From: Cohaesibacter sp. ES.047
GTDB taxonomy: Bacteria; Pseudomonadota; Alphaproteobacteria; Rhizobiales; Cohaesibacteraceae
Assembly (NCBI RefSeq): GCF_900215505.1
Contig: NZ_LT907844.1
Span: 2,762,501-2,826,500 of the forward strand
Direction of reading: 5' to 3'
DNA: 64,000 nt
The position numbers were made by a program, and so were the translations under genes. A model generated the notes under the pieces. The model was not told the DNA's origin, did not search any database, and saw only the letters and a list, made by a program, of their open reading frames with translations. This document shows, one piece after another, positions 1 to 64,000 of the stretch (positions are counted from its first letter, which is position 1; each line of letters begins with the position of its first letter).

Positions 1-825
1 GAAATCTCTTGCGAACAGCAGCCGGTACATATATCTGGGGCTGTTTCGATTTCAGCAGCAAGACGGATATCAAAAGCACGGCGATTGGGCAGCTCGGTCA
101 GAGGGTCCGTCTGCGATAACAATGCAAGTTCTTCGGCCTGCTGTTGGATAACGAAATTGCGAATGCTCACACGCAGCATCAGCAAATAATTGTTTCGATC
201 TGCTTTCTCGATGCTATAACTGGCAACGAGGGAAAAGACCATAGCCGCAAAATAGGTCTCTATAATCGCCGAAACTGTGTTCCACGAAGCGTTCAAAAAC
301 ATGATCGCCGACAGCGACATGCACAATGTTGCAAACCCTGATGCAATCACCTTGTATTTGATGGTCATCGGGAAGGCGACATTGAAAGCAATGATTGCCA
401 GCACCTGCCCGAAGTAAATGTCTATGGCGCTATCGTCTTCCAGATAGGCGTGATTGGCGGCAGGGACGAGAGAAACGAACACACAAAGCATGGTGAAGGC
501 AAGCTCGCGCCGGGACTTTTTCTGCGGGAAAAAGTGCATCAATGTGATGGCCAATAAAGTCGGCAAACTGACCAGAAGGTGCGGGGTCCAGACAAAGGCA
601 CTGATAAACTGCAGCTTCACTTCTCCCTTAGCAACAATACCAAGGCATATAGCTTCAAAACTTTGCGACAAGGCCGTTTTGTCTGTTTCGAGGACTCAAT
701 CGGTAATACCGGCCATAGTTGGCGGCACCGACAGCAGGGCAGCAGACAGCGCCGTTGTGGTCAGCAGAGCAGCATGCACGGACGGCCAGCGATGCGATAC
801 TCTTTGGTTTATGTGATGCTTGAAT
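1..825 (-). pseudogene. Diguanylate cyclase (GGDEF) N-terminal part, broken and running off the left edge
   Basis: Read on the minus strand, the frame ending at base 1 gives about 170 residues of alternating hydrophobic segments (roughly bases 620-210). This is followed by TDPLTELPNRRAF, the classic opening of a GGDEF domain, so the gene is a membrane-anchored c-di-GMP synthase. The catalytic GGDEF signature itself lies beyond the window. Upstream in the same frame an in-frame TGA sits at 696-698, and hydrophobic coding-like sequence continues beyond it (to about 825) until the IS66 junction. The start codon is therefore lost and the N-terminus interrupted. Translation from an internal ATG (for example at 539) would lose part of the membrane domain. 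Confidence 0.65.
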
Positions 826-847
826 CACAGCATCACAGCATCACAGC
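824..847. repeat. Three tandem copies of an 8-bp unit at the IS66 end
   Basis: The unit ATCACAGC occurs three times head to tail immediately at the left end of the IS66 element. IS66 elements make 8-bp target duplications, so the triplication may record repeated insertion or slippage. The right end of the element does not carry this unit. Confidence 0.7.
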
Positions 848-861
848 AAGCGCTGTTTCGG

Positions 862-2397
862 TCACACGTTGCGCAGGAAGTTCCAAGGCAGGAGTTCGTC
901 GATGTCACTCTGCTTGTGACCATTTACGATGGCTTTGAGGGTGGATGTCATCCATGTATGAGGATCAACGTCATTGAGTTTGCAGGTCTCGATGAGCGAT
1001 GCGATGGTTGCCCAATTTGTGGCTCCTGCATCATGTCCGGCAAGGAGAGCGTTCTTTCTGTTCAGAGCAATCGGCCTGATTGTCCGCTCGACGCTGTTGT
1101 TGTCCATTTCGATACGACCTTCGGTGAGGAACAGACAAAGCCCATCCCAGAATTTGGCGACATAGGCAAGAGCCTCGCCCAATGGTGACTTCGCGGAGAC
1201 ACGGGCACGGCGCTGCTCAACCCATATTTCCAATTCAGCAATCAAAGGGGCAGACTTTCCCTGTCGGACGGTCCGCCTGTCATCTGCATCCATTCCTTTG
1301 ATTTCTTTCTCGATGCCATAGAGCTTGACAATGCGGTTGATACCCTCTTGGGCAATGGGAGCATTGCCAGTGCGGGTAATCTCTACCAGTTTTCTGCGAG
1401 CATGAGCCCAGTAATAGGCAAGACGGATGTCCTGGCTTGCCCGTTTGAGCAGTCGATTGTAACCAGCATAGCCGTCCACCTGCAGGATGCCGCTGAAGCC
1501 CTGCAATATCTGTTCTGCATATTTGCCGCTCCGCCCCGGAGCGTAGGTGAAGGCCACGCCGGGTGGCCCGTTTCCATCCCATGACCGATCATCCCGGGCA
1601 AGGGCCCAGAAGTAGCCGGTTTTGGTCTTGCGTTTACCGGGATCGAGAACTGGCGCTCTTGGCTCGTCCATGAAGAGTTTGCCTGATTGCTTCAAATCGG
1701 TAACCAAGGCATCAAAAACGGGGCGCAATTCAAAGGCAGCCCGACCAACCCAATCCCCAAGAGTGGAACGGTCGAGATCAATACCTTGCCGGGAATAGAT
1801 CTGAGCTTGACGATAGAGTGGCAAGTGGTCAGCATATTTTCTGACCACAATATGAGCCACCAAATCCTCAGTGGGCATGCCTCCTTCAATCAGTCGTGCT
1901 GGAGCCTTGGCCTGAGCAACGCCGTCCGTACAGAATCTGCAGGCATATTTGGGGCGGCGGGTGACAATGACCCGGAATTGCGCTGGGATCACATCATGCC
2001 GTTCGGTCACATCCTCACCGATACAGTGCAACTCACCACCACAGGAGCAAACCAGATTGTCTGGTTCGATCACCTCTTCGATGCGCGGCAAATGCTTTGG
2101 CAAGGCCCCGCGATTGGCAGACCGGCACTTCTTGCGTTTGCGCTCTATTGGGGAAGGGGCTGCCTCATCGGCGGCATGCACTACGGCAATGGCTGTTTCC
2201 AGATCCTCAAGGGCCAATTGGAACTGATCGGGATCAACCTTTTCTGACTTGCTGCCGAAGAGCGCCTGTTTGAAGGCCTTTACCAGCTTCTCCAGCTCAG
2301 CAATCCGCTCATCCTGACGGGCACCATGGGCTTTGCTGGCAATCACCAGCGCTTTCAAAGCATCAATATCATCGGGCAGATCGGCTTCGGTCAACAT
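862..2397 (-). CDS. tnpC: IS66 family transposase TnpC
   Basis: This 511-residue protein is the DDE transposase of the IS66 element. It has an N-terminal helical segment, a zinc-ribbon-like CSCGGEL...CRFC region (about residues 110-150), and the catalytic core with FMDEPRAPVLDPG and YAGYNRLL. The C-terminal IS66 signature RIEMDNNSVERTIRP is present, and the protein ends in the usual LLPWNF region. Full length suggests it could still be active. In the family the second residue of the first catalytic motif is normally DET rather than DEP, a small difference. It overlaps the decayed tnpB. Confidence 0.92.
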   Translation of the reverse strand: MLTEADLPDDIDALKALVIASKAHGARQDERIAELEKLVKAFKQALFGSKSEKVDPDQFQLALEDLETAIAVVHAADEAAPSPIERKRKKCRSANRGALPKHLPRIEEVIEPDNLVCSCGGELHCIGEDVTERHDVIPAQFRVIVTRRPKYACRFCTDGVAQAKAPARLIEGGMPTEDLVAHIVVRKYADHLPLYRQAQIYSRQGIDLDRSTLGDWVGRAAFELRPVFDALVTDLKQSGKLFMDEPRAPVLDPGKRKTKTGYFWALARDDRSWDGNGPPGVAFTYAPGRSGKYAEQILQGFSGILQVDGYAGYNRLLKRASQDIRLAYYWAHARRKLVEITRTGNAPIAQEGINRIVKLYGIEKEIKGMDADDRRTVRQGKSAPLIAELEIWVEQRRARVSAKSPLGEALAYVAKFWDGLCLFLTEGRIEMDNNSVERTIRPIALNRKNALLAGHDAGATNWATIASLIETCKLNDVDPHTWMTSTLKAIVNGHKQSDIDELLPWNFLRNV

Positions 2398-2757
2398 GAC
2401 CCTGATTTAGCAGATTTCTGCCATCAAGACCCAAAGAATATCGAACCCGACGCCAGTCTAGACCAGCAAACAAGGCTTCAAATTGGGCAGGTTCAAGCCG
2501 CATCAGGCCATCCCGAATTTGGGGTCAGGCAAAGGAATGCTCCTCCAACCGCTTGTAGGTCATCACAAGACCGGACCCTTCCCAATAGAGAAGCTTCAAT
2601 CGATCAGCCCGACGGGCCCGGAAGACAAACACTGTCCCTGTGAAGGGGGCCTTGTCTAGTTCATTCCTGATCAAGGCTGCCAAACCGCATGGCCTTTAGG
2701 GAAGTAGACAGGTTTGGTGTCGAACAATATCTTCACATGGTTCGAGGGGAAGATCAT
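2369..2757 (-). pseudogene. tnpB: IS66 accessory protein TnpB, frameshifted and with an in-frame stop
   Basis: The start (ATG at 2757) gives MIFPSNHVKILFDTKPVYF, a typical TnpB N-terminus, and overlaps the end of tnpA as usual. After about 25 codons a frameshift is needed to continue into GLAALIRNELDKAPFTGTV and the hallmark GSGLVMTYKRLEEHSF. There a TGA replaces the conserved tryptophan codon, after which family-like sequence (RDGLMRLEPAQFEALF) continues. Two independent lesions make it a pseudogene. TnpB is needed for IS66 transposition in studied elements. Confidence 0.8.
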
Positions 2758-3140
2758 GATGTGCGTGCCAGAGATCGTGCCACAGCGGCTATTCGGCTCA
2801 CGCTTGCTCCTGCTTCCAGCCGGATCGTGATGGAACCGCAATGAATCTCAGGTCTATCTGCAATGACGCGAGGTTCCGGGGCCGACGCATCCTCGACCAC
2901 CAAACTGGCAAATCTAATCTCACCCTCAGGTTCGGGGAGAACCAACTTGCCCCGTCGTGCCGCCGTCCTCCAGGAGGAAAGATGGTTCGGGCGAACCCCA
3001 TATTGCTCAGCGACTTCATGCGCCCGGGCACCAGGACGGAGGCTCTCCGGCACAATCTGAGCTTTCTCTTCATCCGTCCATTTGCGCGGACGACCACGGA
3101 CGCGCGCTACAGGAGTGAGAAACTCCGTCGTACTCTCCAT
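2754..3140 (-). CDS. tnpA: IS66 accessory protein TnpA (HTH, transposase orfA type)
   Basis: This 128-residue protein has an IS3/IS66 OrfA-like helix-turn-helix: RGRPRKWTDEEKAQIV, then HEVAEQYGVRPNHLSSWR. It is followed by the TnpA C-terminal region with SITIRLEAGASVSRIAAV. It overlaps tnpB at an ATGA junction, indicating translational coupling. It binds DNA or regulates the element; the exact function in IS66 is not settled. Confidence 0.88.
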   Translation of the reverse strand: MESTTEFLTPVARVRGRPRKWTDEEKAQIVPESLRPGARAHEVAEQYGVRPNHLSSWRTAARRGKLVLPEPEGEIRFASLVVEDASAPEPRVIADRPEIHCGSITIRLEAGASVSRIAAVARSLARTS

Positions 3141-3223
3141 GGAGATACTCCATAAATATCAATATGAAGATCTCATCGCAGATCCGTCTGGAAGCAGCAA
3201 TGTGGGGCTGAAACAGCGCTTGC

Positions 3224-3389
3224 GATGAACTGCAGGGCAGTCGCACCAGCAGCAGCCCACCTTCAAAACATAGATGATACCGGAAATCACTCGGCGATCA
3301 TCCACTCGACGGGTACCGCCTTTGCTATTCGGCAAAAGCGGCTCAATAACCGCCCATTGTGAGTCCGACAAACAATATAGATGTCCCAT
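3224..3389 (-). pseudogene. IS5-family transposase N-terminal fragment cut by IS66
   Basis: MGHLYCLSDSQWAVIEPLL followed by VDDRRVISGIIYVLKVGCCW matches the N-terminus of IS5-group transposases (DUF4096 region). The frame runs straight into the IS66 terminal repeat at 3223. The downstream half of the gene is absent from the other side of IS66, showing a deletion or rearrangement. Confidence 0.75.
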
Positions 3390-3560
3390 TCAAGCCTCCA
3401 ATCTAATGATTGGATAGATTGAATCTGATTTTCTTCGCCAGTTCAATGGTATCAATAGGTTTTGACCCTAGCCTAAACGTCAGAGGATTTGGTGCTGAAC
3501 AGTCATCGAAGGAGAGCCCTGTCCTGTCGGGCAGGCAGGGTCTCTCTTCTCGATTTTGTC

Positions 3561-4976
3561 TTAGTCTGCTGCGTCGTGGAGATAGAAATCCCAGCCCAGA
3601 TACTGCTTGGTCGCATCGACAATGGCATCACTCACTGATGCAAAATTTGCAGCGACGTGATGCTCGAAGCCGTTTTCGCAAATATAATGCAGCAGCTTCT
3701 GCATGCTTGGGATTTCAACAACACCGGCGCCGCCGAATGTCTCCAGAGGATCTTCGGTAAACTTTCCTTCCCCGACATAACCACGGATGCGGCCGGAGGT
3801 ATCGTCCGTACTGACCCGGATGTAGGTCATGTGCCCGGCCTTGATTGAACCATCGACCGTCCCATAGGTGTTTTCCTTTCCAACAGTGCCGGCGATAATC
3901 TCCTGGAAATCCATCTTGTAGTCTTTGAAGAATTCCTTCGGCAGATTGCTGCAGTGGAAACAGACAGCCTTGTTGGCGTTTGCACCGTAGTTGTTGTTCC
4001 AGTCGAGCAGCGCACTTGGCGATCCCGACGCCAGCGCAAGCATATGCATGCCAATCAGGCCGCAGACATCAACCTCACAGGCGCTGGAAATAAGCTTGGA
4101 ACTCATCATGCTCATCATCGTGCACGGTACGACGCCGTAGTTTTCCTCAAGAGACGTCCAGCACTGGATGGCGCTGATCGAGACGTCAGCCTCTTTCATC
4201 CATTCTTCCGTCACCGCAGCCAATTTGGCTTGCCGGAGGATAGCCGGGTTTGGCACGCCATCGGTCGAGATATAGTTCTTAATAGCATCCAGCTTTTCAG
4301 TGACGATTGCGGCGTTGTCGTCAAGCCTTGAAACCCGGCCCAGAATTTCTGACAAATCAAGAGTGACGACAGAAATGCCAGCAGCTTCGAGAAGCTTTTC
4401 GCTATAGCGCACCGTATTGAACGCCTCTGGCCGAGCACCGATGGCACCGATGCGGAGCCCGCGCAAGCCGCCAACGACGCGACAGGTTGCCGAGAACCGC
4501 GAGAGGTCTTCCTGAAACTCATCACTGAGTGGATCGACACAGTGCGATTTCGTCAGGGAGTAGCGGATACCATATTGTCGAAGGTTGTTGCAGGCTGACA
4601 TCTTTCCGCAGAAGCTGTCGCGCCGCCACTGGATCGACATATTCTTCGGATCATCCGGAGTTGCCTGAATCAGCACCGGCACTTTCAAGCCTGAAAGCCT
4701 GATCGTATCGGCAATTGGCCGCTCCTCACCAAAGTTGGGAAGCGTGACAATAACCCCGTCAATGTCATCAGAATGGGCTTTGAAGAGCGCAGCGCACTGT
4801 TTCGCATCAGCGAACGACTGAACAGCGCCATGCTGAGTGTCTTCCGGGCTGAGAACAATACACTTGTGGCCGGCTTTCTCCAGAGCGTTGATCATATGCT
4901 CGCGTCCGGTCGACGCGAGATGACCCGGAAAGAAGCCACGGCTTCCCACCACAACACCGAAAGTCATCGTTTTCAT
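3561..4976 (-). CDS. L-fucose/L-arabinose isomerase family sugar isomerase
   Basis: Cytosolic aldose-ketose isomerase of the FucI/AraA fold, 471 residues from the chosen ATG at 4976. That start is preceded by AGAAAGGACTT, a good ribosome-binding site; a longer frame upstream has no such site. Visible features are an N-terminal Rossmann-like GVVVGSRGFFPGH region, then EENYGVVPC, ACEVDVCG and CFHCSNLP. The E, E/D and H in these blocks are the likely metal and catalytic residues by family analogy. The sugar cannot be named; FucI-like enzymes also act on sulfoquinovose, rhamnose-like and other sugars. It is alone, with a strong palindrome upstream and a LacI regulator 12 kb away across IS debris that may once have been adjacent. 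Confidence 0.8.
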   Translation of the reverse strand: MKTMTFGVVVGSRGFFPGHLASTGREHMINALEKAGHKCIVLSPEDTQHGAVQSFADAKQCAALFKAHSDDIDGVIVTLPNFGEERPIADTIRLSGLKVPVLIQATPDDPKNMSIQWRRDSFCGKMSACNNLRQYGIRYSLTKSHCVDPLSDEFQEDLSRFSATCRVVGGLRGLRIGAIGARPEAFNTVRYSEKLLEAAGISVVTLDLSEILGRVSRLDDNAAIVTEKLDAIKNYISTDGVPNPAILRQAKLAAVTEEWMKEADVSISAIQCWTSLEENYGVVPCTMMSMMSSKLISSACEVDVCGLIGMHMLALASGSPSALLDWNNNYGANANKAVCFHCSNLPKEFFKDYKMDFQEIIAGTVGKENTYGTVDGSIKAGHMTYIRVSTDDTSGRIRGYVGEGKFTEDPLETFGGAGVVEIPSMQKLLHYICENGFEHHVAANFASVSDAIVDATKQYLGWDFYLHDAAD

Positions 4977-5588
4977 TTTAAGTCCTTTCTCGGATTTCAT
5001 TTTAAGTGCCTCCTGCCACCCTTTTGAAATGCGTGCCGGTGAGGCTGTTTGCCGCTCAAGCCTTCTCGTCGCTTCTGATGCGCTTGCAATCCCTCCAGAG
5101 GCCAATGAACTCTTCCTGTCGTTTGGAGGAAGACCTCAAGTCACACTGACCGACGGCATCGGAAACGTCATGGCCAAGTTGGTTGGATACTTGCGAAAAA
5201 CCATCAAAAATGCCATTAATGAGGTTCGTACCTCATTAATGAGATAGCTGTCAATCATTGCTATTGATATGATGAAAATCACAATTTTTGCTAAAAAATT
5301 CAAATAATAGGGACTTTTATCAGTTTTAGAGATTGATCCTTACTCTATTTTCTGGATTCTTGATGAAATAGGTTTTGGTTTTGGGTCTTAATGAGTTACG
5401 TACTTCACCTTATATATTCTTGTGCTTCGCCGCATTTCTGTCTTTGGCGTTCATGAAACAGAGATTTCAGGAGTGCGGTTGAAAAAGGAGGTTTCCGTGT
5501 TGTCCTGAATGATTCAATTCGCGGCTTAAGGTGGTGATTTGGCCTCAAGCGGCTGGTTATTTACTTGTATATAGTTCCAAACCCCTTA
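4977..5588. other. Upstream region of the isomerase gene, no convincing gene
   Basis: About 600 bp lie between the isomerase start and the IS5 remnant. Short frames exist on both strands but show no recognisable product or ribosome-binding site. The stretch holds one near-perfect palindrome at 5214-5241 and an AT-rich tract around 5250-5420 that would suit a promoter. Anything further upstream was displaced by the IS5 insertion. Confidence 0.5.
5214..5241. promoter_or_regulatory. 12-bp-arm perfect palindrome, probable operator for the isomerase gene
   Basis: CATTAATGAGGT is followed by TCGT and then the exact reverse complement ACCTCATTAATG. It lies about 240 bp upstream of the isomerase start, with no T-run, so it looks like a regulator-binding site rather than a terminator. 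LacI or GntR-type dimers bind sites of this size; which protein binds is unknown. Confidence 0.55.
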
Positions 5589-6429
5589 GAGCCTGACCGA
5601 AAAGTAGTTGAGCGATATCAGCAGTTTGTGATTCACAGTCTTTGCGAAGAGATGAAGGATCATATGAGCTGGACTGATATTACCCGGCAGGAGCATAGCC
5701 GAAAATCAGATCAATATCCAAGCGATTTGACGGATGCGGAATAGTCCCTGTTGACGCCCCTGTTGCCACCGGCCAAGTCTGGCGGTCGACCAAGAACGAC
5801 GGACCTGCGGGATGTTGCCAATGTGATTTTGTATATTGCCAGTTCCGGTTGCCAATGGGGCATGCAGCCCAAGGACTTTCCGCCAATGACGACCGTTTAG
5901 GGCTATTTCTATGACTGGCGGGATCCCCGGTTATGATGCTGGGAAAAAAGATCAAGGGCGCAAACGGCATATCATTACCGATACCATTGGCTTGATGCAA
6001 TTTGTCGTCGTTCATGCCGCCGACATTAAGGATCGAGATGGAGCGCCTGATGTGCTCAAAAGCATTCGGGGCCGTTTCCCATGGCTGCGTCATGTCTTCG
6101 TTCCCTCTCGACGGCGCTTCGCTTGTCTGCCGGGCAATGGATGGCGGATATGCCGGAGAAAAATTGAGGACAGCGTTGAAGGGGCATCGTGACTGGACCA
6201 TTGAAATCATCAAACGCTCTGATACGGCCAAGGGCTTTGAGGCCTTGCCAAGGCGATGGGTGGTTGAACGTACCTTCGCGTGGCTCGGGCGATGTCGCCG
6301 CCTCGCCAAGGATTGGGAGCAAAGCATCGAAAGCTCAACCGCTTGGGCATTGGTAGCCAGTATCAGGTTCCTCACCCGGAGAATTGCAAAATACTGATAT
6401 CCCTCATAAAATTTAGATTCAGACCCTAA
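5589..6429 (+). mobile_element. IS5-family (IS427-like) element, copy 1, degenerate
   Basis: The ends read TTAGAGCCTGA on the left and, in reverse complement, TTAGGGTCTGA on the right. They enclose a decayed transposase. A second, shorter copy at 17,935 shares the same internal deletion. The element separates the isomerase upstream region from the DJ-1 remnant. Confidence 0.75.
5664..6397 (+). pseudogene. IS5-family transposase, internal deletion plus frameshifts and stops
   Basis: Starting at MSWTDITRQEHSR, the frame meets a TAG after LTDAE and another where the codon before GYFYDWRD should be. It then jumps directly from the WRD block to GYDAGKK...RKRHIITDT. The stretch that normally joins these blocks and carries the first catalytic aspartate (around VIDSQSVK) is missing. 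Later parts are spread over two frames: the middle FVVVHAADI region and the C-terminal [19 protein letters not shown] block. It cannot make an active transposase. Confidence 0.8.
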
Positions 6430-6459
6430 GAGGCGGTTTAGCAGCAAAAGGAGCCACAT

Positions 6460-7266
6460 TTGCCAGTGCTTGAAAACGCCAAGGTCGTTATCTTTGCCAC
6501 CAACGGATTTGAGCAATCCGAACTCATGTAGCCTATAAAACAACTAACAGAAGCTGGCGCAACCGTTCACGTTGCGACCCTGGACGGCGAAGCCATCGGA
6601 GGGTGGAAGGCCAGCGATTGGGGTGATCGTGTCGAGGCAGACCTCAAGATTTCCGACGTCAACGTCGAAGACTACATCTGTCTCGTCCTGCCTGGTGGCC
6701 AGATCAACCCTGATATCTTTCGGACCGATAAGGTGACCGTTCAGAAGGTGCGAGATTTCGTCGCCAATGACAAGATTGTCGCTGCGATCTGCCACGCGCC
6801 ATGGCTTCTGATCGAAGCCGGTGTCGTTGAAGACCGCGAGATGACGTCTTACCACTCGATCCGCACCGATCTGAAGAATGCCGGCGATCTGAATGCCGTT
6901 CCCTGGGAGGCCTCCATCGAGAGATTCCAGCGTATTGGCGGTCTGATTGATCCAAGAGACGATCATGGTTACAATGCGACCTATGATGCGCAGTCACCAT
7001 GGATGCTGTGGCCGTTGGATCATGTCTTCCACCAAAAGGCCTTCACAGTGGACAGGTTTGAGGTTCTTCGGAGCTTTGGCTCAGACCACTACCCTGTCGA
7101 GGCCGTGCTTTGTCACAAGCGAAGTGACAACCCGCCACCTCGGTTACAGAAGAATGACATTTCTGAAGCAAAGAAAGACATCCGTGTCGCCTTGCAATCG
7201 GGCAACGACTGGTCGGGTGCGTCATTTCGGTCGAAGCAAACCAAGCAACCAAAGATACAGCACTAG
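6460..7266 (+). pseudogene. Deletion chimera: DJ-1/PfpI family N-part fused to endonuclease/exonuclease/phosphatase C-part
   Basis: A TTG start with AAGGAG six bases upstream opens a DJ-1/PfpI protein: KVVIFATNGFEQSEL, LVLPGGQINPD, and the nucleophile-elbow motif AAICHAPWLLIEAG. A TAG at 6529-6531 interrupts it early. At about 6885 the sequence changes, in frame, to the C-terminal part of an EEP-superfamily phosphodiesterase: GDLNAVPWE, FQRIGGLIDPR, WPLDHVFH, GSDHYPVEAVL. The join lies within the EEP catalytic GDLN motif. An in-frame segment from 6733 could still be translated but lacks both complete domains. It belongs to a stress-gene cluster with the PAP2 and CAP genes. Confidence 0.8.
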
Positions 7267-7323
7267 GCGCATATTGAGAGTGTTCTTCGATATACAATAT
7301 ATGGGCGAAAAAAAATGTTTTGG

Positions 7324-7341
7324 CATCCACTGTAGTGGATG
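7324..7341. promoter_or_regulatory. Small perfect palindrome upstream of the PAP2 gene
   Basis: CATCCAC-TGTA-GTGGATG lies about 35 bp before the PAP2 start. It could be an operator or a short hairpin; nothing else supports a role. Confidence 0.3.
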
Positions 7342-7373
7342 AACGAGCCAATCATACTATTTAGGTACACAGC

Positions 7374-8102
7374 ATGAAGTCCGAATACGTAATCGCACTC
7401 ATTAAATGGAGCCGCCGCCACGTCGAGCTCACGACATTGTCCCTTTTGAGCGTCACTTTGGTCGCGATATGGACGCTGGCAGAATTAATTGAAGAAGTTG
7501 CCGAAGGCTCAACCCAAAGCCTTGATCGTGATATCCTCTTGCTTCTGCGAACATCTGGCGATCTATCCGATCCGATCGGCCCGTGGTGGCTGGAAGAAAT
7601 GGGACGCGATCTGACGGCCCTGGGCGGGGTCGCCGTCCTTGTTCTCACAACACTTATAGCTTCTGTGTTCTTCTTGCTGCGTCACCGCTGGACGTCGATG
7701 CTGTATCTAGTCGCAACAGTAGGAAGCGGTATCGTGCTCAGCAGTATCGCAAAAGAATTCTTTGATCGCCCTCGACCCGATCTGGTGCCCCATGGGTCAA
7801 TGGTCCAAACAGCCAGCTTTCCCTCGGGGCATTCCATGATGGCCGCGATTGTCTATCTGTCGATAGGAGTGCTGATTGCCCGCGTCCAGCCAGGGCTTAT
7901 TCTCAAGGTCTATATCTTGATGGTCGCTGTTTTGTTGACGATTCTTGTCGGAATAAGCAGAGTTTACATGGGTGTCCACTGGCCTACCGATGTTGCTGCG
8001 GGCTGGCTCGCAGGAGGGGTGTGGGCAATGATTTGCCTGATGGTCGCCGACAGATTGGCCAAGCGCGGTCATATGGAGCACGAAGCTCACGAGGATGCCT
8101 GA
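7374..8102 (+). CDS. PAP2-superfamily membrane phosphatase
   Basis: This 242-residue inner-membrane protein has about six hydrophobic segments and the three acid-phosphatase motifs in order: KEFFDRPRP (about residue 128), PSGHSMMA (about 148) and SRVYMGVHWPTD (about 193). The conserved K, R, S, H and D residues are all present. Family members remove phosphate from undecaprenyl pyrophosphate, phosphatidic acid or related lipids on the periplasmic side. The substrate here is not evident. It sits in a stress-type cluster. The gene immediately downstream on the other strand is truncated against its 3' end, a sign of a past deletion. Confidence 0.88.
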   Translation: MKSEYVIALIKWSRRHVELTTLSLLSVTLVAIWTLAELIEEVAEGSTQSLDRDILLLLRTSGDLSDPIGPWWLEEMGRDLTALGGVAVLVLTTLIASVFFLLRHRWTSMLYLVATVGSGIVLSSIAKEFFDRPRPDLVPHGSMVQTASFPSGHSMMAAIVYLSIGVLIARVQPGLILKVYILMVAVLLTILVGISRVYMGVHWPTDVAAGWLAGGVWAMICLMVADRLAKRGHMEHEAHEDA

Positions 8103-8304
8103 GAGGGCGAGGCGGAAACAGATCTGAACGCGGCATCATGAACGCCATCATGACAAAAGCCATGGTCGCGCCCATCAGGATCGTCATGTAGGCGCGTGTT
8201 TCACTAAAAAAGATATGCTCGAGAGCGTATGTGTTCAGATACGTCAGTACGCACATAAAAAAGGTGGAGGCCAAGATCATCATTGCAAAGCGAGAGTAGT
8301 TCAT
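7984..8304 (-). pseudogene. Small two-helix membrane protein (DUF305-type N-terminus), truncated
   Basis: The first about 55 residues, from the start at 8304, form two hydrophobic helices separated by SETRAYMT. This is like the membrane anchor found before DUF305 domains. A ribosome-binding site (AAGGAGAAGGA) precedes the ATG. After about 8130 the frame turns Arg/Pro-rich and runs antisense through the end of the PAP2 gene. The native C-terminal domain has therefore been lost at a deletion junction. The N-terminal anchor may still be made. Confidence 0.5.
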
Positions 8305-8372
8305 TTCCTTCTCCTTCTCCTTCCTTTCATACTTGCCTGACTAACAGCGTCCAGCACTGAAAAGTTCTACAA

Positions 8373-8398
8373 GGAACCTTTTTTCAGCATCCCCCGTT
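8373..8398 (+). promoter_or_regulatory. EcfG-type general-stress promoter upstream of the DUF3008 gene
   Basis: GGAAC at 8373-8377, a 17-base spacer and CGTT at 8395-8398 match the alphaproteobacterial EcfG (general stress response) consensus exactly. The site is 34 bp ahead of the DUF3008 start, leaving room for a short leader. The downstream CAP gene probably shares this promoter. Confidence 0.75.
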
Positions 8399-8431
8399 GT
8401 CGGATTGAGACCTGACAGCGAGAGGGAACCC

Positions 8432-8614
8432 ATGCCAGCCAAATCGAAAGCACAACAGAAAGCCGCCGGGGCGGCACTTTCCGCCAAACGGGGAGAGACA
8501 AAAAAGAGCGCATTGCAGGGTGCCGCTTGCGAAATGCTCGACTCGATGTCTGAAGAGCAACTCGAAGATTTTGCTAGCACCGAGCGCAAGGGGAAACCCG
8601 ATCACAAGCGCTGA
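8432..8614 (+). CDS. DUF3008 small basic stress-associated protein
   Basis: This protein is 60 residues, starting MPAKSKAQQKAAGAALSAKR and ending KGKPDHKR, which is the DUF3008 family pattern. The start was placed at the ATG at 8432, preceded by AGAGGGA, rather than at the longer in-frame ATG. The molecular function of the family is unknown; it is often found in general-stress regulons of alphaproteobacteria. It lies directly behind an exact EcfG promoter and 33 bp ahead of a secreted CAP protein, so the two are likely co-transcribed. Confidence 0.85.
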   Translation: MPAKSKAQQKAAGAALSAKRGETKKSALQGAACEMLDSMSEEQLEDFASTERKGKPDHKR

Positions 8615-8647
8615 GACTTCAGCCCAACTGCCTCGAAAGGACGACCG

Positions 8648-9547
8648 ATGGCTCTGAGACTACTCATCGCCGCTTTACTGGCCGGCACTGTTACCATGGT
8701 TCAGGCAGAGAGCGTCATGGACGGACTGCGCGAGCGTGCGCTCGAGCTCGTCAACACATCGCGTGCAGACGAAGGCCTGCCCACACTGACGGCAGGCGAA
8801 GATTTGAACGCCTCCGCGATGGCCCATGCACAGGACATGCTGAAACGAAACTATTATTCTCACACCTCCCCCGAAGGTGAAGGGCCGAGAGAGCGCTACC
8901 TTGAAGCCGGCGGCAGTGAGTGGGAACTGGTGGCCGAAAATATCGCCAAATGCACGAGTTGTCAGACGCCCCCGGACATCAACCGGGTCGAGGCATTTCA
9001 CAAGGGATGGATGAACAGCGCCGAACACCGCGCCAATATCTTGCGCAAAGGGCTGTCACGGTTCGGCTTTGCGACAGCGTCGAGCGACAACGTCATCTAT
9101 GCCGTTCAAACCTTCGCTGGGCCCGGCACGACGCGGGGTGATGGCACCGAAGCACTCTCCGTGGGAGACGCCACGGAGATGGCTCTCGATCAGCTCAACG
9201 CGGCCCGGTCCAAAGCAGGGTTGCCGCAGATCAAAGCCAGCGACACCCTGACAAATAGCGCCGCCAGTATGCTCCCCGAAGACCTGTCTGGATATCGCCT
9301 AAAAGACTTGAAGGGTCTATCGGAAATCGAGGGAAACTGGGCTCGACTATCCGCTGTTGCGGGAGCGTGCAGCGGATGTGGTCAAGAGTTGGTGGCAGGT
9401 GATGTGAGGAGTTTTCTGTCGGACTGGTTAAGTGAGGGGAACCCGAACCGTGAGCGGCTATTCGATAAGAACTTCACGCACGCGGGCTTCGAATTGCTAG
9501 CAGACGGAGAAGGACGCAAGTTCGGGCTCTTGCTGCTAGCAGAATGA
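8648..9547 (+). CDS. Secreted CAP/SCP-domain protein, with a second degenerate CAP-like half
   Basis: 299 residues with a clear signal peptide (residues 1-20, cut after VQA). An SCP/CAP domain follows: ALELVNTSRADEGLPTLT, SAMAHAQDMLKRNYYSHTSPEG, AENIAKC and HKGWMNSAEHRANIL. The conserved histidines and glutamates of bacterial CAP domains are visible. A second stretch from about residue 175 (LDQLNAARSKAGLPQIKASD to DWLSEGNPNRERLFD) repeats the same pattern weakly. Paired cysteines (CTSC, CSGC) in both halves suggest periplasmic disulfides. The function is unknown; the gene probably shares the EcfG promoter ahead of the DUF3008 gene. Confidence 0.85.
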   Translation: MALRLLIAALLAGTVTMVQAESVMDGLRERALELVNTSRADEGLPTLTAGEDLNASAMAHAQDMLKRNYYSHTSPEGEGPRERYLEAGGSEWELVAENIAKCTSCQTPPDINRVEAFHKGWMNSAEHRANILRKGLSRFGFATASSDNVIYAVQTFAGPGTTRGDGTEALSVGDATEMALDQLNAARSKAGLPQIKASDTLTNSAASMLPEDLSGYRLKDLKGLSEIEGNWARLSAVAGACSGCGQELVAGDVRSFLSDWLSEGNPNRERLFDKNFTHAGFELLADGEGRKFGLLLLAE

Positions 9548-9658
9548 TTCCCTGAAGCATCCCGGTAGTCTCGGCGCCGCTTGACCTAGGGAATTGGTCT
9601 AATGAATCCACGCTGTTGATGTTTTCCGAGTTGTCTCACAAATAAATTAGGACGCCAC

Positions 9659-10816
9659 ATGTCAGACAAAGGCCTTTCCCCAGCAGATGGACACAGCGCA
9701 TGGCATAAAGCGAACCCTTGGCTGATCACCATTATTGTGATCATTCTCTCGGGTTGGGCTCTTCGTGCGATGACGACCGTTGTGGTGCCGGTCATTCTGG
9801 CCTTTTTTCTTACGCTGATGGTTCGTCCTCTCGACAGAATGACGGCAGCGCATTTGCCTACAAGGATCGCTTGGTTGGGGCATGTTGTCGCGCTTGCTAC
9901 TGTCCTGTGTGGCGTGGGGCTTTTTGTAACCTGCCTTTGGATCGCGGCGGGACAGATTGCAGATCAGTTTTCCGGGGCCGAAAAAATGCCGCTCATGTCT
10001 TGGTTGGATCTTGATATGCGTGCCGACGCAACCGCCGCACCAGACAGACAGGGTACAAATACAGAATCCAGCATACTTCTGCGAGAAACCTATACCAGCG
10101 CAGTGAAATCACTGGGAGATGCGGCATCGCAGTGGATCTCGGGATTTGCCAACAGTGTAATCAACAAGACTGGTAGGACGCTTGGAGGGGTGATTTTCGT
10201 CATCTTCCTGACCTTGCTGATGCTGGTTGAAGCTCCGCACTGGAGCGAAAAACTGGATGCGGTCGCATCTCGGCGTACAAACCGCGATATGCAGAACACC
10301 CTACGTGTCATTTCCGAGAGACTCATGCGCTACCTTGTCACCCGCACGGTGATGGGCTTATTGACAGCGGCGCTCTATGCGCTTTGGTTATGGCTTTTCG
10401 GGGTCGACCTGCTGCTGGTATGGGGATTTCTGGCCTTCCTGCTGAATTTTGTTCCCACGATAGGATCCCTCGTTGCTGGCGTGCTGCCAGTGATCTACGC
10501 GTTTGTCCAGAAAGACCCATCGTCCGCATTGATCATCGGAGGTGGCGTTCTGGTCATCGAACAGGTAATCGGTAACTTTATCGACCCAAGAGTTCAGGGA
10601 CAGCAAGTGTCTGTTTCACCTCTGGTGGTGTTGATTGTGTTGGCACTTTGGGGCTGGCTATGGGGGATCATTGGCACCGTTCTGGCTGTGCCGATCACTA
10701 TCACCGTAATAATCGCCTTCAGTCATTTCGATACTCTGCGGCCCATCGCGCTTTTCCTGAGCAACGAGACCTCTATGGAGGATCTGGACCGGATAGCCAA
10801 CACCAAGCGCTTCTAA
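9659..10816 (+). CDS. AI-2E family (YdiK/TqsA-like) membrane transporter
   Basis: 385 residues. Hydrophobic segments are at about 18-65 (two helices), 75-100, 175-200 and a cluster from about 225 to 345. Family hallmarks are VVPVILAFFLTLMVRPL near the N-terminus, LNFVPTIGSLVAGVLPV and the C-terminal GTVLAVPITI. These inner-membrane proteins export or exchange small solutes, including autoinducer-2 in TqsA and Na+/H+ in some relatives; the substrate cannot be told. The periplasmic region between helices is longer and more polar than in many relatives. It stands in the stress cluster. Confidence 0.85.
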   Translation: MSDKGLSPADGHSAWHKANPWLITIIVIILSGWALRAMTTVVVPVILAFFLTLMVRPLDRMTAAHLPTRIAWLGHVVALATVLCGVGLFVTCLWIAAGQIADQFSGAEKMPLMSWLDLDMRADATAAPDRQGTNTESSILLRETYTSAVKSLGDAASQWISGFANSVINKTGRTLGGVIFVIFLTLLMLVEAPHWSEKLDAVASRRTNRDMQNTLRVISERLMRYLVTRTVMGLLTAALYALWLWLFGVDLLLVWGFLAFLLNFVPTIGSLVAGVLPVIYAFVQKDPSSALIIGGGVLVIEQVIGNFIDPRVQGQQVSVSPLVVLIVLALWGWLWGIIGTVLAVPITITVIIAFSHFDTLRPIALFLSNETSMEDLDRIANTKRF

Positions 10817-11156
10817 TCTTGCTCTTCGGGCAGAATGCAGTGGGATAGCCTCAAACCGCAGCCTGGATAAGGACGCCATGATATGAGGAATATGACACAT
10901 GAAAGTAAACCCCGAATAGACTAAGTCAAAGATGGCGTGCCTGTCCGTCATGGCCAAGCTGCAATTTCCCCAGAATGACCGGTAAGACACGCAATGTAGG
11001 CTTCGTAGGGTCCGGTTGATTTGACCCACACGGGAGAGTTGGATTGAAAAATACGGAACAAAATCCGGGTGTATCGGGTTGAATTGAGAGCAGCGGGTGC
11101 AGCCTGTAATTGGTGGCGCCCCGTTCTAAACCTATAATCCAACTTGGAGGAAAATT
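10817..11156. other. Gene-free stretch before the PRC-barrel gene
   Basis: About 340 bp with no supported gene. Frames on the minus strand here are low-quality. It contains a possible EcfG-type promoter at 11,055-11,080. Confidence 0.5.
11055..11080 (+). promoter_or_regulatory. Possible EcfG-like promoter of the PRC-barrel gene
   Basis: GGAAC, a 17-base spacer and GGTT (one mismatch to CGTT) are located about 77 bp upstream of the start. It is weaker than the two exact sites nearby. Confidence 0.4.
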
Positions 11157-11576
11157 ATGAAACGTCTTCTTCTTGCAACCGCCGCAGCTGCTCTTGTCTC
11201 GACACCCGTCCTCGCCGACATGATCAACTATTCCAACCTGATCCGGACCCGCGACATTACTGGCGGCACCATCTACACCATGAACGAGTCCTACGACGAG
11301 GGGTCTTGGGAAGCCGACACTTATTACACGAGTACCGCCGAAGGATGGAATGATATCGGTGAAATTGAAGATGTGATCCTTAACCGAGAAGGCAAAATGA
11401 TTGGCATTGTTGCCGAAGTCGGCGGTTTTCTCGACATTGGTGACAAACATGTGATGCTACCAGTAGAGGATGTGAAGCTTGTCGCCGTTGACGACGAGAG
11501 CTATTCCTACGTCACGCGTCTTTCCGAAGAACAGCTCGAAGAGCGAGAAAGTGTTGACGAAGGCTGGTGGGACTGA
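11157..11576 (+). CDS. Secreted PRC-barrel domain protein
   Basis: 139 residues beginning with a signal peptide (MKRLLLATAAAALVSTPVLA). A PRC-barrel fold follows: WNDIGEIEDVILNREGKMIGI, then VGGFLDIGDKHVMLPVEDV. Periplasmic PRC-barrel proteins of this type are common in alphaproteobacterial stress regulons; the ligand and role are unknown. A strong ribosome-binding site (TTGGAGGAAAATT) precedes the ATG, and a clear terminator follows the stop, so it is a single-gene unit. Confidence 0.87.
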   Translation: MKRLLLATAAAALVSTPVLADMINYSNLIRTRDITGGTIYTMNESYDEGSWEADTYYTSTAEGWNDIGEIEDVILNREGKMIGIVAEVGGFLDIGDKHVMLPVEDVKLVAVDDESYSYVTRLSEEQLEERESVDEGWWD

Positions 11577-11609
11577 CGCCTCAAAACGCCCTATCCAGCA
11601 CGACATTCC

Positions 11610-11644
11610 TACCCCCGCAGGTTTTGACCGGCGGGGGTATTTTT
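11610..11644 (+). terminator. Rho-independent terminator after the PRC-barrel gene
   Basis: TACCCCCGC pairs with GCGGGGGTA across a short loop and is followed by TTTTT. Confidence 0.85.
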
Positions 11645-11647
11645 GTT

Positions 11648-11661
11648 GGCTCTGTTGCAAA
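11648..11661. repeat. IS6-like terminal sequence scar
   Basis: GGCTCTGTTGCAAA resembles the terminal inverted repeat of IS6-family elements. No transposase or second end was found within the next 200 bp, so this is at most a scar. The stretch 11,662-11,785 holds nothing recognisable. Confidence 0.3.
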
Positions 11662-11785
11662 AAAAACTTGAGGAGCCATCGAAGGGCCATTCTGCCGGAT
11701 TTTGGCCGTGCCGGTGACGCTCTATTTCGTCTGAGACAGCAGGCGACCGGTGTTCGCATCACTGATGGCATATCACATTCTGTTT

Positions 11786-11810
11786 GGAACAAACCCGCCA
11801 ACTCGCCGTT
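11786..11810 (+). promoter_or_regulatory. EcfG-type promoter of the PQQ dehydrogenase operon
   Basis: GGAAC at 11,786-11,790, a 16-base spacer and CGTT at 11,807-11,810 match the general-stress consensus exactly, 60 bp upstream of the first gene. Confidence 0.72.
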
Positions 11811-11870
11811 AGCTTAACGTGTGGCTCTCGCTGGACGCACGCATACTCGAACGATCAGAAGGAGGTTCCA

Positions 11871-12251
11871 ATGTCCGACATCGCAACATCCCCCTCCAAT
11901 CCGTCAGGCCGTCATGAAACGGTCTGGGGCGTCAAGATCCTCGGCTGGGTCTGCGTCCTTTTCGGTGCGGTCATTCTGGCTGGGGGCATCTGGCTGATCT
12001 TTCTTGGCGGAAGTTGGTATTACGGCATCGCGGGCCTTGGCCTGACGGCCACCGGTATCCTGCTGAACCGCTACATGATGGCGTCCGTCTGGCTTTATCT
12101 CGTTGTCTGGGTCGGAACGGTCGCCTGGGCTTGGTGGGAAGTCGGAGCCGACTGGTGGGCCGAGGTCCCGCGACTTGTCGCACCGACCCTGATCCTCCTT
12201 CTTGTGCTGCTCTGTATTCCAGCGCTGAAACGCCACTCTTCCAAACATTGA
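11871..12251 (+). CDS. Membrane-anchor subunit of PQQ glucose dehydrogenase type (split N-terminal domain)
   Basis: 126 residues with four to five hydrophobic helices: ILGWVCVLFGAVILAGG, WYYGIAGLGLTATGILL, VWLYLVVWVGTVAWAWW and PTLILLLVLLCIPAL. This matches the membrane domain that forms the N-terminal ~150 residues of single-chain membrane glucose dehydrogenase (Gcd). Here it is a separate protein, 16 bp ahead of the catalytic subunit. The domain binds ubiquinone and anchors the enzyme to the inner membrane. The ATG at 11,871 follows AGAAGGAGG, a strong ribosome-binding site. Confidence 0.8.
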   Translation: MSDIATSPSNPSGRHETVWGVKILGWVCVLFGAVILAGGIWLIFLGGSWYYGIAGLGLTATGILLNRYMMASVWLYLVVWVGTVAWAWWEVGADWWAEVPRLVAPTLILLLVLLCIPALKRHSSKH

Positions 12252-12267
12252 TACGGAGAAGCTTCGG

Positions 12268-14367
12268 ATGACACGTATTATTTCTTTCGCCACGGCCGCT
12301 ATCCTAGCAGGTTCTATACCTCTTCATGCGCAGCAGGCGACCACGAACGAGCCGACACTATCCCCGCCGTCCAGCTCAACAAATGAGACCGCGCCGGAGG
12401 CGAAGTCTGCGGAACCGGATACAGCCCAAACCCAGGACGAGTTCCCGGACGCCGAGGAGGAGACCACAGCACAAACTGCCCAAAGCCTAACCGAAGACGC
12501 CCAGACGACAAGCGGCACAATCGTCACCCCTGCCCAGCCTCCGATGGAACTGGGCAGTGACTGGCCCTATTGGGGCGGAGACGCGCAGGCAACCCGCTAT
12601 TCCCCACTGGATCAGATTACGGCCGAAAATGTCGGCCAGCTGGAACAGGTCTTCACCTTCCACACCGGCGATCTGCCCGAAGGCACGGCGAAAGGCAAAT
12701 ATTCGCCCGAAGTTACACCCCTCAAGGTCGGCGACGATCTGCTGATGTGTTCCGCAATGAATATCCTCATTTCGGTGAACGCCGCCACCGGCGAGGAAAA
12801 CTGGCGCTTCGATCCGGGCGTCCCGAACGATGCGATTCCCTACGGTGCCACATGCCGCGGCGTCTCGGTTTACAGAAATCCCGACGCAGCCGAAGATGAT
12901 GCCTGCGCAACGCGCGTGATTCAGGGCACGCTGGATGCCAAGCTGGTTGCTGTTGATGTTGAAACCGGCGCGCCGTGCGAAGACTTTGGGGAAAACGGCA
13001 CCGTCGACTTGTGGCAGGACATTGGTGAGCGGGTGCCAGGCTGGTATGCCGTGACGGCTCCACCTGCCATCGTGCGTGGCGACGTCGTGACGGGTGCACA
13101 GGTCAAGGACGGTCAGGCGGAAGATGCGCCCTCCGGCGTGGTCCGTGGTTATGACGCCGTGACCGGGGAGCTTGCCTGGGCCTGGGATCTGGCCGCTCCC
13201 GACCAGAACCGCAATGGCCCGCCGGAAGGCGAGGTTTACACCCGGGGCACGCCCAACATGTGGACCACGGCCGTCGCTGACGAGGAGCTGGGCATGGTCT
13301 ACCTACCGCTGGGCAATTCCTCGGTCGATTATTATGGGTCCAACCGTAGCGAGGTGGAGGACGAATACGCCACCTCGCTTGTTGCGCTGGATGCGACGAC
13401 TGGCGAGGAGGTCTGGCATTTCCAGACTGTGCGCCATGATGTGTGGGACTACGACCTCGGTTCCCAGCCAACGCTGATTGACTATCAGGATACCCCCGCG
13501 GTGTTGTTGCCATCCAAGCAGGGCGACATCTACATCCTGAACCGCAAAACGGGTGAGCCACTGACTCCGGTCGGCGAACTCACCGATCTGCCGAAGGGCG
13601 ACATTGAACCGAATTACATTTCGGATACCCAGCCGATCAGCAAATGGCACACCCTGCGCAAGCCGCCGCTCGAAGAAAAGGATATTTGGGGCTTTACCCC
13701 CATCGATCAGCTCTGGTGCCGCATCCAGTTCCGCCTCGCCAATTACGACGGGTTCTTCACGCCGCCCTCCAGTGAAAAGCCATGGATCCAGTATCCCGGC
13801 TACAACGGCGGGTCCGACTGGGGGTCGATCGCTGTCGATACGGACCGTGGGATCATTATCGCCAACTACAATGATGTGCCCAACTACAACCGGCTGGCGC
13901 CGCGAGATGAAGTGACGTCCAAACCGATCAACGAGATGGAGACCGGCGAAAGCGGCGGCACGAATGCCGAAGGTGCCGCAGACCCCCAAACCGGTGCCCC
14001 ATACGGGATCAGCGTCAATGCCGGCTGGCGGAACAATGTGACCGGCGTGCCCTGCACGCGTCCGCCTTATGGTGGCATTCGGGCAATCGACCTTGAAACC
14101 GGTGAAACCCTGTGGGACCGCCCGATTGGCACCGCGCGCCGCAATGGCCCGTTCGGCATTCCCTCTTTCCTGCCCTTCGACATCGGCACGCCGAACAACG
14201 GCGGGGCAGTCGTGACTGCCGGCGGACTTGTCTTCATCGCGGCGGCGACGGACAACCTGTTCCGTGCGATCGACATTGAAACCGGCGAGACCGTCTGGTC
14301 GACCGTGTTATACCATCGAGCAGAATTCAGAACCGATATGCCCATTCTCGCAATCCGATGGACATGA
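12268..14367 (+). pseudogene. PQQ-dependent glucose/quinate dehydrogenase catalytic subunit, 3' end cut off by IS630
   Basis: A signal peptide (residues 1-22, ending LHAQQ) and an acidic Thr/Glu-rich linker to about residue 90 precede an eight-bladed quinoprotein propeller. The propeller begins SDWPYWGGDAQATRYSPL and includes VRGYDAVTGELAWAWDL, HDVWDYDLGSQPT, TPIDQLWCRIQFR and GWRNNVTGVPC. Tryptophan-docking repeats are visible. At about 14,307, after GETVWSTVL, the frame enters an IS630 end. The last roughly 50 residues, including the final blade that closes the ring, are lost. It would oxidise sugars in the periplasm with PQQ; this copy is probably inactive. Confidence 0.82.
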
Positions 14368-14990
14368 TGATCCAAGGTTGACCGACGGGTTTGTTCCAGG
14401 CTTCGCAACATATCGCGAGGATTTCCTCTTAGGATGAGAAGATCCGGTTGGAAAGCCAGTTTTTCCGCATGAACTGCCATATATTCTCGACCGGGTTCAA
14501 TTCAGGAGACCTTGGTGGTAGCGGGAGCAATGTGATGTTGTCCGGCACGTCGAGATTTTGCGTTGTGAGAGGTAATGGGATGATCCTCCTATCCCTCAAT
14601 CTCAGCTAATATAGCTTGAATTTGGCGGAAAGGCAGTTCATCCCATTACCTTTGTGTGCCAGCCGGCCTGATCGAGAATGAGGATTGCGTGGGCTCCATC
14701 AGCGACTTGGCCGGAGATTTCTTCCAAATGCCACTGCATGGCTTGGATGTTGCAAAAGGGCAGAACCAATCCAGCCCCGACACCACGGGCCGGGCAGATA
14801 GCCCCGAAGATATAGACTGACTTTGTCCTTTGATCTTTCGGTGCAACAGGGCGGGTTCCGCGCTTTGCCCAACGACGTGTGATCTTGGTTTTCTGTCCGA
14901 CACGCGCCTCGTCCTGCCACCACACTTCTATCGGGGTTCCTTTCGGGAGCTTTTTGCAGATTTCTGCCAACTCGGCTGGGAAGTTTTTTT
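14308..14990 (-). mobile_element. IS630-family element, older truncated copy
   Basis: The left end TTATACCATCGAGCAGAATTC resembles the terminal repeat of the newer IS630 copy. On the minus strand the transposase C-terminal half can be read: PIEVWWQDEARVGQK, FGAICPARGVGAGLVLPF, ILDQAGWHT and then SPELNPVENIWQF. A TAA follows IFSS near the end. The frame is split by an 84-bp insertion. The upstream half is displaced by the newer IS630 at 14,992. It is a dead remnant and was the element that cut the dehydrogenase gene. Confidence 0.8.
14568..14651. mobile_element. 84-bp MITE-like palindromic insertion with 5-bp target duplication
   Basis: The element starts AGAGGTAATGGGATGA and ends with TCATCCCATTACCT, giving a 14-bp perfect terminal inverted repeat. 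It is flanked by TTGTG on both sides (14,563-14,567 and 14,652-14,656). Removing the element and one TTGTG restores the IS630 transposase reading from GWHT to TQNLDVPDNIT. It has no coding capacity. The parent transposon is not recognised. Confidence 0.75.
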
Positions 14991-15004
14991 AATACCAACG
15001 GCAT

Positions 15005-15565
15005 TTAATTCTGACCTTCTTGAGCCCATTTTCTCATACCTATTGAATGGATGATGGTTGGGTTGGCGGAGAGGCTCTTCCATGCTTGGCAACCAGCATC
15101 AAGAATGGCGGCATAGTCTTCGAAGACCCGATTGGACAGGAAGGTACCGCGCAGATACTGCCAAATATTCTCAACTGGGTTCAGTTCCGGTGATTTGGAA
15201 GGCAACAGGAGGATGGTGATATTCTTGGGCACGTTGAGTCTGCTTGTCGTATGCCATCCGGCACGATCCATCAGCACCACGGCATGAGCGCCGCGCGCCA
15301 CTGTCCTTGAGACTTCTTCGAGGTGCATTTGCATGGCCTGTGTATTTGCAAAAGGCATCATCAATCCCGCGCCAACGCCACGCGCTGGACATATTGCACC
15401 GAACAGATAGGCATTTTTATATCGCTGATCGGCTGGCAGACGTGGTCTGGTTCCCTTTTTTGCCCATAGTCGGGCCAGTCCATTCTTCTGACCAAGCCTA
15501 GCCTCATCTTGCCACCAAATCTCGATGGGCTTGTTCTTTGGCAAATGGCCTACATGCGCTGCCAA
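15005..15565 (-). CDS. IS630 transposase, C-terminal catalytic frame (DDE)
   Basis: 186 residues containing PIEIWWQDEARLGQKNG, FGAICPARGVGAGLMMPF, VVLMDRAGWHTTSRLN and SPELNPVENIWQYLRG, the catalytic D, D and E blocks of IS630 transposases. It overlaps the upstream frame and is joined to it by a -1 shift at an A7 run. It is therefore normally made as a fusion rather than from its own start. Confidence 0.88.
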   Translation of the reverse strand: MAAHVGHLPKNKPIEIWWQDEARLGQKNGLARLWAKKGTRPRLPADQRYKNAYLFGAICPARGVGAGLMMPFANTQAMQMHLEEVSRTVARGAHAVVLMDRAGWHTTSRLNVPKNITILLLPSKSPELNPVENIWQYLRGTFLSNRVFEDYAAILDAGCQAWKSLSANPTIIHSIGMRKWAQEGQN

Positions 15566-16101
15566 CGTTGCGGAGAAGTTTTTTTGAAAGCATCAATGAC
15601 TTCAGGCTTTTGTTCTGGATGTTGAGGTCGACCAGATATGCGCACATACCCCATGCGGCGCAAAAGATCCCGTACTCCACGTTCCTTGTAGGAGACCCCA
15701 AACCGCTCTTGGATCACACGCACCAGATCCTGGCTACGCCAGACAGAGACGCCGTCCTTCTCAGGATCAGGACCGGTTTCAACGATAGCAACAAACTCTT
15801 CGAGCTGTTCTGGGCTCAAGCGCATGGGAGCGCCGGTTGCTTTGATGTCGACAAGACCATCGGTGCCTTGCTCATTGAAGCGAAGAACCCAATCTCGCAA
15901 AGTCTGGCGGTCCATACCGCCGACTTTGGCGGCATCAGCACGGTTCATGCCGTCATAGACAGCCGCAATGGCCAGTAGGCGGCGGCTCTGTTTGGCATTG
16001 CGGCATCCTTTGGCAAGACGGCGCAAACTATCGGCGTCAAAAGCATCGCTAAGAATCAAAGCGGCAGACATGGCAAAATCTCCTTTGCCATGTTGAATCA
16101 C
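15550..16101 (-). CDS. IS630 transposase, N-terminal DNA-binding frame
   Basis: 183 residues with tandem helix-turn-helix segments: LRRLAKGCRNAKQSRRLLA, YDGMNRADAAKVGGMDRQTL, and a Winged-helix-like VIQERFGVSYKERGVRDLLR. The frame ends soon after a CAAAAAAACTT tract, where a -1 slip continues into the catalytic frame (KNFSATLAAHVGH). This two-frame arrangement is common in the family and is thought to limit transposition. Confidence 0.88.
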   Translation of the reverse strand: MIQHGKGDFAMSAALILSDAFDADSLRRLAKGCRNAKQSRRLLAIAAVYDGMNRADAAKVGGMDRQTLRDWVLRFNEQGTDGLVDIKATGAPMRLSPEQLEEFVAIVETGPDPEKDGVSVWRSQDLVRVIQERFGVSYKERGVRDLLRRMGYVRISGRPQHPEQKPEVIDAFKKTSPQRWQRM

Positions 16102-16189
16102 GCCAGTGCTAAAAATGGAATCCCTAAAGAGTCAGAACTTCACGCCCTTGGTATTATGTTTCAGGCAAGATGGGGCCCCGGATTGGTCC

Positions 16190-16621
16190 AATTGGAACTG
16201 CGCCCGGCCAATGCTGTTGTGTGCGTTGCCTGATCAGCATTTCTCGGGGACGCAATAAAACAGCAACGCCCTGACGTTCCTCACTCTTTACAGCAACAAA
16301 GCGCATCGTTGGACGGCTGGCCGCTTCGCAGATCGCGTCAGCATCTGCTGCATCGTTCTTTTGCCGCTTAACGAATGGCTACACATAAATTGGAGGGATC
16401 AACCTGACTTCATGGCCAAGCCGGGTAAGCTCACGTCCCCAATAGTGGGCGCTACCGCAGGCTTCCATCGCTACCAAACAGCACGGCTGATCATCGAAAA
16501 ACGAACGAACTTGTTTCCGGCGCAGGCGCTTGCGGAAGATAACCTCACCCGATGCTCCTGCTCCGTGGACTTGAAAAACAGACTTCGCTAGATCAACACG
16601 AATTGTATGAACTTCTAACAT
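16190..16621 (-). pseudogene. IS110-family transposase N-terminal remnant
   Basis: From 16,621 the minus strand reads HTIRVDLAKSVFQVHGA, VAMEACGSAHYWGRELT and LGHEVRLIPPIYV, the DEDD-type IS110 N-terminus. A TAG then replaces the usual lysine codon and family sequence resumes with PFVKRQKNDAADADAICEA. The C-terminal half is missing. It is a truncated remnant beside IS630 copy A. Confidence 0.8.
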
Positions 16622-16827
16622 AGACGCCTTCTATAGGATCAACAAAATCCCACCTTCTCACATCAGAGCCAGCGGTGGGCGTCTACAGCACCTGAGCCCT
16701 ATGACGCGCCTGAACACCACTACCATGAGACAGGCACGCCTCGTGCGCAATGCATGAGCTGTAATATGGTGGAGTAGATCTACATGGGCAATAGTTGTTC
16801 CGTCACAACGCCTTTGAGTCAGAACAG

Positions 16828-17850
16828 CTAGGGCAGATTTTCGTTCAGATATATCTCGAGGCGTATTGTTTCCTGGCCGGCAAGCAGGGGCGTATTTTCG
16901 ATAGCCGACTTCAGGATTCTCAAGGCACTTCGCACTTCATGACCCGGATCCTGATGAATGATCGCGTCAACAACACCATTGCGCAGCGCCTCGCGTGTGT
17001 GAGGCGTTAGCTCATGCGCGATGACAACCTGCTCTTTGCGCGGGCGGGCCGACACGACATGGATGATGCCACGGTTTCCCGCACCCATATTATAGACCCC
17101 GATCACATCGGGATGCGTTGTCAGGCATTTGCTCAACTGCTCTTCAACAATATCGCCATCATCTCGCCCTTCTATAACAGGCAGACACTCGAGATCAGGA
17201 TAATCGCTGTGCATGACCTGTTCGAAGCCCATGCGGCGTTCCACATGGTCCCGCAACAGCATTGAACCGGCGACCAAAGCAATTTTGCCGGTTTTGCCTC
17301 CAATAAATTTGCCCATCAGCCTGGCTGCCGTTCGACCGGCAGCAACATTATCGATGCCAACATAGGCATATGATTTAAACGAAGGCACATCTGAAACCAA
17401 TGTCACCACTGGAACATCGCTCTGGTTTAATCGTGCCAGCGCACCGCGAACAGAAGTGGCATCCGCGGCAACAACAGCAACTCCGGAAAAGCGTTCCGGG
17501 TTCAACCCGTCCAGCGCGGCTGCGAGCGCCGGCCCGTCAAAGGGAGGCACCTTGTATATCGATATTTCGGTGCGTTCGGTTGCTGAATACTGCCGCGCAG
17601 CCTCAATCTCGGCCTCAAGAGCGCGCATGAAGCTGTTTGTGCCTTCGGGAATGACAAAGGCAAACCGATAGACCAGCCGCTTGGACAGGTTGGCCGCAGA
17701 AACATCTCTGATGTAGCCAAGCACCGAAATTGCTGTTTCAACCTTGTTGATCGTCGTCTTACGGACACCCGGACGCCTGTTCAGCACCCTGTCAACTGTA
17801 GCCAGACTAACGCCAGCCTGTTTCGCGACGTCCTGAAGTGTTGGTCGCAA
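16828..17850 (-). CDS. LacI-family transcriptional regulator
   Basis: 340 residues. The N-terminal LacI helix-turn-helix and hinge read TLQDVAKQAGVSLATVDRVLN and LGYIRDVSAANLSKR. A periplasmic-binding-protein-like sugar sensor follows from about residue 60, with FAFVIPEGTNSFM, GVAVVAADATSVRGAL, ALVAGSMLLRDHVERRMGF and VIGVYNMGAGNRG. Regulators with this sensor type control sugar ABC transporter and catabolic operons in Rhizobiales. Its target is not adjacent; IS elements lie on both sides. The fucose-isomerase-like gene at 3.5-5.0 kb on the same strand, with its large palindrome, is the best nearby candidate. Confidence 0.88.
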   Translation of the reverse strand: MRPTLQDVAKQAGVSLATVDRVLNRRPGVRKTTINKVETAISVLGYIRDVSAANLSKRLVYRFAFVIPEGTNSFMRALEAEIEAARQYSATERTEISIYKVPPFDGPALAAALDGLNPERFSGVAVVAADATSVRGALARLNQSDVPVVTLVSDVPSFKSYAYVGIDNVAAGRTAARLMGKFIGGKTGKIALVAGSMLLRDHVERRMGFEQVMHSDYPDLECLPVIEGRDDGDIVEEQLSKCLTTHPDVIGVYNMGAGNRGIIHVVSARPRKEQVVIAHELTPHTREALRNGVVDAIIHQDPGHEVRSALRILKSAIENTPLLAGQETIRLEIYLNENLP

Positions 17851-17934
17851 GCCAGATTACTCCCGTTTCTGTGAAAAGACCGTATCAGTTAAAGTATTGG
17901 CTTTGGCGCACCAAGGACACCAGCCCTGCACATA

Positions 17935-18385
17935 GAGCCTGACCGAAAAGTAGTTGAGCGATATCAGTAGTTTGTGATTCACAGTCTTTGCGAAGAGATG
18001 AAGGATCATATGAGCTGGACTGATATCACCCGGCAGGAGCATAGCCGAAAATCAGATCAATATCCAAGCGATTTGACGGATGCGGAATAGTCCTTGTTGA
18101 CGCCCCTGTTGCCACCGGCCAAGTCTGGCGGTCGACCAAGAACGACGGCCCTGCGGGATGTTGCCAATGTGATTTTGTATATTGCCAGTTCCGGTTGCCA
18201 ATGGGGCATGCAGCCCAAGGACTTTCCGCCAATGACGACCGTTCAGGGCTATTTCTATGACTGGCGGGATTCCCGGTTATGATGCTGGGAAAAAGATCAA
18301 GGGCGCAAACGGCATATCATTACCGATACCATTGGCTTGATGCAATTTGTCGTCGTTCATGCCGCCGACATTCAGGATCGAGATG
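17935..18385 (+). mobile_element. IS5-family element, copy 2, truncated
   Basis: It begins with the same GAGCCTGACCG terminus as copy 1 and runs nearly identical to it through WRDSRL. It shows the same internal deletion joining the WRD block to YDAGKK. It stops abruptly after the FVVVHAADI region. The early TAG after LTDAE is shared with copy 1, but the second TAG of copy 1 is CAG here. Confidence 0.8.
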
Positions 18386-18397
18386 GAGGGGGTGGAT

Positions 18398-18500
18398 TCA
18401 CATTTCAAGCGCAACACCGAAGTTTTCCGCGAAAGCCTGGAATGGGGTTTTGAATCCGAGGCATTTACGCGGTGGTAGATTCCATCGCGAAGTGCAACAG
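18398..18500 (-). pseudogene. IS30-family transposase C-terminal scrap
   Basis: The minus strand reads [19 protein letters not shown] and ends VALEM-stop at 18,398, the usual last 30 residues of IS30 transposases. Nothing upstream of about 18,500 continues it. Confidence 0.6.
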
Positions 18501-18692
18501 GTTTAAGCAAAACAGATTTTGGCGTCTTTTCCAAGGTCTTGCAGCAGCGCCACAGCCTTTTTGTGTCAATCGGCATTCAATATTGCCCCCTTATCGGCGC
18601 CCAAAAATGACCCCAGCCGTTCGGTGATTAGCTGGGCCGATGCTGCGTAGTCTCCACATAACGAAGCTGCGTCGGGCCAGCGTGTTTTGAGG

Positions 18693-19420
18693 TCATGCCC
18701 TGTTTTTGAATCTCCAGCTTTCGTTGCCGGTTTCCACGATGTCACAGTGATGAGTAAGCCTGTCGAGTAGCGCGGTTGTCATCTTTGGGTCGCCAAAGAC
18801 GGAAGGTCATTCACCGAATGACAGATTGGTCGTGACAATGATGGAGGTGCGTTCATAGAGCCTGCTGATGAGATGGAATAGGAGTTGCCCCCCAGTTTGG
18901 GCAAAGGGCAGATAGCCCAGCTCATCAAGGATCAGGAAGTCGAGACGAGAGATCAAATCGGCGGTGCGCCCTTGTCGATCAGCCCTTGCTTCATTGTCCA
19001 GTTCATTGACCAGATCGACGACATTGAAGAAGCGTCCGCGCGCACCATTGCGAATGCAGGCCCGGGTGATGCTGACCGCGAGATGGGTCTTGCCGGTTCC
19101 CGTGCCTCCAATCAATACCAGATTGCGTTGCTGTGCCAGGAAGTTGCCGCCAGCCAGATCACGAATGAGTGTCTCATTGACTGGTGTTGCCTCGAAGTTG
19201 AACTCATCGACCTCCTTGGCCAGCGGCAGTTTAGCAATGGTCATCTGATATTTGATTGACCGCGCCTTCTTCTCATTGATCTCGGCATTGCGTAGATCAC
19301 CAATGATTTGCTGCGTTTATGCTGGCGTTTCACCGCCGTGGAAAGAAGCTCGTCATAAGCTGCCCTCATGCCTTAAAGCTTCAATTGGCTCATCGCATCC
19401 AGGACGTGGGATCGTTCCAT
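18693..19420 (-). pseudogene. istB: IS21 helper ATPase IstB, several lesions
   Basis: The reading starts at 19,420 with MERSHVLDAMSQLKL, then TAA, then GMRAAYDELLSTAVKRQH. A frameshift follows before the AAA+ core: LVLIGGTGTGKTHLA Walker A and FLILDELGYLPF Walker B. A TGA after NLSFGE replaces the tryptophan codon that should precede [20 protein letters not shown]. The family length of about 245 residues is reached only if three lesions are ignored. Confidence 0.8.
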
Positions 19421-19424
19421 GGTC

Positions 19425-20917
19425 TTATCTCCTCAGGCTATCATATCGATTGCAGTCGGCGACTGGCTCGCAGTCCAGCCGCAAGGCATCCGGAGTTGAG
19501 ATTGTAAGGGGTGGTGGTGGGTCTCGATGCCGAGCCAGGATGTTCAGGATCACGCTGGCAGAATATGTGCTCTCGGCCAGAGCTTCCACGCAGGCCGCTT
19601 CGACCGCATCCATGCCATCGGTGAGAACAGCACCAAGGATGTCGACCATTTTTCGATCACCACGGGCAGAGCTTCCAGCTTGCGTTTAACCCGCCGCATT
19701 GCAGCAGGAAGCTCCCATTCCTTAAAGGGAGCTCCGTTGCGCAAGGCTCCAGGCTTGCGGCTGAGAACCGGGATATAGTGCAACGGATTATAGATGGTTT
19801 TGCCACGTCCAAAGGAACGGACATGTTCACCGACAACCTTTCCATCCTGCCAGCACTCAATCCGGCCAGCATAGGCCCGGATCTCAACGGGGCGTCCGAC
19901 GGCTCGTGCATCAACGGAATAGCGGTTGTTGTCGAAGCGGACTAAGCAGGTTTTGGAGACTGAGGCTGGCAGAGCATGGAACCCATCGAACGGGCCAATA
20001 TAGGGTACGAGGCTGGATCGTTCAGCTTCGAATATTTCCCAGACTGTCCTGTCAGGAAAGTCGGGATGTTTATTGGCTTTGGCCCAAGCAATACTGCGGT
20101 CTTCCAGCCAGGCATTCAGTTCGGCATAATCCTTGAACTTTGGCCGAGGCACAAAGAAACGCCGGCGGATGACGCCAACCTGGTTCTCAACTTGGCCCTT
20201 CTCCCATCCGGCGGCAGGGCTGCAGGCCGTAGGATCAACCAGATAATGGCCACACATCTGCTGGAAACGCCGATTGAATGAGCGTTCTCTGCCCACGAAG
20301 ATCGCATCAACCGCTGTCTTCATGTTGTCGTAGATGCCCCGGGCACAGGCCCCGCCAAAGAAGGCGAATGCCTTGTCGTGAGCATCAAACACCATCTCCT
20401 GCGTCTCGCGAGGATAGGCACGCACATAGGGAAAGCGGCTATAGCATAGGCGGACATGGGCAACTTTGATGGCGACGGTTGCTCCATCAAGCAGGACAAC
20501 TTCATGGCTCCAGTCAAACTGGTAAGCTTCCCCGGGATCAAAGCTGAGAGGAATATAGGCGCTGGCGGATGCTTCCGAATTCTCCTTCGTCCAATGGGCC
20601 GCATAACGTCGGACCGCGTCATAGCTCCCGTCATAGCCCTTGGTACGGAGTTCCTCGTAAATCCGCACAAGGGTCAAGCGCTCCCGCTTGGGCTTGCGTT
20701 TGTTATCCGTCAGGAGTTCGTCTAGGTCAGATTGCCATGGGCCTATCTTGGGGCGGGGCTGTGACCGGCGCTCATAGTTGAATTCTGTTGCCCCAGACCG
20801 AATGACCTTGCGCACCGTATTCCGCGAAATGCGCAAGTCACGGTAGATCTGTTTGAGTGTCTTGCCGTCTTGATAATAGGCTCGTCTGATCTTTGCTATC
20901 GTTTCCACAACCAACAT
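19425..20917 (-). pseudogene. istA: IS21 transposase IstA, frameshifted near the C-terminus
   Basis: The first about 420 residues from the likely ATG at 20,917 are intact. They include the HTH TLKQIYRDLRISRNTVRKVI, the integrase-core aspartate in YQFDWSHEVVLLDG, GIYDNMKTAVDAI, and GWEKGQVENQVG with the catalytic glutamate. At about 19,650 a frameshift separates them from the C-terminal MVDILGAVLTDGMDAVEAA block, which ends at 19,425. The catalytic core could be made, but the C-terminus is wrong. Confidence 0.82.
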
Positions 20918-21182
20918 CCCTGATAACACTCCCCGAAAAATCCTGGGAGCATCATTGCAAAAAATTCAGGGGGGCACTTTTGGACGCCGATTACCCCAAT
21001 ATAGGGGTCAATTTTGCATGCCGGTTCACATATGGTGGGATTGGACCGGTTTGGGCGGGGGCAATTCAGTTTACTGTACGCGATTTGTACGGATTTCGGG
21101 AATGTTTGAGCGAAAGCTACCGATCAGCTCAGTCCAACAGAAACATGGGATTTCTGAAAACACCAATTACATCAATGAGATG

Positions 21183-21231
21183 TTGGTGCACCCGGCAGGA
21201 TTCGAACCTGCGGCCTCTGCCTTCGGAGGGC
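21183..21231. repeat. attL: 49-bp copy of the tRNA-Arg 3' end
   Basis: The sequence runs from TTGGTGCACCCGG to CGGAGGGC and is identical to 54,831-54,879. Beyond it the tRNA match stops (CTAAGG instead of AGCGCT), so this is an attachment-site scar and not a gene. Confidence 0.9.
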
Positions 21232-21310
21232 TAAGGTTCCCCTCTAGGTCCATTGAAATCATTGGGTTTTTGTCGTGAGGTCTGTGCCCGAAACATGTCG
21301 ATTTGAGGCT

Positions 21311-21335
21311 ATTTCATGGGCCAATCATGGGCGCA
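21311..21335. repeat. Left subterminal repeat, probable integrase arm site
   Basis: ATTTCATGGGCC then AA then TCATGGGCGCA; the same two blocks with a 3-bp spacer recur at 54,752-54,777 inside the right end. Each block contains TCATGGGC. The rest of 21,232-21,692 shows no supported gene. Confidence 0.65.
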
Positions 21336-21692
21336 GGATGCTTGCGTGTTTGTTGGGGCGGATGTCTGAATAGCCATTGCCTCGGCTCCCGCAAAACGAT
21401 TGGGCTGTCTTCATGATGACCCTCACATGCGATTTCCTGCGCAGATATAGCATCAGTTTCGTTCAAACGCACGCGACAGAACAGAAGAGCCACTCCACAG
21501 GTGATCGCAATCGGGATTGGCACGGCTCGTGTTGTTGTTTCTGTTCGCACCGTTCGTTGACAGATTTTCATCTGACAATCACACACTTCCATCCTTGATG
21601 AGAAATCTCGGTCCGGGTCTTGCCGATCAATGGGCATCGGTCGGACTGATGACCTCGTCGTGACTTCCCCACCAAACATTGGAGAAATTACC

Positions 21693-22160
21693 ATGAAAGA
21701 CCTTTTTATCAGCATGGGTTCTGACGTCTGCGTCCAGAACTTTGTCGGCAGCACCGTGCAATGTCGCGAGCTACAGCCGGATGAAGTCGCCGGCGTCATT
21801 GCTGCGGCCAGAGAGCGAGGCGGAGAGATTACGGGCTTCTACAAATTTGCTTCTGAACTGTCAGACGAAAACCAACACGAGTTTCGGCAGATCCTAGTCG
21901 CGATGGAGGCAATCACCGGTGCGAGGCTGAACAGGGAATGCTTCTTTTCGGACTGGGACGATGACGATGATGATGACGGCTTTCCAAACATCAACTACAT
22001 GCGGACTGTCACAGACACACAGAGCATGTTGGTCGTCGAATACTATTTTCAGCTCGATCTGAATGATCGCGACGGAGAATTACGAAAGGGAGAGCATTTT
22101 TCCGTTTCAACTGACTATATGACCTTCTATCTGTTTGAGCATGTCGCTGCTTCTCAATAG
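21693..22160 (+). CDS. Hypothetical acidic protein
   Basis: 155 residues from the ATG at 21,693 (GGAGAAATTACC upstream), which is preferred to the longer frame. It is an acidic protein with an aspartate run (DDDDDDD at about residue 95) followed by hydrophobic beta-like segments (VVEYYFQLDL, YMTFYLFEHV). No family is recognised. It is the first gene inside attL and is preceded by the subterminal repeat. Confidence 0.6.
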   Translation: MKDLFISMGSDVCVQNFVGSTVQCRELQPDEVAGVIAAARERGGEITGFYKFASELSDENQHEFRQILVAMEAITGARLNRECFFSDWDDDDDDDGFPNINYMRTVTDTQSMLVVEYYFQLDLNDRDGELRKGEHFSVSTDYMTFYLFEHVAASQ

Positions 22161-22300
22161 TGGGAGCTGATGATTGAATATGGTATGGAAACCCGGGCCT
22201 ATCGCCCCATTCGGGTTCAACGCCTTGGGGGTGACTTGTTTTCGTACGACGGATAGAAGCGGCCGACTGGATGTGCCTTGGCGCGAGGAAGGACAGAGCA

Positions 22301-22585
22301 ATGCAGAAAACATCGAATATCCTGATGGATCATTTGCCAAACCCTCATCCTGGTGAAGTTCTGTCGGAAGAATTTCTGAAGCCTATGAACCTGAGCCAGG
22401 ATGCTCTTGCACGGGCCGTTCAAGCTCCTTGCAGTCATATTGAAGAAGTCGTTCTTGGGAAACGTGCGATTTCTGAAGATATGGATCGACGACTTGCTCG
22501 GCACTTTGGTCTGTTGGAGGGCTTTTTCCTCGGACTGCAATCTGATTATGATCTGTTGGAACACCAGCGCGATATAGTCAAATGA
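22301..22585 (+). CDS. HigA-type antitoxin/XRE regulator without a visible toxin
   Basis: 94 residues: LPNPHPGEVLSEEFLKPMNL is the HigA signature, followed by the XRE helix-turn-helix (SQDALARAVQAPCSHIEEVV) and RRLARHFGLLEGFFLGLQ. In normal higBA pairs a small HigB RNase gene precedes higA. The 130 bp upstream encode nothing HigB-like, so this is an orphan. It may act as a regulator or anti-addiction antitoxin. GAGGAAGGAC lies upstream of the ATG at 22,301. Confidence 0.75.
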   Translation: MQKTSNILMDHLPNPHPGEVLSEEFLKPMNLSQDALARAVQAPCSHIEEVVLGKRAISEDMDRRLARHFGLLEGFFLGLQSDYDLLEHQRDIVK

Positions 22586-22607
22586 TCTTCGCGTCATTGC
22601 TTCCGGT

Positions 22608-22880
22608 TCAGGAAATGCCATAGAGCAAATAATGGGTGCAGTTCCGGCCAATCTTCTCGATGTGAAAGCCAAAATCTCGGAACTTGTTCAGAGAAGCCTT
22701 GCAGACAAAGAGATGATCATCGCCAAAGGTAGGCCGCTCGTGTGACGCATCAAGTACGAAGTAGATTCCCTTCCTCGCAGGTTGGGCTTCTATAAGGCGG
22801 TTGGTCTTGCTATAGGCGCAGGGTGCTTCAGTCTGAATTCCATAGAAGCTATTGTTCCCTGATTTCTGCCAATATCTCAT
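22608..22880 (-). CDS. Hypothetical small protein downstream of the exonuclease
   Basis: 90 residues, no recognised family, overlapping the last 32 bp of the exonuclease gene in another frame. Composition (EKIGRNCTHYLLYGIS at the end) is protein-like, but the start lacks a clear ribosome-binding site. It may be spurious; the plus strand also has an open stretch here. Confidence 0.3.
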   Translation of the reverse strand: MRYWQKSGNNSFYGIQTEAPCAYSKTNRLIEAQPARKGIYFVLDASHERPTFGDDHLFVCKASLNKFRDFGFHIEKIGRNCTHYLLYGIS

Positions 22881-23886
22881 TCAGTTCAGCAACTGTTGCC
22901 AAGGCAAAACAGGTAAGATCGCTTGCATTGAGTTGGGGCATCTTCTTTAAGGCAGAGTGACGTCCGCTGCCTGCTGGGCTGAAACGTGATTGAATATGGC
23001 TTCTTGATGCCTTGGGAACCAACTGCTCTAGCACCCAAAGGTTTGCAGGCGAGCGCTCATCTTTTTGGAACATGAGTTCGCAAAGCTTGCCACTGGATGT
23101 AGAGAAAACATAGCGATTTGCATACACAGCTTGGTGCCCACTACCGTGCTCCTCTGCAATGGCATTCAACTTCTCCATAATTTGGGCTTTGAGTTGCATA
23201 CGGGTTGAGAGTGTCCGCTTCACTCGCTTTTGCGGAGTCGTCTGCTTTGAAGGAATAGCCATACCGATGGATGAGTTCGAGGACTGTAGATGTTGTGAAG
23301 TGGTTGTCTGGGGAACAAGGCTCTTTCCCATGTGCTGTTCGGCCCTGAGGATGATTTCGGCCGCCGCCCGAGCATCTTCTTCTCCGTCGTGATGGCGGAA
23401 TCGCAGGTTCAGATGCTCCTTTAGCGATGCAAGGCCGTATCCCCCATTGCCTTTCAACTCAGGCCAAGCCAGCTTGGCGATCTGGATGCTGTCACGCCAG
23501 TCCCAGTCCGGATGAGACAAGCCGTTCGCGGCACAAGCGGCGTTTATGGCGCTGCGGTCAAAACTGCTGTGTTGGAACACAGTATGCCCATCCAAATGGG
23601 GCAGAAGAAGCCTTAGCACATCTGGAAAACTTGGAGCGTCTTGAACATGAGACTGTGTGATCTTGTGAACCCAAGTGCAGCTCCAATTGTCGGTGCATGG
23701 ATTGATGTAACTGGACCATGTGTTCATACGGTCATCGATGCAGACGCAAGCTATGCCGATCTGGCAAATGCTTGATCGATCATTGTTGGCAGTTTCCACG
23801 TCAAGGGCGATAAAGCGGAAGGGGCCACTGGGAAATGGATTGCACTTCAACGTGTCTTCGGAAAGGTTCTGAAAAAGATTTGGCAT
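22849..23886 (-). CDS. DEDD (DnaQ-like) 3'-5' exonuclease
   Basis: 345 residues. Residues about 25-180 form a DEDDh exonuclease: FIALDVETAN (motif I, D and E), FQHSSFDRSAINAAC (motif II, D), and HHDGEEDARAAAEII (motif III, H and D). The C-terminal half holds a basic linker and a second uncharacterised region (HQAVYANRYVFSTSSG). It is the last clear gene of a run after a UDG-like gene and an HTH gene, suggesting joint action on damaged or modified DNA. Confidence 0.82.
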   Translation of the reverse strand: MPNLFQNLSEDTLKCNPFPSGPFRFIALDVETANNDRSSICQIGIACVCIDDRMNTWSSYINPCTDNWSCTWVHKITQSHVQDAPSFPDVLRLLLPHLDGHTVFQHSSFDRSAINAACAANGLSHPDWDWRDSIQIAKLAWPELKGNGGYGLASLKEHLNLRFRHHDGEEDARAAAEIILRAEQHMGKSLVPQTTTSQHLQSSNSSIGMAIPSKQTTPQKRVKRTLSTRMQLKAQIMEKLNAIAEEHGSGHQAVYANRYVFSTSSGKLCELMFQKDERSPANLWVLEQLVPKASRSHIQSRFSPAGSGRHSALKKMPQLNASDLTCFALATVAELNEILAEIREQ

Positions 23887-23982
23887 GTCAGCTTATTCAA
23901 TCTAGGTGTGGTCTGGTCGCACGGGCTGGGTGCTTACTAGCAAGCCCGTGTCTGGTTTCATTCCAATGCTTGCTGAGCGTCG

Positions 23983-24945
23983 TCATGCATCTGTGGTTTC
24001 GAGGGACAGGATATGTCTAACTGCCATACCAATGAAATCTGGGAGCGGTACAGAAAGTGCTTTTGCCAATGAACGCAGTGCATCAATGTCGAGCTTTGTA
24101 GGCTTTCCACCGAGCAGGTTCTTTAGCCATTCGCGATCCACTCCGGCTTCTGAGGCAATCTGGTCTGTCTTGAGTTCCGTCAAGCTGATCAGGCTTGCTA
24201 CCTTGGCTGGAAAATCAATATCTTCTTCACCCAAGACTGTCGAAGCCATTTCACTTTTGTCTCGCGTTTCTCCCGTTGGACGCTGAGGGATGAAACCTCT
24301 GCGACGGGTGAGCCATGCTTTGGCACTGGAAGCGTTTAGCAAAAAGGTTTTGGGGTCGTGTTTGTCTTCAGGCTTTTGATTGACTTTCTCCAACTTGAAG
24401 CCTTCTTTGCTAAGAGAGGTTCTCACCGCTGGGACCGTCATGTTCGCTAAGAGGGACAGTTGATGGATGTTTAGATTGTGATCCCCTTCAAATAGAAGCA
24501 TTCGAGCGTAGAATGTTTCCAACATACGCCTCAAGGGCATTTCCTCAGTTTTGCTAAATGGCGTGGGATCTCCTTCCCATTTACTTTGAGGAAAGCACAT
24601 TAGAAGATACTCAACTTCTCCCCATCTATCCATGTGCGTTTCAACGGGAAAGCACAGTTCCTCGACGCCATCAAGCTGATATGCATAGATATAGGCGTCG
24701 CGTGCAATGTGATAGAGATTATGGCGCCTAATATCGATCTTGGCTCGGGATTCGTCGCTCAGGTCATCTGCAGTTTCAAGTTCAGCGAAATCGATTCCGA
24801 GATAGATTTCGTCCACTTTGGAATTTGATTGATGGAGGCATGGGCCATACATTGAGAGCATTGCGGCTTGGGCAATGATAGCGTCTTTGATCTGATCCTC
24901 AATCAGTTCCCACGAGTATGGAATTTCTCCAGCTTTTTTTATCAT
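23983..24945 (-). CDS. Hypothetical protein with C-terminal XRE-like helix-turn-helix
   Basis: 320 residues. Residues about 1-150 are a mixed helical domain of unknown type. A first HTH-like segment, NIHQLSLLANMTVPAVRTSL, lies near 165. A clear XRE-type segment, TDQIASEAGVDREWLKNLLGGKPTKL followed by LRSLAKALSV, is near 265-295. The start ATG overlaps the stop of the UDG-like gene (ATGA), so the two are translationally coupled. It is likely a regulator or DNA-binding partner of the neighbouring enzymes. Confidence 0.7.
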   Translation of the reverse strand: MIKKAGEIPYSWELIEDQIKDAIIAQAAMLSMYGPCLHQSNSKVDEIYLGIDFAELETADDLSDESRAKIDIRRHNLYHIARDAYIYAYQLDGVEELCFPVETHMDRWGEVEYLLMCFPQSKWEGDPTPFSKTEEMPLRRMLETFYARMLLFEGDHNLNIHQLSLLANMTVPAVRTSLSKEGFKLEKVNQKPEDKHDPKTFLLNASSAKAWLTRRRGFIPQRPTGETRDKSEMASTVLGEEDIDFPAKVASLISLTELKTDQIASEAGVDREWLKNLLGGKPTKLDIDALRSLAKALSVPLPDFIGMAVRHILSLETTDA

Positions 24946-25727
24946 GCTGCCACTCCTTCAAGTCGGGCAATCTGAGTTTTGAGCTTGCTTGCTGCTGACA
25001 ATAGCTTCTCTGCGTTTGTTTGTCGTGAAGCCAAAGCTGGCGCTTTCCGACCTAGAAATACGGCAACTCGTTCTGCATTTGCTCCACTGGGATGAGGCAT
25101 GCCTGACAATATATGGTCTGACTTCAGTCTATGCATGGTTACAAGGTGCTTTACAGCCTCTTCTGCCTTCGGACCAAGAGGTAACCACAATGCCGATGGC
25201 AAAAGATCGGCCTCCTCGGCTAGTTGGGTCTCGAGCATCTGGCGCAGAAGCGGTGTTTTTAGCATTGCTGGCGTGCCATTGTAGTTTTTGCCGTCAACAA
25301 ATGTCGGATATCGTAATGCGGACGTGAAGTGAATGTCTGTTGACCCGGGTGCGAACATCTCTGAAGTGCTCACAATCCCGAAATGTTGGGCGACACCAAT
25401 ATGGTCAAGCATCGCAATAAGGTTGTTCCTGATGGGGCCGCTGAAACTGCCGGTCAGCTTGGCTGCCTGTAAAGTTCCTTCAAGGGTTGCGCCGTTTTTC
25501 TTGGCTAGGAACGCAGCATTCAATGCGTTGATTGCCTGCGTCATGCCAGGCGTAATGCCTACGACAACAAGTTTCGCTTTAACCGCCACGTGATCAAATG
25601 GTGCGTAGCAAATCTTGATGTTGTCTGTCTGGCCAAGAAGGAACTCTGGACGGTCCAACAAATGCTTTGATGTATCGGCTTTGATTTGCGGGAGTAGGGT
25701 TCTGGCAATGGAAAGGTTCTGTTCCAA
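24942..25727 (-). CDS. Uracil-DNA-glycosylase superfamily protein
   Basis: 261 residues. The two hallmark motifs of the UDG fold are visible: VVVGITPGMTQA (about residue 55, the water-activating loop) and LSGMPHPSGANAERVAVFLG (about residue 210, the HPS leucine-loop motif). The segment between is longer than in standard UDGs. The start is a TTG with AAGGAAT at a suitable distance. In studied UDGs the enzyme removes uracil or a modified base from DNA; the base here is unknown. It is coupled to the HTH gene. Confidence 0.68.
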   Translation of the reverse strand: MEQNLSIARTLLPQIKADTSKHLLDRPEFLLGQTDNIKICYAPFDHVAVKAKLVVVGITPGMTQAINALNAAFLAKKNGATLEGTLQAAKLTGSFSGPIRNNLIAMLDHIGVAQHFGIVSTSEMFAPGSTDIHFTSALRYPTFVDGKNYNGTPAMLKTPLLRQMLETQLAEEADLLPSALWLPLGPKAEEAVKHLVTMHRLKSDHILSGMPHPSGANAERVAVFLGRKAPALASRQTNAEKLLSAASKLKTQIARLEGVAA

Positions 25728-25753
25728 AGTAGTATTCCTTTTGTTGCAATAAA

Positions 25754-26020
25754 TCAGTGGCGGAAGCGGCGCGTGCGCCGAGCGACCGTAACTATCTGCT
25801 CTTCGTTATCCACTATGAGGTAGGTACCGCTATAGCGACACAGCTCGTGTCGGCGACGGACCTTGTCCTCAGCGGCCAAGTCAATAGCCTTCCTGTCTAG
25901 GGTGAGACTCAGCAATCCTCGAGAAGGGTGCGGAGATCCAAACTCATATATCGCGTCCATCACATGCATAGGGATGTTGCGCTTGATGGATCGGTGTTCT
26001 GCGTGACGGGTCAGATGCAT
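25754..26020 (-). CDS. DUF4258-type small protein
   Basis: 88 residues beginning MHLTRHAEHRSIKRNI, typical of DUF4258 (histidine, Arg-rich N-terminus), with a C-terminal VARRTRRFRH. Such proteins are often toxin-like and found in mobile regions; some resemble RelE/BrnT-fold proteins. GAGAAAATC precedes the ATG. It is the first gene of the minus-strand run and directly follows a promoter with an 18-bp-arm palindrome. Confidence 0.7.
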   Translation of the reverse strand: MHLTRHAEHRSIKRNIPMHVMDAIYEFGSPHPSRGLLSLTLDRKAIDLAAEDKVRRRHELCRYSGTYLIVDNEEQIVTVARRTRRFRH

Positions 26021-26041
26021 GATTTTCTCCAGATGATGGAG

Positions 26042-26070
26042 ATAACATATCTTAGCTACTTTTTTGTCAA
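26042..26070 (-). promoter_or_regulatory. Promoter of the DUF4258-UDG-HTH-exonuclease run
   Basis: On the minus strand a perfect -35 TTGACA (26,070-26,065) and a -10 TGTTAT (26,047-26,042) are separated by 17 bases, 22 bp ahead of the start codon. Confidence 0.6.
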
Positions 26071-26111
26071 CATTAAAATGATATAGATGACATATCTATA
26101 TCATTTTAATG
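26071..26111. promoter_or_regulatory. 41-bp perfect palindrome (18-bp arms) next to the -35 box
   Basis: CATTAAAATGATATAGAT, spacer GACAT, then the exact reverse complement. It abuts the -35 box of the minus-strand promoter, a position suited to an activator or repressor. The HTH protein of the same operon is a candidate. A related GATAACATAT half-site lies inside the promoter. Confidence 0.65.
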
Positions 26112-26203
26112 AGTTTCGGAATTCTGATGTTTTACACCTTGAGGAATTGTGAATAGAGGCTCGTGGCAACGGCGGAGTAAAACTAACGATGACGCAGAGC
26201 GGC

Positions 26204-26240
26204 ACACATACACCATTTACGTATTATTTGGTGTATGTGT
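26204..26240. promoter_or_regulatory. Inverted repeat upstream of hipB, probable operator
   Basis: ACACATACACCA and its exact reverse complement TGGTGTATGTGT are separated by 13 bases. A related site, GGTGTACAGATGCACC, follows at 26,299-26,314. HipB proteins repress their own operon by binding several such palindromes. Confidence 0.65.
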
Positions 26241-26298
26241 GCATCATTTTGTGGTTGGGGAGAATTTGGTTGGTGATTTTCTGAGCGATAACGAGTAT

Positions 26299-26314
26299 GG
26301 TGTACAGATGCACC
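26299..26314. promoter_or_regulatory. Second HipB-type operator-like palindrome
   Basis: GGTGTACAGATGCACC shares GGTGTA/CACC with the upstream repeat and lies 30 bp before the hipB start. Confidence 0.5.
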
Positions 26315-26345
26315 AAAATAAGCCGTTATGAGGCATGTGAACACC

Positions 26346-26738
26346 ATGAGCAGCAAGATGACAAAGGGAAGCGCTGTGCATCCCATCATCCAACACGGGC
26401 TATCAAAGCTTGGTAAGGATATCGCCCTTGCCCGGCGAGCCCGTAGGCTGTCCACGTTGGACATGGCCGACCGTATGGGGGTGGACCGTGGGACATTGCG
26501 CAGGCTTGAAAAAGGCGATCCTGGCGTATCGTTGAACACGCTGGCAATGGCTCTGCACGCATTGGGTATGCTGGACCGTATAATTGATCTCGCTGATCGC
26601 GCCTCGGACGATATTGGTCTCATGGCTGCCCATGAAGCCGTGCCCAAAAGGATCGTCAGGTCCCGGACTGCGGAAGAAACCGGGCCGGGAGGATCACTGT
26701 GTGATGATACTGCAAAAAATGATCCAGAGGGCTGGTGA
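26346..26738 (+). CDS. hipB: HipB-like XRE antitoxin
   Basis: 130 residues from the ATG at 26,346, which has GAGG upstream; an earlier in-frame ATG at 26,328 lacks a site. An XRE helix-turn-helix, DIALARRARRLSTLDMADRMGVDRGTLRRLEKGD, is followed by a dimerisation tail. It binds and neutralises HipA and represses the operon through the palindromes upstream. Its stop overlaps the hipA start (TGATG). Confidence 0.85.
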   Translation: MSSKMTKGSAVHPIIQHGLSKLGKDIALARRARRLSTLDMADRMGVDRGTLRRLEKGDPGVSLNTLAMALHALGMLDRIIDLADRASDDIGLMAAHEAVPKRIVRSRTAEETGPGGSLCDDTAKNDPEGW

Positions 26739-28018
26739 TGGGCAAGAAGGAAATCGATGTCCGCATGGGGGCGTCAGGAGTTCCCGTTGGAACGCTTGTT
26801 TGTGAGTATGATGGGCGTCGTGAGATCTCCACATTCCGCTACGCTGAAACATGGCTCAAGAACGCGCGGGCTTTCCCTCTCTCACCATTCATGCCTTTGC
26901 AGGCCGTCCCTTTCTTTGGGAAGAAGGACCGCAACATGTCGTCCCTCCCCAGTCCAATCGAGGATGGGGCCCCGGATTCTTGGGGCCGCAAGATTATCGA
27001 GAAGACAAGCGGGGGAGGACACCTCTTTGACATCGACTATCTGATCGGAACTGATGATGTCCTGCGCATCGGTGCGTTGCGGTATTTCGATGCCCCGGGA
27101 GAGAAGGGGCGCGCGCTGGCCGAAGTCTCGACTGCAAAGGGAAACCCTCGCGTTCCGATGCTGCACAATATGGCTGATGTCATTCATGCTGCCAGGTCGT
27201 TCGAGGCTGATCCCGATGCTTATGTCGAGAAGCGCGGAGAGCTCCTCGGTGGCGACATTCTGCGCGATGCCGTGGGGTCACTCGGTGGTGCCCGGCCAAA
27301 AGTCAATGCCATCGACGAGGATGGCGCCCTGTGGATCATCAAGCTTCCAAAGCAAAATGACACCTATGCCATGGCCCGTGCAGAAGTTCTTGCACTACGC
27401 CTTGCGAGCCTTGTTGGTATCGAGGTTGCACAAGCGCATGTGCTCAACGACGCTCCACATTTCCCGATGATCATGGTCAAACGGTTTGATCGGACAGGGA
27501 AGAACCATGACGCTCGCGTTCCTTACATCTCCGCCCAGACATTCGTCTCCGAATATTCCGGCGACGACCACTCCTACGAGGATATCGCGATGGCACTGCG
27601 CACGCATGGCGCAGACCCAAAGCGGGATATCCTCGAGCTTTACAGGCGGATGTGTTTTGGGATCCTGATCCGCAACACGGATGACCATCTGCGCAATCAC
27701 GGCTTCCTGCGCGCGCCCACCGGCTGGCGCCTTTCCCCGGCCTTCGATATCAATCCGGAGCACCGGGCTGGTGGGTATCTTCAGACCTCGATTTCGGAAA
27801 TTCACGGTGCGGAGTGCTCGATTGCTTCAGCTCTCGATGCGGCGCCGTATTTCGATCTGTCCGATGGCGAGGCGCGGCGCATGATACATGCAATGGCGGA
27901 TACCATATCCAGTAAATGGAGGGAGATTGGTACGTCTTTGCAGATGACCTCTCAGGATCTTAACGCGATGAAGGCTGTTCTGGAAAATAACGATATCGAT
28001 CTCGCCCGGAGTTTCTGA
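26738..28018 (+). CDS. hipA: HipA-family serine/threonine kinase toxin
   Basis: 426 residues. Features include the N-terminal HipA_N domain (GTLVCEYDGRREISTFRY), a P-loop-like SLGGARPKVNA (about residue 190), the catalytic loop NTDDHLRNHGF (about 310) and the metal-binding PAFDINP (about 332). All key residues are present, so it is likely active. HipA kinases phosphorylate glutamyl-tRNA synthetase or other targets and slow growth. It is coupled to hipB. An alternative GTG start lies one codon upstream. Confidence 0.88.
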   Translation: MGKKEIDVRMGASGVPVGTLVCEYDGRREISTFRYAETWLKNARAFPLSPFMPLQAVPFFGKKDRNMSSLPSPIEDGAPDSWGRKIIEKTSGGGHLFDIDYLIGTDDVLRIGALRYFDAPGEKGRALAEVSTAKGNPRVPMLHNMADVIHAARSFEADPDAYVEKRGELLGGDILRDAVGSLGGARPKVNAIDEDGALWIIKLPKQNDTYAMARAEVLALRLASLVGIEVAQAHVLNDAPHFPMIMVKRFDRTGKNHDARVPYISAQTFVSEYSGDDHSYEDIAMALRTHGADPKRDILELYRRMCFGILIRNTDDHLRNHGFLRAPTGWRLSPAFDINPEHRAGGYLQTSISEIHGAECSIASALDAAPYFDLSDGEARRMIHAMADTISSKWREIGTSLQMTSQDLNAMKAVLENNDIDLARSF

Positions 28019-28152
28019 TCGAGTGCATGCCCCACAGATGTCAGCGTCGCCTAGGGAGGATCTTGAAGTGCTGTGCGCCCCGAAAGCGTATCAGTCAGCG
28101 GACAAAATGGACAATTTGGCTATACACTCACAACAAGATCAAGGAGGCCAGA

Positions 28153-28374
28153 GTGACCCGAGAGAGCGCAACAGAATTCAAGTATAATATTGGTGCTTTC
28201 AGTGATGCAGTCATGACTGAGCCCGTCATCATTACCAGCCATTAGCCAGATCGCCTCGTTTTGATGTCAGCGGACGAGTGCCACCGTTTGACAGGAATCC
28301 AGAACGGTATTTCCTCCGAAGTCGAGCAGCTCATGGAGCAGCGCCTTGAGAAACTTCGCAACACAATCATTTAA
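28153..28374 (+). pseudogene. Phd/YefM-type antitoxin with an in-frame amber stop
   Basis: A GTG start follows AAGGAGG. The frame reads TRESATEFKYNIGAFSDAV, EPVIITSH, then TAG where family members have a glycine, then PDRLVLMSADECHRL to the stop at 28,374. This is the Phd/YefM antitoxin pattern. It lies 11 bp ahead of a truncated doc-like toxin frame, so the pair is a decayed addiction module. Confidence 0.7.
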
Positions 28375-28385
28375 CTCGCTAATCG

Positions 28386-28490
28386 ATGACTGAACCGCAG
28401 TGGATCTCTGAGGAAGTCGTCGCACGTTTCCATAAAAGCGTGATCGATATCGGAGGAGGCGCTCAGGGAGAAGGGATGCAGGGCCATTGA
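28386..28490 (+). pseudogene. Doc-type (Fic fold) toxin, truncated N-terminus
   Basis: MTEPQWISEEVVARFHKSVI followed by IGGGAQGEG matches the start of death-on-curing toxins. It ends after 34 residues at a TGA, and the catalytic HxFxxGNKR block is absent. Bases 28,491-28,655 hold no supported gene. Confidence 0.6.
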
Positions 28491-28655
28491 ATTCAGCTTT
28501 TCCCGGCCGCAGAACCTTCACGCCTATGGAGAAGATGATTGCTTTCGGCAAACCTTGGGCGCTTAAAGAGGCTTGAATAGATCGAAAGATGGCCACAGAA
28601 TGGGCTTGTCTCGAATGCGGTTCAAAGGCCTACTTAGCAACGAGGTTCTCCCGAA

Positions 28656-28999
28656 ATGCCCGCGCAATTTGATCCCAACAGTCACATTACATCTGCACGG
28701 GCATTTGCAACGACCTTGGTATCACGCAAACAGAATTGGCTAAGTTGACCGGTATTAATCGACATGCATTTTATAGGCAATCAGGTTTGCGCAAGCTGAA
28801 TGAAGCAATTCGCCCATTAATGAGTATCCTCAACATAGCAAACGAGATGACTGGGTCTGATCAGCGTGCTGCTCTTTGGTTTAAGCATCAACCGATTCCT
28901 GGTTGGGCCGGAAAAACTGCGTTTGAGTTGGTGTCGGAGCGCAAATCTTGCAGAGTTCTTGCCTATTTGCGGTCGGTTCAATCAGGCGTCTATTCATAA
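28656..28999 (+). pseudogene. Xre/MbcA/ParS-type antitoxin (DUF2384), frameshifted
   Basis: The start MPAQFDPNSHITSARAFAT is followed by a frameshift at about 28,712. Family sequence then continues: LGITQTELAKLTGINRHAFYR, ALWFKHQPIPGWAGKTAFEL and SGVYS at the end. This is the toxin-binding antitoxin normally paired with a RES-domain toxin. No RES gene follows. Confidence 0.7.
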
Positions 29000-29298
29000 G
29001 CGCATCTGCAATGCTCAGATTGGTATATTCCTGACATTCAAATAAAGCGCACTATCTATGTTTCGATGATCCCCAATGATGTGGTTCGTCGTCTGGACTT
29101 GAGAACCAGAATGGGTTGGGTTGCTTGCCGTTGGGAGCTTTGTTTTGGACGTTCCACGAAGCTTCTCTGATGGCCCGGCAGCTCCAGAAGGCGGGGTTCT
29201 GAGGGCTGGGAAACCAACCTGTTCGGTGGGTGATGCCGATGGTTCTGCTGAACCTGCGTGCTGGGCTTGTCATTGTAAGCTTGCCTGAAAGCTTGTGG
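29000..29298. other. Stretch without a supported gene
   Basis: Nothing recognised. A 73-codon frame on the minus strand (29,052-29,273) is Trp/Pro-rich and lacks a ribosome-binding site. The missing RES toxin expected here is absent. Confidence 0.4.
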
Positions 29299-29778
29299 CT
29301 ATTGGTTGCTTTGGCCAGAATTATTCAAATCCGATGAACCAATATCCAGAATTGTTCTGTCCGAATTCAGCCAGTCAACAAGTCGTTCTACAGTTTCGGC
29401 AGAATGTATTGGTTTACGTAGAGCACATTCCCATATGGTTGCGACTCTCCAATCTGAATCTAGGAGTTCATGGCAAACCTGTTTGTCGCGATTGGAGTTG
29501 GCCATAAATTTTCCCTTCCAAAACTCTGTCCGCGTCGCTGGTGTCGTCGCATATCGGCAATTGTCGTGGTGATGCCAAAAACAACCGTGCACGAACACAA
29601 CCGCTGAGAACTTAGGAAAAACCAGATCGGGACACCCGAGAATTTGCCTTACATGAAGTCTATACCTGTATCCAAGCCGATGTATTTTCTGACGTAATGC
29701 CAGTTCTGGCTTCGTGTTCTTGCTGCCAATCGAAGCCATCATTCTGGAACGTGTTTGTATATCTACAGTATCTGTCAT
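29299..29778 (-). CDS. vsr: Very short patch repair endonuclease (Vsr)
   Basis: 159 residues: SRMMASIGSKNTKPELALRQ at the N-terminus, then LGCPDLVFPKFSAVVFVHGCFWHHH with the catalytic aspartate, zinc-ligand histidines and cysteine, and WRVATIWECALRK. Vsr nicks next to T in T:G mismatches that arise when 5-methylcytosine deaminates. It is divergent from the methyltransferase (67-bp gap), its usual partner. Confidence 0.9.
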   Translation of the reverse strand: MTDTVDIQTRSRMMASIGSKNTKPELALRQKIHRLGYRYRLHVRQILGCPDLVFPKFSAVVFVHGCFWHHHDNCRYATTPATRTEFWKGKFMANSNRDKQVCHELLDSDWRVATIWECALRKPIHSAETVERLVDWLNSDRTILDIGSSDLNNSGQSNQ

Positions 29779-29845
29779 TCCGTGCCTGGATTCTTATCTG
29801 AAAACTAGTATACAGATTGCGAGAGATTTATGTTAGGAGAATGGG

Positions 29846-31381
29846 GTGTCATTCACTTTTGGTCTTGTTGACCTATTCGCTGGTCCAGGCGGGCTGGGCG
29901 AAGGCTTCTCCTCTGTGATCGATGAGGGTAATCATCCCTTTCGTATCGGGATTTCGGTGGAGAAGGAGGAATCTGCTCACAAAACCCTTCGGTTGCGGGC
30001 GTTTCTTCGTGAGTATTATGCCCTCCATGGCTACGTTCCAAAACAGTTCATTAGCTTTCATGCGGGGCAAATAGAAGAACCGGATTGGGCAAGTGTCGAT
30101 GCTCATGTTTGGAAACGCGCATCGGAGGAAGCTCGGGCTCTGGAGCTTGGATCTCAGACGGCGGCCGAAGCCCTAGATCTGGCAATAGCCACTCTCCAAA
30201 ATGATCATGATGATACCATTCTCATCGGGGGGCCTCCTTGTCAGGCCTACTCGCTTGTCGGTCGAGCCAGATCAAGGGGCAAAGTCGACTACGTTCCCGA
30301 GGATGATGAAAGGCACTATCTCTTTCGGGAATATATTCGCGTCCTTGACAAATTGAGGCCGGCTGCGTTTGTCATGGAAAACGTTAAAGGCATGCTGTCC
30401 TCAACGGTAAAGAGCCGTCTTGTCTTTGAAATGCTGATGGAAGACCTTTCATCTTTGGGGACCGGACACGGTCATCACTACGAACTTCGATCAATCCTTG
30501 TTGAAAATGGAAAGGCGAAGCTGCAAGAACCGAAGAAGTCTTCCGATTTTGTCGTGCACGCTGATGCGTTCGGGGTTCCTCAGCGAAGGCACCGCGTCAT
30601 CATCGTGGGGATTCGGTCTGATCTCGCAAAACAAGCAGATCTTGCTGCTATTCCGATCTGCGCCAAGACAAACACTGTTGCTGATGTGATCGGTTCGTTG
30701 CCGCAGCTTCGCAGTGGCATCAGTCGAGGCAAAGATGATGTCAAGACATGGCGATCTGAGGTGCAGAAGGCAGCCCAGCTGCTGACAAACCTTTATGATC
30801 GTGAAGAAACCGAGACACTCCGAGCGGTCTTTGCATCAATTGTTGAGGGAATTGATAGCGGAGAGGCACCTTCACTTCGTGCCAGTGCCCAGTTGCCAAA
30901 TGAGTATGGTCAATCAGTAGACGAATTGCTGGGCTGGATCGAGCGACCTTGTCTGGATGGGATTTCCCAGCATGAAACACGTGGCCATATGCGATCTGAT
31001 TTGGGGCGCTATCTATTTTGTAGTGCATTTGGGCAAGCTCTAGGCTACAGCCCCAAGGCTGCGGACTTTCCGGTCGAACTTTATCCGAACCATCGCAACT
31101 GGCACACTGGCATATTCAATGATCGTTTCAGGGTACAGTTGGCAAAGGAGGCCTCAACCACGGTCACAAGCCACATTTCCAAGGACGGGCACTATTTCAT
31201 TCATCCAGATCCAATGCAGTGTCGTAGTCTGACAGTGAGAGAAGCTGCGCGCCTTCAGACATTTCCGGATGACTATCTGTTTTTGGGCAACAGAACGCAG
31301 CAGTATGTCCAGGTCGGAAATGCCGTGCCGCCATATCTCGCAAGGCAGATCGCAGCTTTGGTTTTGAAGGCTTTATCTTGA
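29846..31381 (+). CDS. DNA (cytosine-5)-methyltransferase
   Basis: 511 residues with all motifs in order: LFAGPGGLGEGF (I), LIGGPPCQAYS with the catalytic cysteine (IV), FVMENVKGM (VI), VPQRRHRVIIVG (VIII), LTVREAARLQTFPDD (IX) and VQVGNAVPP (X). A GTG start follows AGGAGA. The long segment between VIII and IX is the target recognition domain; the target is not predictable. It protects host DNA or marks self in a restriction system with the convergent HNH-led operon, whose last gene overlaps it by 9 bp. Confidence 0.93.
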   Translation: MSFTFGLVDLFAGPGGLGEGFSSVIDEGNHPFRIGISVEKEESAHKTLRLRAFLREYYALHGYVPKQFISFHAGQIEEPDWASVDAHVWKRASEEARALELGSQTAAEALDLAIATLQNDHDDTILIGGPPCQAYSLVGRARSRGKVDYVPEDDERHYLFREYIRVLDKLRPAAFVMENVKGMLSSTVKSRLVFEMLMEDLSSLGTGHGHHYELRSILVENGKAKLQEPKKSSDFVVHADAFGVPQRRHRVIIVGIRSDLAKQADLAAIPICAKTNTVADVIGSLPQLRSGISRGKDDVKTWRSEVQKAAQLLTNLYDREETETLRAVFASIVEGIDSGEAPSLRASAQLPNEYGQSVDELLGWIERPCLDGISQHETRGHMRSDLGRYLFCSAFGQALGYSPKAADFPVELYPNHRNWHTGIFNDRFRVQLAKEASTTVTSHISKDGHYFIHPDPMQCRSLTVREAARLQTFPDDYLFLGNRTQQYVQVGNAVPPYLARQIAALVLKALS

Positions 31382-32503
31382 TACATTTCTAGAGGATTGA
31401 AGAACTGCTTTCAACTCGCCGACAGACCACCAAGGCCGTTGCACGTGTATCATGCGGTGACAATTAGAGCAAACCAACGCCAGATCACTCAATTTGGTCT
31501 TGGATTTTCCACTTAATGAAGAAACTGGGTAAGTGTGATGGCATTCTATAAATCCTTTCCCTCTTTCTCCATAGGTCTTCTCAAAGTCGAAGCCACAGAT
31601 TTCACAAACTAGTTGACCTGTTCTTTTAAGAACTGACTTCTTCTTTCTTTCTACGAGAGAACGCTTTCGTTCTCTTGATAGATGCAATCGGGTAAGTACT
31701 CTTCCCTCTGAAGCTTCAAATTCGACATCATCAGCGATTGCTTCTGATGCAACCAACGACGAACTCGCTTCAACTATTCTTGTTGCAAGACGAGAAACTT
31801 CATCGACCCTCTCTGAAAAGCAATTCCATAGTTCAGCTTCGAGTGCACTCCCATTTTGAAGGCCTTTCCTGCCGTTTGCCGTGTACTGCTGATCATGGGC
31901 ACTAAAGTTTCGCAATTTCATGGCAATCGCTTCCGCAGATCGAAGAGGAGTGTCTTGCTTGGAAATTCCCAGTACATCTCCGACCTTCGCAACTCGTTCC
32001 ACTAGTTCCGTAATCTCAGGGGAATTGGGGCGGGGATCAAAATCACGATGCTTCAGATGATAATCCAACACAATCAAAAGCTCATCGCGCGTCCAATCCG
32101 GCTTTCGAACTTTCTCAGGTTTCACGATGAATGCTTTTACCGCATCAAACAATTCGTCGTCGCTGCGCGATGCCCACCTTTCGTGAATTCTCGTATCCCT
32201 GAGGCTTAGTTCTTGGCCTCTTTTTTGTCCTTCAGACCATCCTTTTCGGCCATTTTCAAAAAGTGAGTCAAAAATATCGCGAGTTCCCTTCAACGAGTGC
32301 CTAAAGGGTTGAGAAGGACGACCTTCGGACAGTTGGATGAAAAATAGATCGTACGCATCATTCCACGTCGCAACATTCAAGTCTGGAGGAGGTTTGGATT
32401 TTTTGCCATCAGAGAAATCTGAGCATCGTGAGAGAAAATACCCAACCAACACCAGATTGTCGGATCGTCTTTGCGTTTCTCCCATGTTTCGTTGCTTCGC
32501 CAT
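31373..32503 (-). CDS. HNH endonuclease (McrA-like) of the defence operon
   Basis: 376 residues from the ATG at 32,503 (GGGAGCAGAAA upstream), which removes a 64-bp overlap with the preceding gene. The C-terminal HNH domain has CEICGFDFEKTYGERGKG, FIECHHTYPV and LVCSNCHRMIH, with zinc cysteines and catalytic histidines. The N-terminal 250 residues are largely helical and probably read DNA or modification. It is the last gene of the operon and convergent with the methyltransferase, a typical restriction layout. Confidence 0.85.
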   Translation of the reverse strand: MAKQRNMGETQRRSDNLVLVGYFLSRCSDFSDGKKSKPPPDLNVATWNDAYDLFFIQLSEGRPSQPFRHSLKGTRDIFDSLFENGRKGWSEGQKRGQELSLRDTRIHERWASRSDDELFDAVKAFIVKPEKVRKPDWTRDELLIVLDYHLKHRDFDPRPNSPEITELVERVAKVGDVLGISKQDTPLRSAEAIAMKLRNFSAHDQQYTANGRKGLQNGSALEAELWNCFSERVDEVSRLATRIVEASSSLVASEAIADDVEFEASEGRVLTRLHLSRERKRSLVERKKKSVLKRTGQLVCEICGFDFEKTYGERGKGFIECHHTYPVSSLSGKSKTKLSDLALVCSNCHRMIHVQRPWWSVGELKAVLQSSRNVSR

Positions 32504-32520
32504 TTTCTGCTCCCATAGAA

Positions 32521-34323
32521 TTATCGTATCTCTTGAATGGGCATTGAGTTCAATGAATACTCCGCAGATTTTATTTGCTTCCACGTGTCCGCACGCTTGG
32601 CTACTTCAGAAAACTGCTGCCCTGGCGCGATGCGGTTGAACTCGGAATTTACAATAACTGCCCAGTCCCAGAGAAGATCATGAAGTCCAGGAGAAATACC
32701 CTGACGGTTCCAGATCTGTTCCAAGTCCAGACGATCATCCAGACGATCTGCCAGAACCGAGACGGTGTAGGTGGCAATATTGCTCCAACCTTGCTTGAAC
32801 GTCGTTTGCTTGGCTTCCTTCGTCTTGATCATGCTCTCGGTCGCCTTGAAAATAATTACCTTGGCAATCATCTCCTTGTACCACTGCAGGTTCAAAGGGT
32901 TTGGAACAATTGAAGCGTCCTCATCCAGAGCTCTCATGAATGCAGCAAAGTTCTTTTCACCTGCCAACGCCACCTGATCTGGCTTGCCCCTCCATGCCTC
33001 GTGATATTTGGCAATGTCGTTCTTTTTGAGCTTGCGCTTTGTGGGGGTCATGTCCGTTATCTTCTTGCGCTTTGCGCGGGTCGTACCCTCTCTCAGCAGC
33101 ATTACATTGTAAGCTCCATCTGCCCGCTCATAGAACCACCGCGAAATGCCATCCGGGCACCATGTTTCATTGGCAAGTTTTTCGAGCTGCACATGAAATG
33201 GCCTGTTTGCGGAAAGGTCTGACATTTTTACCGCATTCTGGCTGTTGGCATATCGGGATACATTGCTGACCAGTCTTTCCCTTGCGTCTTCATTTCCTGT
33301 CTTGAGAATGATGATCTTTGCCGGCACCATCACATGGCTGAGGTCGATGGTCTTGTCGTCGCGTGATGCAAAGTAGATCGAAGATGTCGTTTGACCACCG
33401 TTGACGATTTGAAATCCACTCATGTAAGAGAGCCCAAAGTGCCCATCTTCGGTGCGTTCGCAGATTGCTTCATCGCAAACGAGTACAAGCCCATTGTTAA
33501 ATGCCAGAAAATGCTCAGGTTCTCTTTTCAGGGTTTCCGAAATGCCCTTGTTGACCTTTCTCTTGGCTCCAAGATACGTGCGAACATTTGCTTCAAGCAA
33601 TCTCGGGCCGAAGCGGAGATATAGTTCGTGCAATACGGGTCCCGGGAGTGCTGTAAGAATATATTCGTAGTCCGCATCAGGATCAGGAACATGTACACAA
33701 GGGAGTTGATGGCCAATCGTTTGAGGAAAGCTAATTGCCAGTTCATCTCGGGGCTTTCCTGCGACATGCCGAAACAATCTCTCCGTATCAACCGCTTCTA
33801 TGATGACCATCTTGTCGAGAACCGGTTTGGGCTTGAACTGCTTTGCCTTGGTAATGCCGTCTGTAATGACAAAAACTCTCAAACGATCCAGCTCGCTCCA
33901 TCGAGACCGAATGGTTGAAACCAGGTTTCTTATGGGATGTGTCGGATCGATCTTTCCGTCAAGTTTTCCATCAGCGGCAGAAAGAAGAAATCTGACTCCT
34001 TCTGTGGCAGTTGCCGCGGCGTCTGAATCTCTTAGACTTGTAAGATCCTCCGTGCCGAAATAATGCGTTATGAATAGATCGAGGGTAGATTCATCCGAGC
34101 TCAGAACAAAGCCGGTTATGCGAAGCCGGGACCGTCCAACCGTCCCATTCCAGTGACAAATTTCGGGAGTTTCACAAATCCCCGCTTCAGAAATGTGATC
34201 CATGACTATTTCTGCAAATACCAGTTCCTCGGATGGAAAAGTCGTATCCTGCTCTTCTATTCTTTCAGCAATGGTAGTCTGCAAGTCGGAACGGAAATTG
34301 CGGTGAAATTCTTCGAGGCTCAT
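32521..34323 (-). CDS. AIPR (abortive phage resistance) family protein
   Basis: 600 residues from the ATG at 34,323, one base after the stop of the PD-(D/E)XK gene. The AIPR family signature FLAFNNGLVLVCDEA and FQIVNGGQTTSSIYFA is visible at about residues 280-320, with WFYERADGAYN later. AIPR proteins accompany restriction and abortive-infection systems; the biochemical activity is not settled. It sits mid-operon, between the PD-(D/E)XK and HNH genes. Confidence 0.85.
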   Translation of the reverse strand: MSLEEFHRNFRSDLQTTIAERIEEQDTTFPSEELVFAEIVMDHISEAGICETPEICHWNGTVGRSRLRITGFVLSSDESTLDLFITHYFGTEDLTSLRDSDAAATATEGVRFLLSAADGKLDGKIDPTHPIRNLVSTIRSRWSELDRLRVFVITDGITKAKQFKPKPVLDKMVIIEAVDTERLFRHVAGKPRDELAISFPQTIGHQLPCVHVPDPDADYEYILTALPGPVLHELYLRFGPRLLEANVRTYLGAKRKVNKGISETLKREPEHFLAFNNGLVLVCDEAICERTEDGHFGLSYMSGFQIVNGGQTTSSIYFASRDDKTIDLSHVMVPAKIIILKTGNEDARERLVSNVSRYANSQNAVKMSDLSANRPFHVQLEKLANETWCPDGISRWFYERADGAYNVMLLREGTTRAKRKKITDMTPTKRKLKKNDIAKYHEAWRGKPDQVALAGEKNFAAFMRALDEDASIVPNPLNLQWYKEMIAKVIIFKATESMIKTKEAKQTTFKQGWSNIATYTVSVLADRLDDRLDLEQIWNRQGISPGLHDLLWDWAVIVNSEFNRIAPGQQFSEVAKRADTWKQIKSAEYSLNSMPIQEIR

Positions 34324-34324
34324 G

Positions 34325-35329
34325 TTATTCCAATCCAAACTCGTTGACTAAATTTTGCATTCCGATCGAAGGAACTTCGAATGCGTCAAGATCAAGCACG
34401 TAAGTTGCCGAACGTAGGGCCGCTGGCAAAGATCCGCGTATGAGATGTGGCATATCGTTGTCAGACAGGAATGCCTTGGCATCTTTCAACTTCAATGTGC
34501 GTTCATAGAGAGAAGCATGCTCATCATGATACCCCATCACCATGAGCAACCCTTCAAAACCTCGCAGAAATCCGGCAATTCCCAGCCTCTGGCGAAGCTC
34601 TGTCACCAAGTCGACAAGAGAAACACCATCAGTGCTTTCTTCAAAGCGAAGGGCGCACAGAAAGATTGGCGCGCGATCACTATCAAGTTGTTCGATGCTG
34701 TTGATTTTTGCGAGGAAGCTGTTTGAACGCACAGTACTCTTAACTTCAATCGCACCGCCTCGTATGTGGAAGTCCTGAGCTGCTCGCAATGGACCGCACC
34801 AGCAATTCAGGCTTTCCGCACCAAGCGATGTGTCCATAAGAAGACGAAGCATCCATAGCTCACCGAATAGTCCTACTTGCGCATCTGGTGAAAGCGGGCG
34901 GTGCGTTCGCGCCATGAAAGCTTGCCATTCTTTCACGCGCTCGAGAAATGCCTCCAAAATGTCCCGGTTTTCGTGATGTGCAGCTGTTTCCAATGATCTT
35001 AGAATATCGACGACCATAACCGCGAATATGTCAGGAGACCCTTCAGGTCGTCTTACAAGAGCGATGGCTGTCTTTCCTCCGAGCGCGATCTGACCTTCGA
35101 TGTAGGTGACGTCGAATCCCTTGCCTTCAGGCAGACGCGCCGAATTGATCTGCGATGACCCGGGGAAGCAGACGATCAAAGCTTCTCTGCCAAGAGGAAA
35201 GTGACAGCCAGCCTCGACAGAAACCTCTCCTAATCCGATGAGGTGGACAAAACGCCAATCTTCTCCTGCTTCTCGATGAGCCAACGCTCGCCAAGAATTG
35301 ATGAGGCCTTCTTCAGTCCAGCCAATCAT
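34325..35329 (-). CDS. PD-(D/E)XK motif protein (DUF4420)
   Basis: 334 residues. The nuclease-fold core GGAIEVKSTVRSNSFLAKI is at about residue 190, following LGAESLNCWCGP. E-x-K is present, and an acidic partner is likely upstream. GTGGGGAGG, inside the end of the Z1 gene, serves as ribosome-binding site; the genes overlap by 17 bp. It is predicted to be the DNA-cutting or DNA-binding subunit of the operon. Confidence 0.83.
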   Translation of the reverse strand: MIGWTEEGLINSWRALAHREAGEDWRFVHLIGLGEVSVEAGCHFPLGREALIVCFPGSSQINSARLPEGKGFDVTYIEGQIALGGKTAIALVRRPEGSPDIFAVMVVDILRSLETAAHHENRDILEAFLERVKEWQAFMARTHRPLSPDAQVGLFGELWMLRLLMDTSLGAESLNCWCGPLRAAQDFHIRGGAIEVKSTVRSNSFLAKINSIEQLDSDRAPIFLCALRFEESTDGVSLVDLVTELRQRLGIAGFLRGFEGLLMVMGYHDEHASLYERTLKLKDAKAFLSDNDMPHLIRGSLPAALRSATYVLDLDAFEVPSIGMQNLVNEFGLE

Positions 35330-38180
35330 TGAGGCCTCCCCACATTACGCTGTTGGCAATATACCGGGAGTTGGACACCCTTCGCTCGGAAGTGCTTGAA
35401 GGAAAACTTATCGCCCATGCGACGACAGGATCGGCATCATTCAGGGCTTTGACATCAGCTCCCTTTGGATCGAGCAGATAAAGCAACAGCAAGCCCCGCT
35501 CCCGTCGGGCAGGGACGCCCGCTCTGGAAACGCCTTCTCCCAGAACGTGGCGGATCTGAGGGCCCCTAGGTTCAGTTGGAGGATCCTTGCTTTCATTGCG
35601 ATCCGTGTCATTGCGCCAAGTCTTCTGGCTGAGATCAAGCGAAGCCTTCCATTCCTTTTCGGTCAGATCAATGGCCTGATCGCGAGGTGAGATGAGCGTC
35701 TTGATTGAGTATCGATCTGAATGCGGGGTGGTTCTCTTACGTGTTAACATGCTTACGGAACAACCACCAATAGTCCGGTAATTGTCGTCTGGCCCCACAT
35801 CCTTGCCAATCAGTGCAACTGTCCAGCTAGTGAGTTCGTGATCCTTGTTCATTTCTTCGATGAAATCCGCTATCAGCGGGCTCATGATCCGGAAGCTGGC
35901 TGAGTGAGTCCGGTAGTCCCGAAGAAACGAGATGACGTTCAGCGCGGGAACCTCTCGCCATAAATATCCGTTCCACTTTTGCCCTTTCGGAACGAAATGT
36001 TGATCGTTCAGATTTATTGATTGACCGAGCGCACCAATGAAACGATCCGTGGCATTGAAATTTGCAGCAATGTCTTCCTTTCGATTGGGGAACACGATGG
36101 TCTGAAGAAGATCTCCGGAATATGTCAGCTGCATTGCGCGAGCGTTTCTCATCTTGGCCCGAGATGTCACAGTGAGGACTGAGTGTGACTTTACACGTAG
36201 TCCGAACTGCTTTGGCGTGGCGCCTGCGGCCACCATGTTATCGAATTCTTGGCGCAGTTCTTCTGCCGCGTCGGCGATATGACCGAACCATTCCACCATT
36301 TCCTGCGATGTGTAGAGGCGGCAGACGTCAAGGTAACCGTCACGGTAGCCAAACCATCGTCCCATCTGCATGAGCGTGTCATACATGCGGGCGGTTCTGA
36401 GGAAGTAACTCGTGCATAGGCCTTCAAGCGTCAGACCGCGCGCGAGCTTGTCGCCGCCGATCGCAATCACTTTGAGGCCGGTGGCATCGTTTTCCGCATA
36501 GTCGAGTGCGTCCTTGGCAGTACCATTGATCTCGCGGACGCGAATGTCGGACAGGACGTCCGGGAGGACAGCGCGAATGTCAGTCCAAGAGAAGTCCTGC
36601 AACACTTCTCCCTCTACCAGTGCAGAGCGGATTCTGTTCATCCCTGGCAGAAAGGTTCCTTGATACTCTGTGCGCATTGACGTTTCGAGGTTCTCCAAGT
36701 CAATGCCACGAGTGTAACGGCCCTTCAGGCTTCGCAGATATTCCGCAACCTGATTGACAACGGCGTTCTGCACCGAGGTGAATCGGGTTACGTGAATGAG
36801 CATCGAGGAGTGTTTGTTTCCTTGGCCTCGCAGCTTCCTTATGGCACAGGCATAGACGAAGGAGCGGATTGCCTCTGCGAGCGAATCCGGTACGCAATCC
36901 TCTCCTTCCCAACGAGGGCGATAGCCATTCTTGTGCCGTGGCGGCATCCATGGCTGGAACTCTTCATCCGACAGCGAGCGCACTAGAGGAAGATTCTCGG
37001 GCACACTGGAAGCTGATCCGAAGACACGACCCGGCCCGACATAATTTGAAGGCGCTGCAAGGCTGGTGATAAAGGCAGCCGGAAAAAGATCCGGTCCGTG
37101 CTCCTGCGTTTCTCCTCGGTCGTGAATGAAGATGTTTGCAAAGGGGGTCGCTGTATAGCCGACATAGGCTTTTCTTGAAAAGTGATGGAGGATTGACCGG
37201 ATCAGCCTGTTGATGGTTTTTGGCTGATGCTCAAGATCGGGATTACCGAATTCGTCTACGACGTCTTCTCCTGTATCGACAGAACCATGATCAGATTCGT
37301 CGTCGATTACCAGAAGGGGAAGATTGGTAACCAGCTTCTGGCCGGTTTCCGGATCGACATGATTGGCAACCCTGTTGCGAATCCAATGAAGCAGTCGTTC
37401 GAGTACCGTCTTGTTTTTCTTGACCACGAACAGCCACGGTCGTTGCTCTGGGCTAATATTCATCTTCGCCGCAACCGCTGTGTTGAAGTCGCCCTTGTCG
37501 CTTCGATTTGTTGCAGCGTTAGGCCGGACCGACATGTCCTTGTCGATCAATCCCACCCCGACAGCAGGGAGTTCTTCAGCGTCTGCAATGGTGGCAAAGC
37601 CTAGAAAACCTTCATCAAGGCGGATTTGCGTCTGTGCTCTCAGGTTGTTATGTAACCCAGCCAGCACTATAATTATCTTGTAACCGGCATCGGCGGCCTT
37701 GCAGATAAGCCCTGTATAGTTGCCGGTTTTCCCAGACTGAACATGGCCTACGACAAGTCCGCGACGATCCCAAGCATCTTGTCGAGTTGGGTCCTCGAGT
37801 TGTGAAAGGACTTCATCCGTGGCGATGTCAAGGGCGTCAAGTGCCGTCCACGGGATATGCGTTTCCATGTATTCCGAATAGCGCTGCCAATAGGTCCAAC
37901 CCTTTTTTCTATCCGCATCAAGCCATGCAATATGGTCTTCACCACTCGATAATGTTGCATTCTCACCCACGGTGCGGCTTGATCGACGAATAAGTTCGTC
38001 AACCAGTGTGTCCCGATCAATGAGAGCAAAATCGTCTTCCATCATGATAGAAAGCTTGGTTAGCTCTTTCTCGATCATATCCGGAGTAATGGGGCTCTGA
38101 GAACGCTCTGTAGCCAATCGAAGCATGTTCTGAGCCATGGAAAGGATTGAATCAAAAGCCTTCTGGTTTGAAATGGTCAT
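35313..38180 (-). CDS. Z1-domain P-loop ATPase/helicase-like protein
   Basis: 955 residues. Walker A VVGHVQSGKTGNYTGL (about residue 145) and Walker B LLVIDDESDHGSVD (about 295) are clear. The C-terminal lobe has KVIAIGGDKLARGLTLEGL and TLMQMGRWFGYRDGY, which resemble SF2 helicase motifs V and VI. Z1 proteins occur with MORC-type ATPases and PD-(D/E)XK proteins in predicted restriction systems. The start ATG overlaps the MORC stop (ATGA). Confidence 0.9.
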   Translation of the reverse strand: MTISNQKAFDSILSMAQNMLRLATERSQSPITPDMIEKELTKLSIMMEDDFALIDRDTLVDELIRRSSRTVGENATLSSGEDHIAWLDADRKKGWTYWQRYSEYMETHIPWTALDALDIATDEVLSQLEDPTRQDAWDRRGLVVGHVQSGKTGNYTGLICKAADAGYKIIIVLAGLHNNLRAQTQIRLDEGFLGFATIADAEELPAVGVGLIDKDMSVRPNAATNRSDKGDFNTAVAAKMNISPEQRPWLFVVKKNKTVLERLLHWIRNRVANHVDPETGQKLVTNLPLLVIDDESDHGSVDTGEDVVDEFGNPDLEHQPKTINRLIRSILHHFSRKAYVGYTATPFANIFIHDRGETQEHGPDLFPAAFITSLAAPSNYVGPGRVFGSASSVPENLPLVRSLSDEEFQPWMPPRHKNGYRPRWEGEDCVPDSLAEAIRSFVYACAIRKLRGQGNKHSSMLIHVTRFTSVQNAVVNQVAEYLRSLKGRYTRGIDLENLETSMRTEYQGTFLPGMNRIRSALVEGEVLQDFSWTDIRAVLPDVLSDIRVREINGTAKDALDYAENDATGLKVIAIGGDKLARGLTLEGLCTSYFLRTARMYDTLMQMGRWFGYRDGYLDVCRLYTSQEMVEWFGHIADAAEELRQEFDNMVAAGATPKQFGLRVKSHSVLTVTSRAKMRNARAMQLTYSGDLLQTIVFPNRKEDIAANFNATDRFIGALGQSINLNDQHFVPKGQKWNGYLWREVPALNVISFLRDYRTHSASFRIMSPLIADFIEEMNKDHELTSWTVALIGKDVGPDDNYRTIGGCSVSMLTRKRTTPHSDRYSIKTLISPRDQAIDLTEKEWKASLDLSQKTWRNDTDRNESKDPPTEPRGPQIRHVLGEGVSRAGVPARRERGLLLLYLLDPKGADVKALNDADPVVAWAISFPSSTSERRVSNSRYIANSVMWGGLNDWLD

Positions 38181-39685
38181 TGCGTATCTTTCACTTCAAG
38201 AGCTGAGACCAGATCTAAATGCCGGTCGAATGGAGGGGTGCGGCCAAGACGTTCTCGCGCCTCGTCCGGGCTGAGGCCGCGAAACCTCACCAATGCTTCA
38301 AACAGGGAGGACAAGGTTTCCATCACTTCGTTGTCGGTTGCTCCCGCAAAACCAGTTCTAGGTGTTTCCTTGTCTTCTGCCGTGTCTAGCCAGATGCGTT
38401 GCACCGGTACCGTCTCCTCGATCAGCCTCAAGAGGGCGAGAATGTCAGGCTTGAGCGGACCTGAACGATCGAGAATCGAGGCTAGAAGATCATGATCACG
38501 AGCTATGCGGTAGGATGTTCCTTGTGCCGAACGCTTAACTTGCCACGCTTCTGCCACTGCGTTCGTGCGGGCGCCTGAGGCCGGAGTGATGTGACCTCGG
38601 TGTGCAAATACCCGCCTTGCCGTTTCGCGAGTTTCGGTGGCTAGACGTTGAAGTTGAGATCGCAACCGCACAGGGGGACTCGCCGTTGATTTCAGGACGT
38701 TGATCTTCCAATCGGCATCTGCACTATTTGGTATGTCAAGCCGGATACGGGCCAATCTATGAGCTTCATCGCGTGGCCAAGGTTTGCCTCCCTCTCCGAG
38801 GGAAAGCCAACCGCCTGCGAGAAGGAGGCGCTTGTTGCGATAGACGTAAAATCCTTCTTGTTGTGTCCATCCGCCTGGCCCTGCCGCGATCTCAGATTCA
38901 AAGGGTTTGAGCATGTCGCGATGCGGAAGTACATGGCACTGCGCAGTTACGCCTGTCGTGTGCAAGATCCGATATTCTGGACTCTCGAGTGCCTTTCCAG
39001 GGTGTCCGAGCAGGAAGGGGTCCCATGGCTTTATCGGACGCCCATTAATAAGGAGTCGTAAATCTGGTTGAACGCCTTCGATAAGGCGGTGAAATGTCAT
39101 TGCAAGATGAATTTCAATCTGGTCGATAAGCTCTATCATGTCGGAAGCGGCAAATCCCTCCGTGATGATGCGATCAAGTTTTTCCAAAACTACTATGGTG
39201 CCACATTCCATTTGTCCTATTGGATCGAACAAATGCTCTGATCCTGTGGCTGGGCCTTCGTGGAGCGGCCATTCAGCGCCGGTTTCCTGACCGATGAGAT
39301 CTAGATCCCAGCGCAAGCAGGCCAAGGCCTCTCCCTTTTTGCGGCTGGCTACGGTCAACCTTCTGGCTTGAGAAAAACTTGCAGTTTTCAGTCCCAGTCC
39401 GAAACGGCCGAGATCGTTGGATTGGCGTTCTTGCCTTGGATCTCGAGCTCCCAAACGCATCCCTTTTTCAAGTGCTGCATCGTCCATTCCAAAGCCATTA
39501 TCGGTGATTCTGATCCAACTGGCATTTGCGGACCATTCAAAGTGAATGCTGACTTCCGTTGCATTGGCAGCAATCGAATTATCAATGAGATCGGCTAGAG
39601 CAGTTGCAGGTGCGTACCCGAGACCTCGAAGAGACTCGAGCATTGATGCCGCATAAGGGGGGGCATTTCTGATCACGATGGTCAA
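38177..39685 (-). CDS. MORC-like GHKL ATPase
   Basis: 502 residues. The GHKL ATP-binding pocket is evident: ATALADLIDNSIAANATEV (N box), ITDNGFGMDD (G1) and LGRFGLGLKTAS (G2). An S5-like second domain follows to about residue 330, and the C-terminus is divergent. It is predicted to undergo ATP-driven clamping on DNA, as in MutL/MORC relatives. The TTG start overlaps the stop of the sigma-factor gene by 4 bases, so the two are translationally coupled. It is the second gene of the operon. Confidence 0.88.
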   Translation of the reverse strand: MTIVIRNAPPYAASMLESLRGLGYAPATALADLIDNSIAANATEVSIHFEWSANASWIRITDNGFGMDDAALEKGMRLGARDPRQERQSNDLGRFGLGLKTASFSQARRLTVASRKKGEALACLRWDLDLIGQETGAEWPLHEGPATGSEHLFDPIGQMECGTIVVLEKLDRIITEGFAASDMIELIDQIEIHLAMTFHRLIEGVQPDLRLLINGRPIKPWDPFLLGHPGKALESPEYRILHTTGVTAQCHVLPHRDMLKPFESEIAAGPGGWTQQEGFYVYRNKRLLLAGGWLSLGEGGKPWPRDEAHRLARIRLDIPNSADADWKINVLKSTASPPVRLRSQLQRLATETRETARRVFAHRGHITPASGARTNAVAEAWQVKRSAQGTSYRIARDHDLLASILDRSGPLKPDILALLRLIEETVPVQRIWLDTAEDKETPRTGFAGATDNEVMETLSSLFEALVRFRGLSPDEARERLGRTPPFDRHLDLVSALEVKDTQ

Positions 39686-41019
39686 TCCTCAGCCCAATAA
39701 ATTCTTAATTGCCGGGAGCGCGATGGGTGTTGAAGTTTTTCGATTGCTTTGGATTCAAGTTGCCGAATACGCTCGCGTGTTACTCCAAAAATTTCACCAA
39801 CCTCCTCAAGGGTCATTTCTTCTTTCGATAAACCGAACCGTGACCGAATAATAAATTCCTCTCGACTACTGAGATCTAGCAAAACGCTTGCTATTACTCT
39901 CTTGAGGTCATTTTGAAATTCTGGAATGCTCTGGGTGTTTTCATCTTCGATAAATTGATGCAATATTTCATCCAGCGATGATGCTGCGTCCATGTTCAAT
40001 TTTTCAACTGGTATTGACTGGAACTGCCTTACTTTTTCTACGTCCCATGAAAGCGCGTCGCCTAGTTCAATCTGATTTGGTTTTCTTTCCAGAACACTTT
40101 CTAGCTTGACTTTTTCTTCAGTAAACCTTGCCAACTCAATTTGCCTATGAACTGGAACCCTTATCTCAGTCCCTTCGTCAGCTCGCCATCGAGAGATTGC
40201 TTGCCGCATCCAGTATGTCGCATACGTAACAAAACGATAACCTCGCTCAACATCAAATCGCATGCTTGCTCTTTGAAGTCCCATAAATGCGACAGCGAAG
40301 ACATCCTCCAAATCTTCTCCATCGACTAGATTTCTTGCAGCGAAGCGCCGTACAAAGGGTAAGTGGTCAATGACGAGGCGATCAATGGTCTGTTCAAATA
40401 TCGCAATATACTCGTTTAACTCGATTGCTCGCGTTCGATAGAATGTGTCCCGTTCCAAGATTTGGATCAGTTTTTTGTAAAATTCGAGAGTTATGTCGAG
40501 GGCTTCAAGGGCGCTTAACGCTTCTCGCCGTTGCTTTCCATCCAATACACTTCCATTCTTCTGCCAAAGCTTAAGTCTTTCCGTAGCTTCCAGAGTTTCC
40601 CTTGTTTCTTTGTGATCCGGTTGTTCTGGGAAAAAAGTTTTCGAAGAGATTGAACTTTGCGCGCGTGAGCCACTAAACACAGTATCGAATGCAAGCATTA
40701 GTGCGCTCATGGCAGGAGCGCACGATAGAATGCCGATCTGAAGTTTTTGCTTCGAATGGACAAGAGGTTTTAGCAAAGCCGATTCTTCTGCCTTGTCCAT
40801 TATGAAGCGCTGAGTTCCGGGTAGTTTTATCGCTCTATTCAAAACCGCTTCCATTGATTCAGTCAGATCCTCTGGCGATATCTCTGATCCAATGCTCCAC
40901 GGTATTTCGGGGCGTTTCGTGATATGATCTACTATCTCCAAACCCGCCGCTTCTATATTTCTGTGGAGGTTTGTGAAGAGTTCATTTGGACTTCCATTGC
41001 CATCGCAACTATTCGCCAA
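39682..41019 (-). CDS. Sigma-70 family factor, C-terminal part of an ankyrin-sigma protein split by IS630
   Basis: 445 residues from a TTG. Region 2 is complete: DGEDLEDVFAVAFMGLQRA, RGYRFVTYATYWMRQAIS and RADEGTEIRVPVH. Region 3 follows (ELGDALSWDVEKVRQF) and then region 4, LTLEEVGEIFGVTRERIRQLE-like at the end. It resembles RpoD group proteins, not ECF factors. The same frame stays open upstream of the TTG for 24 codons up to the IS630 end, and the ankyrin gene on the other side continues it in frame. The piece alone may still be made and may still recruit polymerase. Confidence 0.85.
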   Translation of the reverse strand: MANSCDGNGSPNELFTNLHRNIEAAGLEIVDHITKRPEIPWSIGSEISPEDLTESMEAVLNRAIKLPGTQRFIMDKAEESALLKPLVHSKQKLQIGILSCAPAMSALMLAFDTVFSGSRAQSSISSKTFFPEQPDHKETRETLEATERLKLWQKNGSVLDGKQRREALSALEALDITLEFYKKLIQILERDTFYRTRAIELNEYIAIFEQTIDRLVIDHLPFVRRFAARNLVDGEDLEDVFAVAFMGLQRASMRFDVERGYRFVTYATYWMRQAISRWRADEGTEIRVPVHRQIELARFTEEKVKLESVLERKPNQIELGDALSWDVEKVRQFQSIPVEKLNMDAASSLDEILHQFIEDENTQSIPEFQNDLKRVIASVLLDLSSREEFIIRSRFGLSKEEMTLEEVGEIFGVTRERIRQLESKAIEKLQHPSRSRQLRIYWAED

Positions 41020-41147
41020 ATCTTCTATGTCAACACTTGAACACCACCCTTTGGAGATAATCTCTTCTGCCCAGTTGGCGCAGATTTCGCGATTATACCA
41101 AGGGCGTGAAGTTCTGACTCTTTAGGGATTCCATTTTTAGCACTGGC

Positions 41148-41699
41148 GTGATTCAACATGGCAAAGGAGATTTTGCCATGTCTGCCGCTTTGATTCTTAG
41201 CGATGCTTTTGACGCCGATAGTTTGCGCCGTCTTGCCAAAGGATGCCGCAATGCCAAACAGAGCCGCCGCCTACTGGCCATTGCGGCTGTCTATGACGGC
41301 ATGAACCGTGCTGATGCCGCCAAAGTCGGCGGTATGGACCGCCAGACTTTGCGAGATTGGGTTCTTCGCTTCAATGAGCAAGGCACCGATGGTCTTGTCG
41401 ACATCAAAGCAACCGGCGCTCCCATGCGCTTGAGCCCAGAACAGCTCGAAGAGTTTGTTGCTATCGTTGAAACCGGTCCTGATCCTGAGAAGGACGGCGT
41501 CTCTGTCTGGCGTAGCCAGGATCTGGTGCGTGTGATCCAAGAGCGGTTTGGGGTCTCCTACAAGGAACGTGGAGTACGGGATCTTTTGCGCCGCATGGGG
41601 TATGTGCGCATATCTGGTCGACCTCAACATCCAGAACAAAAGCCTGAAGTCATTGATGCTTTCAAAAAAACTTCTCCGCAACGTTGGCAGCGCATGTAG
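41148..41699 (+). CDS. IS630 transposase, N-terminal frame (copy B)
   Basis: Identical 183-residue product to copy A: tandem helix-turn-helix DNA-binding region. It ends just after the A7 tract at 41,664-41,670, where a -1 slip would continue into the catalytic frame. Confidence 0.88.
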   Translation: MIQHGKGDFAMSAALILSDAFDADSLRRLAKGCRNAKQSRRLLAIAAVYDGMNRADAAKVGGMDRQTLRDWVLRFNEQGTDGLVDIKATGAPMRLSPEQLEEFVAIVETGPDPEKDGVSVWRSQDLVRVIQERFGVSYKERGVRDLLRRMGYVRISGRPQHPEQKPEVIDAFKKTSPQRWQRM

Positions 41700-42244
41700 G
41701 CCATTTGCCAAAGAACAAGCCCATCGAGATTTGGTGGCAAGATGAGGCTAGGCTTGGTCAGAAGAATGGACTGGCCCGACTATGGGCAAAAAAGGGAACC
41801 AGACCACGTCTGCCAGCCGATCAGCGATATAAAAATGCCTATCTGTTCGGTGCAATATGTCCAGCGCGTGGCGTTGGCGCGGGATTGATGATGCCTTTTG
41901 CAAATACACAGGCCATGCAAATGCACCTCGAAGAAGTCTCAAGGACAGTGGCGCGCGGCGCTCATGCCGTGGTGCTGATGGATCGTGCCGGATGGCATAC
42001 GACAAGCAGACTCAACGTGCCCAAGAATATCACCATCCTCCTGTTGCCTTCCAAATCACCGGAACTGAACCCAGTTGAGAATATTTGGCAGTATCTGCGC
42101 GGTACCTTCCTGTCCAATCGGGTCTTCGAAGACTATGCCGCCATTCTTGATGCTGGTTGCCAAGCATGGAAGAGCCTCTCCGCCAACCCAACCATCATCC
42201 ATTCAATAGGTATGAGAAAATGGGCTCAAGAAGGTCAGAATTAA
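41684..42244 (+). CDS. IS630 transposase, catalytic frame (copy B)
   Basis: Identical 186-residue product to copy A with WWQDEARLGQK, LMDRAGWHT and SPELNPVENIWQ. It overlaps the N-terminal frame by 16 bp and is expected as a frameshift fusion. Confidence 0.88.
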   Translation: MAAHVGHLPKNKPIEIWWQDEARLGQKNGLARLWAKKGTRPRLPADQRYKNAYLFGAICPARGVGAGLMMPFANTQAMQMHLEEVSRTVARGAHAVVLMDRAGWHTTSRLNVPKNITILLLPSKSPELNPVENIWQYLRGTFLSNRVFEDYAAILDAGCQAWKSLSANPTIIHSIGMRKWAQEGQN

Positions 42245-43098
42245 ATGCCGTTGGTATTAATCGACAATCTGGTGCCTGACAGCTTAACTGCCTGTTTTGA
42301 GGATTGAGGTCCCCTTTTCCTCACTTTGAGAAACGCGTGATCATCGCGCTCAACCTTGGTTCCGCTGGAGCGAATTCCATCGCCTGCAATTTGAACCGAT
42401 GAACGATCGAGCGATAATTCTTCCAAGCCTTCTTCAGTGACATCAAGCAACGCCCGAGTTGTTGATACGAAAGAGCCTGCTGCTTTTTCGACGCCAGACG
42501 CTTGGAGAAATGATTGCGGGGTTTCTTCTATCTCGAAACTCAATAATTCATCAAATGCGTCAGAAGTAAAATCAGTTTGGATCGGGTATTCTTCAGCTTG
42601 TCGTGAAATGGGTGTTCTTGGTGATGAAATTTTTTGGGAGGTAGGTTTTTGGTCTTGTGCAAGTTGTTCGCTATGCTCTGGCGACTCGTTGATATGTGTT
42701 CTAGTGCTTCCTATTTGGCGACGCTTGGTATCATTTTCAGAATTCAGAACTTGTCCGGAAAGCGAAGCCAGCAGCTGGGACACAAGATCATTTCCTTCTT
42801 GCCTCGCAACATCAGCTGCTGTCTGACGCTTGTGGTTTAGGGCAAGAATTTCAGCGCCTGAGCGTACGAAAAGATCGCAAAGTGCAAGATTTCCCTTTCG
42901 TGCTGCCAGATGAAGTGGAGTGTCGCCCTTTGGATCTCTCTTGTTTAGCCGATTTGACGATGCGAAATCAGATAGATCTTCGATCTGCCCGTTGAGGATG
43001 AGACGTATTTCTGAAACTCTAAGGCTGTCGTCTGTGAGATCCTGTCTGTGTTTTGTCCTTCTGCCTTTAAGCAGTGAGAATCTATCCAAGATTCTCAT
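42241..43098 (-). CDS. Ankyrin-repeat protein, N-terminal part of the split ankyrin-sigma protein
   Basis: 285 residues; the last four come from IS630. Residues about 55-110 form two ankyrin repeats: DPKGDTPLHLAARKGNLALCDLFVRSGAEI and NHKRQTAADVARQEGNDLVSQLL. A low-complexity, Ser/Glu-rich linker follows. The frame crosses the former IS target site into REICANWAEE of the sigma part. Ankyrin repeats bind proteins, so this half may sense a partner or inhibitor that controls the sigma half. Confidence 0.8.
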   Translation of the reverse strand: MRILDRFSLLKGRRTKHRQDLTDDSLRVSEIRLILNGQIEDLSDFASSNRLNKRDPKGDTPLHLAARKGNLALCDLFVRSGAEILALNHKRQTAADVARQEGNDLVSQLLASLSGQVLNSENDTKRRQIGSTRTHINESPEHSEQLAQDQKPTSQKISSPRTPISRQAEEYPIQTDFTSDAFDELLSFEIEETPQSFLQASGVEKAAGSFVSTTRALLDVTEEGLEELSLDRSSVQIAGDGIRSSGTKVERDDHAFLKVRKRGPQSSKQAVKLSGTRLSINTNGI

Positions 43099-43788
43099 TG
43101 AGAGCCTCCAAGCCTAGCTGAATGATCTGCTTTTGGACGGAAGGCATTTATGCTGTTGAGCGTTTCTAATCCCATCCCTGATCATCCCCACCCTTCTGCT
43201 CTTTCAACGCGCACGAATCTTGCTTTTACAACTCTTTGCTTGTCTGGAGACTAAGGCAAAGACAAGGGGCGTTCAATTTCATTTCCATTACCGGTTGAAA
43301 GTTTCCTTGGTCGTGATTTGGATCCCCCGGAAGTCTGAAAGACATCATTCTCGATGGCTCAAAACTGCTATTCAGGTTTTGATTTGGTTCTGGACGGCAA
43401 GACAGAGTCTTGCAGATGGTAAGATGGTTTCAAATTTCAAAAAATGAAAAATTCCTATTTTGACCGTATAGGCGTTGTCGCAGTTCTCCAAACGCTCTGA
43501 AATATGGGAACTGTGGTGCTGGCAAGCGGTTTTGAGACGAGAAAACATGAATTTTCTCATTTCATGTTTTTTATTGCCGATTGAAAAAAAATCATGGTCA
43601 GAGCGCCCCAAAAAATTTGGCTTTAGGTTTATTCTCTTAGGGGTAATTGCGATTTTCTGTCAGAAAACTGCCGTTTTTGGATGGGCGATATTTAGCCTAA
43701 GGCCTTGTTTCCATAAAAAGACAGAATTTATTTTTTTTAGCCGAAAAACGAACCCACCTCCTCAACATCAAAATTCGAGGAGAAAAAA
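43099..43788. other. 690-bp gene-free stretch between two divergent units
   Basis: No supported gene; an open frame at 43,475-43,816 is Phe/Lys-rich and looks spurious. It is AT-rich with T-runs, and carries an inverted repeat, AAAACATGAA...TTCATGTTTT, at about 43,543-43,571. It must hold the promoters of the ankyrin-sigma operon (minus) and the HTH gene (plus). Confidence 0.5.
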
Positions 43789-44241
43789 ATGGCGAACGAC
43801 AAACTTGCAGAACTGAGGCTCAAATCCCGTCTGATACATCAGCTACCAACGTTATCTCAATGCGAGATTGCGCGAAGGTGGCGTGTTGATCCTGATACAG
43901 CTCGAGGAATTATTCGAGATGCGAAAATTCCTCGCGCTAGGGGACCTTGGAAACGGGCCAGATACTGCATTCTCGATATCTGGCGGCTGGAAGGCATTCC
44001 CATTTCCACGGCCCTGTCTCGTTCCGACCACAGCGAACTGATGTCTCCTTTGCTCAAGGTAAGTGATCTGGCGGAAATGTGCCGTTGTTCGTCTGCCACC
44101 ATTCGGAACTGGGTACGTGAAGGCATGATCACAAGCATCACCCTTGGTGGATCTATTCGTTTTCATGACCACGTCATTTCCAGCCTTTTTGAGGGAGATG
44201 AGGTGCCAAAGACCGAATTCATTACAAGGCGGCAAATCTGA
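43789..44241 (+). CDS. Helix-turn-helix (MerR/excisionase-type) protein
   Basis: 150 residues with two HTH segments: LSQCEIARRWRVDPDTARGIIRD near residue 25 and VSDLAEMCRCSSATIRNWVREGM near 88. The second is followed by a beta-wing (GGSIRFHDHVI), as in excisionases. GGAGAAAAAA precedes the ATG. It stands ahead of two large tyrosine recombinase genes on the same strand, so it probably directs or regulates them. Confidence 0.75.
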   Translation: MANDKLAELRLKSRLIHQLPTLSQCEIARRWRVDPDTARGIIRDAKIPRARGPWKRARYCILDIWRLEGIPISTALSRSDHSELMSPLLKVSDLAEMCRCSSATIRNWVREGMITSITLGGSIRFHDHVISSLFEGDEVPKTEFITRRQI

Positions 44242-44431
44242 AAATAAGTGAGGTAAACGCCCCCGAAGAGTCATTTAAGGACGTTTTGAGCGTGTTTTTC
44301 TCATTTCACTTTATCAATGCCGAAATTCGAAAAAATCACCTCAAAACGCACTCTGCTCTGAATGGTCAACCCCTGTAGCCGGGGCAGCTTCACGAACATT
44401 GTCTTTAGTCACCATGACATCGGAGAAACAC

Positions 44432-44530
44432 ATGACGATCAATTTGCAGCAGGCACTGGAGAAACTTGATGCTGGCGAGCTGCCTTTTTCAGACAGCTAC
44501 GCTGCCAAAGTTCGCGGATCAGTGAACAAA
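44432..44530 (+). pseudogene. 5' piece of a tyrosine recombinase gene interrupted by IS21
   Basis: CGGAGAAACAC and ATG at 44,432 start MTINLQQALEKLDAGELPF and run to SVNK. There IS21 is inserted with a 6-bp duplication AACAAA. Joining to 47,121 keeps the frame (NKCAVVYNC). Confidence 0.8.
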
Positions 44531-44707
44531 TGCGCATTCCGGTCTTATCCGGCCACTGATTCCGACAGCATCCGGCCACCCATTCCGATTTGATCCGGCC
44601 ATTGATTCCGGAGCATTCGGCCCCCCCTTGTGAAGGGGATTTGTCGACCGTTTTGAGGTAATCACTCACCGGCTATCTTGTGTTCTTTTGGAACGTGAGA
44701 AAGCCCC

Positions 44708-46237
44708 ATGAAGAGATTACCAATGCGCAAGATCCGGGAAGCCCTTCGGCTTCGGGCAGAAGGCTTGTCAGGACGCCGAGTGGCGCAAAGCCTTTCGATA
44801 GGACGAGCAACGATATCGGACTATTTCCGTCGCGCGGATTTGGCTGGTTTGGCATGGCCTCTGCCGGTTGATTTGTCTGACAGTGATCTGGAACTTCTTC
44901 TTTACCCATCCCAACCTGGGGCGTCCTCTCGCGCGGTACCGCAGCCAGACTGGGCTCATATGCATGCCGAGCTGCGCCGCAAAGGTGTGACGCTGGCTCT
45001 GTTGTGGCAGGAATATCGCGAGGTTCATCCTGACGGCTATGGTTACAGCCAATATTGTGCCCGCTATTCAGCGTGGGAAGGCAAGCTTTCGCCGGTAATG
45101 CGCCAGCGTCACCCCGCTGGTGAACGGTTGTTTGTCGATTATGCGGGCCAGACCGTGGATGTGATCTGTCCTCAGACCGGTGAAGTGCGCACAGCTCAGA
45201 TCTTTGTGGCCACGCTTGGGGCGTCGAACTACACCTATGTGGAGGCCAGTTGGACCCAGAGCCTGCCGGATTGGATATCGAGCCATGTGCGGGCCTTCGA
45301 TTTCTTCGGCGGTGTGCCTGCGATGATTGTCTCAGATAATCTGAAGTCAGCGGTAATCAAGGCCTGTTTCCATGACCCGGCGATCAACCGCACCTATGGG
45401 GATATGGCTGCACATTACGATACCGCCGTTGTGCCCGCTCGTCCGCATAAACCCAAGGACAAAGCCAAGGTCGAGACGGCGGTTCAATTGGCCGAGCGCT
45501 GGGTATTGGCTCGACTTCGCAACCAGACCTTCTTTGGCCTGGACGAGCTGAACGCAGCAATTCGCCCTCTACAAGATCAGCTCAATGCCAAGGTCACCCG
45601 GCATCTGGGTACCAGCCGCCGGGCCTTGTTTGAGAGCCTGGACAAACCAGCCATGAAGCCAGTGCCCCGGGAGCCATACGTCTATGCCGAATGGAAGCAG
45701 TGTCGTGCTGGGATTGACTATCACATCGATGTGGACCGGCACTATTACTCGGTACCCTACCAGCTGATCAAACAAAGGCTATGGGTGCGGGTCGCCGCGC
45801 GGACCATCGAAGTCTTCCATAAAGGTCAGAGGGTTGCGTCTCACGTCCGCATCTCTGGTAACCGCCAACATTCCACCCAGAAAGAACATATGCCGTCCAA
45901 TCATCGCCATCGTGCCGACTGGACGCCGGAAAGCATCCGAAGGCAAGCCGTCCGCATCGGCCCCAATGTCGATACCTATGTTGAGGTCGTCATGCGCCGA
46001 CGCAAACACCCAGAACAAGCCTATCGCAGTTGCATGGGCGTGCTCAAGCTTGCCCGATCTTTTGGCAATGCTCGCCTCGATGCTGCCTGTGAACGCGCGC
46101 TCGAGATCAACAGCTACACCTACCAATCCCTGCATTCCATTCTCAAGAATGGTCTGGATCGACAACGCCGAGAAACGCCCACGGACGGCCCCGCGATCAC
46201 CCACCCCAATATCCGTGGTGCAGATTACTTCCATTGA
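44708..46237 (+). CDS. istA: IS21 transposase IstA
   Basis: 509 residues: the HTH LRAEGLSGRRVAQSLSIGRATISDYF; DDE core GERLFVDYAGQTVDVI, VPAMIVSDNLKSAVIKA and PKDKAKVETAVQLAERWV; and the C-terminal Mu-like domain KQRLWVRVAARTIEVFHKG. The protein is complete. It is not close to the istA of IS21 element I in this window. istB follows and its start is coupled. Confidence 0.92.
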   Translation: MKRLPMRKIREALRLRAEGLSGRRVAQSLSIGRATISDYFRRADLAGLAWPLPVDLSDSDLELLLYPSQPGASSRAVPQPDWAHMHAELRRKGVTLALLWQEYREVHPDGYGYSQYCARYSAWEGKLSPVMRQRHPAGERLFVDYAGQTVDVICPQTGEVRTAQIFVATLGASNYTYVEASWTQSLPDWISSHVRAFDFFGGVPAMIVSDNLKSAVIKACFHDPAINRTYGDMAAHYDTAVVPARPHKPKDKAKVETAVQLAERWVLARLRNQTFFGLDELNAAIRPLQDQLNAKVTRHLGTSRRALFESLDKPAMKPVPREPYVYAEWKQCRAGIDYHIDVDRHYYSVPYQLIKQRLWVRVAARTIEVFHKGQRVASHVRISGNRQHSTQKEHMPSNHRHRADWTPESIRRQAVRIGPNVDTYVEVVMRRRKHPEQAYRSCMGVLKLARSFGNARLDAACERALEINSYTYQSLHSILKNGLDRQRRETPTDGPAITHPNIRGADYFH

Positions 46238-46248
46238 AAGGACAGGAT

Positions 46249-47007
46249 ATGCTGACACATCCAACCCTGGAGCAGCTCAATAGCCTCAAGCTCGACGGCA
46301 TGGCAGAGGCCTTCACCGAGCTGGCCAGCCAAGACGGAACGGCTGATCTGACCCACGCCGAATGGCTGGGGCTACTCATCGACAGAGAAGCTGCCAGCCG
46401 CGAGACCAAGCGGTTCGAGAGCCGAATGCGAACCGCACGTCTGCGCCATGTCGGAGCCGCCCCAGAAGATGTCGACTACAAAACCAGACGTGGGCTGGAC
46501 AAGGCGCTGTTCCAGCAACTGCTGACAGGTAAATGGATACGGGACAAACGGAACTTGATGATCACCGGCTCATGTGGCGTCGGTAAAACCTGGTTAGCCT
46601 GTGCGCTCGCCCAGGCCGCTTGTCGAAGTGGTGTCACCGTGCTTTACAAACGTGTGCCGCGTCTGTTTAGCGAATTGGAGATGGCCCATGCAGACGGGCG
46701 CTTCCCGCGCCTCTTTCGAAGCCTTACCAAAACCCAACTCCTGATCCTCGATGACTGGGGACCCGACCGTCTGAATGCAAACCAGAGACGGGACCTCATG
46801 GAAATCGTCGAAGAACGATATGGTGCAGGGTCAATCCTGATCACCAGCCAATTGCCGCTGAAAACCTGGCACGAGGTTATCGGCGAACCTACCTTCGCCG
46901 ACGCTATCCTCGATCGGCTCGTGCACAACGCATATCGCCTCGAACTCGAAGGCCAGTCCTTCCGAAAAACCCATGTCAAAACGGGTGACGAAAACAACAA
47001 AAGCTGA
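46249..47007 (+). CDS. istB: IS21 helper ATPase IstB
   Basis: 252 residues from the ATG at 46,249 (AGGACAGGAT upstream). AAA+ motifs are MITGSCGVGKTWLACAL (Walker A) and TQLLILDDWGPDRLN (Walker B), then SILITSQLPLKTWHE. The N-terminal adapter LEQLNSLKLDGMAEAFTEL is typical. It selects target DNA and activates IstA. Confidence 0.92.
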   Translation: MLTHPTLEQLNSLKLDGMAEAFTELASQDGTADLTHAEWLGLLIDREAASRETKRFESRMRTARLRHVGAAPEDVDYKTRRGLDKALFQQLLTGKWIRDKRNLMITGSCGVGKTWLACALAQAACRSGVTVLYKRVPRLFSELEMAHADGRFPRLFRSLTKTQLLILDDWGPDRLNANQRRDLMEIVEERYGAGSILITSQLPLKTWHEVIGEPTFADAILDRLVHNAYRLELEGQSFRKTHVKTGDENNKS

Positions 47008-47114
47008 TACCTAAATCTTCAGGCCTCAAGACGGCACGCCAAAGGTGGCCGGATACTCCGGATTAGGTGGCCGGATGTTATCGGAATGGCCGGCCGAATG
47101 CTCCGGAATGCGCA

Positions 47115-48809
47115 AACAAATGCGCTGTAGTTTATAATTGCGATCTTCTGCGCATCCCTGCAGATCCAGAAGCGTTCGTAAAACGCTGGCAACTATTCTT
47201 GAAGAACAAGAATTTTCCTGCCCCATTCCCTCGGTTCGGTAGCTTTAAAGACTGGTATGACCAAACAAAAAGTCTGATCGATCACGTTTCGGGCGAACGA
47301 AAAAGACGAGATCAGTTGAGAGCGTGCCAAGATGATTGGACAGATCTGGAAAAGATCATTTCAGACCTTATCCAAGAAAAGAGGAAGGGGTGCGGCCTGC
47401 ACCAATTCGATCTTGTGGCTGTCATGGTTCTTCGAAATTTTGCGCGACAGAACGAGCGACAACCATTCCAGCTGACTTCTGGGTTGGTTGCCATATGGAT
47501 GCAACAAGCAACTTCTGGTCAAAAGTCTTCCATACGGACGGCGGTTTCCGTCTTGAATAAACTTCATGATCTTGATTTCGATTGTCCGGCTGGTTTGCTG
47601 CCTCACAAAATCGATCAAATTCCGGTCATCACCCGTCGTCGTGTAACTCCTGCGCTCCCGCCAAAATGTGAACAGGCAATCGCAGATTTGCAATCTGACA
47701 TGAGATTGGGCGTACTTTATGACGACGATTTGCTCGATGATGACGACCTGTCGGATGATGATGAGATGCGCAAAGACCCATGCGCTGAAAGCTCCATCAA
47801 AAGTGTACGTGACACCGTGGGCTGGTTTTTCAGCTGTATGGTCGAGCTCGACTTCCTCGACCTGAACGCGGATCCGGATCCATCTACATTTGCCACCATA
47901 GGGTGCATAACCGCCGCTTTTGAATCTGAGGTGGCCGGAGAGTTTTACTGGACCCCTCTGAAGAAGCGGACAGTGCGCAAGAATTTAGAAGGTACCTTTC
48001 GTTTTCTTCGTCGCTTCAATCCAAAATTGAAATCTAAGCAACGGAAGTTTTTTAAGCAAAAATACTTTGCCAAATGGCAGCCAATGACAGAAGAAAACGA
48101 AGAATTCTGCAGATCTTTGATGAAGTCCAGCCAAGACAAGGCCAAATTTCTTAATTTGGGGGCGATCTTCTACGACAAGGCTGCGTCGATGATTGCCAAC
48201 TACTCAAACCTTTCGTTCAACGAAAAGACACAAGCTCAACATTGGGCTCTCTCGGCCGCAGCTGCCGCAATCCTCACATTCCTTCCTTTGCGTGCGACGA
48301 ATTTGACGCAATTGACGATTGAAGGCGAGGAGGCAAATGTTTTCCTTCCTTACAAATCCAAGGATGTGCAGATTGTCATCCCCAAGGAAATGGTAAAAAA
48401 CAATCGAAAGATTGTTACAAGAATTTCCAGACGAGGAAAGACAGACCCAAGGACAATCCTTCTTTGGTGGCTTTCAGAAGCGCGGCCATTGATTATGGCG
48501 GGCTTATCAAAGCCTGATGATACTTTGCTTCTTGGAGGAGCTAGGTATCAAAACTTGTACAGATCTTGGCGTTTCGCCACCGCTTCTGTCGATCTGTTCA
48601 TGAATTTGCATCAAGTGCGACACGCAATCGCTTCGATCCTCAAAAACCAACCGAACTCCGATATTGAGGTGATTGCCGCCTTGTTGGCAGACGAGCCTGC
48701 AACTGTCGATAAAACCTATGCTTTCATCGATATCGAAGACAAGACACAACAAGGCCTTAACGGACTTTCTGATGTCAATCGCGCACTTCAGAAAGGACTT
48801 AGAAGATGA
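47115..48809 (+). pseudogene. Tyrosine recombinase (phage integrase fold), main part after IS21
   Basis: 562 residues of the original about 595. The catalytic domain has LRATNLTQLTIEG (first arginine region), LHQVRHAIASILKN (H-x-x-R-H) and VDKTYAFIDIE (tyrosine). The N-terminal half is unusual, with an acidic DDDLLDDDDLSDDDE tract at about residue 250. An ORF starting at 47,067 inside IS21 could express it with an altered N-terminus. It overlaps the next recombinase gene at ATGA. Confidence 0.75.
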
Positions 48810-50440
48810 GATTCGAATTATCCGAAGCAGAACTTCCTCTCAGCATGCGACAATTCCTCCGCGATATTGACAATGGTCAAGCCTATTTCTCTTCAGCTTT
48901 GCAGAAGAACCGTTTTGGTATTTCTTCAACACTCCGGTGTTTGGTGGAGACTGCAACAAAGACTGGACTCGTTGCAGAACTCAATTCTGCGACCGCTTCC
49001 GCAATGATCAATCGTTTGAAGAAGGCGGGTTGGTCAAAGGATTCACTTATCGTCCAAAAATCACTGCTTCGTCGCTACGCTTATGAAACTGGTGAAGGGA
49101 TTGAATGGGCGCTCGAAAGTGCCACGTCAGACCGACGACCAATCGATCTTGTTACACGAGGCTCACATTGGACGCCGTATGCGGTGTTGGTGCCAGATAT
49201 GATTTCGGTGGGAGTCACGGATCGCGTTATCCGTCTCTTGGATCGTTGGCTTCGTCACTGTGCCAAAGTCAACCAACTGACACTGGATCATGCTCTTCAG
49301 TTTCCAGAGGGAATTTCTGCCTTTTCTGATCTGGCGGAGGTGCTGACGGCAATTGATCCGGGTAGTCCAGACACCGAAATTATTCAACAGGCAAGAACCA
49401 TCAAACGCAGTAAGGCAAAAGACCTGCCGAAAGCGCCGCCATATGGGGATCTGCCTGAGCCGTTCTTGTCGGAGATCAAACACATCTGCTCATCTGGGGC
49501 TCAATCTGATGATAGGATCACGTTGATGGCAACTGCCATTCGGAGACTCTTGACCTCCGCGAAGGCAAGAGACTTGGAGCCCGTTCTTACGATGGACACT
49601 GCCAAGGCTTTTGCACGTGACCTTCACAGTGATCCAATCGCTCGAATTTCAGAGGCGACATATTGCGATAGCCTTGGGGCGTTTGCCAAGCAGGCAGGAT
49701 ATCCAGACACAATTGTTGATGCGCTGCACAAGAGGCGAAATGCTCGAAAATTTGCGAGCAGGAATGATGTACGGCGAAAAGAGATCAAGTTGGCCAAGAA
49801 TCCGATTGATCTGGTTTTCTTGGCAAAGACTGCCAATGAGATTCTGATGAAAGCGCCGTTTGAAGAAAATTTACGAAATCGAAGACGAGACTTCACTCTT
49901 GCTGGAGCAATTGCTTTGCTGTGCAAATTGCCTATTCGAGCAAAGGACTTGAGGGAAGGCCGGATTGGAAAGGAATTTTGCCGAGATAGTGAAGGATGGC
50001 TTGTTGATCTTGCGACTTCCAAGACTGGCACAGCGATCAAGGGTCGGCTTCCTGATTGCCTGACGCCATATCTAGATGCCGTGCTTCTTATGGACTGTAG
50101 GCCCGAATTTCTTTGGAGTAAATATGATGAGCGATGCAATTCCCCTCTCTTTGCCAATCCTGCACGCCGGTTCCGGAGTTACAGCGCAGAATGGTTGCGT
50201 AGGAATATGACGGAGCACACGTGTCACAGCGCCCATATCGTTCGGACGCTCATCTATGACTATTGCGCAATGGATAATGACCTTGATCGTAGTGTGGCAA
50301 GAGCATTGGTCGGCCATGCGAGCGCAACGAGCGCCGAGTTTTATGAAGTGAATGCTGATCGCTATCGAGTGGAGCAAGCTCAAGGGCTATTGAGAGCTAT
50401 TGAAAAGACCGTCGGTGATCAAGATGCCGAGTATGCATAG
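48806..50440 (+). CDS. Second large tyrosine recombinase-like protein
   Basis: 544 residues. In the C-terminal domain LCKLPIRAKDLREGRIG supplies the first arginine region, HSAHIVRTLIYDYCA the H-x-x-R, LVGHASATSAEFYEV the H and tyrosine. The N-terminal 350 residues are helical, with a SAM-like or arm-binding role expected. It is coupled to the upstream recombinase (ATGA) and followed by a strong terminator. The pair and the HTH gene form a self-contained site-specific recombination module. Confidence 0.75.
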   Translation: MRFELSEAELPLSMRQFLRDIDNGQAYFSSALQKNRFGISSTLRCLVETATKTGLVAELNSATASAMINRLKKAGWSKDSLIVQKSLLRRYAYETGEGIEWALESATSDRRPIDLVTRGSHWTPYAVLVPDMISVGVTDRVIRLLDRWLRHCAKVNQLTLDHALQFPEGISAFSDLAEVLTAIDPGSPDTEIIQQARTIKRSKAKDLPKAPPYGDLPEPFLSEIKHICSSGAQSDDRITLMATAIRRLLTSAKARDLEPVLTMDTAKAFARDLHSDPIARISEATYCDSLGAFAKQAGYPDTIVDALHKRRNARKFASRNDVRRKEIKLAKNPIDLVFLAKTANEILMKAPFEENLRNRRRDFTLAGAIALLCKLPIRAKDLREGRIGKEFCRDSEGWLVDLATSKTGTAIKGRLPDCLTPYLDAVLLMDCRPEFLWSKYDERCNSPLFANPARRFRSYSAEWLRRNMTEHTCHSAHIVRTLIYDYCAMDNDLDRSVARALVGHASATSAEFYEVNADRYRVEQAQGLLRAIEKTVGDQDAEYA

Positions 50441-50559
50441 AAACTCAAGACATAGCAGCTCTAGGGATGCTGTGCTGAATTTATGCAAAGGAATCATAGA
50501 TATGGTTTGTATGTTGATGTGATGTGACCACTTGAATTCATTCAACTCTTGATACTCCG

Positions 50560-50608
50560 AAACAGATTGAGCGCGGCACTCCTATGCGATGCCGCGCTCA
50601 ATCTGTTT
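50560..50608 (+). terminator. Strong terminator after the recombinase pair
   Basis: A perfect 19-bp stem (AAACAGATTGAGCGCGGCA with its reverse complement) with an 11-base loop ends in TTTT. It closes the recombinase operon. Confidence 0.88.
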
Positions 50609-50670
50609 TGCTGTTGATCAGAAAAAGAAAGGGCGTTCGTGTCTGGAAATTAATCTGAACGGAGGCGCAA

Positions 50671-50684
50671 ATGCCCATTGAAAC
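50671..50684 (+). pseudogene. First codons of a gene split by IS256
   Basis: GGAGGCGCAA and ATG at 50,671 start MPIET; the frame continues at 52,010 with NIQSQSPANWLNDL. The last 8 bases, ATTGAAAC, are the IS256 target duplication. Confidence 0.75.
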
Positions 50685-52001
50685 GGGACTATGCAGAATT
50701 TTGTGCCCTGGCGCTTTGATTACGCCATTTGGAAACGATCTTCGAACATTATTGCGAACTGGCTTTTCACTGAGTGCCATTCGCGCACGGAGCGTTTCCA
50801 TTCCACAGAAGTAGCATTCAGGGCGAGATAAATCAATTTCGCAGCTGCCTCGTCACTGGGGAAATGCCCGCGGGAGCGAACGGCCCGGCGGATTTTCGAG
50901 TTCAGTGCTTCAATGGCGTTCGTGGTGTAGATCAGCCTGCGCACTTGGGGCGGATAGTCAAGGAACGGGATCACCTCGTTCCAAGTCCGGCGCCAACTCG
51001 GCGCGATTGCCGGGTATTTGGCGGCAAGGTCGCTGTTTTCGAACTCCGCCAGCGCAGTCTCCGCGGCTGCTGCGTCCACAGCGGTGTAGACAGCCTTAAG
51101 AGCCGCTGCGACGGCCTTGCGATCCTTGTAGCTGGCAAAGCTCATGGAATGGCGCAGCAGATGCACGATACAGGTCTGGACCTGGGTCTGAGGAAAGGCT
51201 GCCTCGATGGCCTGGGGGAAGCCCTTCAGACCGTCCACGACGGCGATGAGAATGTCCTGAACGCCACGGTTGCGCAGATCGCTGAGAACTTTAGCCCAGA
51301 ACTTGGCACCCTCATTGGCCTGGAACCAAAGCCCCAGAACGTCGCGGGTGCCGTCCGGGAGAACAGCCAGGGCCACAAAAACCGCCTTGTTCAGAACCAC
51401 GCCGTCGGTGCGGATCTTGACCCGGATCGCGTCCATGAACACAATCGGATAACACGGTTCCAGCGGGCGGTTCTGCCAGGCGGTCACTTCCTCCATCACG
51501 GCATCGGTGATCGCCGAAATCAGGCTCGGGGACGCCTCTATACCATAGATATCCTCGATATGCCCCTGGATCTCGCGGGTCGTCATCCCGCGCGCGTACA
51601 TGCTGATGATCTTGGTGTCGAACTCGGGAAAGCGGCGCTGATACTTGGCGATCAGCAGAGGATCAAAGCTGCCGTTGCGGTCACGGGGAATGTCGAGAAT
51701 GACCTTCCCGCTGTCGGTGGTCACCGTCTTCTGGCTGCGGCCATTGCGACGATTTGGCGCCTGGTTCGCGCCTTCAGGCGGCGCATCGGCGCGTTCTTCG
51801 GTCAGATGCTCGTCCAGTTCGGCGCTCAGGGCTCGTTCGGCCAGCGCCTTGGTCAGTTCTTGCAGAATCCCGTCCTCTCCGAACAGATCGCCCGCTTTGC
51901 GGCCTTCCATCAGATGATCCAAAAGGGCTTTGTCGATGCTCATACGTGGGTCTCCTCATATTAGAGTTACCACGCCAGGGCACAAAATTCTCCATAGTCC
52001 C
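50685..52001 (-). mobile_element. IS256-family element with 8-bp target duplication
   Basis: Terminal repeats GGGACTATGCAGAATTTTG and, on the other side, GGGACTATGGAGAATTTTG in reverse complement. The target duplication ATTGAAAC is perfect (50,677-50,684 and 52,002-52,009), indicating a recent insertion. Confidence 0.92.
50720..51943 (-). CDS. IS256 family transposase
   Basis: 407 residues with the mutator-type signature: YPIVFMDAIRVKIR (first D), DILIAVVDGLKGFPQAI (second D), QTCIVHLLRHSM, and YTTNAIEALNSKIRRAVRSRG (with E). It is complete and likely active. Confidence 0.94.
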   Translation of the reverse strand: MSIDKALLDHLMEGRKAGDLFGEDGILQELTKALAERALSAELDEHLTEERADAPPEGANQAPNRRNGRSQKTVTTDSGKVILDIPRDRNGSFDPLLIAKYQRRFPEFDTKIISMYARGMTTREIQGHIEDIYGIEASPSLISAITDAVMEEVTAWQNRPLEPCYPIVFMDAIRVKIRTDGVVLNKAVFVALAVLPDGTRDVLGLWFQANEGAKFWAKVLSDLRNRGVQDILIAVVDGLKGFPQAIEAAFPQTQVQTCIVHLLRHSMSFASYKDRKAVAAALKAVYTAVDAAAAETALAEFENSDLAAKYPAIAPSWRRTWNEVIPFLDYPPQVRRLIYTTNAIEALNSKIRRAVRSRGHFPSDEAAAKLIYLALNATSVEWKRSVREWHSVKSQFAIMFEDRFQMA

Positions 52002-52009
52002 ATTGAAAC

Positions 52010-52487
52010 AAACATTCAATCTCAATCCCCCGCCAACTGGCTGAACGACCTTAAGCGGGGCGATGTTGTCCAGTTTGCTGCTGTCTCGTCAACCAGATCA
52101 GAGCAGTTCAATGCATTTGTCATAATCGACATTTATTCCACCGAGTCCCAAACACTGCTGCTGATGGGGCACGGCAGAGATATCGACGCTGCATCAAAGA
52201 AACCGTTGGAAATTCCCGTCATCGAAGCGGAGAAACTGCGGATGGCCGGACTCAAAAAGCCACTGTCCTTTTCACTCAATTACACCCGTACAGTTTCAAT
52301 CCCTCATGATGAAACGGGCTTTACTACGATTGCCTCCCCTGTGATCGGTCGATTGGCTGACATCGATCTGCTTCGCATGCAATTCATCCGCAAACCCGAT
52401 CGCATCCGGGAAGATCGCCTTCATCTTCTTGATGCCCTTCAATACTGGACGCATCGGGAAACGGAAAGATCTGGGTGGGGTGCTTGA
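52010..52487 (+). pseudogene. Main part of the IS256-interrupted gene (MazF/PemK-like N-terminus)
   Basis: Rejoined to the five codons at 50,671, the protein has about 164 residues: NWLNDLKRGDVVQFAAVSST, FVIIDIYSTESQTLLLMG, then a C-terminal helical part. The KRGDVV start is shared with the PemK-like gene 700 bp downstream, so both may belong to the same beta-barrel class. An in-frame start inside IS256 at 51,930 is unlikely to matter. Confidence 0.6.
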
Positions 52488-52576
52488 GAGCTTCTGATGG
52501 TCTCGAGCAGCAATTGGGAGAATGGGGGCCAACCCCATTCTCTCCTGATGTCAGTCCGAACTCACGTAAGGAAGCC

Positions 52577-52711
52577 ATGAAGGCAAAAGGAAAAATTCTG
52601 AAAGGGATCGAGATCACCCGCGGCAGCCTTAGTGACGCCGCGCATGATCCGATCCTCTTGGGAAAGGGCAAAGAAAGGCGTCAGAGACTATCCAAACAAC
52701 GAATGGAGTAA
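52577..52711 (+). CDS. Small basic protein ahead of the PemK-like gene
   Basis: 44 residues, KAKGKILKGIEITRGSLSDA then KGKERRQRLSKQRME. TAAGGAAGCC precedes the ATG, and only 3 bp separate it from the PemK-like gene. Size and position suggest an antitoxin, but no family is recognised. Confidence 0.5.
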   Translation: MKAKGKILKGIEITRGSLSDAAHDPILLGKGKERRQRLSKQRME

Positions 52712-52714
52712 CTG

Positions 52715-53206
52715 ATGCTCATCAAGGTCAAGCCCGATCAACGATCAAACAAGCCAATCTGGCAAGACAACCTGAGTTGGGGCGACGTTGTCATGTTTCG
52801 ATTTCCGTCAGATGAAGGCGGTCAAACGCGACCGTCCAAGGCCCGTCCCTGCGTGGTGCATGATGTCCGGGATATTGCGGGCGTTAGACTGGTCACCCTC
52901 GTATGCGGCTCTAAGACAACAAGCCAATCAGAGGGTGGTTATGGGACGCTCGTCGTGCATCCGATTGCCATTGCTGCGGCAGGCCTAAAAGGTGCAACAC
53001 GATTTAACAGTGGCAAAAGGATTACGGTCTCTGTCGACCATGGCTGGTTTGTATGCGGGGCGGCCAAGACACCTGTCCTCGGGAGTTTGACTGGTAAAAC
53101 AAGACACCGGTTCAATTCTGTTCGGGCGCGCGTTGATGCCCTGATTGATTTGGCTGTCAGCCGTCGAGCTCAAGAAACGAGGCAGCAGTCTTCTCCTCTG
53201 TATTGA
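52715..53206 (+). CDS. PemK/MazF-like toxin-type protein
   Basis: 163 residues. NLSWGDVVMFRFPSDEGGQ, RPSKARPCVVHDVRDI, VRLVTLVCGSKTTSQ and LTGKTRHRFNSVRARV follow the PemK/MazF beta-barrel pattern (GDVV, RPxxV). MazF-type toxins cut mRNA. It probably pairs with the small basic protein just upstream. Confidence 0.6.
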   Translation: MLIKVKPDQRSNKPIWQDNLSWGDVVMFRFPSDEGGQTRPSKARPCVVHDVRDIAGVRLVTLVCGSKTTSQSEGGYGTLVVHPIAIAAAGLKGATRFNSGKRITVSVDHGWFVCGAAKTPVLGSLTGKTRHRFNSVRARVDALIDLAVSRRAQETRQQSSPLY

Positions 53207-53339
53207 TCATGCCATCGATTTCGCCCGGACTGGCCAGCGTCTGACCGGGCAGAAATCATGAGAATTGGCAAAACCATGTTTTCTGCCTTCGAGAATTTCA
53301 GCTTTTTTCAGTCAGAAATTCGACTTCATCAAAGAACAT

Positions 53340-53400
53340 CGAACCGCAGCGGTTCGCAAAATTCCCGCATGAAAATAATTTTCCCATTAATTTCATGCGG
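53340..53400. promoter_or_regulatory. Two palindromes upstream of the excisionase-integrase genes
   Basis: CGAACCGC-A-GCGGTTCG (53,340-53,356) and CCGCATGAAA...TTTCATGCGG (53,365-53,400, 16-base gap) are both perfect in their arms. They lie about 90-150 bp before the excisionase-like gene and may bind it. The rest of 53,207-53,486 holds no gene. Confidence 0.55.
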
Positions 53401-53486
53401 TTACCTCAGTTTTGTAAAATTTTCATTTTTGATCCGGATTTTCTCGAACTCAGCTGAATTCCAGATGCTTTGAAAAATTGAATGGG

Positions 53487-53819
53487 ATGGTGTCCGTGGA
53501 AATGGCTGAGGAAATTCAAACGCTCCCAAATTATATCACGCTGGCAACCGCCGCAAAGTTGCTGGGCCGCAAAACCCAAACACTTCGCAATGAGCGGGAT
53601 AAGGGCAATCTGGTTTGCTACCGGATGGGAGGCGTGGACTACACCACCTATCAGAACATAAAGGACATGTTTGAACTATGCCGCGTAGAGCCAAACCCCC
53701 GCGCCTCTTTCTCCGGGAGAGACAAGGTCGTTCGCCGGTCTATGTCATCCTCGACCGGGGCAACGAGACAAGCACGGGCTACGGCCCTGAATGCAGCGAA
53801 GAAGCTGAAAAGTTCTTGA
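53487..53819 (+). CDS. Excisionase-like helix-turn-helix protein overlapping the integrase gene
   Basis: 110 residues from ATG 53,487 (53,502 or an upstream TTG are possible). YITLATAAKLLGRKTQTLRNERDKGNL and CYRMGGVDYTTYQNIKDM form the excisionase/MerR-like winged helix. The basic C-terminal tail (GRDKVVRRSM..) is read in a second frame over the first 142 bp of the integrase gene. It probably controls excision of the island. Confidence 0.7.
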   Translation: MVSVEMAEEIQTLPNYITLATAAKLLGRKTQTLRNERDKGNLVCYRMGGVDYTTYQNIKDMFELCRVEPNPRASFSGRDKVVRRSMSSSTGATRQARATALNAAKKLKSS

Positions 53820-54736
53820 GTGACTATCTCGCGACCAAATGGTCGACGCGAGATCTGGTCTCTCCCTCCAATATGGCTGTGGCCGATGTTCTGACTGCCT
53901 ATGCAATTGAACATGCGCCAAGCACGGCCGACCCAGCAAGGGTGGGATATGCCATTGATGCACTGATGGGCTTTTGGGGCGAAAAGACCGTTGCAGAGGT
54001 CAAGAAAAACAATTGTCGCAAATATGCTGAAGAGCGCGGTGTTGCTGATGGGACAATTCGGCGTGAGTTGGGCGTTCTTCGCGCTGCTTTGAATTATTGT
54101 GAGCACGAGGAATATCTCCTCAAGGCTCCTGTTGTCCATCTGCCCAACAAGCCTTCTGGCCGCGATCGCTGGTTGACCCGAGAGGAAGTCGCCAAGCTCT
54201 TGAGAGTGGCACGCAAAAATCCAGAGACGAGGCACATTGCCAAGTTCATTCTGGTTGCGGTCTATACCGGCACCCGAAAAAGCGCCATCCTCAATCTCGG
54301 TTGGGAAAAGTCCGACTTTGCGGGTCATATCGATATCGAAAACGGAATTCTTTATCGTGCTGGCGCGAAGGAACGGCAAACCGACAAAGAACGCACGCCG
54401 GCCCGCTTGCCAAGACAGATTCTCTTGCACGCTCGACTTTGGCGCAAGAACAATCCGATCTGTGTGATTACCTATCGCGGTGAGAAGGTCAAGGACATCA
54501 AGACAGGCTGGGAGCGGATTTGCCGTGATGCAGCGATCACGGATGTCAATCGGCACACCTTGAAACATACGGCCATCACATGGGCTATGCGGAACCGCGC
54601 AACGCCTGCCGATGCAGCAAGCTTTTTTGCCACCTCTATCCGGACAATCGAGGAAACCTACCTCCATCACCATCCTGATTTTCAGGATTCGGCTGTCAGT
54701 GCAATGGAAGGGAATAACAAGAAGCCCAGGAAATAG
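53678..54736 (+). CDS. int: Tyrosine integrase of the island
   Basis: 352 residues: arm-binding N-terminus, SAM-like core-binding domain (about 60-150), and catalytic domain with AVYTGTRKSAILNL (first arginine), NRHTLKHTAITWAM (box II) and IRTIEETYLHHHPD (tyrosine). The second arginine of the H-x-x-R motif is lysine here, a variant seen in some alphaproteobacterial integrases. It is located beside the tRNA it inserts into. Confidence 0.9.
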   Translation: MPRRAKPPRLFLRERQGRSPVYVILDRGNETSTGYGPECSEEAEKFLSDYLATKWSTRDLVSPSNMAVADVLTAYAIEHAPSTADPARVGYAIDALMGFWGEKTVAEVKKNNCRKYAEERGVADGTIRRELGVLRAALNYCEHEEYLLKAPVVHLPNKPSGRDRWLTREEVAKLLRVARKNPETRHIAKFILVAVYTGTRKSAILNLGWEKSDFAGHIDIENGILYRAGAKERQTDKERTPARLPRQILLHARLWRKNNPICVITYRGEKVKDIKTGWERICRDAAITDVNRHTLKHTAITWAMRNRATPADAASFFATSIRTIEETYLHHHPDFQDSAVSAMEGNNKKPRK

Positions 54737-54751
54737 CGCGTTGTACCGGCG

Positions 54752-54777
54752 ATTTCATGGGCCATATCATGGGCGCA
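54752..54777. repeat. Right subterminal repeat, probable integrase arm site
   Basis: ATTTCATGGGCC, ATA, TCATGGGCGCA; partner of 21,311-21,335. It lies about 50 bp from attR. Confidence 0.65.
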
Positions 54778-54830
54778 ATCGAGGTGCTCCAGAGTTCTCT
54801 TTTTTAAGATTCTGTATTTGTTGAGGAAAT

Positions 54831-54908
<78 letters not shown>

Positions 54909-55200
54909 CTGACGCGTTCGGGTTCCGGTGTCATCGAGAGTGAGCCGTGTCGCCAAGGGTGACAAGTGGCTTCACCGTGTGTGACCGAGAAACAACACGC
55001 GCGGGATATGCCGGCTTTCTTAGCTGATGCAACGAGCCGGTGCAATCGAAAAGCGGACGAATTTTAAGCCTTTGTGCATATCGGTTCGCGCGCGGTGCAG
55101 GTGCATCGGACGGGAATGCCAAAGGAATGCCAACGCCCATTGGCCTTTTCCAAAGATTATGGCCTGCACAACATACCGGAGCCTTGGGCACAGCAAGCGT

Positions 55201-56991
55201 TCAAAGCGGCCAGAAGACTAGAATGGCCGGGACAGAAACTGCGATAATGAGGATTTCGAGCGGCAGTCCCATGCGCCAATAATCGCCGAATTTATAGCCA
55301 CCGGGGCCCATGATCAGCGTGTTGTTCTTATGCCCAATGGGGGTGAGGAAGGCGCAAGAGGCGGCAACCGCGACGGCCATCAGGAAAGGGTCGGGATTGA
55401 CGTTCAATCGGGACGCGATTTCCATGGCAATGGGAGCGGCAACGACCGCGGTGGCTGTGTTGTTGAGAACATCCGACAGGGTCATGGTGACAACCATCAG
55501 AATGGTGAGAATGATCGCGGGGGCAAATCCGTCGGTCAGGGACACGATGGACCCGGCAATGAGACTGGTGCCGCCTGAGTTCTCAAGGGCTGACCCCAAG
55601 GGGATCATTGATCCCAACAGCACGACGACCGGCCATTCGATGGTGTCATAGAGCTCCCGGATGGGCACGATCTTGAGCAGGGCATAGAGCACGACAACCG
55701 CTGCAAGGGCCACAGGCAGATACACGAAGCCAAAGCTGGCAGCAAGGATTGCGGCGGCAAAGAGCCCCACAGCAAGACCCGCGCGGCCATGCTGGGTGAG
55801 AGACAGGCCACGATTGGCCAGCGGCAGGCAGCCCAACCACCGAACCGTATCGGCCAGCGCTCCGGATGGGCCGAGCAGGAGCAGGACGTCACCAGGCTGG
55901 ATCTGTTCCTTGCGCACCCGATGATAGACACGGCGGCCCTGGCGGGAGATGCCAAGCAGGGTCACATTGCGCCGCGAGAGCAGGCGCAAAGACATCGATG
56001 AGCGATCAACAATCCGGGCATCGGCTGGCACGACACATTCCATGAGTTCCATACCGTTTGCCGCTGCGGGCGCTTCCGACGGCTTGCGCTCATAGCCAAG
56101 ACTGAGAGAGCCGACGAATTTGTCGATCTGCTCAGGCCCAGCTTCGAGCACCAGAATATCCTTGGCCTTCAGCTCGATATTGCGGCTGCTGCCGGCGAGA
56201 CGGCGGCCATTACGGATGACCCCTAGAACGGCAACGTCATGCTCTTCGGTCGCCGCATCCAGATCCTTTACAAATTGGCCCAGAGCTTCGCTGTCCTCTG
56301 TGACGACCACCTCGGCGATATATTTGCCGATTTCGAACAGTTCCTGGGTTTCGTCGCGTCTGGCCGACGCTCCGGGTATCAGACGCCAGCCGACAAGGGC
56401 AACGAACAGCGTGCCGATAACGGCTGCAACCAGTCCCACGGGGGCAAAGTCGAACATCGAGAACGGCTCTCCCAGCTGTTCACCACGGAAGGAGGCGATG
56501 ATGATATTGGGCGGTGTGCCGATCAACGTGATCATGCCGCCCAGAATGGTGCAGAAGGCGAGGGGCATGAGGGTGAGTGATGGGCTGCGGCCGGACTTTT
56601 GCGAAGCCTGAATGTCAACCGGCATGAGGAGCGCCAGAGCCGCGACATTGTTCATGATCGCGCTGAGAAGGCCGCCAATTGCTCCGATGATGGAGACGTG
56701 GCTCTGCAGTGAACGGTCAGCATCGACCACCAGCGTCGTGATTCTGTCAACGGCACCGGAGAGCACCAGTCCGCGCGAGACCACCAAAACCAACGCCACG
56801 ATCATGGTTGCCGGATGGCCAAAACCCGAAAAAGCCTCTTCCTTTGGGACAAGGCCCAGCAACAGCGCGATCACCAGAGCGCCAAAGGCGACGAGATCAT
56901 AACGGACACGCCCCCACAGCAGCATGGCAAAGACGAGGCCAAACAGGCAGAAAAGGGAAATCTGGTCGAAGGTGAGTGTTGGGGCGGTCAT
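55201..56991 (-). CDS. SLC13/ArsB-type permease with two TrkA-C domains
   Basis: 596 residues from the ATG at 56,991; a longer frame upstream has no support. About 11 hydrophobic segments in two halves (SALLSAIMNNVAALALL and VLNNTATAVVAAPIAM are the paired hairpin motifs with NNxA/T). Between them are two cytosolic RCK/TrkA-C domains (EVVVTEDSEALGQF..., CVVPADARIVDRS...). GTPPNIIIAS is a DASS family motif. It likely carries sodium with sulfate, dicarboxylate or a similar anion. The substrate is not clear. Confidence 0.88.
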   Translation of the reverse strand: MTAPTLTFDQISLFCLFGLVFAMLLWGRVRYDLVAFGALVIALLLGLVPKEEAFSGFGHPATMIVALVLVVSRGLVLSGAVDRITTLVVDADRSLQSHVSIIGAIGGLLSAIMNNVAALALLMPVDIQASQKSGRSPSLTLMPLAFCTILGGMITLIGTPPNIIIASFRGEQLGEPFSMFDFAPVGLVAAVIGTLFVALVGWRLIPGASARRDETQELFEIGKYIAEVVVTEDSEALGQFVKDLDAATEEHDVAVLGVIRNGRRLAGSSRNIELKAKDILVLEAGPEQIDKFVGSLSLGYERKPSEAPAAANGMELMECVVPADARIVDRSSMSLRLLSRRNVTLLGISRQGRRVYHRVRKEQIQPGDVLLLLGPSGALADTVRWLGCLPLANRGLSLTQHGRAGLAVGLFAAAILAASFGFVYLPVALAAVVVLYALLKIVPIRELYDTIEWPVVVLLGSMIPLGSALENSGGTSLIAGSIVSLTDGFAPAIILTILMVVTMTLSDVLNNTATAVVAAPIAMEIASRLNVNPDPFLMAVAVAASCAFLTPIGHKNNTLIMGPGGYKFGDYWRMGLPLEILIIAVSVPAILVFWPL

Positions 56992-57168
56992 AAATACAAC
57001 TTTTTCAACGAGGGCAATTCCCGGTACTGTATCCATGCGCCGCGCCGCTGACCAGTCCCGTCTTGCCAATCCGGTTTCGCTTGGCCTGTGAGATCGATCT
57101 TGTCTCGAAGCATTCTGTGTTGCTAAATTGGCCAAATAACAAATTCCGTATAAAGGAGGGCTGGTTCG

Positions 57169-57552
57169 ATGATAAAGGGGCGCTGTGACTGTGGGCATGT
57201 GCAGTTCGAGGTTGATGCCGTAAGGGAGAGCGTCACGATTTGTCATTGCAGCCAGTGCAGACGGACCAGTGGTCATCTCTGGGCGTCGACGCATGCCCCG
57301 TTTGACAGCTTGCGCTTTACCGCAGATGAAGGCTTGCGCTGGTATGAATCCTCTGATTGGGCCAAGCGCGGCTTTTGTGGCCATTGCGGGTCTTCGCTGT
57401 TCTACCGGATGAATGACGAAGATGGCATCGGCATTGCGGCTGGGTGCCTTGACCTGCCAACCAACCTTCATGTCAGCAAGCATATTTTCGTGAAGGACAA
57501 GGGGGATTATTATGACATTGCCGACGGTGCGCAGCAGATCGAGCGCTATTGA
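57169..57552 (+). CDS. GFA-family (CENP-V/Mss4-like) zinc protein
   Basis: 127 residues with the GFA zinc pattern: GRCDCGHVQFEV, ICHCSQCRRTSGHLW and FCGHCGSSLFYR. Family members form glutathione adducts with formaldehyde or other aldehydes, and many have unknown roles. AAAGGAGGGC precedes the ATG. It is followed 18 bp later by a GNAT gene, probably co-transcribed. Confidence 0.88.
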   Translation: MIKGRCDCGHVQFEVDAVRESVTICHCSQCRRTSGHLWASTHAPFDSLRFTADEGLRWYESSDWAKRGFCGHCGSSLFYRMNDEDGIGIAAGCLDLPTNLHVSKHIFVKDKGDYYDIADGAQQIERY

Positions 57553-57570
57553 CCGCTCTGCTTTGGTCTC

Positions 57571-58302
57571 GTGACCTGTCCAACCAATAAACAAGAAACA
57601 ATAAAAGGTATTTCGATTTTGACTGATCAGGATTTGAGCCAATGGTCCGCCCGCGACTGGCCTCCCAACACGGTGCTGGCGGGGCGCTATGTTCGCCTTG
57701 AACCGCTGGATGCAGACCGACATGGCGCCGAGCTGTTTGCTGCGTCCAATGTGACGGACAAGGAAGAAAAGTTCAGGTGGCTGTTCGAAGGCCCGCCCTC
57801 GGACGAAGCGTCATTCATCGAGTGGACGCGGCGGGAAGCCGCGCGGCGTGACTGCTTGCCCTATGCGGTGATTGACTTGGAAAGTGGCCAGGTTGCCGGG
57901 CGCCAGTCGTTGATGCGCATTGATGTCAACAACGGGGGCATCGAGATTGGCGCGATCTATTGGGGGCCGCGCATCGCGCGCAGACAAGGGGCAACCGAGG
58001 CGGTCTACCTCTTCATGAAGCATGTCTTCGAGGATCTGGGGTATCGTCGCTTTGAGTGGAAGTGTCACAATGACAACACGCCATCCAAACGGGCTGCCGA
58101 GCGTTTCGGCTTTACCTATGAGGGTCTGTTTCGCCAGCACATGGTCATCAAGGGCAAGAGCCGGGATACGGCATGGTACTCAATCATCGACAAGGAATGG
58201 CCGGAGTTGAAAGCTGGCTTCGAGGCTTGGCTGGATCTGGCCAACTTTGACGATCAGGGTGGTCAGCGCCGCGGGCTTTCGGCCTATCTTGATCGGACCT
58301 GA
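57571..58302 (+). CDS. GNAT acetyltransferase (RimJ/RimL-like)
   Basis: 243 residues from GTG; a TTG at 57,619 with AAAGGT upstream is a possible true start. Acetyltransferase features: LAGRYVRLEPLD, PYAVIDLESGQVAGRQSL, GAIYWGPRIARRQGATEAV (acetyl-CoA loop region) and CHNDNTPSKRAAERFGF. Relatives acetylate protein N-termini or small amines. It is convergent with the HAD gene, with only 13 bp between stops. Confidence 0.87.
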   Translation: MTCPTNKQETIKGISILTDQDLSQWSARDWPPNTVLAGRYVRLEPLDADRHGAELFAASNVTDKEEKFRWLFEGPPSDEASFIEWTRREAARRDCLPYAVIDLESGQVAGRQSLMRIDVNNGGIEIGAIYWGPRIARRQGATEAVYLFMKHVFEDLGYRRFEWKCHNDNTPSKRAAERFGFTYEGLFRQHMVIKGKSRDTAWYSIIDKEWPELKAGFEAWLDLANFDDQGGQRRGLSAYLDRT

Positions 58303-58315
58303 TGCATCCAGAGCA

Positions 58316-59011
58316 TCAGGGTGTCAGCGTCTCAACAAGAGCGGGCAATTCGGCAAGGGCGGCAATCCGGCGATAGCGCGGGTGAGCAATCGGCTCGTCA
58401 ACATGCTCATGCGCCCATGTCAGATCGTGCGGGACGAAGACCGCCCAGCCACCAACCTCCAGCACCGGAGTGATGTCCGACTTCAGCGAGTTCCCTACCA
58501 TCAGGATTTCGTCCGCGCAGACGCTGTGTTGCGAGAAAATGCGCTCGTAGGCGTGAGTGGATTTTTCCGCCAGAATTTCGATGGTGTCGAACTTTTCTGC
58601 AAGACCTGACTGCGCAATCTTGCGCTCCTGATCAAACAGGTCGCCCTTGGTGATCAGCCACAATTGATAGTCCTCGGCGAGGGCATCAAGGGTCTGCTCG
58701 GCACCGGGTATCAACTCGATGGGATGGGCCAGGAGGCTCTTGCCTATAGCAAGGATTGCGCCGATGGATTGTGTGGAGATATCCCCTCTGGTGACCTCAA
58801 GCGCCGTTTCAATCATCGACAGCATGAAGCCCTTGATGCCATAGCCATATAGCTCAAGATTTCGTTTTTCGGCTGCCAGCAGTTTTTCTTCGAGATGATC
58901 GCTCTCGGCGTGGTCGGACAACAGACGATGAAACTCGTTCTCTGTCAGGCGGTAGAATTGCTCATTTTCCCAAAGCGTGTCATCGGCATCGAAGGCGATC
59001 ACTTTGATCAT
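58316..59011 (-). CDS. HAD-superfamily hydrolase
   Basis: 231 residues from the ATG at 59,011 (MIKVIAFDADDTLWENE); a longer frame upstream is not needed. Motif I is DADDTLW with the nucleophile aspartate; motif II LWLITKGD; motif III lysine in AEKSTHAYERI; motif IV MVGNSLKSDI. It is a phosphatase of small metabolites, exact substrate unknown. The inserted helical cap (about residues 18-90) is of the C1 type. Confidence 0.87.
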   Translation of the reverse strand: MIKVIAFDADDTLWENEQFYRLTENEFHRLLSDHAESDHLEEKLLAAEKRNLELYGYGIKGFMLSMIETALEVTRGDISTQSIGAILAIGKSLLAHPIELIPGAEQTLDALAEDYQLWLITKGDLFDQERKIAQSGLAEKFDTIEILAEKSTHAYERIFSQHSVCADEILMVGNSLKSDITPVLEVGGWAVFVPHDLTWAHEHVDEPIAHPRYRRIAALAELPALVETLTP

Positions 59012-59243
59012 GGTGCTTGGTATCCCGTTTGCCAAGGTGCTGAAATGTGTCCAGCGCTTTCCTGTCCATGCCTCAAGTCTATACTGCCCATGCGAGGATA
59101 AGGAGATCGACAATAGGCTTGTCCCTGTGGAGTGAGCCGACGCTTTATTGGCGATTTATGTCTGTCTGTCCAAGGCATCTGGCAGGTCCGCGCGTAAGAA
59201 GCCGTGACGGGATAAAGTCGGTCGGTCCTGCTCCAATCGATGC

Positions 59244-59277
59244 AAAAAAGCCCCGGTCGGGCTGTGCCGACCGAGGC
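59244..59277 (-). terminator. Terminator of secA
   Basis: On the minus strand, GCCTCGGTCGG pairs with CCGACCGGGGC and TTTTTT follows, 25 bp after the secA stop. Confidence 0.88.
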
Positions 59278-59301
59278 TGCAATCTGGATCAAGGACTAAG
59301 C

Positions 59302-61980
59302 TTAGCTCAGTTTGCCGTGGCAATGTTTGTATTTCTTGCCAGAGCCGCAAGGGCAGGGGGCGTTGCGCGGCACTTTGCCAAAGGCGCCGTCCTGTCCGTC
59401 TGCAGCATCGCCCGATGCGACATTCTCGCCTGTGTCCGGGTCAATGCGCTGCTCGTGCATTTCAGGCATTTCGGGGCGCTCGAACGGGTTCGGTTCTTCC
59501 TGACGCAATTGCACATGGGCAAGCTGCTGGGTGACCATCCGTCTGAGATTGACAAGCAGGGCCTGGAAAAGCTCAAAACTCTCGGTCTTGTATTCCTGCA
59601 GCGGATCACGCTGCCCGTAGCCACGATAGCCGATGACGTTGCGCAGGTGATCAAGCGCCACCAGATGCTCTCGCCACAGATGATCGAGGATCTGCAACAG
59701 AATCGATTTTTCCACCTGACGCATCAGGTCAGGGGTGAAATTGGCGGTCTTGGCGGCGGATGCCTCGTCAGCAGCCTTTTTCAACCGGTCGAGGATTTCC
59801 TCGTCGGCGATGCCTTCCTCTGCGGCCCAGTCCTTGACCGGCACGTCGAGATTGAGAATTTCCTGCACTTCGTCATGCAGACCTTCAACGTCCCACTGCT
59901 CGGCATAGGCCTTGGGCGGGATGTGCTTGGCGACGATGTCCTCGATGACCTCGTGACGCATGTCCAAAACGGTTTCAACAACGCTGGCATCCTTCATCAG
60001 ATCGATGCGCTGGTCGAAAATGACCTTTCGCTGATCGTTCATGACGTCATCAAATTTCAGCAGGTTCTTACGAATGTCGAAGTTGCGTGCCTCAACCTTT
60101 TTCTGTGCTTTTTCTAGAGCCTTGTTGATCCACGGATGGATAATGGCTTCGCCTTCCTTCAGGCCGAGCTTGGTCAGCATGCCGTCCATGCGCTCGGAGC
60201 CGAAGATGCGCATCAGGTCATCTTCGAGCGAGAGGAAGAATTTGGAGCGTCCCGGGTCACCCTGACGACCGGAACGACCGCGCAACTGGTTGTCGATGCG
60301 ACGGCTTTCGTGGCGCTCGGTGCCAATCACGAACAGACCGCCCGCCTTGATGGCAACTTGCTTCTTGGCTTCGATGTCGGCCTTGATTTCATCGATCATC
60401 TTGGTGCGGGCCTCGCCTTCCAGCTCCGCGGGCACTTCCTGAGAAATGCGCATGTCGAGGTTGCCGCCAAGCTGGATATCGGTGCCGCGACCGGCCATGT
60501 TCGTGGCAATGGTGACAGCTCCGGGCGCACCTGCCTGCGCAATGATAACGGCTTCCTGTTCGTGGAAGCGGGCGTTCAGGACCTGATGCTCGACCTTTGC
60601 CTTCTTGAGCTTGGCGCTCAGCTCCTCTGAGCGTTCGATGGAGGTTGTGCCAACCAGCATGGGCTGGCCACTCTCGGAACATTCCTTGATCAGGGTGACA
60701 AGGGCGTCATCCTTTTCTCGGGTGGTGCGATAGACTTCGTCATCATCATCGACGCGCTGGACCGGCAGGTTGGTCGGAACGTCGAGCACTTCGAGATTGT
60801 AGATGTCTGCCAGTTCTTCCGCTTCGGTCAGCGCCGTACCGGTCATGCCCGAAAGCTTGTTGTAGAGACGGAAGTAGTTCTGGAAGGTGACGGAGGCAAG
60901 GGTCTGGTTTTCCGGCTGGATCGACACGCGCTCCTTGGCCTCGAGCGCCTGATGCAAACCTTCGGAATAGCGACGCCCTTCCATCATGCGGCCAGTGAAC
61001 TCATCGATGATCACGACCTGATCGTTCTTGACGATGTAATCCTTGTCGCGGGCAAAAAGCTTGTGGGCGCGCAGGGCCTGATTGAGATGATGAACGATGG
61101 TCACATTCTCGATGTCGTAAAGCGTTTCGCCCTGCAACATGCCTGCTTCCTTGAGAATCTGCTCAATGAACTCGGTGCCGTCTTCGGTAAAGGTTGAGGA
61201 CTTGGCTTTTTCGTCGATCTCGTAATGCTCTGCCGACAGGCTCGGGATGAAGGCATCAATCTTGGTGTAGAGTTCGGACTTGTCATCCAGCGGACCGGAA
61301 ATGATCAGCGGGGTCCGCGCTTCATCGACGAGAATCGAGTCGACCTCATCGACAATCGCGAAATTGTGTCCGCGCTGAACCATATGGTCGAGCTCGTATT
61401 TCATGTTGTCGCGCAGATAGTCAAAGCCGAATTCGTTGTTGGTCCCGTAGGTGATGTCTGCGTCATAAGCGGCCTTGCGGTCACCATCTTCGATGCCGTG
61501 AATGATGACACCGGTGGTCATGCCAAGGAATTTGTAGACCTGCCCCATCCATTCGGCATCGCGTTTGGCCAGATAGTCGTTGACCGTGACCACATGCACG
61601 CCCTTGCCTTCAAGGGCATTGAGATAGGCAGCCAGCGTCGCCACGAGGGTTTTACCCTCACCGGTACGCATTTCCGCGATGGCGCCATCATTGAGCACCA
61701 TGCCGCCGATCAACTGCACATCGTAATGGCGCTGTCCAAGAGACCGCTTTGCAGCTTCGCGCACTGTAGCAAAGGCCGGGACCAGAAGATCCTGAAGTTT
61801 TGTTCCGTCTGCCAACTGCTGGCGAAACTCGGCGGTCTTGTTGCGCAAGTCTTCATCGGAGAGCTTGGAAACCTCATCCTCCAGTGCATTGATCGCTGCG
61901 ACTGTCGGGTGATATCCCTTGATACGGCGATCATTTGCCGTACCGAAAACTTTGCGAGCGATGGCTCCAAGACCGACCAT
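59302..61980 (-). CDS. secA: Protein translocase ATPase SecA
   Basis: 892 residues, full length for the alphaproteobacterial protein. Motifs in order: [19 protein letters not shown] (Walker A), [19 protein letters not shown] (DEAD box), [25 protein letters not shown] and [10 protein letters not shown] (helicase motifs). The C-terminal zinc finger [15 protein letters not shown] binds SecB. It drives preproteins through SecYEG. Divergent from the parvulin gene, it is part of the conserved secA-ppi-argJ block of Hyphomicrobiales. Confidence 0.97.
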
Positions 61981-62255
61981 TGACCGGATCCTTCCTCTTT
62001 ACTGCCGCCACAAGAAAATTGTGACCGTCATATTTGTAACGCAATTGCGGCAAGACTAGCTGAACAGGTTGTGCCAGTCCCGAAATGAATGGTGGCTGTC
62101 AACAGGCCATGTGCCCATTTGGTAACAAACAACTCGGCAGAGAGATAAGATTGGGTCAATGCCTTGTCAACGCCAAGTATCGCAGGTAGGTCACCTGTGA
62201 GGGCAGTTTTTATGCGATTTTCGTTCCGAAGTGAACAAACATAGGAAAGATACAG

Positions 62256-63080
62256 ATGGTTCGAACCATTATTACCCGGTCTGCTATGGCCGCCATGACG
62301 TCTCTTCTGGTGCTCGGTGCAGCCGGTGCGGTTCACGCCCAGGACACCAAGAAAGAGACAGTTCTTGCCACCGTGAACGGTGAGGACGTCACCAGCAGCG
62401 AAATGGCTTTCATCGAAGATGAAATCGGTGCGCGCCTTGGTAAGCTGCCTCCCGAGCAGAAGCAGCAGCGTATGCTCAGTTTCCTCATCGACCTCAAGCT
62501 TGTGGCTGAAGAAGCCGAAAAGCAGGGCCTTGATGAGAATGATCGTTTCAAGAAACAGATGGATTTCTTGCGGCTTCGTGCGCTGCAGAATGAGTTTTTC
62601 CGCTCCAACATCGACGAAGCCATCACCGATGAAAAGCTGAAAGAAGCCTATGACGCCGAGATCGGTTCAGCTCCGGTCCGCATGCAGGTCAAGGCACGGC
62701 ACATCCTCCTTGAGGATGAAGACGCAGCCAAGGACGTGATCAAGGAACTCGATGAGGGCAAGGATTTCGTCGAACTGGCGAAAGAGAAATCCACCGGCCC
62801 ATCGGCCACCAACGGCGGTGATCTTGGCTTTTTCGGTCAGGGCCAAATGGTTCCGCCGTTTGAGGCTGCTGCCTTTGCGCTTGAAAAGGGTGCCTACACC
62901 AAGGAACCGGTCAAGACCCAGTTTGGCTGGCACGTTATTTTGGCTGAAGACAAGCGCGAGCAGCCAAAGCCCAGCTTCGATCAGGTTCGGGATCAGCTGC
63001 GCACCGTGCTTGCCCAGAAAATGTTTGCCGAAAAGCTTGCCGAGCTGAAAGCCAAAGCAAAGGTTGAGCCGGTGAAGTAA
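62256..63080 (+). CDS. Secreted parvulin-type peptidyl-prolyl isomerase
   Basis: 274 residues. A signal peptide (about residues 1-28, ending VHAQ) is followed by a SurA-like N-terminal chaperone segment and a parvulin domain: QVKARHILLEDEDAAKDV, STGPSATNGGDLGFFGQGQMVPPF and VKTQFGWHVILAED. It folds outer-membrane and periplasmic proteins. AGGAAAGATACAG precedes the ATG. Between this gene and argJ lies a strong terminator. Confidence 0.92.
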   Translation: MVRTIITRSAMAAMTSLLVLGAAGAVHAQDTKKETVLATVNGEDVTSSEMAFIEDEIGARLGKLPPEQKQQRMLSFLIDLKLVAEEAEKQGLDENDRFKKQMDFLRLRALQNEFFRSNIDEAITDEKLKEAYDAEIGSAPVRMQVKARHILLEDEDAAKDVIKELDEGKDFVELAKEKSTGPSATNGGDLGFFGQGQMVPPFEAAAFALEKGAYTKEPVKTQFGWHVILAEDKREQPKPSFDQVRDQLRTVLAQKMFAEKLAELKAKAKVEPVK

Positions 63081-63142
63081 CGGCGACAAGTACGGTTGTA
63101 TTTCCTTCAAAAAGACGCTGGAATTTACGACCGTAGCGGTAT

Positions 63143-63201
63143 AAGGAGAGAAACCGTTCACCGGATCAATCGAGCCGGTGGGGCGACGTTTCTCTCCTTT
63201 T
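63143..63201 (+). terminator. Terminator after the parvulin gene
   Basis: AAGGAGAGAAAC pairs with GTTTCTCTCCTT, an inner CACCGG/CCGGTG stem adds to it, and TTTT follows. It lies 20 bp before argJ. Confidence 0.82.
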
Positions 63202-63222
63202 GAATTTTGAAGGACACCCAAA

Positions 63223-64000
63223 ATGGATCTCAAACCCTCTCCCTTTGCGCCAGATGACTATCCTGAACTGGAGTCAATCGACGGCTTTCGGCTTGGCGTC
63301 GCCGCGACCGGTGTAAAGTACAAGGGGCGCGACGATCTTCTGGTCGTCTCCATGGACGAGGGAACCAGTGTTGCCGGGGTTTTCACCAAATCCAAATGCC
63401 CGTCTGCGCCGGTTGACTGGTGCAAGCGCCATGCGGGCAATGGCTCAGCCCGCGCGCTGGTCATCAATGCCTCCAATGCCAACGCCTTCACCGGTTCTGC
63501 TGGCGATGCCACGACGCTTGCCACGGCGGATGCGGCAGCCAAGGCACTTGGCGTGCAATCGTCGGAAATCTTTCTCGCCTCCACCGGCGTGATTGGCGAG
63601 CCGCTTGATCCGGCCCCCATTGTTGCTCATTTCGACGCGCTTTTTGATGAGACCAAGACCGACGCCTCCTATCTGGATGCGGCGCGGGCCATCATGACGA
63701 CGGACACCTTCCCCAAGATGGCCACAGCGACCGTCGATATCGACGGCATCGATGTAACCCTATGCGGCATTGCCAAGGGCTCGGGCATGATTGCGCCGGA
63801 TATGGCAACCATGCTCAGTTTTGTCTTCACCGACGCGCCAATCGCGCCGGGAATGCTGCAGCATATGCTGTCCACCCATGTCGAGACCTCCTTCAATGCG
63901 ATCACGGTCGATAGCGACACGTCGACATCGGACACCTTGATGGTGTTTGCATCTGGAGCGGCCAGCAAACGCGGCTGTCCTGAGATTTCCCGCATCACGG
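63223..64000 (+). CDS. argJ: Bifunctional ornithine acetyltransferase/N-acetylglutamate synthase ArgJ, 5' part
   Basis: 259 residues visible; the gene runs off the right edge. GFRLGVAATGVKYKGRDDL, AGVFTKSKCPSAPVDWC, ALVINASNANAFTG, IFLASTGVIGEPL and CGIAKGSGMIAPDMATMLSF are ArgJ hallmarks. The last includes the ATML autocleavage site, whose threonine becomes the catalytic N-terminus of the beta chain. The enzyme recycles the acetyl group in arginine synthesis. AAGGACACCC precedes the ATG. Confidence 0.95.
   Translation, partial: MDLKPSPFAPDDYPELESIDGFRLGVAATGVKYKGRDDLLVVSMDEGTSVAGVFTKSKCPSAPVDWCKRHAGNGSARALVINASNANAFTGSAGDATTLATADAAAKALGVQSSEIFLASTGVIGEPLDPAPIVAHFDALFDETKTDASYLDAARAIMTTDTFPKMATATVDIDGIDVTLCGIAKGSGMIAPDMATMLSFVFTDAPIAPGMLQHMLSTHVETSFNAITVDSDTSTSDTLMVFASGAASKRGCPEISRIT

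Follow-up and report, generated by a model that had tools for sequence, protein, structure and literature searches.

Predicted EcfG promoters precede an apparently acquired, IS-interrupted glucose dehydrogenase operon and neighbouring genes in Cohaesibacter sp. ES.047

The stretch of DNA analysed here (64,000 nucleotides, hereafter the window) belongs to the 5.11 Mb, single-contig genome of Cohaesibacter sp. ES.047 and carries a cluster of plus-strand genes, some of which are preceded by sites of the type recognized by the general stress sigma factor EcfG. The genes include a DUF3008 gene of 60 aa (8432..8614; PF11450, E 2.6e-28), a CAP-domain gene of 299 aa that starts 33 bp behind it (8648..9547; PF00188), an AI-2E family transporter gene (9659..10816; PF01594), a PRC-barrel gene of 139 aa (11157..11576; PF05239) and a split PQQ glucose dehydrogenase (GDH), which consists of a membrane anchor of 126 aa (11871..12251; positions 2-101 of the 783 of TIGR03074) and a catalytic chain (12268..14367; PF01011; TIGR03074 positions 142-739 of 783). 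The original prediction named three promoter sites in this cluster, and all three are present where it placed them, on the plus strand: an exact GGAAC-N17-CGTT at 8373..8398, whose end lies 33 bp from the start of the DUF3008 gene (8432); a GGAAC-N17-GGTT at 11055..11080, with one mismatch in the -10 element and its end 76 bp from the PRC gene (11157); and an exact GGAAC-N16-CGTT at 11786..11810, with its end 60 bp from the GDH anchor gene (11871). Each of them thus combines GGAAC with a CGTT-like element 16-17 bp away, shortly upstream of a gene start.

The GDH gene is no longer intact. The sequence of the catalytic chain is native to about 14310; at about 14308-14310 the reading frame enters an insertion sequence (IS), whose end supplies the last 18 codons. 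About 90 bp of the end of this first IS (14308..14988), counted from 14307-14310, recur at six other places in the genome with 85-99% identity. The second IS (14989..16157, minus strand, 1169 bp) is 99.9% identical to 41092-42260 and contains a DDE_3 match in 15005-15562. The window GDH lacks 45 C-terminal residues that are present in its relatives, where the first part of them aligns with solved quinoprotein dehydrogenases, and its propeller is therefore incomplete; a search of the rest of the window for the missing C-terminus gave no credible match. Scored apart, the catalytic chain (730.4 bits) and the anchor (81 bits) do not reach the TIGR03074 cut-off of 832.65. Because the gene is cut by the IS and the 45 residues are missing, the enzyme is probably dead, and the GDH promoter most likely now drives the anchor and a truncated dehydrogenase. 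The cluster as a whole is flanked by two plus-strand copies of a degraded IS-like repeat of 457 bp (5587..6043 and 17933..18388), which are in direct orientation, 12.3 kb apart and 98% identical to each other, and which may be IS5-like, as judged from a sequence motif.

The switch that would read EcfG promoters is encoded in the same genome. NepR was found at C1:1713401-1713505 with a score above the cut-off of the PF18557 profile, and the adjoining open reading frames read as EcfG and PhyR, so that the PhyR-NepR-EcfG switch is present, with NepR identified by profile and EcfG and PhyR by likeness only. The locus is about 1.06 Mb away from the window cluster and has an exact GGAAC-N16-CGTT upstream of nepR. 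The GGAAC-N17-20-GTT consensus given for EcfG in PMC6599016 has the same two boxes.

The number of matches to the pattern does not distinguish the window from random sequence. With a spacing of 15-19 allowed, there are three exact matches in the 64 kb where 2.37 are expected, and at least three were obtained in 39 of 100 shuffles, i.e., no enrichment by count is seen within the window. The third exact match, at 35947, is inside an open reading frame on the opposite strand (35313-38180, with a Z1 domain) and is taken as a chance occurrence. In the entire genome, exact N16/17 matches number 105 vs 249 for the pattern read backwards. Since the window is at chance level and the reversed pattern is the commoner one genome-wide, the count was dropped as evidence, and the case for the sites is built on their position and conservation.

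As for position, 99 of the 105 exact matches (the 3 in the window and 96 elsewhere in the genome) were examined, and 38 of them are intergenic by the calls of a simple, purpose-written gene caller, as compared to 18.7% of flanking bases (p = 4e-6); 24 of these 38 have a same-strand gene start within 200 bp. The genes and reading frames preceded by exact sites include nepR, a native PRC gene and a small open reading frame upstream of a native GDH, and other genes behind intergenic exact sites presumably encode relatives of CsbD, superoxide dismutase and YbhB.

Conservation is best documented for the split GDH operon. The set comprised 54 loci with relatives of the catalytic chain and 4 plasmid loci, 58 altogether. 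BLAST recovered an anchor gene at 46 of these 58 loci (at 42 of the 54 when the plasmid additions are set aside), and the 12 loci without a recognisable anchor were left out; the window's own copies (the window, L058, L076 and L106) were removed before counting. An exact site lies no more than 110 bp from the anchor gene in 18 of the 46 related operons, and GGAAC-N16/17-NGTT does so in 30, whereas 319 permuted motifs applied to the same sequences gave a mean of 0.04 (maximum 2) for the exact form and 0.20 (maximum 7) for the NGTT form. When the boxes were fixed and the spacing was varied from 8 to 29, a spacing of 16 gave 12 matches, 17 gave 6, and any other at most 1. An alignment of nine loci picked for having the site displays fixed boxes and a drifting spacer (L009 has N17 and does not line up with the rest). 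NepR was found in 42 of the 48 genomes behind the GDH loci (L043 is not among them). None of the three anchor loci in NepR-less genomes (L039, L044 and L047) has a site, which is a small number, and for 12 of the 15 site-less operons the genome does have NepR.

The other two sites also leave a footprint, above the permuted-motif controls, where that of the GDH operon is far beyond them. Among DUF3008 relatives, an NGTT site is present within 110 bp in 10 of 20 and an exact one in 2 of 20 (permuted NGTT mean 0.09, maximum 3), and 2 of 6 plasmid additions have a site; the DUF3008 locus L075, which was not refound by local BLAST, is outside these counts. For the PRC gene, 22 of the 29 non-window loci could be counted, the other 7 not being refound by local BLAST: all 5 relatives scoring over 60 bits and 7 of the 22 overall have a site (permuted mean 0.05, maximum 2, for the 22), as do 2 of 3 plasmid relatives. 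The closest PRC relative, L249, which is carried by a Martelella plasmid and is 83% identical at the DNA level, has GGAAC in the same place but its -10 element is gone; 11055 is for this reason the weakest of the three sites, and we regard it as a probable promoter and 8373 and 11786 as strong candidates. Sites thus recur beyond chance upstream of orthologues of the GDH operon, DUF3008 and PRC. For the CAP gene, which the original prediction had grouped with DUF3008, there is no separate footprint (a site in 1 of 7 relatives and in 0 of 1 on plasmids), and its transcription would start at the promoter of DUF3008. Upstream of the PAP2 and AI-2E genes there is no EcfG-type site, the best match having two mismatches. 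With no footprint or no site, CAP, PAP2 and AI-2E were rejected as direct EcfG targets. Relatives without a site, which speak against the EcfG reading, make up 16 of the 46 GDH operons, 10 of the 20 DUF3008 loci and 4 of the 6 plasmid DUF3008 loci; the first figure becomes 15 when corrected for L049, whose anchor start was misplaced and which does have an exact site.

The genome contains a second GDH relative, 38% identical to that of the window and located about 17 kb from nepR. This native GDH is carried by 8 of 17 genus relatives, and in all nine genomes that have it an exact, correctly oriented GGAAC-N16-CGTT is found 416-561 bp upstream of the catalytic open reading frame. No other such site occurs within about 5 kb in the eight relatives, and the 12-kb native GDH stretch of the host has two further ones, of which one is close by on the opposite strand. 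The window anchor has no sequence match in the native GDH stretch, and it is by its position that the small open reading frame, which was examined in this genome only, is taken as the putative anchor gene of the native operon. In the tree, a very long branch sets the native lineage apart. A site also precedes 3 of 4 single-chain plasmid GDHs. As judged from these sequences, then, the EcfG-type site precedes two separate GDH lineages, in split and single-chain forms alike. It had been expected that glucose dehydrogenase under EcfG would be unusual; 30 of 46 split operons, nine of nine native genes and three of four single-chain ones argue the opposite.

A profile search for PqqC gave no match in this genome or in 8 genus relatives; of 6 further genomes with a GDH, 4 likewise gave none and 2 matched strongly. 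Species in which PqqC was not found may depend on external PQQ for their intact GDHs, if the profile has not simply missed a divergent PqqC. In the open-access literature, supplementary tables excluded, we found no published link between EcfG or the general stress response and membrane PQQ-GDH, and no paper on DUF3008; in the portion of PMC2912261 that was available, glucose dehydrogenase occurs only as part of a cited title on UDP-glucose dehydrogenase. It is possible that GDH genes stand in published target tables. We lean towards the view that the general stress response of Alphaproteobacteria has the oxidation of sugars by membrane PQQ-GDH among its general outputs, which has not been reported so far, and that the operon spreads together with its promoter and joins the recipient's regulon at once, even in species in which PqqC was not found and which may use the PQQ of their neighbours. 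We thus propose a testable link, conserved across many genera, of PQQ-dependent sugar oxidation to the general stress response.

Several observations concern the origin of the cluster. DUF3008 was found in only 1 of the 20 family genomes and in 18 of 385 of the class, and the other 19 family genomes contain no counterpart of the 7.4-kb cluster beyond short matches. In the tree, the window GDH falls within Rhodobacterales, where it groups with L004 and L005 (support 100/97), from Pseudooceanicola marinus and Oceanicola sp. 22II-s10i. The absence of the cluster from the 19 family members and the nesting in another lineage, the latter known from the GDH tree only, point to acquisition, i.e., to a transfer of the GDH operon into this genus, with no claim on the distance of the transfer. 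We infer that the other genes of the cluster were acquired likewise. In relatives, some of these genes are also found together: DUF3008 is about 5 kb or less from GDH in L007, L022, L034 and L049, and PRC is beside DUF3008, beside CAP or near GDH. In Sulfitobacter alexandrii, ligD and otsB adjoin GDH. The full gene set of the window was not found at any other locus examined. The description of the cluster as an acquired general-stress module is supported as far as the EcfG-type promoters and the IS-rich, acquired DNA are concerned. The word module is too strong, however, since PAP2 and AI-2E have no sites, GDH alone was placed in a tree and the gene set is unmatched.

Taken together, it is very probable that 8373 is the EcfG promoter of DUF3008-CAP and 11786 that of the split GDH operon, with 11055 less certainly that of PRC, and that the GDH operon was acquired with its promoter and later cut by an IS; EcfG dependence, operon structure and the loss of enzyme activity are what we infer from sequence here. 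In the proposed scenario, the GDH operon would have arrived, promoter included, from a Rhodobacterales-like donor. The recipient's own NepR-EcfG-PhyR switch could have read the acquired promoter at once because the EcfG promoter sequence is common to Alphaproteobacteria. Under stress, PhyR would pull NepR off EcfG, and the freed EcfG would start all three units, DUF3008-CAP, the GDH operon and PRC. The IS insertion into the GDH gene would be a later event. A promoter shared by an entire class would in this way let acquired genes join the stress regulon of the recipient without rewiring.

It seems most improbable to us that the sites arose by chance and that ordinary housekeeping promoters serve the genes instead. 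The counts given above, both in the window and genome-wide, and the match at 35947 inside an open reading frame speak for this reading. Chance does not account, however, for sites at a similar distance in relatives from many genera while the permuted-motif and spacing controls stay near zero, nor for the excess of exact sites between genes (38 of 99 vs 18.7%), nor for the site upstream of the native GDH in every one of the nine genomes that carry this gene. It is also unlikely that another ECF sigma factor, such as one of the ECF26 type or an EcfG paralogue, reads the sites alone or along with EcfG. PMC6180224 describes overlapping target sets and similar consensus sequences for RpoE6 (ECF26) and RpoE2 of Sinorhizobium meliloti, with one PRC-barrel gene activated by both. 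The ECF26 consensus given there is, however, GGAATA with GT, whereas the window sites match GGAAC and CGTT, as does the site upstream of nepR in this genome.

A different question is whether the promoters work but belong to a decaying cargo of no benefit, with GDH dead and the rest on its way out. The IS-cut GDH with its 45 residues gone, the failure to find PqqC in the genome and the IS copies inside and around the cluster are all in line with this. On the other hand, the frames of DUF3008, CAP, AI-2E and PRC are open across their family matches and the boxes of the three promoters are intact, which makes such a decay conceivable but doubtful. It supplements the explanation by EcfG promoters on acquired DNA and is not a replacement for it.

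The closest known system is the alphaproteobacterial general stress regulon governed by PhyR-NepR-EcfG, with EcfG of Sphingomonas melonis and RpoE2 of Sinorhizobium meliloti as examples. The boxes and spacing are the same, a site is similarly found upstream of the NepR locus, and PRC-barrel genes are among the targets, as stated for EcfG in Sphingomonas melonis (PMC6599016) and for RpoE2 in Sinorhizobium meliloti (PMC6180224). The difference is that the targets in the window are located on acquired, IS-ridden DNA. The kind of regulation is known, and it is the breadth of the link to GDH that looks new. Compared to the membrane-bound PQQ glucose dehydrogenases of the TIGR03074 family, the anchor and the catalytic part of the window GDH match successive parts of the model, but they are encoded by separate genes, an arrangement also annotated in relatives on plasmids, and the catalytic chain is truncated and under the model cut-off. 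Finally, with a copy of the IS-like repeat in direct orientation on either side, the cluster is reminiscent of a composite transposon, although both copies of the repeat in the window look degraded.

The acquired gene cluster that includes the DUF3008 gene and the split operon for the membrane PQQ glucose dehydrogenase has a transposase gene on each side, of IS66 (862-2397 in the window) and of IS21 (18807-20929), and between the IS66 transposase gene and the cluster the reverse strand (3561-5105) encodes a protein that carries an L-fucose isomerase C-terminal domain and matches sulfoquinovose isomerase below the cut-off. Beside the DUF3008 gene, a reverse-strand ORF (7984-8304) is directed away from it, with its end overlapping the PAP2 gene; the ORF overlaps DNA that resembles plasmid genes annotated as DUF305. 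PqqC was undetected in 13 of the 15 genomes with membrane PQQ glucose dehydrogenase genes searched, i.e., this genome and related ones.

Around nepR, a gene of the native general-stress locus, the exact EcfG-type motif GGAAC-N16/17-CGTT is matched 8 times within ~21 kb (C1:1711589-1732773, on the single contig of this genome), and native stress genes therefore look clustered there, as judged from the motif.

Because a 49-bp segment of a tRNA-Arg gene, at 54831-54879, has an identical copy at 21183-21231, the sequence suggests an integrated island of ~33.7 kb (21183-54908) with att-like repeats at both ends. Inside this putative island, 29846-41019 contains MzaB, MzaC, MzaD and MzaE matches and a short MzaA match (a 444 aa protein covering profile positions 398-664 of 683); a C5 cytosine methylase and a weak HNH-like protein are also encoded. 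By its predicted gene content, this region looks like a Mza-type defence locus.
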